From Parcubacteria group bacterium GW2011_GWA2_40_23 (lineage in GTDB: Bacteria; Patescibacteriota; Patescibacteriia; UBA11705; JABHMO01): a DNA stretch of 35,103 bases. The translations under genes were made by a program, and so were the position numbers. The notes below the pieces were generated by a model. The model was not told where the DNA came from and did not search any database. It saw only the letters and a list, made by a program, of their open reading frames with translations. Shown one piece after another: positions 1 to 35,103 of this stretch (within the stretch, counting starts at the first letter, position 1; every line of letters begins with the position of its first letter). Location of the stretch: assembly GCA_000996245.1 (NCBI GenBank), contig LBYP01000019.1, forward strand, positions 1 through 35,103, read 5' to 3'.

Positions 1-98
1 AAATGGAAAAAAGACTTAAAAAAGTATATGATATCCAACGACAATCCGGTACACTCAGAGCATGACTTTTCGGTAACCGTTTATTATGAGCTATATCG
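1..98. repeat. 98-bp inverted repeat, left copy
   Basis: These bases are the exact reverse complement of 35005-35102. Identity stops after the first two bases of an Arg codon (CG at 97-98). The repeat is coding: both copies read as the same peptide in the same frame. It may be the end of two inverted copies of one gene, a mobile-element end, or an assembly breakpoint in a repeat. Confidence 0.95.
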
Positions 99-165
99 TG
101 GTTGTACTAAATTTATTGAAAAAGTCGTCAAATTGATCAATTATTGTTATACTTTCTCCATATGA
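1..165 (+). CDS. C-terminal fragment of an unrecognised protein
   Basis: Frame 1 is open from the window edge to a TGA at 163-165 and gives 54 residues, including HSEHDFSVTVYYELYRG and then a hydrophobic tail ending NYCYTFSI. The first 33 residues are repeated on the minus strand at the far right, where the protein instead ends YRATH. The left copy therefore has a different C-terminus, so one of the two is probably rearranged. The stop overlaps the next start codon (ATGA at 162-165). I do not recognise the family. A transposase or a duplicated chromosomal gene are both possible. Confidence 0.5.
   Translation, partial: KWKKDLKKYMISNDNPVHSEHDFSVTVYYELYRGCTKFIEKVVKLINYCYTFSI
125..153 (+). promoter_or_regulatory. 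Probable promoter of the gene at 162, leaderless arrangement
   Basis: TCGTCA (125-130) is followed by a 17-nt spacer and TATACT (148-153). The ATG is only 8 nt downstream, so the transcript would begin at or next to the start codon. No Shine-Dalgarno sequence precedes this start. The -35 box is weak (4 of 6). Confidence 0.45.
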
Positions 166-776
166 ATCTAAGTATCAAAGAGATCGCACAAAAGATTGGG
201 GAGTTGAATAAACAGTTGAGCGAAAAATATGCTGAACTCTCAGTTAAATATGGTTTTTCGTCTTCTGGTTCTGGTAAAAAAATTGTTTTCGAAAAAGAAT
301 CTCGTCGCAAGAATAAATTATTCAAAATTCCTGCCTGGAAGTATGCTATTCCGCAAAGTATTCGGCATTTATTGTCCATGCCTTTTATTTACATGATGAT
401 AGTACCAGTTTTAATTCTCGATGCTTTTATTACTCTGTATCACACGGTTGCTTTCCCTCTTTACCACATTCCAAAAGTAAAGCGCAAAGATTTTATTGTT
501 TATGATAGACAATTCCTCGACTATTTAAATTGGATTCAAAAAGTAAACTGTGTCTATTGTACTTACGTGGGTGGTTTGTTTGCTTATTGCGTTGAAGTTG
601 CTGGTCGCACAGAAAGATATTGGTGTCCCGTCAAAGCCGCACATAAACCCAGATTTCATCATGGTTGGTATAGCGATTTTGCTGATTATGGCAGTCCTGA
701 AGAGTGGAAAGAGAAGTTTAATAATGAGAATGCTTTTAAAGATCCAAATAAGAAGGACGAAAATTGCAAATTGTAA
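162..776 (+). CDS. Conserved hypothetical membrane protein
   Basis: The protein has 204 residues from ATG 162; an upstream TTG at 144 would add six residues but lies over the -10 box. The N-terminal ~55 residues are charged and probably coiled. A hydrophobic segment (about residues 72-96, around MPFIYMMIVPVLILDAF) is likely membrane-embedded. It is followed by a Cys/Trp-rich region with CVYC, a TERYWCP motif and HHGWYSDFADYG. I recall similar proteins of unknown function in many Gram-negative bacteria and some CPR genomes, but no activity is known to me. The paired cysteines could bind a metal or be redox active; this is a guess. It converges on the ferredoxin-like gene, and a perfect palindrome separates them. 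Confidence 0.75.
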   Translation: MNLSIKEIAQKIGELNKQLSEKYAELSVKYGFSSSGSGKKIVFEKESRRKNKLFKIPAWKYAIPQSIRHLLSMPFIYMMIVPVLILDAFITLYHTVAFPLYHIPKVKRKDFIVYDRQFLDYLNWIQKVNCVYCTYVGGLFAYCVEVAGRTERYWCPVKAAHKPRFHHGWYSDFADYGSPEEWKEKFNNENAFKDPNKKDENCKL

Positions 777-778
777 TT

Positions 779-824
779 AAAAAATAAGTAGGGAACAAAA
801 ATTTTTGTTCCCTACTTATTTTTT
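779..824. terminator. Perfect 46-bp palindromic bidirectional terminator
   Basis: A 23-nt arm (779-801) is followed immediately by its exact reverse complement (802-824). The core is AAGTAGGGAACAAAAA and the ends are runs of A and T, so each strand carries a hairpin followed by a U run. It lies exactly between the convergent genes at 162-776 and 823-2073. Confidence 0.9.
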
Positions 825-2073
825 AAGAATATTTTTCAACCAGTTTCCGTAAATGCACTAAAAACTTTGACTTGAGTTGTTCGTTGGCGAGTAAAAATTT
901 CGCACCAGAGAGAGTCAATAGAATTCCGAGCAGATGTCTCAACATTTCATTGGTCCATAGGTCGTAATTGTCGAAAATATAACCAGCGAGTTTTCCGCGT
1001 TCGATAGCAGTCAACACACAACGTTCAAAACTTGTTTCGGGCACAAAGGTTTTTTTGTCACGATGTTTAATCTCAATTGCTTTGACGCCACAAACTCTGG
1101 AGCAAACTCCGCAGCCGATGCATTTATCCATGTCTACAATCGTTTTGTTATCAATTTTAGAAATTGCCTCAATTGGACATTTACTAATACAGAGTCCGCA
1201 ATTTTTGCATTTATCATTATCAATTTGAGCAAAGAAGCTGCTGTTAATTTTGCTTTTATACCCTAATTTTTTATAAGCCAGGATGGTTTCGCAACAACAT
1301 CCACAACAATTACAAATCCAATTAACATTATTTTGAATATTATCGCCGATTTGGACTAGGCCGTAGTCAATGCAACGTTTAAGAATCGCATGAGCTTCTT
1401 CCTTCGAAATTTCTTTGGCAATGCCATGTTTCGATAAACTCTTGGCCGTGCCGTTAAACGTTAAACAAACGTCTTGTGGTGCTTGGCAGGCCTTACCAAC
1501 ATGTTCCATTTTGTGACGGCAATAACAAGTCCCGACTGTGATGCAGGTGGCAGTGTCGATGATATGCGTGGCGCGTTCATAATCTAAAATTTCTGATTGC
1601 TCTTTTGGTGCTAAAGTTTGTTCATGCACTAAAGTTCTGGCAATTGAAGTTTTGTGCATTAAAGCTTTTGTCACAAAATCATCTTCAACGTTGATGTATT
1701 GATAAAAAAGTTCACCGAGAACTTTGCGATCAAACCTACCATCAGTGCGCATCATTGAAAATTCAAAAAAACCAGCCATGGTTGGTGGTAAAACATATTT
1801 TCGCACGCCGTCATGTGTTGTGTCGAGCAATAATCCTTTGTCGGCTAGTTCGTCCAGAATTTTCTGTGATGCAGCTTCTGACATTTTCCAACGTTTGCTG
1901 GCATCTTTAACCGTAAAAGGTTTTACTGGTAAGTGCGCAACACGATCAGCTTCGTCTGGCGTAAATAAAACTTCTAAAATTTTAAAAAGAGCTTCACTGG
2001 CCGGCGCTCCTTGGGCATTACGATCTAAACGTTCTTGGAGATGTAAATAATTTTTGCTAGTCACGTGGCCCAT
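823..2073 (-). CDS. Winged-helix / 4Fe-4S ferredoxin-type protein
   Basis: This 416-residue protein has three visible parts. Residues ~45-95 look like a winged helix-turn-helix (TVKDASKRWKMSEAASQKIL). The middle carries a cysteine cluster (GTCYCRHKMEHVGKAC, then NWICNCCGCCC). The C-terminal third contains two classic 4Fe-4S motifs, CKNCGLCISKCP and CIGCGVCSRVCG. Proteins of this layout are usually annotated as 4Fe-4S binding proteins of unknown pathway. It may be an electron carrier or a redox-responsive regulator; the HTH is a weak match, so regulation is an inference. It diverges from the LCP gene at 2185. No strong ribosome-binding site precedes the ATG. Confidence 0.85.
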   Translation of the reverse strand: MGHVTSKNYLHLQERLDRNAQGAPASEALFKILEVLFTPDEADRVAHLPVKPFTVKDASKRWKMSEAASQKILDELADKGLLLDTTHDGVRKYVLPPTMAGFFEFSMMRTDGRFDRKVLGELFYQYINVEDDFVTKALMHKTSIARTLVHEQTLAPKEQSEILDYERATHIIDTATCITVGTCYCRHKMEHVGKACQAPQDVCLTFNGTAKSLSKHGIAKEISKEEAHAILKRCIDYGLVQIGDNIQNNVNWICNCCGCCCETILAYKKLGYKSKINSSFFAQIDNDKCKNCGLCISKCPIEAISKIDNKTIVDMDKCIGCGVCSRVCGVKAIEIKHRDKKTFVPETSFERCVLTAIERGKLAGYIFDNYDLWTNEMLRHLLGILLTLSGAKFLLANEQLKSKFLVHLRKLVEKYS

Positions 2074-2165
2074 AAATTTTTTGTGAGTATTATGTCTAAA
2101 TTCTAATTTGTTATTCGTTGTCTGTCAATTCGGTCAAGGTTTTGCACAATTGTTTTTCCGTCTCC

Positions 2166-2173
2166 TATATAGT
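2166..2173 (+). promoter_or_regulatory. -10 region of the LCP-family gene
   Basis: TATATAGT overlaps two possible -10 hexamers, 11-13 nt before the ATG at 2185. TTGCAC at 2142-2147 could serve as -35 with an 18-nt spacer to TATATA. The leader would be only a few nucleotides and contains no Shine-Dalgarno sequence. Confidence 0.4.
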
Positions 2174-2184
2174 AGTATGAATAT

Positions 2185-3366
2185 ATGAAGAAGTTAATCA
2201 TTATTTCCATAATTTTAATCGTAATCATTGTCGGCGCTTGGGGCATAATGCAGGGTTTGGCTTGGCATAAAGTCGCTGAAGCCGAACGACAGCACAGGCA
2301 GGCCATTGAAGATACTATCAATTCCCATCACGCGGAAGTGACCACTAACGAGGCCACGTCGGATCTTTTTGGTGACGACGGAAAGGTTTCTATTCTTTTC
2401 TTGGGTCTCGATAAACGCGCCGGTCAAACTGAGGGTCATTGCGATGCGATTCAACTCATTACGATCGATAAAAAGAATAACAAGATCACGATCACGGCTG
2501 TGCCACGCGGAACCTATTCTCCACTACCACCAGGGACAGGTAAGCTCGCTTCTGATTATTATGTTTCCAACGCTTGCGGTTTGGGTGGATTGGAATATGG
2601 CATTGATCAAATAGAAAAAATACTTGGACAAAAAGCAGATTATCTTGTCACTGTTGGTTTTTCTGAAGTGCTCGGAATTTTGCGCAATCTCAAATTACCA
2701 ACAACCGAAACTCTGCAATGGCTTCGATTACGTCAGGGCTACGCGATTGGTGAACCGCAACGCGCACGTGATCATTCCACTTTTTTAAAATATTTATTAA
2801 CAACATACGTTCCGACAGAAACTTCTCAAGTAGATAAAGTCTTACAATATATTATTTATAAAACGGTACAGACGGATTTAACTTTTGCTGAAACTCAATT
2901 AATAATAGAGGTGTTGTCGAAGATGGATCTGGTGAATCATCCAGAAAAGATTCAACTGGCTATGCGTCCAGCATTTGAAGTCCAAGATATAGCTTATATT
3001 CCAACAGAACTTAATGCCTATTTAGATAGAATGCTCGGAGGCGTCAAATGGGCTCTTTCTAAAGAAGATTATGCAGATATTACAGTTGAAGAAAAACAGG
3101 CGAAGTTAATCGAGGTTATCGCTGAAAAGAAAGATGATCCGGAATTCATCGCCTGGGCCTTTGATAATAATTTCTGGTTGCAAATAGAAGATAACGAAAC
3201 GCGTTTGGCAATCCAATTTGATTTTATAAAAAAATATATTGAAATTGATATCGCCAAAGATAAACGTGAAGCTGTTATCCTTGATTATATCTTGGAAATG
3301 GAAAATCGTGGCGAGTCCGAATGGTTGGAAAAAGGTAGGGAATTACTAGCCAAAGAAATTAAATAA
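2185..3366 (+). CDS. LytR-CpsA-Psr (LCP) family envelope protein
   Basis: The 393-residue protein begins with MKK and one hydrophobic helix (about residues 4-24), giving a membrane anchor with the rest outside. The LCP domain follows at ~70-265, with ILFLGLDKR, HCDAIQLITID and VPRGT, which match the phosphate-binding Asp and Arg signature of the family. LCP proteins move undecaprenyl-linked glycopolymers onto peptidoglycan or other envelope acceptors. The C-terminal ~130 residues are an acidic/lysine-rich helical extension I do not recognise. Transcription probably starts close to the ATG. LCP proteins are common in CPR bacteria. Confidence 0.85.
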   Translation: MKKLIIISIILIVIIVGAWGIMQGLAWHKVAEAERQHRQAIEDTINSHHAEVTTNEATSDLFGDDGKVSILFLGLDKRAGQTEGHCDAIQLITIDKKNNKITITAVPRGTYSPLPPGTGKLASDYYVSNACGLGGLEYGIDQIEKILGQKADYLVTVGFSEVLGILRNLKLPTTETLQWLRLRQGYAIGEPQRARDHSTFLKYLLTTYVPTETSQVDKVLQYIIYKTVQTDLTFAETQLIIEVLSKMDLVNHPEKIQLAMRPAFEVQDIAYIPTELNAYLDRMLGGVKWALSKEDYADITVEEKQAKLIEVIAEKKDDPEFIAWAFDNNFWLQIEDNETRLAIQFDFIKKYIEIDIAKDKREAVILDYILEMENRGESEWLEKGRELLAKEIK

Positions 3367-3425
3367 AAGAGTTTTTGTATCATTCGTTATTCTTTCTTTT
3401 TTTTCATTATTCTCTCATATTAAAT

Positions 3426-3884
3426 ATGTCAATCATTTCAGAATTCATGAACAAAGAGCACGCACAACTAGATGACTTGTGGCTCAATTTTTTAGAGCTC
3501 TGTGAAGATTTAGAAGCATTCACTCGGACGTCAGAACTCTTCGATAAGTATAAAACGATGCTCTTAGTACACATGAAATTAGAAGATGAATATTTATTCC
3601 CGCGCGTCAGTCAACACTTGGGTTTTGAAGATGATGCACCCCTCATTGCGCGAGCTCGAGATGATCATAAGGTTCTATTAAAACTTCTAGCATTGACTGA
3701 AGAAGCTTTTTTAAAACAGGACATAGAAAGAATTTTACTCGTGGGAAATAATTTTAAACAAGCTTCAATAAAACATCATGAGCGTGAAAGTGAGATTCAG
3801 TATCCAGTGTCAGATAAGTTTATTTCAGAAGATGAGTGGCTTGAGATTTTGGTGAGTGTTTGTGACCAACCGAAAGATTTGTAG
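3426..3884 (+). CDS. Hemerythrin-like (HHE) domain protein
   Basis: The 152-residue protein starts at ATG 3426 (MSIISEFMNKEHAQLDDLW). An upstream in-frame start at 3375 would add 17 mostly hydrophobic residues and is less likely. Histidines and acidic residues follow the HHE four-helix pattern: EHAQLDD near the N-terminus, HMKLEDEYLFPR in the middle, RDDHKVLL, then KHHERESEIQYP. Such proteins bind a di-iron centre and sense or store O2 or NO. The gene lies 59 nt after the LCP gene with no terminator between, so co-transcription is possible. Confidence 0.8.
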   Translation: MSIISEFMNKEHAQLDDLWLNFLELCEDLEAFTRTSELFDKYKTMLLVHMKLEDEYLFPRVSQHLGFEDDAPLIARARDDHKVLLKLLALTEEAFLKQDIERILLVGNNFKQASIKHHERESEIQYPVSDKFISEDEWLEILVSVCDQPKDL

Positions 3885-3965
3885 GTTTTCTTGTGCGATT
3901 CCGGTATTATCGTCATTGCGCAATGACGCTACGCGCAATGATAGTTGACATTCCGCTAAAATTAT

Positions 3966-3997
3966 GAGATTATATTGTCACTAATAATCTCTTTTTT
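3966..3997 (+). terminator. Rho-independent terminator after the hemerythrin gene
   Basis: GAGATTAT (3966-3973) pairs with ATAATCTC (3984-3991) and is followed by six T. A GC-rich inverted repeat (CATTGCGC/GCGCAATG) lies just upstream in the same gap. A TTGACA farther upstream has no well-placed -10 box. Confidence 0.65.
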
Positions 3998-4011
3998 ATT
4001 ATAGAAAGCAC

Positions 4012-4036
4012 CTAGAAGCTAACTTGCTAGAAGCTA
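4012..4036 (+). repeat. Direct repeat before the ABC-F gene
   Basis: CTAGAAGCTA occurs at 4012-4021 and 4027-4036, and a related CAAGCTA follows. It lies 15-40 nt before the ATG at 4051 and could be an operator or a simple slippage repeat. The role is unknown. Confidence 0.4.
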
Positions 4037-4050
4037 CAAGCTAATTCCCT

Positions 4051-5496
4051 ATGTCTGAAGAAGTAATTTTAAGATTCGACAACGTCATTTTTCAATATGG
4101 CGATAAAAAACCTATTCTTGATGAGGTTAGTTTTAGTGTGCGCACTGGTGCCAAAAAAACTCTGATGGGCCAAAATGGCGCTGGTAAGAGCACTATCTTT
4201 AAATTAATCACGGGCGAACTTAAAGCAACCGAAGGCAAGGTCGCCAAGTCTGATAGTACTTCTGTTGCCACAGCTGCACAGGTTTTAGATAGACAAGATT
4301 CAGATTTAACAGTAGAAAAATATTTTGCTAAAGCCAAGGCAGCTGGTAATCTTCAAAGCAATATTAATAAAGTCATGGAAGCAGTTAATTTAACTGTGCC
4401 GCTAGATCGCCAAGTTGGTGCTTTATCTGGCGGTCAACAAGCGCGTCTTTTACTCGCTTATGCTTTAATTCAAAATCCAGATATTTTATTGCTAGATGAA
4501 CCAACCAATAATTTAGATAAAGAGGGCATTGATCATTTAATTGAATTTTTGATCATGTATCCAAAAACAGTTTTAGTAATTTCTCATGATGCAGATTTTT
4601 TAAATTGTTTTACTGAGGGTGTGATTTATTTAGATGTCTTCACCAAGAAAACAGAAATGTATGATGGTGATTATTACACTGTAGTCGCGGATATTGAGCG
4701 ACGCATCGAGCGCGAAATTAAAAAGAATGCACAATTAGAAAAAGCAATTCAAGATAATAAAGAAAAAGTAAACTTTTTTGCGCACAAGGGTGGCAAGATG
4801 CGCAAACTCGCCAGCAAGTTGAAGACAGAAGTTGAGGAAATGGAAGAAAATAAAGTTGATGTGCGTCGCGAAGATAAAACTATCCGCGATTTTAAAATAC
4901 AAGCTCAGGGAATTGTGGGTGATGTTGTTAAAATAAATTCAGTCAAAATAATTAAAAACCATGAAGCCGAGATTCGTCCAGTGGAAATTTTACTGCGACA
5001 ACGCGATCGTCTGCTCATCTCCGGACCAAATGGAATTGGTAAAAGTACTCTTTTGCGAGCTTTGATTGATGGCACAAACGAAGGCACAACTATACTCAAA
5101 GATACGCGCATTGGATATTACAGTCAGGACTTTGCTACGCTCGATTATGAACAAACTGTTTTTGATTGTTTAACTGGTGCCATGACCGAAGGTACTAGCA
5201 TTCAAGATATGCGTTCTATCGCAGCTGGTTTTTTAATCACTGGCGATTTAATGGGTCTCAAAATTAAACATTTATCAGAAGGTCAAAAAGGTTTGTTATC
5301 ATTTACTCGTTTAGTTCTCTTGAAACCGGGATTGTTAGTCCTTGATGAACCAACCAACCATATCAACTTCCGCCATATTCCAATTATCGCCAAGGCAATC
5401 AACGATTATGAAGGGGCTATTATCCTCATTAGCCATATGCCGGATTTTGTAAAAGAAATTAAGTTTGATCAGGAGTTGAATTTGGGGAGTTTGTAA
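4051..5496 (+). CDS. ABC-F family ATPase
   Basis: The 481-residue protein has two ABC domains and no membrane segment. Domain 1 shows GQNGAGKST (Walker A), ALSGGQQARLLLA (signature) and DEPTNNLD (Walker B). A charged linker at ~215-290 contains the stretch FFAHKGGKMRKLASKLKTEV. Domain 2 shows GPNGIGKST, HLSEGQKGLLSFTR and DEPTNHINF. ABC-F proteins act on the ribosome, easing stalled translation or giving resistance to ribosome-targeting antibiotics. The second domain is less canonical (LSEGQ, NHINF), as in the short ABC-F type common in CPR. No Shine-Dalgarno sequence precedes the ATG. Confidence 0.9.
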   Translation: MSEEVILRFDNVIFQYGDKKPILDEVSFSVRTGAKKTLMGQNGAGKSTIFKLITGELKATEGKVAKSDSTSVATAAQVLDRQDSDLTVEKYFAKAKAAGNLQSNINKVMEAVNLTVPLDRQVGALSGGQQARLLLAYALIQNPDILLLDEPTNNLDKEGIDHLIEFLIMYPKTVLVISHDADFLNCFTEGVIYLDVFTKKTEMYDGDYYTVVADIERRIEREIKKNAQLEKAIQDNKEKVNFFAHKGGKMRKLASKLKTEVEEMEENKVDVRREDKTIRDFKIQAQGIVGDVVKINSVKIIKNHEAEIRPVEILLRQRDRLLISGPNGIGKSTLLRALIDGTNEGTTILKDTRIGYYSQDFATLDYEQTVFDCLTGAMTEGTSIQDMRSIAAGFLITGDLMGLKIKHLSEGQKGLLSFTRLVLLKPGLLVLDEPTNHINFRHIPIIAKAINDYEGAIILISHMPDFVKEIKFDQELNLGSL

Positions 5497-5542
5497 GTAC
5501 AAATTACGGTTACAGTAAAATGTGGGTGTCTGTATTCATGTT

Positions 5543-5571
5543 TTGTAAAGTAAGACGCTTCTTGCTACAAT
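5543..5571 (+). promoter_or_regulatory. Promoter of the ParA-like gene, leaderless
   Basis: TTGTAA (5543-5548), a 17-nt spacer and TACAAT (5566-5571). The ATG at 5578 is 6 nt past the -10 box, which puts the expected transcription start at the A of the start codon. Confidence 0.7.
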
Positions 5572-5577
5572 GAATTT

Positions 5578-6597
5578 ATGAAATTCACTCGAACAAAAAA
5601 AATTCTTTTTACCAATAATAAAGGTGGTGTTGGTAAAACCACATTGGCTTTTAATTGTGCCATGTCTTTTGCCAAACAAGGGTACAAGACGGTTTTAGTT
5701 GATCTTGATCCACAGTGTAATCTGTCCCGTTTGGCAGTCGGAGACAACGAGTACGAAAAAACTCTTTTTTCATCAGCCGAGAAAGATGTTTTTGATGTGT
5801 TAAGGGGTGTTATCGAAGGTGGCTCGGATATCGACCTTAGTGTCCCATTCATATCTGTTAAAAATGGAATTGGGAATCTTTTTTTGTTAAAAGGAAGCGT
5901 CAATCTATCTTTGTACGAGAATTTGTTGGTTTCCGCATATGGGTTGGCGGCATCAGGCCAACAACTGGGCTATTTTCAAACCAGTGCCATAGATCGATTT
6001 TTAAGAGAGAAAGGCTTAAACGAAGAAGTTGACGTTTTTGTAATCGATACCTCTCCGGGGCTTTCATTGCTTAACCAGATCATTTTTTTGGGTGCTGATT
6101 ATTTTACCGTACCAATGATGCCGGATGCTTTTAGTGTTCAAGGTATTGAAAATTTGGGTACCATGTACGAAAAGTGGAAACAAAACTGGAAAGTTACCGG
6201 TAAAGCGCTTTCTGGCAATACAGAAAACAAGTATGTTCTTTCAGGAGAGGGCTTGTTTATTGGCTATATTATCAACTCGTATAATGTTTATGCCAAACAA
6301 CCTATTAAAGATCACAGACATTGGATCGAAGAAATTCCTCAAAAAGTTAAAACTTATTTGGCAGAAAAACATGGGCGGAATGGTTTAGTTGAACAGAGCT
6401 GGAAAAATCCTTTGGCAATAATCCAAGATTATGGTCGTATACCGGCCAAGTGCCAGGAAGTCGGAATGGCGATTTTTGACTTGGATCCTGATTTAGTGGA
6501 AGAAGTTCATCAAGGAACTAAAGAAAATATAGAAAAATCCAAATTGGAATTTGCTGAGCTTTCTCAAAAGATATTAAAGATATTGGCGGAGTATTGA
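5578..6597 (+). CDS. ParA/Soj-type ATPase
   Basis: The 339-residue protein opens with a deviant Walker A, NNKGGVGKTTLAFN (about residues 13-26), then LVDLDPQCNLSRL (Walker A' / switch), and VFVIDTSPGLSLLNQ (Walker B). These are the marks of the ParA/MinD family, which forms ATP-dependent dimers on DNA or membranes. No ParB or parS-like site is visible nearby, so plasmid or chromosome partition is not supported. Insertions at ~75-130 and a long C-terminal part (residues ~205-339) differ from standard Soj. The next gene starts 2 nt after its TGA, so the two are an operon. A regulatory or defence role is possible. Confidence 0.85.
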   Translation: MKFTRTKKILFTNNKGGVGKTTLAFNCAMSFAKQGYKTVLVDLDPQCNLSRLAVGDNEYEKTLFSSAEKDVFDVLRGVIEGGSDIDLSVPFISVKNGIGNLFLLKGSVNLSLYENLLVSAYGLAASGQQLGYFQTSAIDRFLREKGLNEEVDVFVIDTSPGLSLLNQIIFLGADYFTVPMMPDAFSVQGIENLGTMYEKWKQNWKVTGKALSGNTENKYVLSGEGLFIGYIINSYNVYAKQPIKDHRHWIEEIPQKVKTYLAEKHGRNGLVEQSWKNPLAIIQDYGRIPAKCQEVGMAIFDLDPDLVEEVHQGTKENIEKSKLEFAELSQKILKILAEY

Positions 6598-6599
6598 TT

Positions 6600-7295
6600 A
6601 TGAGTATGCTTGAAAAAAAGAATAAACAACGATTTGACAAAGCCTATCATACTTTTATATTGGGGAGTGAAGCTAAAGAGCATAAAAAAGCAATATTATA
6701 TTTGTTGTCATTTGCGGATTTGGATCAATCGTTTAGAGGTATTTTGAAAGACAAGGATATTGTTAACGATTTCTTTTTGCAATGGATCAAATTTTCCAAA
6801 AACGAAAAATACTATCACGACGAACCTGGGTTACAGGAATTGGCAATAAAATCTAAAGAGTATTTTGAATCAAAAAAATACAAAAAGCTTGTAAATTTGT
6901 ATTTCGATATGGCTTTTCGTCATTTATGCGGACATTTGGAAGTTGATAAAAGGTCGGACTTTAAGCAACTGACTGATCTGGATTTATGTGAAAAAGGCAT
7001 AATCCCTGAAGAAGTTCTTATTCAATATTTTTTATTGGAAACATACTGTAAAAACACCCACTTTAGCTGGGACAGAAATGATGAAATTTGCTTGCAAAAT
7101 TTGGCTTGTTTGATTCTTTGTTTCGGTGATATTTATGATTTTATGCATGAAGAAGAATGTTGTTGTCCCGAGTGCTCAAAGCAGGAATCAATACTTACAG
7201 CTGTTCAAAAAATCCCGCGTAATGCGCCTTGCCCTTGCGGAACACTAAAAGCGGATGGCGAACCGGTAAAATATAAAAATTGTTGCGGGAATTAA
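6600..7295 (+). CDS. SEC-C motif protein of unknown function
   Basis: The 231-residue protein is hydrophilic and helical, with no recognised domain until the C-terminus. There NAPCPCG and KNCCG form a SEC-C-type zinc-binding motif, with an insertion between the two halves compared with the usual CPCGSGKKYKKCCG. An additional CCCPEC lies just before. SEC-C motifs occur at the ends of SecA, nucleases and other nucleic-acid or ribosome-associated proteins. Translation is probably coupled to the ParA-like gene. ATG 6600 was chosen; ATG 6606 is an alternative. A UUCG-capped terminator follows. Confidence 0.7.
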   Translation: MSMLEKKNKQRFDKAYHTFILGSEAKEHKKAILYLLSFADLDQSFRGILKDKDIVNDFFLQWIKFSKNEKYYHDEPGLQELAIKSKEYFESKKYKKLVNLYFDMAFRHLCGHLEVDKRSDFKQLTDLDLCEKGIIPEEVLIQYFLLETYCKNTHFSWDRNDEICLQNLACLILCFGDIYDFMHEEECCCPECSKQESILTAVQKIPRNAPCPCGTLKADGEPVKYKNCCGN

Positions 7296-7328
7296 GTAAA
7301 ATATTTAATGGCATTGAGACGTTTCAGG

Positions 7329-7360
7329 CTGCGTATCTTCGGGTACGTAGTTTTTGTTTT
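7329..7360 (+). terminator. UUCG-tetraloop terminator
   Basis: CTGCGTATC pairs with GGTACGTAG around a C(UUCG)G loop (7329-7350), followed by TTTTTGTTTT. It closes the ParA/SEC-C operon. Confidence 0.85.
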
Positions 7361-7369
7361 CGCCCAGAA

Positions 7370-7399
7370 ATGACAATAGATTCAAAGTATAGATATAAT
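7370..7399 (+). promoter_or_regulatory. Promoter of the DUF3800 gene, leaderless
   Basis: ATGACA (7370-7375), an 18-nt spacer and a perfect TATAAT (7394-7399). The ATG at 7408 is 8 nt downstream, leaving no room for a ribosome-binding site. Confidence 0.7.
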
Positions 7400-7407
7400 G
7401 TTTCTAT

Positions 7408-8190
7408 ATGCAAAACTGGGGAAAAGATAAAAAATACTTCTTCTTAGATGAGTCCGGCGATCCTATTTTTTTTGACAATTCCGGAAGGTGCATCGTTGGT
7501 GAAGAAGGTTGCTCAAAAATATTATTGATAGGATTTATCATGACCGACAAGCCAGTCCACATGCGAAAAGAGATATTAAAACTGCGCAAGGAAATCATGA
7601 ACGATCCATACTTAAAAGAGGTGCCGTCTTTGAAACACACTATAAAATACTTTCATGCAAGCGTGGACACCCCAGAGGTAAGAGAAAAATTTTTTAAGAT
7701 GATTCAAAATTTTGATTTCAAGGCAGAGTTTATCGTCGCAAGAAAACTGATTAGTGTTTTCAGGAAAAGACATAGATCAAATCCTAATGTCTTTTATGAT
7801 GATATCGTGGCTAAATTATTTGAAAATAAATTGCATTTAGCGCAGGAAAGTCATATATATTATGAAGTGAGAGGGAGTAGGAGTAGACAACAACCTTTTG
7901 AAGATGCAATCAGGACCGCTATAAGTGTCTTTGAGTTGAAGTGGGGGCGAAAAAATGATTTGGAGATTAAAATCTACCCGATGTCATCTGTCGGTGAGCC
8001 TTGTTTACAGATAATTGATTACATGAATTGGGCAGTACAAAGAGCATTTATTCAGGGAGATCTGCGTTATATTCATTTTCTTGAAAGCAAAATTAGTTTT
8101 ATTTTTGATATTTATGATTTAAAGAAGTATCCTTACAATTATTATTCGAAAAGAAATAAATTTGATCTAAATAAAATAAACCCCTTATAG
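7408..8190 (+). CDS. DUF3800 family protein
   Basis: The 260-residue protein begins with KKYFFLDESGDP, the hallmark acidic start of DUF3800, and ends with a conserved LQIIDYMNWAVQR block. These conserved acidic residues suggest a metal-dependent, RNase H-like fold, although activity has not been established as far as I know. DUF3800 genes are often found in defence islands and on mobile elements, which fits the R-M locus downstream. It has its own promoter and is followed by a long structured noncoding stretch rather than an ordinary terminator. Confidence 0.8.
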   Translation: MQNWGKDKKYFFLDESGDPIFFDNSGRCIVGEEGCSKILLIGFIMTDKPVHMRKEILKLRKEIMNDPYLKEVPSLKHTIKYFHASVDTPEVREKFFKMIQNFDFKAEFIVARKLISVFRKRHRSNPNVFYDDIVAKLFENKLHLAQESHIYYEVRGSRSRQQPFEDAIRTAISVFELKWGRKNDLEIKIYPMSSVGEPCLQIIDYMNWAVQRAFIQGDLRYIHFLESKISFIFDIYDLKKYPYNYYSKRNKFDLNKINPL

Positions 8191-8194
8191 CTAG

Positions 8195-8440
8195 GCTGGT
8201 TTCCCAGCGCACGGCATGTAGCCGACTTTCGCATATAAGAGACTTATAATTGGTGCTTTTGTCAATTTAATTATTAATGAAGTAGCGTCTTATGGAGCGT
8301 TTCTTCCCGATTTTATAACTAATTTTCTAGTTATGCCTCTGACCTTCAGAGGGAACATCGGGGCGCCACATAAGTTGTTATTGCATACTTCTAAATTAAA
8401 TGTAGCACAGGTTTAATAACGGATCAAATTTTGATGCAAT
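8195..8440 (+). ncRNA. Candidate structured RNA with a three-way junction
   Basis: There is no gene in 8191-8545. The sequence holds hairpins GCTGG-TTTC-CCAGC (8195-8208), CGGC-ATGTA-GCCG (8212-8224) and TATAAG-AGA-CTTATA (8234-8248). A nested junction follows: CTTATG (8289-8294) with CATAAG (8369-8374), GCG with CGC, CCCGAT (8306-8311) with ATCGGG (8357-8362). These enclose two perfect 7-bp hairpins, ATAACTA/TAGTTAT (8315-8334) and CCTCTGA/TCAGAGG (8336-8352). ATTGCAT (8380-8386) can pair with ATGCAAT (8434-8440). I recognise no known RNA family. It could be a 3' UTR of DUF3800, an hsdM leader or an independent RNA; a TATAAT at 8245-8250 has only a poor -35. Confidence 0.55.
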
Positions 8441-8483
8441 CGTTAATTGTTTCATAAATCCGCTTGAGGAATTCTTTTTCTGA

Positions 8484-8512
8484 TTGATTTTTTAGCGTGA
8501 ATGTGGTAAAAT
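8484..8512 (+). promoter_or_regulatory. Promoter of the R-M operon (hsdM)
   Basis: TTGATT (8484-8489), a 17-nt spacer and TAAAAT (8507-8512). The leader before the ATG at 8546 would be about 27 nt and has no Shine-Dalgarno sequence. Confidence 0.6.
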
Positions 8513-8545
8513 TACACTAGTTTAATTTCCATTTGTAATATTAAT

Positions 8546-10123
8546 ATGACCGACGAACAAAAAAAGATATTAGAACGACAATTATGGGGAGTGGCGAATA
8601 CTCTTCGGGGTAAAATGAATGCCGATGAATATAAAAATTATATTCTCGGTTTTATTTTTTATAAGTACCTTTCCGAAAAATTGGAACGTTATGCCAATGA
8701 AAAACTTTTAGTTCAAGAAAAGATTGCTTTTGCTAATATAAAAGAAAATACAAAGGATGGAAAAGCAATCTTGGAAGAAGTTAAAAAAGCCTGTGTTGGT
8801 CATCTGGGATTTTTCTTAAAACCAACAGAATTATTTTCTTATATTGTGAATAAGGGAAAAGGTGACATTAAAGATCAAAATAAATTTATTCTTGAAGATC
8901 TTAAGAATATTCTTAATAATATTGAGAAGACCTCGGCGGGAACTGAGAGCGAAGATGATTTTAAAGATCTTTTTTATGATGTTGACCTCACTTCATCTAA
9001 ACTAGGCTCTCGTGAAAACGATAAGAACGAGGTCGTTGTAGAAGTTCTTTCACTCTTAAGTGGTATAGACTTTAAACTTGAAGATGCGAAGAGTGATTTG
9101 CTCGGTGATGCTTATGAATATTTAATTGGCGAATTTGCTGCTGGTGCTGGCAAAAAGGGTGGAGAATTTTACACCCCAGCGCAAGTATCAAGATTGTTAG
9201 CGCAAATTGTGACGCAGGATAAAAAGCGTGTGAAATCAGTTTATGATCCAACTTGCGGTTCTGGTTCACTTCTTCTTAGAATTGGAGACTACACGGAAGT
9301 TATAAATTATTTCGGCCAAGAACTTAATCCAACTACGTACAATCTGGCGCGCATGAACATGATTTTGCATGGTGTACATTTTGATCATTTTAAAATACTT
9401 CAAGGTGATACCTTAAAAGAAGATATGCACGTTGATTTAAAAGCAGAAGCCATCGTTGCGAATCCTCCGTTTTCTGCTCAATGGAAAGGTGATTCAGATC
9501 TTGTTTTGGCACACGATGATCGTTTCTCTCAATATGGTAGATTGGCGCCCAAAAGCGCAGCTGATTATGCTTTTGTGACGCACATGATTTATCATTTGGC
9601 TGATAATGGAACAATGGCGGTTGTGTTGCCTCATGGAGCATTGTTTAGATCTGGTGCTGAAGGACAAATTAGAAAATATATTATCGAAAAACAAAATTAT
9701 CTTGATGCGGTCATCGGTTTACCAGCAAATCTTTTTTACGGAACTTCTATACCTGCAACTGTGCTTGTATTTAAAAAGTGCAGAAAATTCGATGAAGACA
9801 TATTTTTTATTGATGCGTCAAAGGGTTTTGAAAAAGTTGGGAATCAAAATAGATTGACGGATGAAAATATTGCGAAGATCTTTGAAACTTATAAAGAGCG
9901 GAAAGAAATCGAGAAATATTCTCATTGCGCGGACTTGGATGAGATCAAAGAAAATGAATACAACCTTAATATCCCACGTTATGTCGATACCTTTGAGGAC
10001 GAAGAATTGGTTGATATTGATACGGTAGCCAAAGAGTTAAAAAAGCTAAACGCAGAAGAAATTGATTTGCAGAAAAACATTGCTAAGTTTTGTGATGAAT
10101 TAAAGATTGATAAACCGTTTTAA
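8546..10123 (+). CDS. hsdM: Type I restriction-modification DNA methyltransferase (M subunit)
   Basis: The 525-residue protein carries the HsdM N-terminal helical domain (LERQLWGVANTLRGKM, YILGFIFYKYLSEKLE). The N6-adenine methyltransferase domain follows, with motif I VYDPTCGSGSLLLRIG (about 231-246) and motif IV AIVANPPFSAQW (about 303-314). The GEFYTP block before motif I is also typical. It methylates adenine within the site chosen by HsdS, and forms M2S or R2M2S complexes. Length and motifs are complete, so it should be active. Since hsdR is broken, it may now be a modification-only enzyme. Confidence 0.95.
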   Translation: MTDEQKKILERQLWGVANTLRGKMNADEYKNYILGFIFYKYLSEKLERYANEKLLVQEKIAFANIKENTKDGKAILEEVKKACVGHLGFFLKPTELFSYIVNKGKGDIKDQNKFILEDLKNILNNIEKTSAGTESEDDFKDLFYDVDLTSSKLGSRENDKNEVVVEVLSLLSGIDFKLEDAKSDLLGDAYEYLIGEFAAGAGKKGGEFYTPAQVSRLLAQIVTQDKKRVKSVYDPTCGSGSLLLRIGDYTEVINYFGQELNPTTYNLARMNMILHGVHFDHFKILQGDTLKEDMHVDLKAEAIVANPPFSAQWKGDSDLVLAHDDRFSQYGRLAPKSAADYAFVTHMIYHLADNGTMAVVLPHGALFRSGAEGQIRKYIIEKQNYLDAVIGLPANLFYGTSIPATVLVFKKCRKFDEDIFFIDASKGFEKVGNQNRLTDENIAKIFETYKERKEIEKYSHCADLDEIKENEYNLNIPRYVDTFEDEELVDIDTVAKELKKLNAEEIDLQKNIAKFCDELKIDKPF

Positions 10124-10124
10124 T

Positions 10125-10625
10125 ATGGATGACAAACAGATAAATTACGCTTTCATAGATCGTCAAAACCTTAATTTGGGAATTAAGAGCCTTGGTTGGA
10201 ATTTGGATTATAAAAGGTTTAGAATATATCTTCATGATAAATATAACGTAGCTGTGGCTTATTTGTTTATTGGATATATGCCAGAAAATCAGGATTTGTA
10301 TTCGGCGCTTCAGGCGTATGGTTATGTTTTGATATTTAAACCAACTTTGCCCGATCAAAATGGTGCTGTAAAGGGAAATGTTGATGCGGATTTGGTTTTG
10401 CAGGTTATGTTGGATTACGAAAAATATAATAAAGCAATAATCGTTACAAGTGATGGTGATTTTTATTCGTTGGTTAAATATTTATATAAGCAGAACAAAT
10501 TGGGCTTTGTGATGAGTCCGTATGTCAAAACCTGTTCGGTTCTGCTCAAAAAGACAGCAAAGGAAAAGATTATTTTTATGGATAATTTAAAATTGAAATT
10601 AGAATATAAACAAAAATACCGCTAA
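10125..10625 (+). CDS. NYN-domain (LabA/DUF88-type) putative ribonuclease
   Basis: The 166-residue protein starts at ATG 10125, one base after the hsdM stop. An upstream TTG at 10107 overlaps hsdM and is less likely. YAFIDRQNLNLGI near the N-terminus, KGNVDADLVLQVMLD in the middle and IIVTSDGDFYSLV give the acidic residues of the PIN-like NYN fold. NYN proteins are often metal-dependent RNases. Its tight link to hsdM and the terminator right after it suggest that it is carried as a cargo gene of the R-M operon. Its function there is unknown. Confidence 0.8.
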   Translation: MDDKQINYAFIDRQNLNLGIKSLGWNLDYKRFRIYLHDKYNVAVAYLFIGYMPENQDLYSALQAYGYVLIFKPTLPDQNGAVKGNVDADLVLQVMLDYEKYNKAIIVTSDGDFYSLVKYLYKQNKLGFVMSPYVKTCSVLLKKTAKEKIIFMDNLKLKLEYKQKYR

Positions 10626-10651
10626 GGGACAAAACCCGTAGAGGTATTTTT
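10612..10651. terminator. Terminator overlapping the end of the NYN gene
   Basis: AAAAATACC (10612-10620) pairs with GGTATTTTT (10643-10651), with an inner GGG/CCC pairing around ACAAAA. The symmetrical A and T runs would work in both directions. It separates hsdM-NYN from hsdS, so hsdS probably has its own promoter. Confidence 0.7.
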
Positions 10652-10755
10652 AATATGTATTCTATATAAAGAATAGCATATATATACAATTTGTCAACTT
10701 ATCCACAGTAAACATTTCATTTAAATTTAGAGAAAAAAGAAAATTATTGCGAAAT

Positions 10756-12012
10756 ATGTCCCAAAATAAGGTAAAATTTAAAACTAAAAATATCCCGAGA
10801 TTACGTTTTTCGGAGTTTGTTGGTGCTTGGGAAGAAAAAAGGCTAGGCGAACTTAGTCGTATTTATGATGGTACTCACCAAACTCCCAATTATGTTAAAG
10901 AAGGTATCCCTTTTTATAGCGTTGAACATGTTACAGCAAATGATTTTTCTACTACAAAACATGTGTCCAACGAAGTTTTTGAAAAAGAGAATAAAAAGGT
11001 CAGGCTTGAAAGAAATGATATTTTAATGACACGTATTGGCGATATCGGTACGGCACGACTTATCGATTGGGATGTCCAGGCTTCGTATTACGTTAGTCTG
11101 GCGTTGATAAAACATTCTGAAAAGATAAATTCACATTTTTTGTCACAATACATAAATTCTGTTGGGTTTCAAAAAGAATTGTGGAAACGAACGATTCATG
11201 TTGCTTTTCCCAAAAAAATAAATCTTGGTGAGATAAGTGAGTGCAAACTTTCAGTTTCATCCCTCCCCGAGCAACAAAAAATTTCCACCTTCCTAGGAGC
11301 CGTTGATGACTGGATTGGAAATTTGCGTTTGCAAAAGAAAAATTTGGAAGTTTATAAAAAGGGCATGATGCAGAAGATTTTTTTGCAGGAGGTGCGGTTT
11401 AAGGATGATAAGGGAAAAGAGTTTGCGAAATGGGAGGAGAAGAAGTTGGGAGCGGTTGGAAAAATATATAATGGTCTTTCAGGAAAAACAGGGGAGGATT
11501 TTGGACAAGGAGATCCCTATATTGCATATAAGCAAATTTTTGATAGTAGCAAGATTGATGTTAGTAAATTCGCATTGGTAGAAATTAAAAAAGATGAAAA
11601 ACAAAACCGTGCACAATTTGGAGATATTTTTTTTACGACTTCATCAGAAACCCCGCATGAAGTTGGATTTGCATCTGTTTTACTTAATAAAGACGTAGAT
11701 CCTTATCTAAACAGTTTTTCTTTTGGGCTTCGGGCAAATTCTCTTAAAGAATTGGATCCTTATTTTGCAAGGTTCCTATTTAGAAGTTCTATCTACCGGA
11801 AACAAGTTATAAAATTAGCTCAAGGAAGTACGCGTTATAATATTTCCAAGGTTGAATTTTCAAAAATAAAACTTTTGTTCCCTTTTTTTCCCGAACAGCA
11901 GAAAATTGCAGAGTTTTTGACCTCACTCAATAGTTTAATAGAATCAAAACAACAACAAATCACTCAAGCCGAAACTTGGAAGAAGGGTTTGATGCAGGGG
12001 TTATTTGTATAG
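10756..12012 (+). CDS. hsdS: Type I restriction-modification specificity subunit
   Basis: The 418-residue protein has the two-fold HsdS plan. Target-recognition domain 1 starts with RLRFSEFVGAWEEKRLGEL. A first conserved spacer contains LPEQQKISTFLGAVDDWI and KKGMMQKIF. Domain 2 starts near WEEKKLGAVGKIYNGLSG. The final spacer contains FPEQQKIAEFLTSLNSLI and KKGLMQGLF. The two domains read the two halves of a split DNA target. ATG 10756 was chosen over the TTG at 10747. The reading frame is intact. The target site cannot be predicted by eye. Confidence 0.93.
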   Translation: MSQNKVKFKTKNIPRLRFSEFVGAWEEKRLGELSRIYDGTHQTPNYVKEGIPFYSVEHVTANDFSTTKHVSNEVFEKENKKVRLERNDILMTRIGDIGTARLIDWDVQASYYVSLALIKHSEKINSHFLSQYINSVGFQKELWKRTIHVAFPKKINLGEISECKLSVSSLPEQQKISTFLGAVDDWIGNLRLQKKNLEVYKKGMMQKIFLQEVRFKDDKGKEFAKWEEKKLGAVGKIYNGLSGKTGEDFGQGDPYIAYKQIFDSSKIDVSKFALVEIKKDEKQNRAQFGDIFFTTSSETPHEVGFASVLLNKDVDPYLNSFSFGLRANSLKELDPYFARFLFRSSIYRKQVIKLAQGSTRYNISKVEFSKIKLLFPFFPEQQKIAEFLTSLNSLIESKQQQITQAETWKKGLMQGLFV

Positions 12013-12300
12013 TGGTTTTTTGAAAAGCTAAATTTGTTATTGCAGAAAAGGGGATTCTGTGTTAAAATTGAATCACTAACTTTTAAGAGGCAAACATTAC
12101 TTTTGTAATGGGTGGTTACAACAGCTTGCAATAGCCATTCGATTTAGATGAGTTGGTTGAATTGTTTCTGCAAACTTGCAATAATTTAGCGAGTTCGTGA
12201 ACTAGTCTAGCGAAAGCTACGACCAAGAAGACAATTAGCATATAATAGGCACTTAATTTAATCATTAAGATTTGATTTAACACTGTCTTTATTATATATA
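12013..12300 (+). other. Noncoding stretch between hsdS and the RT RNA
   Basis: No credible gene is present. It holds a perfect CATTAC-TTTT-GTAATG hairpin (12095-12110), a direct repeat CTTGCAATA (12125-12133 and 12175-12183, 50 nt apart), and a GNRA-capped hairpin TAGC-GAAA-GCTA (12108 + 100, i.e. 12208-12219) preceded by AGTT-CGTG-AACT (12192-12203). The CTTGCAA element recurs in the RT RNA, where it closes a stem, so this stretch may belong to a longer RNA or be an older copy of part of it. Confidence 0.4.
12272..12300 (+). promoter_or_regulatory. Promoter of the RT-associated RNA
   Basis: TTGATT (12272-12277), a 17-nt spacer and TATATA (12295-12300). The predicted start, near 12307, falls at the 5' edge of the structured RNA and about 118 nt before the RT start codon. 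Confidence 0.6.
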
Positions 12301-12306
12301 CGTCAC

Positions 12307-12424
12307 GGTAAGACCCTAGTCCATTTGGACAGGACACGACTGCAAGCGAACCGAAAGGTTTTAGAACCTCTCCTCAGATCGAGCTATGTCTACGGCTTGC
12401 AAGGAGGGGTTTTTGCGTTTTTTT
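12307..12424 (+). ncRNA. Candidate RT-associated structured RNA
   Basis: The region folds compactly. CCT-a-GTCC pairs with GGAC-AGG around ATTT (12315-12333). TGCAAGC (12341-12347) pairs with GCTTGCA (12395-12401). Between them AACC-GAAA-GGTT (12349-12360) is a GNRA-capped hairpin. AACCTCTCC (12365-12373) pairs with GGAGGGGTT (12403-12411). The last two long pairings interleave, giving a pseudoknot or two alternative folds. TTTTTGCGTTTTTTT follows, so the second stem is also a terminator. The RT ATG at 12425 comes directly after. Some defence RTs (DRT2, DRT9) use an upstream RNA as template; a similar role here is an inference. Confidence 0.6.
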
Positions 12425-13744
12425 ATGAGCTTTATTCAATGGAAGGAACAACTAAAAGAAGAGAAAAAAGTAAAGAAATATCAACATTTAGATAGGTCTA
12501 TAAATTTAGATTTGAAAAATGATTTTCAAGAAGTTGTTGATGCAATAAAAAATATAACTAATCATTCATTTCTCCCGTTTATTAAAAGAATTAGCAGAAA
12601 AACAAGATTTAAACACAGAACAAATAAGCTTCCAGTTCGAACTTTGAAATTAAGACCCATTATGTATGCATCACATTTAGATTCTCATGTGTACAGTTAT
12701 TTTAATTATTGTTTATCACTGGAATATGAAAAGAAGCTAAAAGAATGTGAGTTGTCTAATGTCGTCTTAGCTTATCGTTCGATAAAAATACCTGAAAGTA
12801 GTGAGGGGAAGTGTAATATACATTTTGCGTCAGAAGTATTTAATTACATCTCCAATAGGGGGATGTGTGTCGTAATTACTCAAGATATTAAGGGATTTTT
12901 TGATGAAATTTCTCATAAATTTTTGTTTCAAGGTATAAAGGAACTATACGAAGGGGGTTGGATTGATTCTAGTCTTGTCAAGGTCCTTCATTCATTAACC
13001 GCATTCAAGTATATAAATTATGATGATTTCAGAAAGAACCATTTGAAACAATTGATAGAATCTAAAAAAGAAATTCCAATTTATAAATTAATTAAACAAT
13101 ATGTACATAAAAACAAATCTTCAAAAGGAATCCCTCAGGGAAGTCCTCTAAGTGGTTTATTGGCAAATATATACATGTTAAGTTTTGATATGGAGATTAG
13201 AAGGGAATTTCCTGCTGTCTTTTATCGAAGGTATAGCGACGACCTAATATTTATATGTGATGAAGAACTTAAGGATAACTTACTGGCTTCCATAGAAGAG
13301 AAAATATCACACAGGGATTTATCAATCCAACCAACAAAAACATTTATAGCAAAATTTGGATATGCTAATAGTATGCTAAAATGTGTTCAAGTGTCAGATG
13401 GTAATGGTGTGAAAAATAATCGGGATTATATCGACTTTTTAGGGTTTGAATATAATGGTCAGACTACACATTTCCGAAAAAACACGTACCAAAAGTTACT
13501 TAAAAAATCAGTAATTAACAGAATAAGTCGAAAGAAGAATTCAACAAAGTTAATCAAAAGGATAAAACCGAAAAAAGATACGTTAAAACATCGAAATCGT
13601 TCAAATTACTTAATGAAAGCCATTGAAGTCACGAAAAGTGATGGCATGAGAATACAGTTAAATAAATTCAATAGAAAAGTAAAAGAAAAATTTAAAAAGT
13701 CTTTATGCCACATCAATCCGAACAACAACTTGAAAAAACTCTAA
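12425..13744 (+). CDS. Reverse transcriptase, unknown-group/DRT-like
   Basis: The 439-residue protein has the full RT core. LRPIMYASHLDSHVYSYF resembles the first motifs of unknown-group RTs. ITQDIKGFFDEISH is motif A, KGIPQGSPLSGLLANIYM motif B, and FYRRYSDDLIFIC the catalytic YSDD. DFLGFEYNG follows as the last conserved block. The C-terminal ~100 residues are very basic and may bind RNA. QGSPLS argues against a diversity-generating retroelement, and there is no maturase or endonuclease domain. ATG 12425 is preferred because the upstream ATG at 12386 lies inside the RNA structure. Its end overlaps hsdR by 40 nt, so it is fixed in the operon. A phage-defence role is likely but unproven. Confidence 0.85.
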   Translation: MSFIQWKEQLKEEKKVKKYQHLDRSINLDLKNDFQEVVDAIKNITNHSFLPFIKRISRKTRFKHRTNKLPVRTLKLRPIMYASHLDSHVYSYFNYCLSLEYEKKLKECELSNVVLAYRSIKIPESSEGKCNIHFASEVFNYISNRGMCVVITQDIKGFFDEISHKFLFQGIKELYEGGWIDSSLVKVLHSLTAFKYINYDDFRKNHLKQLIESKKEIPIYKLIKQYVHKNKSSKGIPQGSPLSGLLANIYMLSFDMEIRREFPAVFYRRYSDDLIFICDEELKDNLLASIEEKISHRDLSIQPTKTFIAKFGYANSMLKCVQVSDGNGVKNNRDYIDFLGFEYNGQTTHFRKNTYQKLLKKSVINRISRKKNSTKLIKRIKPKKDTLKHRNRSNYLMKAIEVTKSDGMRIQLNKFNRKVKEKFKKSLCHINPNNNLKKL

Positions 13745-16381
13745 TAGAACAGTTAAATCGATTGGGATTTGCTTCAGTTATCTTAGAAAACCCTGATACG
13801 CTTGTTTTTAATTTGCGTAAACAATTAGAGAAATTTAATAATAGAAAATTTTCTGATACAGAATTCTCTCAAATCTTTAATCATCTCAATAAAGGCGAAC
13901 GTTTTTATAAGGCAAAAACATTGAGAGATCATTTTGCCATCTCTAATGACGATGACACTGTCTCATTTATTCAGTTTTTTAACATGGATCAATGGTGCAA
14001 AAACGAATATCAGGTTACACATCAGATCACCCAAGCCGGTCGTTACGAGAATCGTTATGATGTGACTTTGCTCATTAATGGTTTGCCACTAGTACATATA
14101 GAACTAAAACGTCGCGGAGTGGAAATGAAGGAAGCTTTTAATCAGATCCAACGTTATCATAAGCATTCATTCACCGGAACATTGTTTGAATACGTCCAAA
14201 TTTTTGTTATTTCTAATGGCGTTAATACTAAATATTTTTCCAATAATCCCAAACAATCATTCGAGCAAACTTTTTATTGGACAGATGAGCAAAATAATAA
14301 AATCACACAACTCGATAAATTTGCCGATGCCTTTTTGGGGAAGTGTACAGTCTCAGAAATGATTGCCGAACATATTGTATTAGCTGAATCTTTGCAAATA
14401 CCAATGACATTGCGCCCCTATCAATATTATGCAGTAAAAGCGATCGAAAAGCGTGTGCGTGAATCCAATAAAAACGGTTATATTTGGCATACTACTGGCT
14501 CAGGCAAGACCTTAACTTCATATAAGGCTAGTCAAATACTTTCACGAATGCCGGAAGTTAAAAAAGTATTGTTTGTTGTTGACAGAAAGGATCTGGATAT
14601 CCAGACAACTAAAGAATTCAATTCATTTTCCGACGGATCAGTCGATGGGACTGATAATACTCGTAATTTAGTTAAACAATTAAAAGATAAAAATCGTAAA
14701 ATTTGGGCAAACACATGCTCGCATTAAATCATTTTTTAAGAAAGCTCAACTTTTCGGATTCACGGGAACACCTATCTTTGCTGATAATAATGTTGGAGGA
14801 GTAACAACAGCCGATGTATTTGGAGAATGTTTGCATAAATATATCATTACTCATGCCATATCTGACGATAATGTCCTAGGTTTTGCTGTTGAATACGTCG
14901 GTAAGTACAAACAAAAGGATTCTAATACTTTGGATGCGGATATATTTGCTGAAACTCTTGTCGAAGGGATAGACACGAAAGAAGTTCTTGAAAGTGCTGA
15001 TCGGCTCAATAAAATTACAGATTATGTCTTGGCTGATTGGAAGAGAAAAACAAAGAATGGCAAATTTAACGCTCTTTTTGCAGTTTCAAGCATTGAAGTT
15101 TTGAAAAAGTATTACACCCTATTCAAAAATAAAAAAGCGGAAAATTTTAAAATCGCCACTATTTTTACCTATCAAGCTAACGAGGATGATAGTTCTGATA
15201 TGCTTGATGTTGATGTCTTTGCTGGAGAAGGAACAGCAGGGAACAAACATTCTCGAGATTTCTTGGAAGAATGTATTAAGGATTATAACAAAACATATTC
15301 AACAAATTTTTCAACTGACCGATTTTACGACTATTATCGTGATTTGCAAAAACGAATAAAAAGCAAAGAAATCGATCTAACTTTGGTGGTGAACATGTTT
15401 TTGACCGGTTTTGATAGTCCTAGACTAAATACTTTGTATGTTGATAAGAATTTACGTTATCACGGACTGATTCAGGCGTATTCAAGAACTAATCGTTTGT
15501 TAGATTCAGATAAACCGCATGGGAACATTGTTTCATTCAGAAATTTAAAGTTAGCCACTGATAAAGCTTTAGCGTTGTTCGGAGATGAAAATGCTAAAGA
15601 AATTGTGTTTAAGAAACCTTACGAAGAACAAAAGAAGGACTTTGAAAATAAGCTAAAAGAATTGCGAGATAAAGTCCCAACCGTTGCTTCCGTCGATACG
15701 TTACAAGGTGAAGAAGAAAAAGCGATCTTTGTAAAGTCATTTCGTGATTTGTTACGCATTAAGTCATCTCTGGAAACATTCGCTGAATTTTCTTTTCAAA
15801 ATTTAGGTATCTCGGAGCAAGAATTTTATGATTATCAAAGCAAGTATTTGGATATTCATGAAGAACGAAAAGATAATGAGAGTGGTACAGAATCAATTCT
15901 TGATCAAATCGATTTTGAGATTGAATTGACTGTGCGCGATATTATAAATTTTGATTACATTATTCAGCTTATTGCTGGGTTGAAGAATATCAGTTCAAAG
16001 ACTGTTCGCGAAAAGAAGACAGAAGAAATTTTACGTTTATTTGACCGTGACGTTAAGCTGCGCAAGAAAAAAGAGCTAATTAAGAAATTTATTGAAGAAA
16101 ATCTGCCGAGAATTAATAAATCTGATGATGTTGAAAAAGCATTTGGTAAATTTTGGTCGGGTGAACGATCTAATGTTCTAAAAAATATAGCTAAATCAGA
16201 AAAGATTCCACTCGAAAAATTTGATCAGTTGATTGGAGATTATTTATACACGCAGAGACTGCCAAGTGGACAGGAAATTGTGGAATTACTTCCAGAGATA
16301 CCGCGAATTCTTGAACGACAGGGAATTATTGATCGAATTAAAAATGCAATTGAAAATGTGGTTGATTTATTTGAATGGTAA
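13705..16381 (+). pseudogene. hsdR: Type I restriction endonuclease R subunit, internal deletion and frameshift
   Basis: Frame 1 (13705-14727) encodes a normal HsdR start (MPHQSEQQLEKTLIEQL), the nuclease domain with D...IELK (RYDVTLLINGLPLVHIELKR) and Walker A HTTGSGKT. After LKDKNRKI it runs into a stop at 14725. Frame 2 resumes from about 14702 with FGQTHARIKSFFKKAQLFG, FTGTP, TGFDSP and QAYSRTNR, and continues to 16381. In intact relatives about 50 residues lie between these points, including the Walker B DECH motif. They are missing, and the frame is shifted. DNA translocation and cleavage should be lost. An assembly error in a single read path remains possible. Confidence 0.88.
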
Positions 16382-16399
16382 CGCAAATAATAAATATAT

Positions 16400-17152
16400 A
16401 TGTCGCAATACTACAAAGCTGTTCGCACTAAAAACCTTTTCGACCCCAAATCAAAAGATGCTTTTAAATTATCCCGTTCCAAAATAGATTTATTTCTAAA
16501 TTGCCCTCGCTGTTTTTATTTAGATAGAAAACTCGGCGTCGGCCGACCACCGGGCTTTCCCTTCAACCTAAACTCCGCTGTCGATAAACTCCTCAAAACC
16601 GAATTCGACATCCACCGCGCCAACAAAACCGCACACCCACTTATGAAAGCCTACAAAATTAACGCAGTACCATTTCAAGATCAAAGAATGGACGAGTGGC
16701 GTGATTCTTTACGTCGAGGCATTAGATTTTTACATAAGAAAACTAATTTTTTAGTTACCGGTGGCGTGGATGATGTTTGGGTTAATTCAAAAAAGGAACT
16801 GATCATCGTCGACTACAAAGCTACCAGTAAATCAGCAGAAGTTAATTTGGATGCTGAGTGGCAGATTGGTTATAAACGTCAAATGGAAATTTATCAGTGG
16901 CTCTTCCGTCAAAATGGATTTAAGGTTTCTAAAATCGGTTATTTTGTTTATTGTAATGGCAATTCCGATAAAGAAGCTTTTGATGCTAAACTTGAGTTTG
17001 ATATTAAAGTCATTCCTTATAAAGGTGATGATTCCTGGGTCGAAAATGCCATAATTAAAGCTCATAAATGCTTAAAAGGTAATAATCTACCTAAGGCGGG
17101 AAATGACTGCGATTATTGTAATTATGTGACGGCGGTGAACTTTAAATTATAA
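16400..17152 (+). CDS. PD-(D/E)XK nuclease of the RecB/Cas4-like kind
   Basis: The 250-residue protein has the RecB-type nuclease residues: GGVDDVW, LIIVDYKAT and QIGYKRQMEIYQWLF. Cysteines NCPRC near residue 34 and CDYCNY near the C-terminus could hold a metal or an Fe-S cluster as in Cas4. I associate this LSRSKIDLFLNCPRCFYLD type with CPR genomes, where it is widespread. That suggests a housekeeping or DNA-uptake/repair role rather than a tie to the R-M locus. It begins 18 nt after hsdR without a ribosome-binding site. Confidence 0.8.
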   Translation: MSQYYKAVRTKNLFDPKSKDAFKLSRSKIDLFLNCPRCFYLDRKLGVGRPPGFPFNLNSAVDKLLKTEFDIHRANKTAHPLMKAYKINAVPFQDQRMDEWRDSLRRGIRFLHKKTNFLVTGGVDDVWVNSKKELIIVDYKATSKSAEVNLDAEWQIGYKRQMEIYQWLFRQNGFKVSKIGYFVYCNGNSDKEAFDAKLEFDIKVIPYKGDDSWVENAIIKAHKCLKGNNLPKAGNDCDYCNYVTAVNFKL

Positions 17153-17160
17153 ATTTTTTT

Positions 17161-17189
17161 ATGCTCAAAGCCATTCTCTTCGATTACAC
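17161..17189 (+). pseudogene. Detached 5' fragment of the HAD phosphatase gene
   Basis: ATGCTCAAAGCCAT and the bases after it match the start of the HAD gene at 18240 with three differences over 27 nt. It reads MLKAILFDY and then departs from the HAD sequence. It appears to be the original 5' end, or a target duplication, separated from the intact gene by the RhuM-Fic insertion. Confidence 0.7.
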
Positions 17190-17230
17190 TGTACCTAGAT
17201 TAGACAGGTTAGTGCTTTTACAGTTAAAAT
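17190..17230 (+). promoter_or_regulatory. Repeated promoter module, copy 1 (RhuM-Fic)
   Basis: TGTACCTAGATTAGACA (17190-17206) ends in a TAGACA -35 box. An 18-nt spacer leads to TAAAAT (17225-17230), and the ATG at 17239 is 8 nt downstream. The same module, with the same spacings, precedes the Bro-N gene at 19894. The module begins exactly where the HAD fragment ends. Confidence 0.7.
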
Positions 17231-17238
17231 AGTGGTAT

Positions 17239-18213
17239 ATGAAAAACAAGAGTAAGCAATTAGTAGTATATCAAACATCTTCTGGTTCAATTGAGTTGCG
17301 CGGTGATTTTAAGGCTGAAACAATTTGGGCAACCCAGGCAGAGATCGCCACTATTTTTGGAGTTACCTCTCAAAACATTACGATGCACCTGAAAAATATT
17401 TATAAGCAAAAAGAGCTTGTAAAACGGGCAACTTGTAAGGAATCCTTACAAGTTCAAGATGAGGGTAATCGTAGGGTTGAACGACGAATTAAAGAATATA
17501 ATTTAGATGTTGTTATTGCTGTTGGTTATAGAATAAATTCAATTATCGGGACTCATTTCCGTCAATGGGCGACAAAGATTCTGCGTGAACATATTACAAA
17601 GGGATACACCATGCACCGCAGGCGTATTCTTCGTAATTACGACTCTTTTATGAAAGCAGTTGGCGATATTCAAGCACTTTTGCCTGAACAAGTGGCTTTT
17701 GATTCAAAACAAGCGTTGGAATTGGTTAAAGAGTTCGCCAGTACCTGGATATCACTTGATGCCTTTGATAAAGAGGTGCTCGCACCTATTGGCACAACAA
17801 GAAGATCTGTCAAACTAACTGGCGAAGAATTAGCCATCGTTATCGCTGATTTTCGTGCAGAAATGATTAGTAAAAAAGAAGTATCAGATATTTTTGCTCA
17901 AGAAAGACAGTGGGGAAGTATTGCTGGCATAGTTGGTAATGTAATGCAATCTTTTGGTGGGCGGGAATTGTATCAAAGCGTGGAAGAAAAGGCTGCACAT
18001 CTTTTGTATTTTATGGTCAAGAATCATCCGTTTGCGGATGGGAATAAGCGCGCCGGTGCTTTTTCATTTGTTTGGTTTTTACGCAAAGCACGCGCCAAAA
18101 AATCAAGCAATATTAATCCGTCGACACTGACGGCGCTCACCCTGCTTATTGCCGAAAGTGATCCGAAAAAGAAAAATCAGATGACTGCACTCGTTACACA
18201 GTTGCTAAAATAA
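17239..18213 (+). CDS. RhuM-family protein with a Fic/DOC domain
   Basis: The 324-residue protein has an N-terminal RhuM part (TIWATQAEIATIFGVTSQNI, YNLDVVIAVGYRINS, FRQWATKILREHI), which resembles phage antirepressor DNA-binding modules. The C-terminal half contains HPFADGNKRAGAF, a complete Fic motif (HxFxDGNKRxG). Fic enzymes transfer AMP or related groups to target proteins, and DOC toxins are relatives. No partner antitoxin is visible. Proteins like this are often found beside type I R-M genes. Its flanks suggest insertion at the start of the HAD gene. Confidence 0.88.
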   Translation: MKNKSKQLVVYQTSSGSIELRGDFKAETIWATQAEIATIFGVTSQNITMHLKNIYKQKELVKRATCKESLQVQDEGNRRVERRIKEYNLDVVIAVGYRINSIIGTHFRQWATKILREHITKGYTMHRRRILRNYDSFMKAVGDIQALLPEQVAFDSKQALELVKEFASTWISLDAFDKEVLAPIGTTRRSVKLTGEELAIVIADFRAEMISKKEVSDIFAQERQWGSIAGIVGNVMQSFGGRELYQSVEEKAAHLLYFMVKNHPFADGNKRAGAFSFVWFLRKARAKKSSNINPSTLTALTLLIAESDPKKKNQMTALVTQLLK

Positions 18214-18239
18214 TTTATCAGTACAGACAAGAAGAAAAT

Positions 18240-18884
18240 ATGCTCAAAGCCATCATCTTCGACTACGACGGCGTCATCGTTGATTCCTTTATCAGCGTGT
18301 TTGAGGTTTACGAAAAAATCTGTAAACGTTTTGATGTTGCCTACCCAAAAACATTAGAAGAATTCAGAAAATTATATGGCTATAATTATAAGGAGTTACA
18401 AAAAAATCTAGGCATTGATGAAAAGGATGCTGACGAGGTTGGAAAAATTTTTAGTGTTGAAATTGTTAAAAAGAAACACGGGACCTTTCTTGGTATTGTC
18501 GATGTTATTAAAGAATTATCACATAAATATAAAATTTTTTTAGTTTCCGCTGCGATGAGTGCTGAAATCCTTCCCAGAATAGAGGAATTTGGTTTGAAGA
18601 ATGTTTTTGAAAAGTTTTATTGTGGTTGGGATCAAAAAATTAAGAAAAGTGATTTGATGAAAAGCATTTTCTCGGAATACAATTATACTCCCGATGAGCT
18701 TGTCGCAATCGGAGACCGCGCTATCGACTATGATGCGGCCAAGACCGCTGGCTTCAATGATAATCATTTAATCATGGTAAATTATGGTTGGGGATTAGAC
18801 AAAAAAGCTATTGGCCAAGCTCTAGTTGCAGAAACTCCACATGACATAGTCGGTTTAGTTCAGTTTATTGATAAGAATAATTAA
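18240..18884 (+). CDS. HAD-superfamily hydrolase (phosphoglycolate phosphatase-like)
   Basis: The 214-residue protein starts MLKAIIFDYDGVIVDS, with the nucleophile Asp8 and Asp10. LVSAAMSAE supplies the motif II region, KKSDLM the motif III Lys, and AIGDRAIDYDAAKTAGF motif IV. This is a HAD-IA enzyme with a helical cap at ~15-80, acting on a small phosphorylated substrate that cannot be named. It lies 26 nt after RhuM-Fic. Its original start region appears duplicated at 17161. Confidence 0.85.
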   Translation: MLKAIIFDYDGVIVDSFISVFEVYEKICKRFDVAYPKTLEEFRKLYGYNYKELQKNLGIDEKDADEVGKIFSVEIVKKKHGTFLGIVDVIKELSHKYKIFLVSAAMSAEILPRIEEFGLKNVFEKFYCGWDQKIKKSDLMKSIFSEYNYTPDELVAIGDRAIDYDAAKTAGFNDNHLIMVNYGWGLDKKAIGQALVAETPHDIVGLVQFIDKNN

Positions 18885-18888
18885 ATTT

Positions 18889-19452
18889 ATGTCTAAAGTT
18901 TTTTTAATTACACATCCAGATGTCATCGTTGACCCTAAACAACCGATTGATGAGTGGATTCTTTCAACAAATGGATTACTTCGGGCTCACAATCTAATGG
19001 AGCATTCTTTGTGGGTTGATGTTGATGTCGTATATTCAAGTCTTGAATTAAAAGCATCAACAGTTGCTCAATTAGCCGCCAAGAGATTTAATCTACCTAT
19101 TTATACAAAAGAATGTTTAGGCGAGATTGATCGTTCTTCGACAGGTTTTATGCCCTATGATGAATTTATGCTTTCCGTTAAGGAGTTTTTTAGCAAACCG
19201 ACAGAAAGTTGTCGTGGATGGGAAAAAGCCTTTGACGCTACTAAGAGGATTTCTGATTGCGTAAATGCCATCATTAGTCTAAACAGTGGAAAGAATATTG
19301 TATTGATAGGACATGGAGCTATCTTTGCAATTTTACTGTGTTACATCAAAAATATTCCACCAACGTTTGAGCTATGTCAGGACGGGGTCGGCTATGTTTC
19401 TGAAATTGACTGGAAAAATAAACAAATAATTTCGATGTGGGAAAAATATTAA
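18889..19452 (+). CDS. Histidine-phosphatase-fold protein lacking key arginines
   Basis: The 187-residue protein resembles phosphoglycerate-mutase-like phosphatases: KVFLITHPD at the N-terminus, VVYSSLELKAS, LGEIDRSSTG and VLIGHGAIFAIL. In active enzymes the first motif is LxRHG; here Arg is Thr and Gly is Pro, while the His remains. The usual Arg of the second motif (SSPLxRA) is Lys. Both histidines are kept. It may act on an unusual substrate or only bind one. It starts 4 nt after the HAD gene. Confidence 0.7.
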   Translation: MSKVFLITHPDVIVDPKQPIDEWILSTNGLLRAHNLMEHSLWVDVDVVYSSLELKASTVAQLAAKRFNLPIYTKECLGEIDRSSTGFMPYDEFMLSVKEFFSKPTESCRGWEKAFDATKRISDCVNAIISLNSGKNIVLIGHGAIFAILLCYIKNIPPTFELCQDGVGYVSEIDWKNKQIISMWEKY

Positions 19453-19706
19453 AGCACAATTATATTTACTATCTTTATATTCTTAAATGCTCTGACAAAA
19501 CTCTCTATACCGGCATCACGGTTGATTTAGTTCGTCGCATAAAAGAACACAACAGCTCCAAGCTCGGCGCAAAATATACTCGTGCACGTCGTCCGGTTAA
19601 ATTGGTTTATAGTAAATCATTCAAAAATCGCTCGCTGGCAACAAAGGCGGAATTGTCTGTCAAGAAAATGACGCGGGCGGAGAAATTGACCGTTATTGAA
19701 AGTTAA
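19437..19706 (+). CDS. GIY-YIG nuclease-domain protein (YhbQ-like)
   Basis: The 89-residue protein shows the compact GIY-YIG domain: YYLYILKCSDKTLYTGIT, then DLVRRIKEHN, and LGAKYTRARRPVKLVYS. Single-domain proteins of this size are common in bacteria; some cut DNA, but the cell role is unclear. The GTG start at 19437 overlaps the previous gene by 16 nt and is the only good initiator. A terminator-like stem follows. Confidence 0.82.
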   Translation: MGKILKHNYIYYLYILKCSDKTLYTGITVDLVRRIKEHNSSKLGAKYTRARRPVKLVYSKSFKNRSLATKAELSVKKMTRAEKLTVIES

Positions 19707-19720
19707 TTTACGCAAAATAA

Positions 19721-19763
19721 AAAGAGCCCCCGACAGAGACGGAACTCTGTAAGGGTTTCTTTC
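19721..19763 (+). terminator. Probable terminator after the GIY-YIG gene
   Basis: AAAGAGCCC pairs imperfectly with GGGTTTCTTT, enclosing a perfect ACAGAG/CTCTGT stem (19733-19738 with 19745-19750). The tail is TTTCTTTC rather than a pure T run. Confidence 0.55.
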
Positions 19764-19844
19764 GTAGTAAACATTAACATTATAGCTAAATGAAAAAAGA
19801 TGTCAATTTAAGGTGCACACATAACCGTGTAATACAAATATATT

Positions 19845-19885
19845 TGTACCTAGATTGGACAAATCCGAATTCGAGAAGATAAAAT
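19845..19885 (+). promoter_or_regulatory. Repeated promoter module, copy 2 (Bro-N)
   Basis: TGTACCTAGATTGGACA (19845-19861) differs from copy 1 at one base. An 18-nt spacer leads to TAAAAT (19880-19885), and the ATG at 19894 is 8 nt downstream, as in copy 1. Confidence 0.7.
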
Positions 19886-19893
19886 GGAAGTAT

Positions 19894-20733
19894 ATGAAAA
19901 ACACAAAAAAAGTAACTATTTTTGAAGGCAAAAAAGTCCGCCGTATTTGGGAGGAGGCAAAAGAACTTTGGTATTTTGCTGTTGTTGATGTTATCGCTAT
20001 TTTAACAGGAAGTAGCAACCCACAGGTTTATTGGCGTGTATTAAAAAAACGTTTAATTGACGAGGGTTCTAATGAAACCGTTACAAAATGTAACGGTTTG
20101 AAAGTTGAGGCATCAGATGGGAAAATGCGTTTAACAGATATGGCGGATACTGAAACTCTTTTTAGACTTATTCAATCAATCCCATCCCCAAAAGCGGAAC
20201 CTTTTAAAATTTGGTTGGCCAAAGTTGGTTACGAAAGAATTGAGGAATTGAATGATCCAGAAAAGGCTCTCAATCGCAGCCGTGAATACTGGCAAAAGAT
20301 GGGACGTAGTAAATCTTGGATTCAACAACGCATGATGGGCCAAGAGATCCGAAACAAATTAACTGATTATTGGCAGAAGAGTGAAGTTCAAAAACAAAAC
20401 GAATTTGCCATCCTCACGAATATCATCCATGAAGAATGGACCGATCTAACAATAAACGAGCACAAGAAACTCAAGAGTCTTAAAAAAGAAAATTTGCGTG
20501 ATCACATGACAGATGCGGAATTGGTTTTTACAGCTCTTGCAGAATTGTCTACGCGGCAAATAGCAGAAACAATGCAATCTGTTGGCCTTGAAGAAAATAA
20601 AGTTCCAGCAAAACATGGTGGTAAGATTGCAAAAAATGCTCGAGTGGCTCTCGAATCTAAGACAAAGAAGAAAGTTGTGACGGGGAAAAATTTTTTGCTA
20701 TCAGGAAAAGATGCAAAACGATTAAAGAAGTAG
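19894..20733 (+). CDS. Bro-N / phage antirepressor-like DNA-binding protein
   Basis: The 279-residue protein begins KVTIFEGKKVRRIWEEAKELWYF, followed by VVDVIAILTGSSNPQVYW, the Bro-N pattern found in phage antirepressors. The C-terminal half is helical and charged (ALNRSREYWQKMGRSKSWIQ, MTDAELVFTALAELSTRQIA) and is typical of the longer DNA-damage-inducible-type versions in bacteria. It probably binds DNA. It shares its promoter with RhuM-Fic, so the two may be co-regulated or be cargo of the same mobile element. ATG 19894 was chosen because the upstream start at 19855 overlaps the promoter. Confidence 0.8.
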   Translation: MKNTKKVTIFEGKKVRRIWEEAKELWYFAVVDVIAILTGSSNPQVYWRVLKKRLIDEGSNETVTKCNGLKVEASDGKMRLTDMADTETLFRLIQSIPSPKAEPFKIWLAKVGYERIEELNDPEKALNRSREYWQKMGRSKSWIQQRMMGQEIRNKLTDYWQKSEVQKQNEFAILTNIIHEEWTDLTINEHKKLKSLKKENLRDHMTDAELVFTALAELSTRQIAETMQSVGLEENKVPAKHGGKIAKNARVALESKTKKKVVTGKNFLLSGKDAKRLKK

Positions 20734-20739
20734 TTGCAA

Positions 20740-20846
20740 TTGACATTTTCAGTAGATATGATATCCTGTGTGAGTCAAAGGCGGTTGCAAGATTTCACTT
20801 CAAAAGATAGCAATATCTTTTGGTGAAATCTTCTAGCCGCTTTTTT
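20740..20846 (+). ncRNA. Candidate small RNA: promoter plus 28-bp hairpin and U tract
   Basis: TTGACA (20740-20745) and TATCCT (20762-20767, 16-nt spacer) precede a hairpin of about 26 pairs. GCGGTTG at 20781 pairs with the region ending CCGC at 20840, and the loop is GCAA (20810-20813), a GNRA type. Six T follow (20841-20846). The predicted transcript is about 75 nt with no reading frame. It could instead be only the terminator of the Bro-N gene, which ends 7 nt before the -35 box. Confidence 0.5.
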
Positions 20847-20859
20847 ATAATACTAATTA

Positions 20860-20879
20860 CCTGCCTGCCGGCAGGCAGG
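20860..20879. repeat. Perfect 20-bp GC-rich palindrome
   Basis: CCTGCCTGCCGGCAGGCAGG reads the same on both strands and is strikingly GC-rich for this AT-rich gap. I recall the same palindrome recurring in CPR intergenic DNA. It occurs once here, and its role is unknown. Confidence 0.75.
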
Positions 20880-21002
20880 CGAATCTCCTACTAATTTACG
20901 AATGATTACGAAAAATTAGTTGTGGTATAAAAGGTTCATAAGTTCTTTCGTTCATACGTCTGTTTGCTTTGTTCTTTACTTGCTTATAGAATATTAGTAT
21001 AT

Positions 21003-21581
21003 ATGAAAATTAGCTTAAAATTACTCAAGGCCATTAAGTTTGCCACTAAGACGCATGATGTTTATCAAAAACAGAAAAGAAAAGGCAAAGATATTTCTTA
21101 TATTGTCCATCCACTAACAACCGGCCTGTGTCTTTCTCAGGCTAATGCTGATGAAGATGTGGTTATTGCTGGTATTCTACATGACACTATCGAAGATAGC
21201 GTTGAACATAAAAAGGTTACTCCAGAAATGCTTAAAGAACGTTTCGGTCAAAAGGTCGCAGATTTAGTTATGAGTGTTACTGAGACTGACAAAAAACTTT
21301 CTTGGCAAGAACGTAAACAAATAGCGCTTGATGATATCGTTTCATTCTCAAAGGAATCAATACTGGTTAAATCGGCTGATGTTCTCAGTAATAATTATGA
21401 GCTTATCGATGATTATGCCAGAGATAAAGATAAAGTGTTTGAACGTTTTGAGGCGAGCAAAGAAGAAAAAATACAAAATACTTTGAATGTCATCGCGGCC
21501 TTAATTAAAAACTGGCCAGAAAATCCATTTCGAGAAGATTTGGATTATGTAGCCGAACAATTTCGTCTCATGATTAATTAA
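21003..21581 (+). CDS. HD-domain hydrolase (SpoT/Mesh1-like)
   Basis: The 192-residue protein has the HD metal site in the order seen in (p)ppGpp hydrolases: FATKTHDVYQKQKRKG, ISYIVHPLTTG, IAGILHDTIEDS and later LVKSADVLSNN. There is no synthetase, TGS or ACT domain, so it is a small stand-alone hydrolase. The substrate may be (p)ppGpp or another nucleotide. ATG 21003 was chosen; the longer frame from 20964 starts with TTG and a hydrophobic tail. Confidence 0.85.
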   Translation: MKISLKLLKAIKFATKTHDVYQKQKRKGKDISYIVHPLTTGLCLSQANADEDVVIAGILHDTIEDSVEHKKVTPEMLKERFGQKVADLVMSVTETDKKLSWQERKQIALDDIVSFSKESILVKSADVLSNNYELIDDYARDKDKVFERFEASKEEKIQNTLNVIAALIKNWPENPFREDLDYVAEQFRLMIN

Positions 21582-21592
21582 TTTAATAATAT

Positions 21593-22864
21593 ATGGATAC
21601 TTCATTAAAACATTTTGACATAGTAGTCATCGGCGGCGGAGCCGCAGGTATGGTGGCGGCTATTTCGGCGCGCACGCATCACCCAGACAAAACAGTTGCT
21701 CTTGTTGAAAAAAGTTCTGAACTTGGACGCAAGCTTTTAGTTAGTGGCGCGGGTCGTTGCAATCTCACAAATCTTCAGCTGGAAGACAAACCAGAACAAT
21801 TCTTTGAAGGCACAGGCAAAGATTTGGCCAAGAAGATTTTTAAATGTTTTGATTATAACAACATCGTCAGCTTTTTTTCTGACCTTGGTGTGCGCTTGGC
21901 ACCAGAGAAAAAAGGTGAACAGAATAAAGTTTTCCCTGTCACTCAACAAGCAAAAACTGTTTTAAATGCACTCGAAGCAGAGTTGGCTCATCAAGGTGTT
22001 TCTGTTCTAACAAATATCGAGGTTATCAATATTCAACACAATAAAAAAGCCAATACTTTTCGTTTGCAACTCAAAAAATCTGACGAATCCATCAGCGCAA
22101 AACATGTTATTTTAACAACTGGCGGTCAAACATATCCAATACTCGGCAGTGATGGCGCAGGCTATGAAATCGTTAAAGTTTTTGGTCATAAAATTATTGC
22201 TCCGATCGTTTCAGCTGTGCCATTTGAAGCCAAAAATGCTTTGAGCCAAGTTCTTCAAGGCGTAAAAATGGAATTGGGTGTAAAATTATTTTCCAAAGAA
22301 AAATTAATTGCAGAAAATATTGGTGATGTTATTTTCACTAAGTATGGGTTATCTGGTTCTGCGATTCTCGAACTTAGTCGTGTTGCTTCTGTGGAACTCA
22401 ATCGTAACGGTGTTAGGGATTTAATGGTTAAGTTAAATTTTTATCCTGGAGAAAATATGGCTGATTTGAAAAAATGGTTTGAAAAAATGCTTAAGTCTCG
22501 TCCCAATAAAACTGTAGTCGATATTCTGCGTGGTTCTCTGCCTTTTAACTTACCAGGTACTATTTTGAAGTTTCTGGATATTAGTCTCGAAACAAAAGTC
22601 AGTGAATTGACGAAGCAAAAGATCGATGCGCTTCTTGAAAGTTTAACAGCCTTTGAAATCAAAATAACCGCAACTCGTGGTTGGGACGAAGCTGAGTTCA
22701 CGGCTGGTGGTGTCGATGGCTCAGAAATCAAAGTAACTCTTGAATCAAAAAAAGTTCCTGGTTTATATTTTGCGGGCGAGGTGATTGATGTCGACGGCGC
22801 CATCGGCGGTTTCAATCTGTCGTGGGCTTGGAGTTCTGGATTTGTGGCGGGTAAATTGGAATAA
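21593..22864 (+). CDS. FAD-dependent oxidoreductase of the BaiN/YhiN (HI0933) family
   Basis: The 423-residue protein has the N-terminal dinucleotide fold (FDIVVIGGGAAGMVAAISA), the family block GRKLLVSGAGRCNLTN, and the C-terminal FAD motif GLYFAGEVIDVDGAIGGFN. Members are flavoproteins of mostly unknown substrate; BaiN acts on bile-acid intermediates, which is not implied here. The length is normal. It starts 11 nt after the HD gene and is probably in the same transcript. Confidence 0.9.
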   Translation: MDTSLKHFDIVVIGGGAAGMVAAISARTHHPDKTVALVEKSSELGRKLLVSGAGRCNLTNLQLEDKPEQFFEGTGKDLAKKIFKCFDYNNIVSFFSDLGVRLAPEKKGEQNKVFPVTQQAKTVLNALEAELAHQGVSVLTNIEVINIQHNKKANTFRLQLKKSDESISAKHVILTTGGQTYPILGSDGAGYEIVKVFGHKIIAPIVSAVPFEAKNALSQVLQGVKMELGVKLFSKEKLIAENIGDVIFTKYGLSGSAILELSRVASVELNRNGVRDLMVKLNFYPGENMADLKKWFEKMLKSRPNKTVVDILRGSLPFNLPGTILKFLDISLETKVSELTKQKIDALLESLTAFEIKITATRGWDEAEFTAGGVDGSEIKVTLESKKVPGLYFAGEVIDVDGAIGGFNLSWAWSSGFVAGKLE

Positions 22865-22884
22865 TTAGTTTTTTGTCGAAATTG

Positions 22885-22893
22885 TGATACAGT
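22885..22893 (+). promoter_or_regulatory. Extended -10 of the ATP-grasp gene, leaderless
   Basis: TGATACAGT matches an extended -10 (TGnTAnnnT) and ends 6 nt before the ATG at 22900. No convincing -35 box or Shine-Dalgarno sequence is present. Confidence 0.45.
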
Positions 22894-22899
22894 TGATAT

Positions 22900-23868
22900 A
22901 TGAATAAAAATCTGAAAATAATCAAAGACGCTGTTCTTGAAATGGGTGGTAAGATCGAAGAATTCGTTCCTGAAAGAGGTTGTTTTTATATTAAAGTTTT
23001 GGGTAAACGAATTTTGCTGGAACGTAAGATTTCTATTAGTCGTCAGTCATTTGTCAGTGGCAGTTTTACCCGTTGCAAAGACATTACCCATAAACTTTTA
23101 GAATCCTACAATCTGCCATCACCAGCAACTGAATGTTTTTATAATAAAAGTTTCGATAAGAGGCAAGCCTTGAAGCAGGTTAACAAACTTTCATTCCCAA
23201 TTATTTTGAAAGATTCAACTGGTTCTCAAAGTATAGGCATCTTTCCATTTATTGAAACTCCACGGGAAGCAGTCATGATATTAGGTCGAGAATTACCAAA
23301 ATATCGCGGTATGGTAGCGCAGGAAATGGTTTTTGGAAAAGAATATCGAATTCTCGTTCTTGGTGAAAAGGTGATTGGTGCACTTGAAATGATACCGCCG
23401 TTTATCGTGGGTAACGGAGTTTCTACCATCAGAAAGATTATTACAGCGAAACAAAATACTACGGATCGACGCACTGATTTTGATAAAAAGTTAAACAAAA
23501 TATTGAAAGATCAAAATGTAACACTCGAAACTATTTTGGCTAAGAAAAAACTTGTGTTTATTAAAAAAAGTTCTTGCTTGGCTGAGGGTGGAGAAACGAG
23601 CGACGCGACTGATCAAGTACATCCAGATGTTGTCAAAATGTGTGTGGCTGCGTCTAAGGCTGTAGGCAAATATTTAGTGGGTATTGATGTTATTTGCGAA
23701 AATATTTCCGAAAAACCAAGTAAGAAAAACTTTCATATTTTAGAAATAAATGGCAAGCCAGACTTGTATATTCACTATAATCCAACTCACGGAAAGACAA
23801 AAAATGTGGTCAAAGACATTGTTAAATTCATGGCCAAGGTGGCTAATCCGTTGCCAGCCAAAGATTAA
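22900..23868 (+). CDS. ATP-grasp ligase, cyanophycin-synthetase/GshAB-like
   Basis: The 322-residue protein shows the ATP-grasp order: FPIILKDSTGSQSIGIF (ATP-binding lysine and small loop), MVAQEMVFGKEYRILVLGEK, and LVGIDVICENI...HILEINGKPDLYIHYNP (metal-binding Glu/Asn). It is most like the ATP-grasp half of cyanophycin synthetase and glutathione synthetase, so it joins a carboxylate to an amine. There is no Mur-ligase domain. Substrates are unknown. It probably has its own promoter. Confidence 0.85.
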   Translation: MNKNLKIIKDAVLEMGGKIEEFVPERGCFYIKVLGKRILLERKISISRQSFVSGSFTRCKDITHKLLESYNLPSPATECFYNKSFDKRQALKQVNKLSFPIILKDSTGSQSIGIFPFIETPREAVMILGRELPKYRGMVAQEMVFGKEYRILVLGEKVIGALEMIPPFIVGNGVSTIRKIITAKQNTTDRRTDFDKKLNKILKDQNVTLETILAKKKLVFIKKSSCLAEGGETSDATDQVHPDVVKMCVAASKAVGKYLVGIDVICENISEKPSKKNFHILEINGKPDLYIHYNPTHGKTKNVVKDIVKFMAKVANPLPAKD

Positions 23869-23913
23869 ACTTTTTTATAATGTATATTGGTATCAGGAAG
23901 TTCCTGTGTATAA

Positions 23914-23940
23914 AGATCGCCAAAAGGGTGATTTTTTTGT
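23914..23940 (+). terminator. Terminator after the ATP-grasp gene
   Basis: ATCGCC (23916-23921) pairs with GGTGAT (23927-23932, one G-T pair) and is followed by seven T. A CAGGAA-G-TTCCTG inverted repeat lies just upstream. Confidence 0.7.
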
Positions 23941-23998
23941 TTAATTTAGCAAAATTTGTTTAATTGTTTATTTGTTTGCTTGTTTTTTTGTCTAAAAC

Positions 23999-24027
23999 TT
24001 GACAAATTTTAAGATTTATACTAATCT
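23999..24027 (+). promoter_or_regulatory. Promoter of the GC-rich operon
   Basis: A perfect TTGACA (23999-24004), a 17-nt spacer and TAATCT (24022-24027), all in AT-rich DNA. An overlapping TATACT at 24017 is too close to the -35. The leader to ATG 24195 would be ~160 nt, AT-rich to about 24130 and then GC-rich. The same CTTGACAAAT core precedes the permease-ATPase gene. The rest of the 23941-24194 gap holds T-rich DNA without a gene. Confidence 0.65.
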
Positions 24028-24194
24028 ATTCTGAATTTGTCCTTCGACAATTTACGTTACACAATAACATAGAAATCCACATTATTAGATAGATATATTT
24101 TTAGTACGTTTTTTGTTTTTGAAATCTGTCGCAAGATGGATGGTTCGAGGTGCTAGGTGGTTGCGGTTCTAAACGGCTCAACACGGAGGATACC

Positions 24195-25937
24195 ATGAGC
24201 CACAGGTCCTTGTTCCGACTGGTGCTGGTGCTGTTCGCGTTCGTCATGTTCCCCAACTTCGTCATGGCTGGCGAGGTGCTGAAGCCCCTCGCCAGCCAGA
24301 TCACGACGCCGGTGGGCGACGTGCAGGCCTACGGCGCCACCCAGGTGCCCATGATCACGTTCGGCGCGGACTACGCCGAGATCCACGCCAACGGTGACGC
24401 GAAAGTCACCACGGCCGACTCCATCTGGGGGCGGCTCGGGCTGAACATCTCTCTGGTCCTGCAGGACGACTTCAAGGCGCAGGTGCGAGACTACCTCAGC
24501 GGAAAGTCCCCGTACTTGCGCGGCGAGCTCGGCATGATCAACGAGATGACCGAAGGATGGAACGACCCGCGGGTGAAGCCCAGGGTCGCAGCCCTTCTGA
24601 CCCGGTCAACCGGTGGTGATGTCGTGGACGTGATGCCTGGCATCAAGACCGTCGAGGATTGGCGCGGCAAGCGCGTGGCCTTCCAGGCGGACGGGCCGCA
24701 CATGTACTGGTTGTGGGTCATTTTGGACTCCAACCGGATGAAGCTGTCCGATGTGAAGCTCGTGCCGATGAAGAACCTGTCCGGCAAGGACAGCCCGGCC
24801 GAAGCCCTGAAGATGGGCAAGGCCGACATCGCGTTCGTCATCAGCCCCGATCACCTGGCCCTGACCAGCGGCGGCACCGTCGGTACCGGCGCCGAAGGTT
24901 CGGTCAAGGGTGCTCGAGGGTTCATGACCTCCAAGACCGGCTCGTACATCGTGCACGATGTTTACGTCGTGCGTGAAGACTACTACCAGTCCCACCGGGA
25001 CGAGGTTGACAAGTTCACGCGCGGCATCATGAAGTCCCAGGAGGAACTGGGCGTTCTGTTCGCCGAGAAGAAGAGCGAGCAGTACAAGAAGGCCCTGAAG
25101 GCCTTCGCGACCATCATCCTCGGCAGTCCGGCCGCTGTGGCCGATGCCGAAGGCATGTTCGGCGAGTGCACGATGGCGGGATTCTCCGAGAACAAGAAGT
25201 TCTTTGGGGAAGCCAACTACCCGCGTGGCTTCGCCAACGTGAACAAGGAGATCCAGATCGCCCTCAAGGCGTACGGTGTCCTGACGACAGGATCCGTGCT
25301 CGCCTGGGCCGAATGGGACTTCGATGCGATGCAGAAGGCGAGCATGCTCGTCGCCAAGCCGGCAGCGCCGGCGCTGAATTCCGCGGTCGTCGCGGCAGCG
25401 GTGACGCGCCAGGCGCAGGCAGGCACGCTCGGCAACAACCAGATCTTCCCGACCTTCAGCATCTACTTCACACCGGAGCAGAAGGAATTCGCTCCGGCGC
25501 AGTACGCCGATGCGTTCGAGAAGATCGCGACCGACGCCGGCCGCTTCGGCGGCGCGGTTATCGTGATCAATGGCAATGCCGACCCGCTGGGGTACCTCAA
25601 GGCCAAGAAGTCCGGGGTCCAGCAGGGCGAGCTTTCCAAGATCAAGCAGGCGGCGCTCAACCTGAGCGTGAGCCGCGCCCTCCAGGTGAGGGACGCGATC
25701 ATCGCCTTCGCCAAGAGCAAAGGCATCTCGCTGGACATATCCCAGTTCTCCATGGTGGGGAACGGGTTCAGGACGCCGAAGAGTGGCCTGAAGAGTTCCG
25801 GTGCCTGCAACGATGCCTGGCTGGCCAACGATGACCCCTGTCCCCCGAAGTCCCAGGCCGCCTGGGCGGAGAACATGCGCGTCGACTTCAACATCGTGAG
25901 CGTCGAGGCCGAGGCCGGCGCTTTCGAGCAGCTGTGA
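24195..25937 (+). CDS. Exported NMT1/NrtA-type binding protein fused to an OmpA-like domain
   Basis: The 580-residue protein starts after GGAGGA (24185-24190). A Sec signal (RSLFRLVLVLFAFVMFPNFVMA) ends near residue 25. Residues ~45-390 form an ABC-type binding protein: VEDWRGKRVAFQADG and EALKMGKADIAFVISPDH are typical of the NitT/TauT group. After an Ala-rich linker, residues ~414-580 resemble the OmpA C-terminal domain, with GNADPLG (Asp463) and LNLSVSRALQV (Arg494), the two peptidoglycan-contact residues. A Cys pair lies in GACNDAW...DDPCPP. The protein is probably held on the cell wall. Third positions are mostly G or C, unlike the upstream genes. Confidence 0.85.
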   Translation: MSHRSLFRLVLVLFAFVMFPNFVMAGEVLKPLASQITTPVGDVQAYGATQVPMITFGADYAEIHANGDAKVTTADSIWGRLGLNISLVLQDDFKAQVRDYLSGKSPYLRGELGMINEMTEGWNDPRVKPRVAALLTRSTGGDVVDVMPGIKTVEDWRGKRVAFQADGPHMYWLWVILDSNRMKLSDVKLVPMKNLSGKDSPAEALKMGKADIAFVISPDHLALTSGGTVGTGAEGSVKGARGFMTSKTGSYIVHDVYVVREDYYQSHRDEVDKFTRGIMKSQEELGVLFAEKKSEQYKKALKAFATIILGSPAAVADAEGMFGECTMAGFSENKKFFGEANYPRGFANVNKEIQIALKAYGVLTTGSVLAWAEWDFDAMQKASMLVAKPAAPALNSAVVAAAVTRQAQAGTLGNNQIFPTFSIYFTPEQKEFAPAQYADAFEKIATDAGRFGGAVIVINGNADPLGYLKAKKSGVQQGELSKIKQAALNLSVSRALQVRDAIIAFAKSKGISLDISQFSMVGNGFRTPKSGLKSSGACNDAWLANDDPCPPKSQAAWAENMRVDFNIVSVEAEAGAFEQL

Positions 25938-25950
25938 GTGGGGGTGTAAG

Positions 25951-26754
25951 ATGAAGAACATCAAGCGCCTCACGCTCATCACGATCCTCCTCTGCGTCAG
26001 CTTCGGCTGCCGCATGCTCGAGGATAGTTCGGCCGTTCCTCCGCAGGTGCAGCAGTCGGTGGTCCAGAAGACCGTCGACGAGAGCACTGGCAAGACGACC
26101 AGCATCAAGAAGTCGTGGCCGCCCCTCGAGAATGGGGCGTCCGCGCAGGCTCCGAACCTGCTGGCCAGGAATTACTTGCTCGTCCTGGACCACTCTGGTT
26201 CCATGGGCAGCAGCGAACGCTCGAGCAACTGTGACACCAACGGCCGCTCGAAGATCGACGTCGCGAAGGCGGCGATCACTGAGTTCGCCAAGGCAATCCC
26301 GAACGACGCGAACATCGGGCTCGAGTGGTTCGCACCATCGGAAGTGGTGGTGCCCCTTTCGCTCAACACGCCGGAGCAGAACCAGGGCTTCGTCCAAAAG
26401 CTCATGACGGCTGAGTCCGACAGTGGGACGCCCATTGCGGAAGCGATGGAGTTGGCCTACAACACGCTCACTGCGCAAGCGGTTCTGCAACTCGGGTACG
26501 GCGAGTACTATATCGTGATCGTCACGGATGGTGCCGCCGACTCTGGCAGCGACCCCGGCAGGTGGGTCGAGTTCATCACCAAGAACACGCCGATCGTGAT
26601 CTACACGATCGGGTTCTGCATCGGATCCCAGCACTCGCTTAACCAACCCGGGATAACGACCTACAAGAACGCGTCGAATGTCGGACAGCTGGCCGCTGCG
26701 TTGCAAGACGTGCTGGCCGAGGCGCCCGACTTCACGCCGCTGACGTTCGAATAA
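25951..26754 (+). CDS. Exported VWA-domain protein
   Basis: The 267-residue protein has an N-terminal export signal (RLTLITILLCVSFGC). Cys20 or so follows SFG, a poor but possible lipobox. The VWA domain starts at ~70 with YLLVLDHSGSMGSS, then DSGTPIAEAMELA and VIVTDGAADSG. These give an intact MIDAS (DxSxS, T, D), so it should bind a metal and a partner protein. The spacing to the previous gene is 13 nt, with only a weak Shine-Dalgarno (GGGGGTG). It may link the wall-held binding proteins to one another. A strong hairpin follows the stop. Confidence 0.83.
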   Translation: MKNIKRLTLITILLCVSFGCRMLEDSSAVPPQVQQSVVQKTVDESTGKTTSIKKSWPPLENGASAQAPNLLARNYLLVLDHSGSMGSSERSSNCDTNGRSKIDVAKAAITEFAKAIPNDANIGLEWFAPSEVVVPLSLNTPEQNQGFVQKLMTAESDSGTPIAEAMELAYNTLTAQAVLQLGYGEYYIVIVTDGAADSGSDPGRWVEFITKNTPIVIYTIGFCIGSQHSLNQPGITTYKNASNVGQLAAALQDVLAEAPDFTPLTFE

Positions 26755-26761
26755 CCTTTGC

Positions 26762-26791
26762 CCGGCGGCAGGAGCTTGCTCCTGCCGCCGG
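26762..26791 (+). other. Intergenic stem-loop upstream of the second binding protein
   Basis: CCGGCGGCAGGAGC, TT, then its exact reverse complement form a 14-bp stem. TTCCTCAA follows instead of a T run. A similar stem with the same trailing TTCCTCAA lies at 30641-30677. It may stabilise the upstream mRNA or tune expression of the next gene. Confidence 0.7.
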
Positions 26792-26814
26792 TTCCTCAAA
26801 ACTGGAGGAGGTCC

Positions 26815-28386
26815 ATGACTGGAAAAGGCAGACTGATACTAATCGTCCTCCTCGTCGTAGGCAGTATCGCTGGCATGTTGGCTTGGAAGTTCTACGAGCC
26901 GATGAAGAAGGCTCAGGACGTGGAAGACACGTCCATGGCCAAGGACATGCTCGGCGAGATCGATCTCAGGGATGACAACTTCTTCGGCTACTTCATGATC
27001 CGTAGTAAACAAATGCGGAGCATGATGATCCAGAACAGATGGCATCTCAAGATCACTGACGACAAGGCCGATTACCCCGCGCGCATGGAGGCACTCGCCA
27101 AGGGCGAAGCTGACATGGCCGTGGTTACGGTAGACAGCTACTTGCTCAATGCCGCGAAGTACGACTATCCCGGCACGTTGACGTTCGTGATCGACAAATC
27201 CGCGGGCGTTGATGCTCTCGTCGGCTGGAAGAAGGCAGGGACGAGCCTAAACGACTTCCGTGGCAAGAAAATTCGGGTGTGCTTTACGCCCGATAGTCCC
27301 AGTCACCACTTCCTGAAAGCGTTGAAGACTGGGTTCGATTTGCCAGAGGTGCTGCCCCCCAAGGGTTCGCCGCTGCGGATCGAGACCGACGGTTCCGAGG
27401 AAGCCATGAAATTCCTCCTCGCCGACAAGTGCGACCTTGCCATGGGCTGGGAGCCAGACATCAGTAGGACCTTGGCCAAAGAAAGTGGCATCGTTCGGCT
27501 CATCGGTACCGAGAAGATGGACGGCTACATCGTGGACGTCCTGGCAGTGTCGCGGGAGTTCCTGAAGAAGCACCCGGAAGCAGTGAAGCTGTTCATGGCG
27601 AATTACTTCCGGGCGCTCAACTACTACACCAAGGAGCATCCCGAAGAACTTCGGATCGAGCTCATGGCCGAGACCGGCCAATCGGCTGAAGTCGTCGAGA
27701 AGATGCTGAAGGGGATCGTCTGGGTAAACCTGACGCAGAACTGCCTTGTGTGGTTCGGTATCGGGCCTGCCAGTGCGAATCCCAGTACGTTGCTCGCGGA
27801 GACGATCGAGTCGACCGTGGCAGTGCTCATCGATAACAAAGACTTCGACAAGAACCCGTTGCCGGACGGAGATCCCTTCAAGATCTTCTACGGCGACATC
27901 TTGGCGGAGCTGTTCAAGAAGAGCGCTGCTGGCATGGCGAGTGAGAACGCGCCGGCCGTGGTCAACTCGCTCGAGACCAAGTTCGATGCCATGAGCGCAG
28001 ACCGTTGGGCCACGCTCAAGGAAATCGGAACGCTGAAAGTCGAGCCAATCGTGTTCCAAAGCGGTACGGCTCGTCTCGGCCTCGACGGAAAGACAGATCT
28101 CGATTTACTGGCGGAGAAGATGAAGCACTTCCCGACAGCGCGCCTGAAGGTCTTCGGACACACAAGTATCGAAGGTGATCCGGTGGCCAACAAGGAGCTG
28201 TCGCTCGAAAGGGCCGAAGCTTGCGTCAAGTACTTCGAGGTGACCTATTCGATGGATCCCAACCGGTTCCTGCCGATTGGGATGGGCGGCGGAAAGCCTC
28301 TGCCCCAGCTGCCGGACGAAGAAGATCGTGGATGGCTTTACCGCCTGCCGCGCGTGGAGATGATGCTGGTCGTCGACGAGATCTGA
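26815..28386 (+). CDS. Membrane-anchored binding protein with an OmpA-like domain
   Basis: The 523-residue protein starts at ATG 26815 after GGAGGAGGT. One N-terminal helix (RLILIVLLVVGSIAGMLAW) serves as an uncleaved anchor. Residues ~45-390 are a binding-protein domain of the same broad type as the first gene (LNDFRGKKIRVCFTPD, ADKCDLAMGWEPDI). Residues ~409-523 match the OmpA family: IVFQSGTARL, KVFGHTSIEGDP, NKELSLERAEACV. The Asp of the usual GHTD is Ser here, while the Arg of LSxxRA remains, so peptidoglycan binding may be altered. It is linked to the next gene by 16 nt and a full AAGGAGGT. Confidence 0.84.
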   Translation: MTGKGRLILIVLLVVGSIAGMLAWKFYEPMKKAQDVEDTSMAKDMLGEIDLRDDNFFGYFMIRSKQMRSMMIQNRWHLKITDDKADYPARMEALAKGEADMAVVTVDSYLLNAAKYDYPGTLTFVIDKSAGVDALVGWKKAGTSLNDFRGKKIRVCFTPDSPSHHFLKALKTGFDLPEVLPPKGSPLRIETDGSEEAMKFLLADKCDLAMGWEPDISRTLAKESGIVRLIGTEKMDGYIVDVLAVSREFLKKHPEAVKLFMANYFRALNYYTKEHPEELRIELMAETGQSAEVVEKMLKGIVWVNLTQNCLVWFGIGPASANPSTLLAETIESTVAVLIDNKDFDKNPLPDGDPFKIFYGDILAELFKKSAAGMASENAPAVVNSLETKFDAMSADRWATLKEIGTLKVEPIVFQSGTARLGLDGKTDLDLLAEKMKHFPTARLKVFGHTSIEGDPVANKELSLERAEACVKYFEVTYSMDPNRFLPIGMGGGKPLPQLPDEEDRGWLYRLPRVEMMLVVDEI

Positions 28387-28402
28387 ACCAAGGAGGTGTC
28401 GA

Positions 28403-29299
28403 ATGAACAAGAGCGTTGCTCTTGCCCGGCGTAAGGAAGCCCCTTCGCTGGGGCCTCCGATAACGACCGCGGATCTGTTCGGTCCGAAAGTAAAGAAAGC
28501 GGTGCTGAAGAAGACCGCTACGAGTCTGGCTACGTTAGCCCCCTTGGGTGTGGGTCTGGTCGGTGTCGCGGGATGTGTGATCCTGGGATCGACTGGTCTT
28601 TTCATCATCATGGGAATTGTGGGCGGCGCAGTTGGAGCTGGATGCTGGGCATTCAACTACTTCATTCGTGGAAGCACGATCGAGGCAGAACATGTGTCCA
28701 GGCTGACCCAGATCATGAAGCAGCAGAACGATGCACGAGTTGCGCGCTTGCGTGACGAGATCATCCTCTGCCGCGATATTCCTGATGCTGCCGAGTATTC
28801 TGAACAGGGATTGGTCCAGTACGACAACGTCGCAAGACAGTTGACGGCACTGCAGACCATCCTGGAACGTCAGCTGTCGCCAGATGAAATGACCTTCGGG
28901 AAGTTCGTCGGGAGCGCACAGCAACTCGCTTTGAACATCATGGACAATCTCCGCATCATGGTTTGTACCCTCGAAGCAGTTCGAGGGGCTGACGCGGAAG
29001 TCATCAGACGGGGTTTGCAAAAGCTTGAACGTCAAGCGGTGCTGACTCCTTCGGATCAAGATGAGAAAGCAGAGCTACTAATTCGCAAGAAACTTCGTGA
29101 AGATGCGCTGATCGAGGCCAACAGGCTCGCTGATGGCAACGAAAAGTTCATCACGAAGCTGATCCAAGCTACGGTAAATCTCGGCAGAATGCGGGCCGGT
29201 GGTTCCGCACAAGTAGATGCCGAGAGTGCGATGCGCTCTCTCCTGCAGGTGGCCGCACGGTGCGCCGCCTACGGGCAAAACAAAGCAGCGGATATTTAA
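28403..29299 (+). CDS. Two-TM coiled-coil protein, probable TelA partner
   Basis: The 298-residue protein follows AAGGAGGT. Two adjacent hydrophobic helices (about residues 43-60 and 64-88, Gly/Val-rich) anchor it. The remaining ~210 residues are helical and charged, probably coiled coil and cytoplasmic. I do not recognise the family. In other bacteria TelA-family genes often sit beside a small membrane/coiled-coil gene such as xpaC; the same position here suggests a similar partnership, which is an inference. Third positions are less GC-biased than in the flanking genes. Confidence 0.7.
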   Translation: MNKSVALARRKEAPSLGPPITTADLFGPKVKKAVLKKTATSLATLAPLGVGLVGVAGCVILGSTGLFIIMGIVGGAVGAGCWAFNYFIRGSTIEAEHVSRLTQIMKQQNDARVARLRDEIILCRDIPDAAEYSEQGLVQYDNVARQLTALQTILERQLSPDEMTFGKFVGSAQQLALNIMDNLRIMVCTLEAVRGADAEVIRRGLQKLERQAVLTPSDQDEKAELLIRKKLREDALIEANRLADGNEKFITKLIQATVNLGRMRAGGSAQVDAESAMRSLLQVAARCAAYGQNKAADI

Positions 29300-29313
29300 A
29301 GAAGGAGGCTCCC

Positions 29314-30600
29314 ATGCCCGACGACGGAACCCACATTGGCTTGAACCCCACGACCATGGAACCCGAGGTCCCCAAGCGTGAAGCTCTCGTGCTGACCAAG
29401 ACCGAAGACGACGTGCTGAAGCAGAAGGTCGCCGGAGATCTCGGTCTCCTCGACGTCGACAAGCCCGAAGCCACGGCCCTCGCCTTGCGCAAGGACCCGA
29501 CGGTTATCGCCGCGGCCGACAAGAACTTCGCCTCCCTCGTGGAGGTGAGCATGACGGACGCAGGGTCCGTGACCTCCGTGGTGCACCTGGCGCAGACCAT
29601 GGGTCTCGAGACCCAGCAAGCGTCCGCCATGAAGAACGCGGTCATGGGGCAGTACATCCGTCAGCTCGGTACGGGCGGCGAGACCAGCTCGGAATTGCGC
29701 AACGACATGGTGGACCTGCGCGAGATCACCGACAAGCTCGACCCGCACGGATTTGACTTCAGCGTCGGCACCGTCGTCCGCGTCTTCGCGGCGGTGTTGC
29801 CGGACAAGCTGAGCCACCCGGTCACGCGCTACTTCCTGCAGTTCGAGACCGGATCGGTCGCGATCGACACCATCCTGAAGCGTCTGGACGCCGGCTACCT
29901 GAAGCTCCAGCGCAACAACGACACCTTGATCGAGGAGCAGGCGGACATCCGTCAGCTCACGATCCGCTTGCTCTACAACCTCAGCCTGGGCATGGAACTC
30001 CGTGCCCGGATCGAGGCGAAGATCGCCGAGCTGCCCGCGGGCTCGCCGGTCGCCAAGTTCCTGAAGGAGCAGGTCCTGTTCGAGATCAACATGCGGTGCG
30101 TGTCCATGGGCAAGCAGTTGCTGGTGAACCAGCAGGGCTACATGTCCATGGAGATCGCGCGCGGCAACAACCAGACGCTGATGCGGGCCGTCCTCGACAC
30201 GCGCAACGTCACGGTGGCCGCCCTGAACATCGCCGTGTTCCTGGCGTACATCATCAACGACCAGAAGCTGACCCTCGAGGTCATCGGGTCGCTGAACGCC
30301 ACGACCAGCGAGCTCATCCTGCGCAACGCGAAGCTGCTGCGCTCGGAAGGCCTGGCCATTCAGAAGGAAGCCGTCGAAGGCGGCCTGGAGATGGACAAGC
30401 TCAAGGAAGCCTTCGTCGAAATCAGCGGCGCCGTCGAGGACTACGAGAAGTTCCGCAACGCGGCGCTGGAGCCCCAGGGTAAGCTCATCGCTCAGCTGGC
30501 CGATCTGTCGGCCCAGGCCGAGGAGAGCATCCAGCGCATCGAGAAGGGTCACGTGGCGCAGGGGCAGATGATCGACATCGCGCCCCCCATCGCCGCCTGA
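29314..30600 (+). CDS. telA: TelA/KlaB-family protein (toxic anion resistance family)
   Basis: The 428-residue protein starts after AAGGAGG, 14 nt past the previous stop. It is all-helical and soluble. TRYFLQFETGSVAIDTILKR, YLKLQRNNDTLIEEQADI and VTVAALNIAVFLAYII follow the TelA pattern. The family was named for tellurite resistance on plasmid RK2, but its molecular action is not settled; it recurs in envelope-stress and ter-like clusters. Here it sits inside a transporter operon, so a link to envelope state or transport is likely. Codons are the most GC-biased of the island. Confidence 0.85.
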   Translation: MPDDGTHIGLNPTTMEPEVPKREALVLTKTEDDVLKQKVAGDLGLLDVDKPEATALALRKDPTVIAAADKNFASLVEVSMTDAGSVTSVVHLAQTMGLETQQASAMKNAVMGQYIRQLGTGGETSSELRNDMVDLREITDKLDPHGFDFSVGTVVRVFAAVLPDKLSHPVTRYFLQFETGSVAIDTILKRLDAGYLKLQRNNDTLIEEQADIRQLTIRLLYNLSLGMELRARIEAKIAELPAGSPVAKFLKEQVLFEINMRCVSMGKQLLVNQQGYMSMEIARGNNQTLMRAVLDTRNVTVAALNIAVFLAYIINDQKLTLEVIGSLNATTSELILRNAKLLRSEGLAIQKEAVEGGLEMDKLKEAFVEISGAVEDYEKFRNAALEPQGKLIAQLADLSAQAEESIQRIEKGHVAQGQMIDIAPPIAA

Positions 30601-30640
30601 CCTCGTCCTGAACAGTTCTAGTGCTCAGTTCTAGCTAAGC

Positions 30641-30677
30641 ATGCCGGCGGTGGGTCGCAGTGACTCACCGCCGGCAT
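30641..30677 (+). other. Intergenic stem-loop upstream of the third binding protein
   Basis: ATGCCGGCGGTG pairs with CACCGCCGGCAT, and the inner GTC/GAC pair extends it around a GCAGT loop, about 16 pairs in all. TTCCTCAA follows, as at 26792. No T run is present, so it is more likely an mRNA-processing or attenuation element than a full terminator. Confidence 0.7.
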
Positions 30678-30720
30678 TCCTCAACAAGTTCCTCAACGGA
30701 AAGATGAAGGAGACCGAGAG

Positions 30721-31803
30721 ATGAAGAAGCTCACGCAGTTCCTCATGGCCGTCGTGTTCGCGCTGGTCGCGATCACCATGACCGTGCCCAGCTCGAGCGC
30801 CCAGGCACAGCCCTCGACCCAGACGAAGGACGTGTTCGACATGACCTTCAGTCACTACATCACCTGGGACTTCTCGCCGTTCCTGTTTGAGAACCTGGTG
30901 GCCAAGTGGTCGAAGAAGTACGGCATCACCATCCGGCTCTCCGAGCCGATGGACTATGCCGAGTCCATCACGCAATTCGGTCTCGGCAAGTACGACGCCG
31001 TGACCATCACGAACATCGACTCCTACATCGCGCCGGCCTTCGGCGGGATTGACGTCGAGTTCATCGTCATCCAGGACTACTCCGCCGACAACGACGGGAT
31101 CGTCACCAAGTCGGGCAAGACCATGTCCGACATGAAGGGGCGCGAGATCACCATCGTCCAGAACACGGTCACGCAGCACCTCGTGGCGCGCTGCCTCGAG
31201 CTCGCCAAGATGAAGCTGACCGACATCATCATGAAGGGCGCCGGCTCCGAGTCGGAAGTGCTGACCGCCTTCGTGACCAACGACGACCCCAAGACCACGG
31301 TCGGCACCTGGAACCCCAACCTGCTGAAGTTGCGGCAGGAGAAGCACGCTAACATGGTCTGCGGGTCCAGCCAGATCCCCGGCGAGATCATGGACGGCAT
31401 CCTCGTGCGCGTCGACGCCGACGAGCGCCTGAAGAAGGCCTTGACCGGCGCCTACTACGAGATGATAAGCCAGCTCGCCACCAAGGGCGCCGCTCGCAAC
31501 AAGGTCGTCGCAGCCGGGGCCAAGAGCGCCGGTTGCACCGTGCCCGAGTTCGAGCAGCAGATGAAGACCACGCACCTGTTCATGTCGCCGAAGGAAGCTC
31601 TCGACTTCATGACGGCCCCCGGCTTCAAGGCCCTGATCCAGACCGTGCAGCGCATCGCCTTCGAGGCCAAGCTGTACGAGCCCAAGAGCGTGGGTCAGGT
31701 CGGCATCGAGTTGCCGAACGGTGAGATCCTCGGCGACAAGAGCAACGTCCGCATGCACTTCCCCCTGAAGTACATGAAGATGGCCGCCGACGGCAAGCTC
31801 TAG
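30721..31803 (+). CDS. Exported NitT/TauT-type binding protein without OmpA domain
   Basis: The 360-residue protein follows AAGGAGA. A Sec signal (TQFLMAVVFALVAITMTVPSS) is cleaved near SSAQA. The mature part is a binding protein: FSHYITWDFSPFLFENLVAK, FGLGKYDAVTITNIDSYIAP and MSDMKGREITIVQNTVTQHL. The Thr/Asn/Asp-rich pocket region fits a small organic or inorganic anion, but the substrate is not readable. Unlike the first and third genes of the cluster it has no wall-binding tail, so it may be the mobile shuttle. A strong terminator follows. Confidence 0.85.
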   Translation: MKKLTQFLMAVVFALVAITMTVPSSSAQAQPSTQTKDVFDMTFSHYITWDFSPFLFENLVAKWSKKYGITIRLSEPMDYAESITQFGLGKYDAVTITNIDSYIAPAFGGIDVEFIVIQDYSADNDGIVTKSGKTMSDMKGREITIVQNTVTQHLVARCLELAKMKLTDIIMKGAGSESEVLTAFVTNDDPKTTVGTWNPNLLKLRQEKHANMVCGSSQIPGEIMDGILVRVDADERLKKALTGAYYEMISQLATKGAARNKVVAAGAKSAGCTVPEFEQQMKTTHLFMSPKEALDFMTAPGFKALIQTVQRIAFEAKLYEPKSVGQVGIELPNGEILGDKSNVRMHFPLKYMKMAADGKL

Positions 31804-31848
31804 CTGTCGCCTCGAGACCAGTTCTAACTGATCCCTCGTGATCGGTTT

Positions 31849-31887
31849 CCCCCAGTAGACATCATGTTTGCTGGGGGATTTTTTTAC
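31849..31887 (+). terminator. Strong terminator of the six-gene operon
   Basis: CCCCCAGTAGAC pairs along its full length with GTTTGCTGGGGG (two G-T pairs, ATCAT loop) and is followed by ATTTTTTTA. The DNA turns AT-rich immediately after. Confidence 0.92.
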
Positions 31888-31903
31888 ACTAAATGCTTAA
31901 CGT

Positions 31904-32013
31904 TAATCAAAAAAACAAGAAAGCAAAAAAGCAATTAGCATCGAATGATAATCTTTTTGTTTTTTTGATTATCGCTAGATATTTGTTTTCTTGCTTTCTT
32001 GTTTTCTTGATTA
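31904..32013. repeat. Nested inverted repeat in the AT-rich gap
   Basis: The 31-nt arm 31904-31934 matches the reverse complement of 31983-32013 at 28 of 31 positions. Inside lie GATAATC/GATTATC (31947-31973) and TAGC/GCTA. There is no gene in 31804-32135; the gap holds this structure, the terminator before it and the promoter after it. Long imperfect A/T-rich arms could form a cruciform or act as a further terminator on either strand. Confidence 0.7.
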
Positions 32014-32036
32014 TACGCTGACTTGCTTTTTTTAGC

Positions 32037-32065
32037 TTGACAAATCCATAAAAACTTTGTAAACT
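32037..32065 (+). promoter_or_regulatory. Promoter of the permease-ATPase gene
   Basis: TTGACA (32037-32042), a 17-nt spacer and TAAACT (32060-32065). The leader to ATG 32136 is about 65 nt and contains AGGGGA (32123-32128) at proper ribosome-binding distance. Confidence 0.7.
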
Positions 32066-32135
32066 AACAGGCCATGTATTTGGCAAAATGACGCAAAAAA
32101 GGCGTTTTGAACAAACTGAAATAGGGGACTGTACC

Positions 32136-34937
32136 ATGGACGAGCTCAAAAAGGATCTGCGACCTGCCGAAGAGTCTGTGAAGAAGGCCAAGCGGTCGAG
32201 GACGGTCAAGTTCATCGGCTACTTCTCGACCGGCGCCCTCATTGCTGTCTTCAGCGCCTTTGTGCTGATTGCAGCGGTGTCCGGCTGGGACATGGCCTAC
32301 AACTACCTGAAAGAGGTGGTGGCCAATCCGATCGACAGCTGGAAGTCGTTTCTGTGCGTCTTTGTGCTCCTGCCAACGATCGTGGGTCTCACGATCAACG
32401 TCAAAAGGAGGGACATCAAAGAAACGTTCTGCACGTTCAAGATGCCAGGTTGGAAGACACTCATGGGCTTGGGCGTAAGCTTGATCATCGTGAGCGTGAT
32501 CGGTTACTTCTTCAGCGATCTGATCATCATCTACTTGAAGGGTCTCTACCACGATCCGCGCGAGCACCTCTGGTTCATCGGAACTACGATCGTGCTCGTC
32601 GTTTTCGTCCTGGCGGCCATGCCGTACCTGCGGCGTCGGTTTCTGTTCTTCTTCAGCGTGCACTACAAGCCGTCGAAGAAGGTGATTCTGGCGCTCGGCA
32701 TGATCCTGTTCTTGGCCACTGGTTTCGCGTATTGGCGTACCATGGTTGAACGGCACAGGTTGAATCCGGATGATCGTCTGACCCCCACCCTTGCACAAAT
32801 GGTAGAAGAGTTCCAGAATTACGCATTCCCACCAACGGCGGAAGACATCTGGCAAAAGGGGCGGAACGAGCTGGTCGGTGCGGCCTTCAATGGCTTGCAT
32901 CCGAGCAACTGGTCAGACCTCAGCCTGGTGTCGTTCCAGACCGCCTGGACAACGTTCGTCGAGGCCTACCATGGCCCGAAGAATGAACAAGAAGCCTGGC
33001 AACTGGAACGAAACACACAAATGAATACTGTCTTCGTAGCTCTCCACCCGAGCAATTGGGCGGAAGTCAGCGTAGCGTCGTTCATGAAAGCGTGTTCTGA
33101 CTACAAGTCCGAGTTCGAGAATTCGCCACAACACGTCAAAGGTGAGCCGAACCTGTTCGTGAAGGACGTTACCGCAAGTCTGCGGCGACTAATCCTCGGA
33201 ATGATGATCTCGTCAGCGCTGGCGTTGTTCTTCGGACTTTTCATGGGGACCCTCGGAGTCTTTCGTGGGTTCTTCCTGCCCTTTATCGTGTTCTTGTCGA
33301 TTATCCCGCCCATCGCGCTCATGCCGGTAATCCTCGGGGTTTTTGGTGTCGACGAGATGGCCAAGATCGTGGTGATCGTCATCGGTACGTTCCTGCTCAT
33401 GTCGCGAGACTTGAAACAGAGAACGATCGAACTGCCCGACGAGCAAACCGTAAAGGCCATGACGCTCGGCGCGAATTCCTTCCAGATTATAAGGAAGGTC
33501 TTCCTGCCGCAGCTCATGCCCAAGTTCGTGGAAACCATGATCATCTACCTCAGCCCTGGTTGGATCTTCGTTATAGTGAGCGAGATGATCGCTTCGAGCG
33601 AAGGCCTGGGCTACCGGATCTTCATGGCCCGGCGCAACTTCAACATGGCCAAGGTGATTCCCATCGTCATCACGGTCGCGGTTCTCGCGATCAGTGTGAC
33701 AGCGCTTCTGAAGCTCTTCATTACGATCCGCTACACCTGGTACGGCAAGGAAGAAAATCGTGCCTGGGTCGAAAAGTTCAAAAAGCCGTTCCGGCCGATG
33801 ATGAAGTACGTCTCTCGGCATTGGAACAATTTCCTCGATCGTTTTGCTGGACTGCTGATTCGCATTTCGGATTACCTCGGTAAGAAAAAAAGCGACAGCT
33901 ATCTGTGCACTTTCCTGAACAGAAGCATCAAGTTCGTGTTCGGTCCTTTTTTCTACGGACTTCGAGGAATCGACCAGCACATGGAAAAGCGCACGGTCGA
34001 TGCCAAGCTCGCTACCTTGAAAACTACGCACTTTGTTCCAGGCAAGCACATGATCTACCTGGAAGACGTGAAGGTGGTGTACGGAGAAAAAACGGTTCTG
34101 GCCGACATTGACTTGGCCGTCAGTACAGGTGAACTCGTGACCTTGGTTGGTCCGTCGGGGTGTGGCAAGTCCACTCTTCTGCGACTACTCCTCGGCCAAG
34201 AGCAACCCACCTCTGGCACTGTCTTGGTTAACGGTCAGCCGGTCGACCACCCTGACAGTCGACGTGGTATCGTTTACCAGCAGTTCGGGACCTTCCCGCA
34301 TCTGACGGTCATCGAAAACGTCATGTTGGGCCTGCAGTTCAAAGCAGGTTTCTTTGAACGGTTCATGAATCGAGCCGAAATTCGCAAGCAGGCGGAAGAA
34401 ATGCTCGCCGATGTGCTCATGTCCGATCACCTGGACAAGTACCCGAGCCAACTCTCGGGCGGTCAGCGTCAGCGGGTGGCCATTGCCACAACGCTGGTCA
34501 TGCGCCCGGAAGTAGTCTTTATGGATGAGCCGCACTCTGGGCTCGACCACTTCACTCGTTCGGCCTTGCAGGAGATGATCAAGAACCTGTGCCAGAAGTA
34601 CGGGGTCACGATCATCTTCATTACGCACAGCTTCGAAGAGGCTGTGTACCTGGGCAGTCGTGTCATCGGGCTGTCGCAGTACTACAAGGACGGCGAGTCC
34701 ATCAAGGTTCATGGCGCGCGTATCGTGGTTGATCTCAGCCTCGGACGTACGCCCAAGACCATCGAGCAGAAGGCAACTGCTGAGTTCGGCGAAACGCAGC
34801 TTCTGCTGGCACGTGAATGCTTCACGGAAGGTGTGTCGCACTGGGTGACGGAGTTGCCGCTGAAGCATGGCGACAGTTTCATCACCTTGGCTGACTGCGT
34901 CAAACGCGTCCTCAAGGTTCCTGAAGTAACTTCGTAG
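32136..34937 (+). CDS. Single-chain ABC transporter, permease fused to ATPase (NitT/TauT type)
   Basis: The 933-residue protein starts at ATG 32136 after AGGGGA; the ATG at 32088 would add 16 residues without such a site. Helices at ~25-48, 70-88, 106-132, 143-162 and 180-200 are followed by a soluble insert (~205-340). The insert has two copies of an HPSNW repeat (253-273 and 302-322). The second permease part (~350-535) holds the EAA-like loop MTLGANSFQIIRKVFLPQL. The ATPase (~640-870) has GPSGCGKST, QLSGGQRQRVAIA, FMDEPHSGLD and the switch His831 in FITHS. A ~70-residue tail follows. Such transporters normally use separate permease and ATPase chains; here two copies of this fusion would suffice. 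Confidence 0.9.
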   Translation: MDELKKDLRPAEESVKKAKRSRTVKFIGYFSTGALIAVFSAFVLIAAVSGWDMAYNYLKEVVANPIDSWKSFLCVFVLLPTIVGLTINVKRRDIKETFCTFKMPGWKTLMGLGVSLIIVSVIGYFFSDLIIIYLKGLYHDPREHLWFIGTTIVLVVFVLAAMPYLRRRFLFFFSVHYKPSKKVILALGMILFLATGFAYWRTMVERHRLNPDDRLTPTLAQMVEEFQNYAFPPTAEDIWQKGRNELVGAAFNGLHPSNWSDLSLVSFQTAWTTFVEAYHGPKNEQEAWQLERNTQMNTVFVALHPSNWAEVSVASFMKACSDYKSEFENSPQHVKGEPNLFVKDVTASLRRLILGMMISSALALFFGLFMGTLGVFRGFFLPFIVFLSIIPPIALMPVILGVFGVDEMAKIVVIVIGTFLLMSRDLKQRTIELPDEQTVKAMTLGANSFQIIRKVFLPQLMPKFVETMIIYLSPGWIFVIVSEMIASSEGLGYRIFMARRNFNMAKVIPIVITVAVLAISVTALLKLFITIRYTWYGKEENRAWVEKFKKPFRPMMKYVSRHWNNFLDRFAGLLIRISDYLGKKKSDSYLCTFLNRSIKFVFGPFFYGLRGIDQHMEKRTVDAKLATLKTTHFVPGKHMIYLEDVKVVYGEKTVLADIDLAVSTGELVTLVGPSGCGKSTLLRLLLGQEQPTSGTVLVNGQPVDHPDSRRGIVYQQFGTFPHLTVIENVMLGLQFKAGFFERFMNRAEIRKQAEEMLADVLMSDHLDKYPSQLSGGQRQRVAIATTLVMRPEVVFMDEPHSGLDHFTRSALQEMIKNLCQKYGVTIIFITHSFEEAVYLGSRVIGLSQYYKDGESIKVHGARIVVDLSLGRTPKTIEQKATAEFGETQLLLARECFTEGVSHWVTELPLKHGDSFITLADCVKRVLKVPEVTS

Positions 34938-34950
34938 TCACAAGACAACA

Positions 34951-34985
34951 AAGGCCCCTGATCACATGATTAGGGGCCTTAAATT
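34951..34985 (+). terminator. Terminator of the permease-ATPase gene
   Basis: AAGGCCCCTGATCA pairs with TGATTAGGGGCCTT (34951-34980), one G-T pair and a CA turn, followed by AAATTTT. Confidence 0.88.
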
Positions 34986-34991
34986 TTATCC

Positions 34992-35103
34992 TTAATGAGT
35001 TGCCCGATATAGCTCATAATAAACGGTTACCGAAAAGTCATGCTCTGAGTGTACCGGATTGTCGTTGGATATCATATACTTTTTTAAGTCTTTTTTCCAT
35101 TTC
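34992..35103 (-). CDS. C-terminal fragment of the same unrecognised protein as at 1-165
   Basis: On the minus strand the repeat reads 33 residues identical to the left fragment, then ATH and a TAA at 34992-34994. It enters from the window edge and converges on the permease-ATPase gene with only a terminator between. The short, clean ending suggests that this copy has the native C-terminus and the left copy the altered one, though the reverse cannot be excluded. Confidence 0.5.
   Translation of the reverse strand, partial: KWKKDLKKYMISNDNPVHSEHDFSVTVYYELYRATH
35005..35102. repeat. 98-bp inverted repeat, right copy
   Basis: Exact reverse complement of 1-98. One further base (35103) lies outside it. 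Only 24 nt separate it from the terminator of the GC-rich island. Confidence 0.95.

What the first reader, a model, noticed from the sequence alone, without database searches (positions are those of the whole stretch)
12272..13744. RNA-plus-reverse-transcriptase unit embedded in a type I R-M locus
Between hsdS and hsdR lie a promoter (TTGATT-N17-TATATA), a compact structured RNA of about 115 nt ending in a U tract, and an RT with YSDD and QGSPLS motifs. The RT stop overlaps hsdR by 40 nt, so the unit is a settled part of the operon. Known: DRT2 and DRT9 defence RTs copy an adjacent RNA. Inference: this is a related but possibly new RNA-templated defence unit linked with R-M.
Basis: partly seen in the sequence, partly recalled or inferred. 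Interest (0 to 1): 0.78.

Follow-up and report, generated by a model that had tools for sequence, protein, structure and literature searches.

The report
Divergent DRT2 "endless gene" phage defence
A tiny bacterium carries, inside a DNA-cutting defence locus, a reverse transcriptase whose partner RNA seems built to be copied head to tail into a toxic gene that does not exist in the genome, a trick known from DRT2 systems but here with different joining signals.

Summary
The RT at 12425-13744 is a DRT2 (UG2) reverse transcriptase: PADLOC Drt2 337 bits against 83 for the best other group; fold match to the DRT2 cryo-EM structure at Z 32.8, next 23.8. The RNA runs from about 12074 to 12424; the proposed promoter (12272-12300) lies inside its template and the 115-nt structure is its 3' scaffold. 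Three homologous loci share the RNA with compensatory base changes. In all four the antisense of the template is one stop-free cyclic frame (138, 171, 144, 150 nt, all multiples of three). Head-to-tail joining puts -35 and -10 boxes exactly 17 nt apart and joins short repeats that change together (GTTGA, GTTAT, GTA; only GT in the window). This is the Neo logic of DRT2, without the ACA repeats of KpnDRT2-like systems. The neighbouring hsdR is broken. Verdict: a divergent DRT2 lineage, probably patescibacterial, with a different template-jump sequence: new variant of a known kind. Nothing was tested experimentally.

The parts
12040..12068 (+). putative promoter of the ncRNA-RT transcript: TTGCAG-N17-TAAAAT
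   Evidence: sequence read; -10-like box at the homologous place in L077 and L080; not tested, inferred
12074..12424 (+). DRT2 ncRNA, about 350 nt; both ends inferred
   Evidence: conserved in L076, L077, L080
12124..12130 (+). 5' strand of a long-range helix (GCTTGCA) with 12341-12347
   Evidence: 31 of 32 core cells pair in four sequences, one compensated pair; coordinates
12341..12347 (+). 3' strand of the long-range helix (TGCAAGC)
12164..12301 (-). predicted template on the + RNA, read antisense as the 138-nt (46-codon) neo repeat unit
   Evidence: open cyclic antisense frame, multiple of three, 17-nt junction promoter, homologous in four loci
12176..12181 (-). -35 box of the predicted neo promoter (TTGCAA)
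12291..12296 (-). -10 box of the predicted neo promoter (TATAAT antisense)
12164..12169 (+). left jump sequence (GTTTCT; only GT is shared with the right one in the window)
   Evidence: GTTGA/GTTAT/GTA shared in L076/L077/L080
12302..12307 (+). right jump sequence (GTCACG)
12302..12424 (+).
   Evidence: covariation on A5
12308..12314 (+). 5' strand of the predicted pseudoknot (GTAAGAC), pairs with 12388-12393 with one bulged A
   Evidence: GCTGAC/GTCAGC in the three homologues, 22 of 24 cells paired as aligned; the bulged window pairing is read by eye
12388..12393 (+). 3' strand of the predicted pseudoknot (GTCTAC), in the loop of the terminal hairpin
12365..12411 (+). terminal hairpin of the scaffold, 5 of 10 pairs with compensatory change
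   Evidence: helix 4; coordinates
12425..13744 (+). DRT2 reverse transcriptase, 439 aa, YSDD
8546..10123 (+). hsdM (setting)
10747..12012 (+). hsdS (setting)
13705..16381 (+). hsdR, broken: two frames (13705-14727, 14831-16381), DECH segment missing
   Evidence: compared by eye with L091 HsdR

Best explanation
This is a divergent DRT2 phage-defence system. Inferred mechanism, by analogy with Klebsiella DRT2: the RT binds the pseudoknotted 3' scaffold of its own upstream RNA; on infection it copies the template (12164-12301) repeatedly, jumping from the left to the right jump sequence at each round; the tandem cDNA joins a -35 box to a -10 box at 17 nt and so creates a promoter and an endless antisense frame; the resulting hydrophobic repeat protein (46 residues per repeat) stops the cell's growth and so the phage. 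Shown here by sequence: RT family and predicted fold, conserved RNA, covariation, repeat length, open frame, junction promoter geometry, and co-varying jump sequences in the homologues. Not shown: that RNA, cDNA or protein is made, toxicity, or defence.
For: RT family and fold; clade at 100% SH-aLRT inside DRT2. RNA: A2 alignment, 13 of 34 scaffold pairs changed on both sides, 0 of 500 shuffles as good. Units of 138, 171, 144, 150 nt, each with one open cyclic antisense frame at spacer 17 and none divisible by three at 15, 16, 18, 19. Best of 186,690 column/spacer combinations. Joint chance of open frames in shuffles 1.4e-5. The same kind of scan finds the known ACA design in 12 of 81 DRT2 loci against 0 of 81 and 1 of 79 controls.
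Against: The window's own two jump sequences share only GT; the blind scan does not pick this solution first in the window or L080. L080's -10 is TAAGAT (4 of 6). Only four clade members, related to each other. NCBIfam Drt2 cut-off not reached (277 of 390 bits). hsdR nearby is broken, so the locus could be decaying.
Confidence: 0.82

Rival explanations
1. DRT2-family RT that makes tandem cDNA, but the cDNA itself or something other than a Neo protein is the effector; the open antisense frame is a by-product.
For: Other DRTs act through DNA products (abstract starts seen). Neo was hard to annotate in divergent DRT2 clades, and its authors suggest other mechanisms there.
Against: Open frame, lengths divisible by three in all four and promoter boxes at 17 nt have no reason to be kept otherwise.
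Confidence: 0.09
2. The antisense frame is an ordinary small membrane-protein or toxin gene on the minus strand, and the RT uses the RNA in another way.
For: An antisense frame of 85 codons runs from 12373 to 12119 in the window; the peptides are hydrophobic.
Against: Frames run 74-99 codons with stops at differing places outside the template and no shared start or stop; jump sequences and the out-of-order promoter boxes are unexplained.
Confidence: 0.04
3. The system is a decaying, inactive relic: the RNA can no longer support jumping and the neighbouring hsdR is broken.
For: Two-nucleotide jump match in the window; hsdR in two frames.
Against: RT open over its whole length with catalytic motifs intact, scaffold pairs kept by compensatory change, template frame open and promoter 10 of 12. 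The hsdR break may be an assembly fault.
Confidence: 0.15
4. Retron, group II intron, DGR or DRT9 element instead of DRT2.
For: Weak generic RT similarity to group II, retron and DGR proteins.
Against: Family scores, structure and tree all point to DRT2; no Rfam match at the locus at gathering score.
Confidence: 0.01

Closest known systems
KpnDRT2 (Klebsiella pneumoniae DRT2; PMC12039810 parts 1-3 of 10 read, PMC11100668 part 2, section 10 and passages read)
   Same: RT family and predicted fold; ncRNA directly upstream with 5' part, template and pseudoknotted 3' scaffold; antisense endless frame; template a multiple of three; -35/-10 joined at 17 nt across the junction
   Different: No ACA repeats: jump sequence GTTGA/GTTAT/GTA, GT in the window, 12 nt from the -35 box (6 in the ACA loci); longer RNA (about 350 against 280 nt) and longer units (138-171 against 120 nt); YSDD for YCDD; RT only 27-28% identical in the structural alignments
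Other DRT2 RTs in patescibacterial or same-class genomes (L091 Nomurabacteria; L241, L242, L243)
   Same: DRT2 RT; L091 follows an hsdR gene
   Different: Fall elsewhere in the DRT2 tree; their repeat units were not resolved here
DRT9
   Same: Defence RT with its own ncRNA (listing); second-ranked DRT in Foldseek (E 1.2e-11)
   Different: Far lower family score (50 against 337 bits) and Z (18.9 against 32.8); its homopolymer product (title) has no counterpart in this RNA's design

Membership tests
DRT2 / UG2 (family level) | RT scores best with the Drt2 family | tested here: met
   PADLOC Drt2 337 bits, next non-Drt2 group 83; PDB Drt2 1.3e-36
DRT2 / UG2 (family level) | Fold of DRT2 RT, over fingers, palm and thumb | tested here: met
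   predicted model to 9c0i_A, Z 32.8, 386 residues aligned, next Z 23.8; the thumb was not compared separately
DRT2 / UG2 (family level) | Structured ncRNA directly upstream with pseudoknotted 3' scaffold | tested here: met
   covariation in four homologues
DRT2 / UG2 (family level) | Template length divisible by three with stop-free antisense frame across the repeat junction | tested here: met
   four of four loci
DRT2 / UG2 (family level) | -35 and -10 boxes brought to 17 nt by joining | tested here: met
   four of four, window 10 of 12 to consensus
DRT2 / UG2 (family level) | Matched short sequences at both template ends | tested here: inconclusive
   3-5 nt in three homologues, only 2 nt in the window
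DRT2 / UG2 (family level) | Tandem cDNA, Neo toxicity and phage defence | not testable with these tools
   needs experiments
KpnDRT2-like subgroup | ACA repeats flanking the template | tested here: not met
   best ACA solution has 8, 9, 7, 6 of 12 promoter matches in window, L076, L077, L080; the rule finds 12 of 81 DRT2 loci
KpnDRT2-like subgroup | NCBIfam Drt2 equivalog cut-off | tested here: not met
   277 bits, cut-off 390
DRT9 | RT belongs to the Drt9 family | tested here: not met
   50 bits against 337 for Drt2
Retron / group II intron / DGR RTs | RT scores best with these families | tested here: not met
   NCBIfam group II 85 bits (cut-off 300) and retron St85 43 (cut-off 235) against Drt2 277; structure ranks DRT2 first

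The most novel reading that the evidence does not exclude
The joining signal of DRT2 rolling-circle reverse transcription is not the ACA code but any short repeat kept identical at both template ends. This lineage, and several others in the scan with CAA, GCGTAA or TTGTTT, keep the endless-gene mechanism while changing the jump sequence and its place; this would explain why Neo was hard to annotate in divergent DRT2 clades, and would extend RNA-templated gene synthesis to ultrasmall bacteria.
Probability: 0.5. Interest if true: 0.65.

Novelty: new variant of a known kind. Interest (0 to 1): 0.58.

Why it matters
Published work found Neo genes readily near KpnDRT2 and left open whether divergent DRT2s work otherwise (section 10 of PMC11100668). 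This lineage keeps the elements of the Neo logic that sequence can show while replacing the jump sequence, so the rule can be restated as matched ends, a 17-nt junction promoter and a length divisible by three, and searched for throughout the family. It would also place RNA-templated gene synthesis in bacteria with genomes near 1 Mb. The paper searches listed no paper on DRT2 in Patescibacteria or the candidate phyla radiation; they cover open-licence full texts only.

Tried and rejected
A single-protein search of genome contigs found no relative; an alignment query found the clade. Rfam at a permissive threshold over 12000-12500 gave two hits far below their gathering scores. Phylum search with the Drt2 profile: 127 of 379 genomes match at E 1e-3, but apart from this genome the best is 63.5 bits, i.e. 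generic RT similarity. Class search with A3: 4 of 380 including this genome; order of G456: 1 of 148, itself. Viral scans gave no closer member. Rooting the tree failed: 7 outgroup loci were named, 5 dropped out of my filter, and the 2 kept did not group, so only the in-family clade is used. A repeat unit for L091 was looked for by scan and by eye and not settled; L241-L243 were only read. Another unit for the window with 3 nt of jump identity exists (117 nt, 16-nt spacer, TTCACG box, 10 of 12); I set it aside because it was not the clade-wide solution.

In some searches the 81 regions are 77 of the 80 genome-contig loci (L089, L127, L152 dropped: duplicate or too little upstream), 3 of the 79 viral loci, and the window; many are related, so counts are not independent. 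With the looser score (16 or more) the scan rang in 18 of 81 upstream regions but also in 9 of 79 far-upstream controls, so that score is weak evidence; I rely on the stricter promoter scans and the clade-wide ranking. The protein alignment for the structure used 36 sequences.

Full report
What is there. The window lies in a 1.22-Mb genome, 99.76% complete. hsdM (8546-10123), a NYN-domain gene (10107-10625) and hsdS (10747-12012) are followed by a gap of about 410 nt, the RT, and hsdR.

The RT. Homologue starts put its start at ATG 12425. PADLOC gives Drt2 337 and 227 bits, the next group 83. NCBIfam Drt2 gives 277 bits, under its cut-off of 390. The best PDB relatives by sequence are DRT2 chains at 1.3e-36. 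An AlphaFold model (pLDDT 88.9, pTM 0.87) matches the DRT2 cryo-EM chain 9c0i_A at Foldseek E 3.6e-29 and Z 32.8 over 386 residues; the next structure, a group II intron RT, has Z 23.8. In a tree of 50 DRT2 proteins plus 2 poor outgroups, the window groups with L076, L077 and L080 at 100% SH-aLRT on a long stem inside DRT2. Identity to L076 and L077 is 44 and 43%. Of 380 class genomes only this one and three others match at E 1e-25, and those three fall elsewhere in the DRT2 tree.

The RNA. Upstream regions of the four loci align from about 12030 to the RT start with 67% mean column identity. Shared are a leader that follows a -10-like box (clear in three of four), a stretch CTTGTATT (window CTTGCAAT) that pairs with AATACAAG (window ACTGCAAG) in the scaffold, a variable middle, and a scaffold that ends TTTGCGTT before the RT (TTTGCGTT read). 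In the 3' scaffold (A5) RNAalifold finds 28 pairs, 11 with compensatory change. With the pseudoknot added, 93.4% of 136 cells pair, 13 of 34 pairs change on both sides, 0 of 500 shuffles reach these two values, and sliding partners by 1-3 columns drops pairing to 34-56%. The number of further pair types is not unusual (58 of 500 shuffles as high). The alignment was not fitted to this structure, but the structure came from it. In the 8 core columns of the long-range helix 31 of 32 cells pair, and one pair is C-G in the window and U-A elsewhere.

The hidden gene. In KpnDRT2 the RT copies a 120-nt template again and again; the antisense of the joined copies is a stop-free frame (neo), and -35 and -10 boxes meet at 17 nt across the junction; ACA flanks the template (PMC12039810, parts 1-3 read; PMC11100668, part 2 and section 10 read). 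I asked the same of this clade. In all four the antisense of the middle is open in one homologous frame while its length varies in steps of three. Antisense -35 boxes (TTGCAA, TTGACT, TTGCAA, TTGACA in window, L076, L077, L080) and -10 boxes (TATAAT three times, TAAGAT in L080) lie at homologous places; at a 17-nt spacer the unit is 138, 171, 144 and 150 nt, all divisible by three, each with one open cyclic antisense frame, while at 15, 16, 18 and 19 it is not divisible by three in any. At that spacer the two ends share GTTGA, GTTAT and GTA in L076, L077 and L080, and only GT in the window. The ends therefore differ between loci but agree within three of the four. Scored for boxes plus end match, without regard to length or frame, this is first of 186,690 combinations of columns and spacers (56 against 50 for the next). 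Shuffled units keep an open cyclic frame in 72, 74, 102 and 408 of 2000. The peptides are hydrophobic; open frames from shuffles reach the observed value in 2 of 72, 1 of 75, 11 of 102 and 0 of 421, so L077 is not unusual by itself.

Controls. The ACA rule with a junction promoter of at least 10 of 12 finds 12 of 81 DRT2 upstream regions, 0 of 81 coding stretches and 1 of 79 stretches further upstream; it fails in all four members of this clade. A general matched-ends rule (3 nt or more, promoter 11 of 12, 17-nt spacer, multiple of three, open) finds 22 of 81, 0 of 81 and 2 of 79; besides ACA it shows CAA, CAG, GCAG, TTGTTT, GCGTAA, GTTGA and some others. These 81 include close relatives. A blind scan finds the same solution as best in L076 and L077, but not in L080 or the window.

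The R-M setting. hsdR is in two frames, 13705-14727 and 14831-16381, and against the HsdR of L091 the segment from the ITTIQKL to the DECHRSQF motifs is missing (comparison by eye). It may be an assembly fault. In relative L268 hsdS and hsdR abut without an RT (the HsdS name there is read by eye). L091, a Nomurabacteria contig, has its own DRT2 soon after an hsdR; L077's DRT2 follows a C5 methylase and a MutH-domain gene; L076's and L080's lie near serine recombinases and DNA methylases. So DRT2 recurs near modification genes, but a working link is not shown.

Verdict. A DRT2-family system that very probably works like KpnDRT2, outside the ACA-bearing subgroup. Weakest points: a two-nucleotide end match in the window, four sequences, no experiment. 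That it is unreported rests on the searches only; supplementary tables of the DRT2 papers, which may list these loci, were not read.

Noticed in passing
window 8278-8392 (-) and 7408-8190 (+): Rfam DUF3800-V RNA (51.8 bits) on the minus strand, just downstream of a DUF3800 gene on the plus strand and just upstream of hsdM.
   Followed up: no
window 10107-10625: A NYN-domain (LabA-like) gene lies between hsdM and hsdS, overlapping the end of hsdM.
   Followed up: no
window 16400-17152 and 17239-18213: A Cas4-like PD-(D/E)XK nuclease gene and a RhuM/Fic protein (PADLOC candidate PDC-S23) follow hsdR, so this may be a wider defence island.
   Followed up: no
L091:2080-2549: Nomurabacteria DRT2 soon after hsdR, with a 122-codon antisense frame over the presumed ncRNA; its repeat unit was not settled.
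   Followed up: partly
L142, L155, and Pseudomonas loci L086, L087, L098, L117, L126, L128: The matched-ends scan suggests other jump sequences in DRT2: TTGTTT, GCGTAA and CAA.
   Followed up: partly
L080:4584-4703: Rfam LOOT RNA (81.7 bits) downstream of the L080 DRT2 gene.
   Followed up: no
G000 contigs C4, C15, C18: Four further, distantly related RT genes in the same small genome, kind not determined.
   Followed up: no

Follow-up and report, generated by a model that had tools for sequence, protein, structure and literature searches.

A TelA-type envelope cassette at a patescibacterial locus and its PspA-type sisters on chromosomes and in huge-phage contigs

Introduction

What might a TelA-family protein do in a run of genes for solute-binding proteins, an exported VWA protein and an ABC transporter, and do these genes belong together? 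The question is raised by the end of contig LBYP01000019.1 of Parcubacteria group bacterium GW2011_GWA2_40_23 (assembly GCA_000996245.1; 1.22 Mb, 37 contigs, 99.8% complete), of which positions 1 to 35,103 (forward strand) were analysed and are here called the window. TelA proteins are widespread and are named after tellurite resistance, and we know of no clear biochemical role for them. A sequence-only reading of the window had proposed that seven genes form one undescribed envelope operon, with TelA acting below the membrane. Here, we report what profile, neighbourhood, tree and structure searches say of that proposal.

Results

Layout of the locus. An ORF check of the window confirmed seven co-directional genes between 24195 and 34937, all intact (Table 1). 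Genes A to F are closely packed, and F and G are separated by a 332-bp AT-rich gap; because this gap holds its own TTGACA-17-TAAACT box before G, the seven genes probably form two transcription units.

Table 1. Features of the cassette locus, in window coordinates
Feature	Position	Strand	Basis and remarks
Candidate promoter TTGACA-N17-TAATCT, sigma-70-like	23999..24027	+	Pattern scan; match to consensus only; AT-rich DNA upstream of gene A
Gene A, exported NMT1-type binding protein, OmpA-like C-terminal tail, 580 aa	24195..25937	+	Pfam NMT1
Gene V, exported VWA protein, complete MIDAS	25951..26754	+	Pfam VWA_2
Gene C, TM-anchored NMT1-type binding protein with OmpA domain, 523 aa	26815..28386	+	Pfam
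Gene D, membrane hairpin and coiled coil, 298 aa	28403..29299	+	Homology to D of PspA-type cassettes
Gene E, TelA (PF05816), 428 aa, long helices predicted	29314..30600	+	Pfam
Gene F, free exported binding protein near TIGR03427 (urea/guanidine ABC type)	30721..31803	+	NCBIfam score
AT-rich inverted repeat (AAGAAAACAAGAAAGCAAAAAAGC type), between F and G	31896..32033		On many contigs of the genome; query positions about 7892-8034
Candidate promoter TTGACA-N17-TAAACT, sigma-70-like, before gene G	32037..32065	+	Match to consensus only
Gene G, fused ABC permease-ATPase, 933 aa, about five extra N-terminal TM segments	32136..34937	+	Pfam

Elsewhere in the window, a restriction-modification (R-M) island lies about 8 kb upstream of the cassette. 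It is of type I (8278-16381) and comprises HsdM (8546-10123), HsdS (10747-12012), a reverse-transcriptase ORF (12386-13744) and an HsdR apparently in two ORFs (13705-14727 and 14831-16381). Just upstream of it are a DUF3800 gene (7408-8190) and, on the minus strand, a DUF3800-V RNA (8278-8392), and a RhuM/Fic-domain protein (17239-18213) adjoins the island.

Proteins of the cassette. Three NMT1/NrtA-type binding proteins had been read from the letters. Two of them, A (Pfam NMT1, E=7e-10) and C (TM segment at 7-25, NMT1, and an OmpA domain with E=8e-11), fit that description; F, which has a signal peptide, fits it only loosely and is closer to TIGR03427, to which it scores 301.8 bits, below the cut-off of 333.9. 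The F homologues of two genomes of the same order (G004 and G008), of Vibrio plasmids and of a phage contig (L050) are all above this cut-off, and those of the PspA-type cassettes described below score 97-158 bits. The tethers assigned to the three proteins stand as described, with an OmpA-like tail on A, a TM segment plus OmpA domain on C, and F free and exported. The tail of A is below Pfam detection, and its Asp463 and Arg494 are invariant in an alignment of six homologues; in the OmpA domain of C, the usual peptidoglycan-contacting Asp is Ser here, and Ser or another residue stands at this position in the alignment of C. The Asp/Arg pair of OmpA_C-like domains presumably contacts diaminopimelate, and we assigned its positions in A and C from knowledge of the family.

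Gene V encodes the exported VWA protein with intact MIDAS that had been described (VWA_2, E=6e-11; DxSxS, T160 and D193 conserved). Its lipobox is degenerate in this genome and clean in the Vibrio and G008 homologues, which are probably lipoproteins. The two-TM coiled-coil protein is D, a membrane hairpin with a coiled coil, for which the Pfam scan named no family; a profile search against the PDB returned only short coiled-coil matches, with no Snf7/ESCRT match. Gene E was verified as TelA, over the Pfam gathering cut-off of PF05816 (E=2.8e-39, 135.6 bits, model positions 19-331 of 332). Its predicted model, of low confidence (pLDDT 65), has long helices; a fold search against the PDB gave nothing under E=0.01 and no convincing match to this model, and no solved structural relative of TelA was found. 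The permease-ATPase of 933 residues (BPD_transp_1 and ABC_tran) is present, and its nucleotide-binding motifs (Walker A, signature, Walker B, H-loop) are all intact, but its single chain, part of the earlier description, was seen in this genome only, with permease and ATPase as separate genes in every homologue inspected. In the fused protein (P0007), an LHPSNW segment occurs twice at residues about 240-325 (window 32850-33120), in a linker before the permease domain; both copies are missing from the aligned homologues.

Base composition and origin. A rise in GC content from 37% to 60% at about position 24190 had been missed by the earlier note. GC3 is 0.60-0.95 in the cassette and 0.32 in nine upstream genes, and cassette codon usage is anticorrelated with that of the flanking (host) genes (r=-0.62). 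Translational selection was rejected as the cause of the high GC3, since the ribosomal genes for L2, S19 and L22 of the same genome have a GC3 of about 0.3. Cassette loci of some other members of the class have 64-67% GC, and the simplest reading is that the cassette was recently acquired from a GC-rich relative, a transfer that would explain its composition. The sharp change in GC and codon usage, together with the low GC3 of the ribosomal genes and the fact that the window stops at a contig end inside a repeat, could also be produced if assembly or binning had joined a foreign GC-rich contig end to a low-GC patescibacterial contig. We hold this to be highly improbable, because a native repeat common to many other contigs of the genome sits within the GC-rich stretch, between the sixth and seventh genes; the promoter boxes and intergenic DNA of the cassette are AT-rich and host-like, the nearest cassette on the tree is an orthologue in a genome of the same family, and the artefact was rejected on these grounds. 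The repeat at 31896-32033 is possibly one of a palindromic family spread genome-wide. At the other end of gene G, the last ~98 bases of the window (35006-35103) match the ends of contigs C6, C10 and C21 and the start of their own contig, as an assembly-breaking repeat.

TelA-type cassettes in other replicons. The genes are not confined to this contig, and TelA and the transporter co-occur elsewhere, contrary to the outcome that would have spoken against the sequence-only reading. In a groundwater 'Candidatus Falkowbacteria' genome of the same family (G004, JACRNX010000022.1), the seven proteins are all encoded, collinearly and with identities of 31-55%, and the permease and the ATPase have a gene each; in a genome of the same order and another family (G008), the cassette lies between scpA and scpB, and TelA is encoded at another chromosomal site. 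These two and the present genome are the carriers among ten genomes of the order, and both chromosomal copies adjoin housekeeping genes (alaS; scpA/scpB). TelA matches with E<1e-30 among 93 relatives were found in exactly the three TelA-cassette carriers, in a survey queried with this genome's TelA, from which remote TelA proteins would escape; by the Pfam model, 380 genomes of the phylum were surveyed and TelA passed its cut-off in just 6.

Six Vibrio plasmids, two of them followed through the whole cassette, have the order A-V-C-D-TelA-F-permease with the ATPase gene shifted to the front. About 5 kb upstream of the cassette on two plasmids (L027, 3130-3348; L028, 2982-3200) is a gene for PRTRC-system protein C. 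A 545-kb IMG/VR virus contig (L050), with a terminase, has the order A-V-C-D-TelA-F-permease-ATPase; an HNH-endonuclease-like ORF (17300-18163) lies between its F and permease genes, and its ATPase reading frame is apparently broken after 20383. With TelA as the query, this contig was the only one returned from the viral contigs, and no cassette was found in the INPHARED phages; a gene C query of genome contigs with narrow patterns returned the Falkowbacteria relative only. The conserved gene order across such distant replicons rules out chance assortment, and the collinearity seen on chromosomes, plasmids and huge phages gives strong support to the earlier claim that the genes are one unit.

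PspA-type sister cassettes. Using a profile of C as the survey marker, seven more carriers were found among 381 genomes of the class. Their neighbourhoods hold homologues of A, V, C, F, permease and ATPase in the same order, and most hold in the TelA slot a ~277-residue protein homologous to that of the huge phage LR756511 (595 kb). This phage and two IMG/VR contigs (436 and 299 kb) have the cassette in this same form, and a terminase was found in each of the three phage contigs tested for it (595, 545 and 299 kb). Two bacterial carriers depart from the layout: the stretch from D to F of G699 yielded no E protein, and its contig stops once the ATPase gene is passed; in G597, the contig end truncates gene A. 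An AAA+ gene of ~600 residues usually follows the PspA-type cassette, and a homologue of it is absent from this genome (E<=1e-8), the TelA-type phage and the Vibrio plasmid. Examples from bacteria and phages lie behind the cassettes of L083 (2217-4064) and L056 (18140-19507), with the AAA domain in the C-terminal half, in agreement with the two-AAA protein reported by Ravi et al.

Scans of single sequences with Pfam and NCBIfam named nothing for the alternative E protein. A profile of seven sequences, searched against PDB sequences, had Vipp1/PspA as its top four matches (E=2e-7 to 2e-6 over 188 residues), and its AlphaFold2 model, again of long helices, gave Vipp1/PspA as all nine best Foldseek matches (probability 1.00, with E only about 0.01). 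On this profile and this predicted model, the alternative E is assigned to the PspA/Vipp1 (ESCRT-III) family. PF04012 has no match in this genome, G004 or G008, and TelA has no detectable homology to the PspA-like protein (hhalign 0.2-0.4%, with two and then seven PspA-like sequences), a value on which TelA was rejected as a PspA homologue. The D proteins of the two cassette types are homologous (hhalign 98.2%, E=4e-14).

Gene order is conserved, and the two clades share homologues of A, V, C, D, F, permease and ATPase. Unrooted trees were built from A, from C and from a concatenation of five proteins; all TelA-type cassettes fall on one side of a 100/100 branch, and TelA and PspA switched once on the tree. 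Phages stand on both sides of that branch, so the cassette was acquired by phages at least twice. Slot E appears dispensable to the operon, given the TelA outside the cassette in G008 and the missing E protein in G699.

Discussion

Relation to described systems. That the cassette is undescribed holds only in part. A brief account by Ravi et al. 2024 (mSystems, PMC11237479) has an operon of PspA, Snf7-like TM protein, AAA+ ATPase (with an inactive N-terminal copy), ABC ATPase, permease and PBPB-OmpA, exemplified by OGG56892.1, which is evidently the PspA-type cassette. The cassette reported here shares with it an ABC permease, an ATPase and a PBPB-OmpA binding protein, and the same inferred theme of membrane remodelling tied to solute transport, but it has TelA for PspA and no AAA+ gene. 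The Snf7-TM protein of that account would correspond to D by position, D being homologous to the D of PspA-type cassettes. The main text of Ravi et al. contains no TelA, von Willebrand domains (count of 'vWA', 0), phage carriage or Patescibacteria. The PspA version had thus been described (PMC11237479), whereas for the TelA version, the VWA gene, and the phage and plasmid carriage we found no description in the openly accessible literature.

Three further systems share parts of the cassette. The urea-carboxylase-linked ABC transporter has homologous F, permease and ATPase, but the cassette is without urea carboxylase, allophanate hydrolase and UAAP genes, and its F is under the cut-off. Ter systems (TelA, TerD, TerC, TerF vWA) also encode TelA and a vWA protein together, and a sub-membrane role has been proposed for them; the cassette differs in that its VWA protein is exported, not cytoplasmic, and in its transporter and wall-binding solute-binding proteins, and none of TerB, TerC and TerD is among the Pfam and NCBIfam matches of the seven cassette proteins. 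A review of jumbo phages (PMC7824862) places TelA and TerF vWA in sub-membrane structures of Ter systems and does not describe the cassette, and a paper on huge phages (PMC7162821) mentions no transporter. The classical Psp response (PspFABC, LiaIFSR) resembles the sister cassettes in its use of a PspA/Vipp1-family protein, but the cassette lacks PspB, PspC and PspF, and its TelA is no PspA homologue.

A proposed working. On balance, we lean slightly towards regarding the locus as the TelA-carrying form of a mobile cassette of the envelope, in which a wall-anchored binding and transport complex would be coupled to a membrane-protection polymer at the inner leaflet, with TelA standing in for PspA. 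Outside the membrane, A and C would use their OmpA-type domains to hold a solute-binding, wall-sensing layer close to it, A at least retaining the presumed peptidoglycan-contacting residues, and the exported VWA protein, proposed earlier to bridge the binding proteins, might scaffold this layer via its metal site. F, of the urea/guanidine family, would serve the ABC permease-ATPase. Through D, a membrane-hairpin coiled coil, the condition of the binding layer or of the transporter may be signalled to a helical protein that would line the membrane on its cytoplasmic side (TelA in one clade, a PspA-like protein in the other) and stabilise or reshape the inner leaflet; the complex would then report to, or recruit, a membrane-lining helical polymer. 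The physical complex is a proposal, and an equivalent task for TelA and the PspA-like protein is what we infer from the replacement in slot E, the two being without homology and the TelA model without a convincing match. The earlier placement of TelA below the membrane gains indirect support from the PspA/Vipp1 protein that occupies this slot in the sister clade. More tentatively, TelA might be a functional substitute for PspA/Vipp1, that is, a polymer beneath the membrane, there to protect or remodel the inner leaflet and driven by a wall-anchored, solute-binding ABC complex mobile among ultrasmall bacteria, huge phages and plasmids.

Alternative readings. The locus could instead be an ordinary urea/guanidine (TIGR03427) importer, its extra wall-tethered binding proteins used for scavenging by a cell that lives on others and TelA, VWA and D acting as accessory stabilisers. 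Caballeronia and Asticcacaulis plasmids encode, next to urea carboxylase, a transporter of the family to which the cassette's F, permease and ATPase belong; the ABC motifs of the cassette are intact, and the F proteins of G004, G008, Vibrio and L050 pass the TIGR03427 cut-off. We nonetheless think such an importer unlikely. Urea carboxylase (TIGR02712) is over the cut-off in none of the ten carrier genomes, on which ground a guanidine/urea catabolic module was rejected, and F of the PspA types scores far from TIGR03427; a fixed catabolic substrate for the cassette is therefore unlikely. An Rfam search at gathering scores found no riboswitch in the window, and uptake needs neither three binding proteins per permease nor a conserved PspA/TelA slot.

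Carriage in four huge-phage contigs and six plasmids, with the repeated acquisition by phages seen on the tree, would also suit a conflict module of huge phages and plasmids that alters the envelope to shut out competing phages or to shield the infected cell. This would match what has been proposed for Ter systems, with TelA in a role below the membrane; PMC7824862 proposes sub-membrane structures of TelA and vWA proteins as a block to phage entry. However, a defence-system library matched only generic ABC ATPases, and the chromosomal copies in G004 and G008 stand beside their housekeeping genes, not in defence islands, although in the window the R-M island does lie about 8 kb upstream of the cassette. 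A conflict role is unlikely in our judgement.

Under the envelope reading that we favour, the interest of the cassette stems from the TelA/PspA exchange and from its spread on huge phages and plasmids. It joins membrane protection to contact with the cell wall and the binding of solutes, and its presence in huge phages and on Vibrio plasmids implies that it is mobile and of use to its carriers. The one exchange between TelA and PspA/Vipp1, with the rest of the cassette conserved, leads directly to a hypothesis on the role of TelA that can be tested and that, if true, would provide a concrete role for a large and poorly understood stress family.
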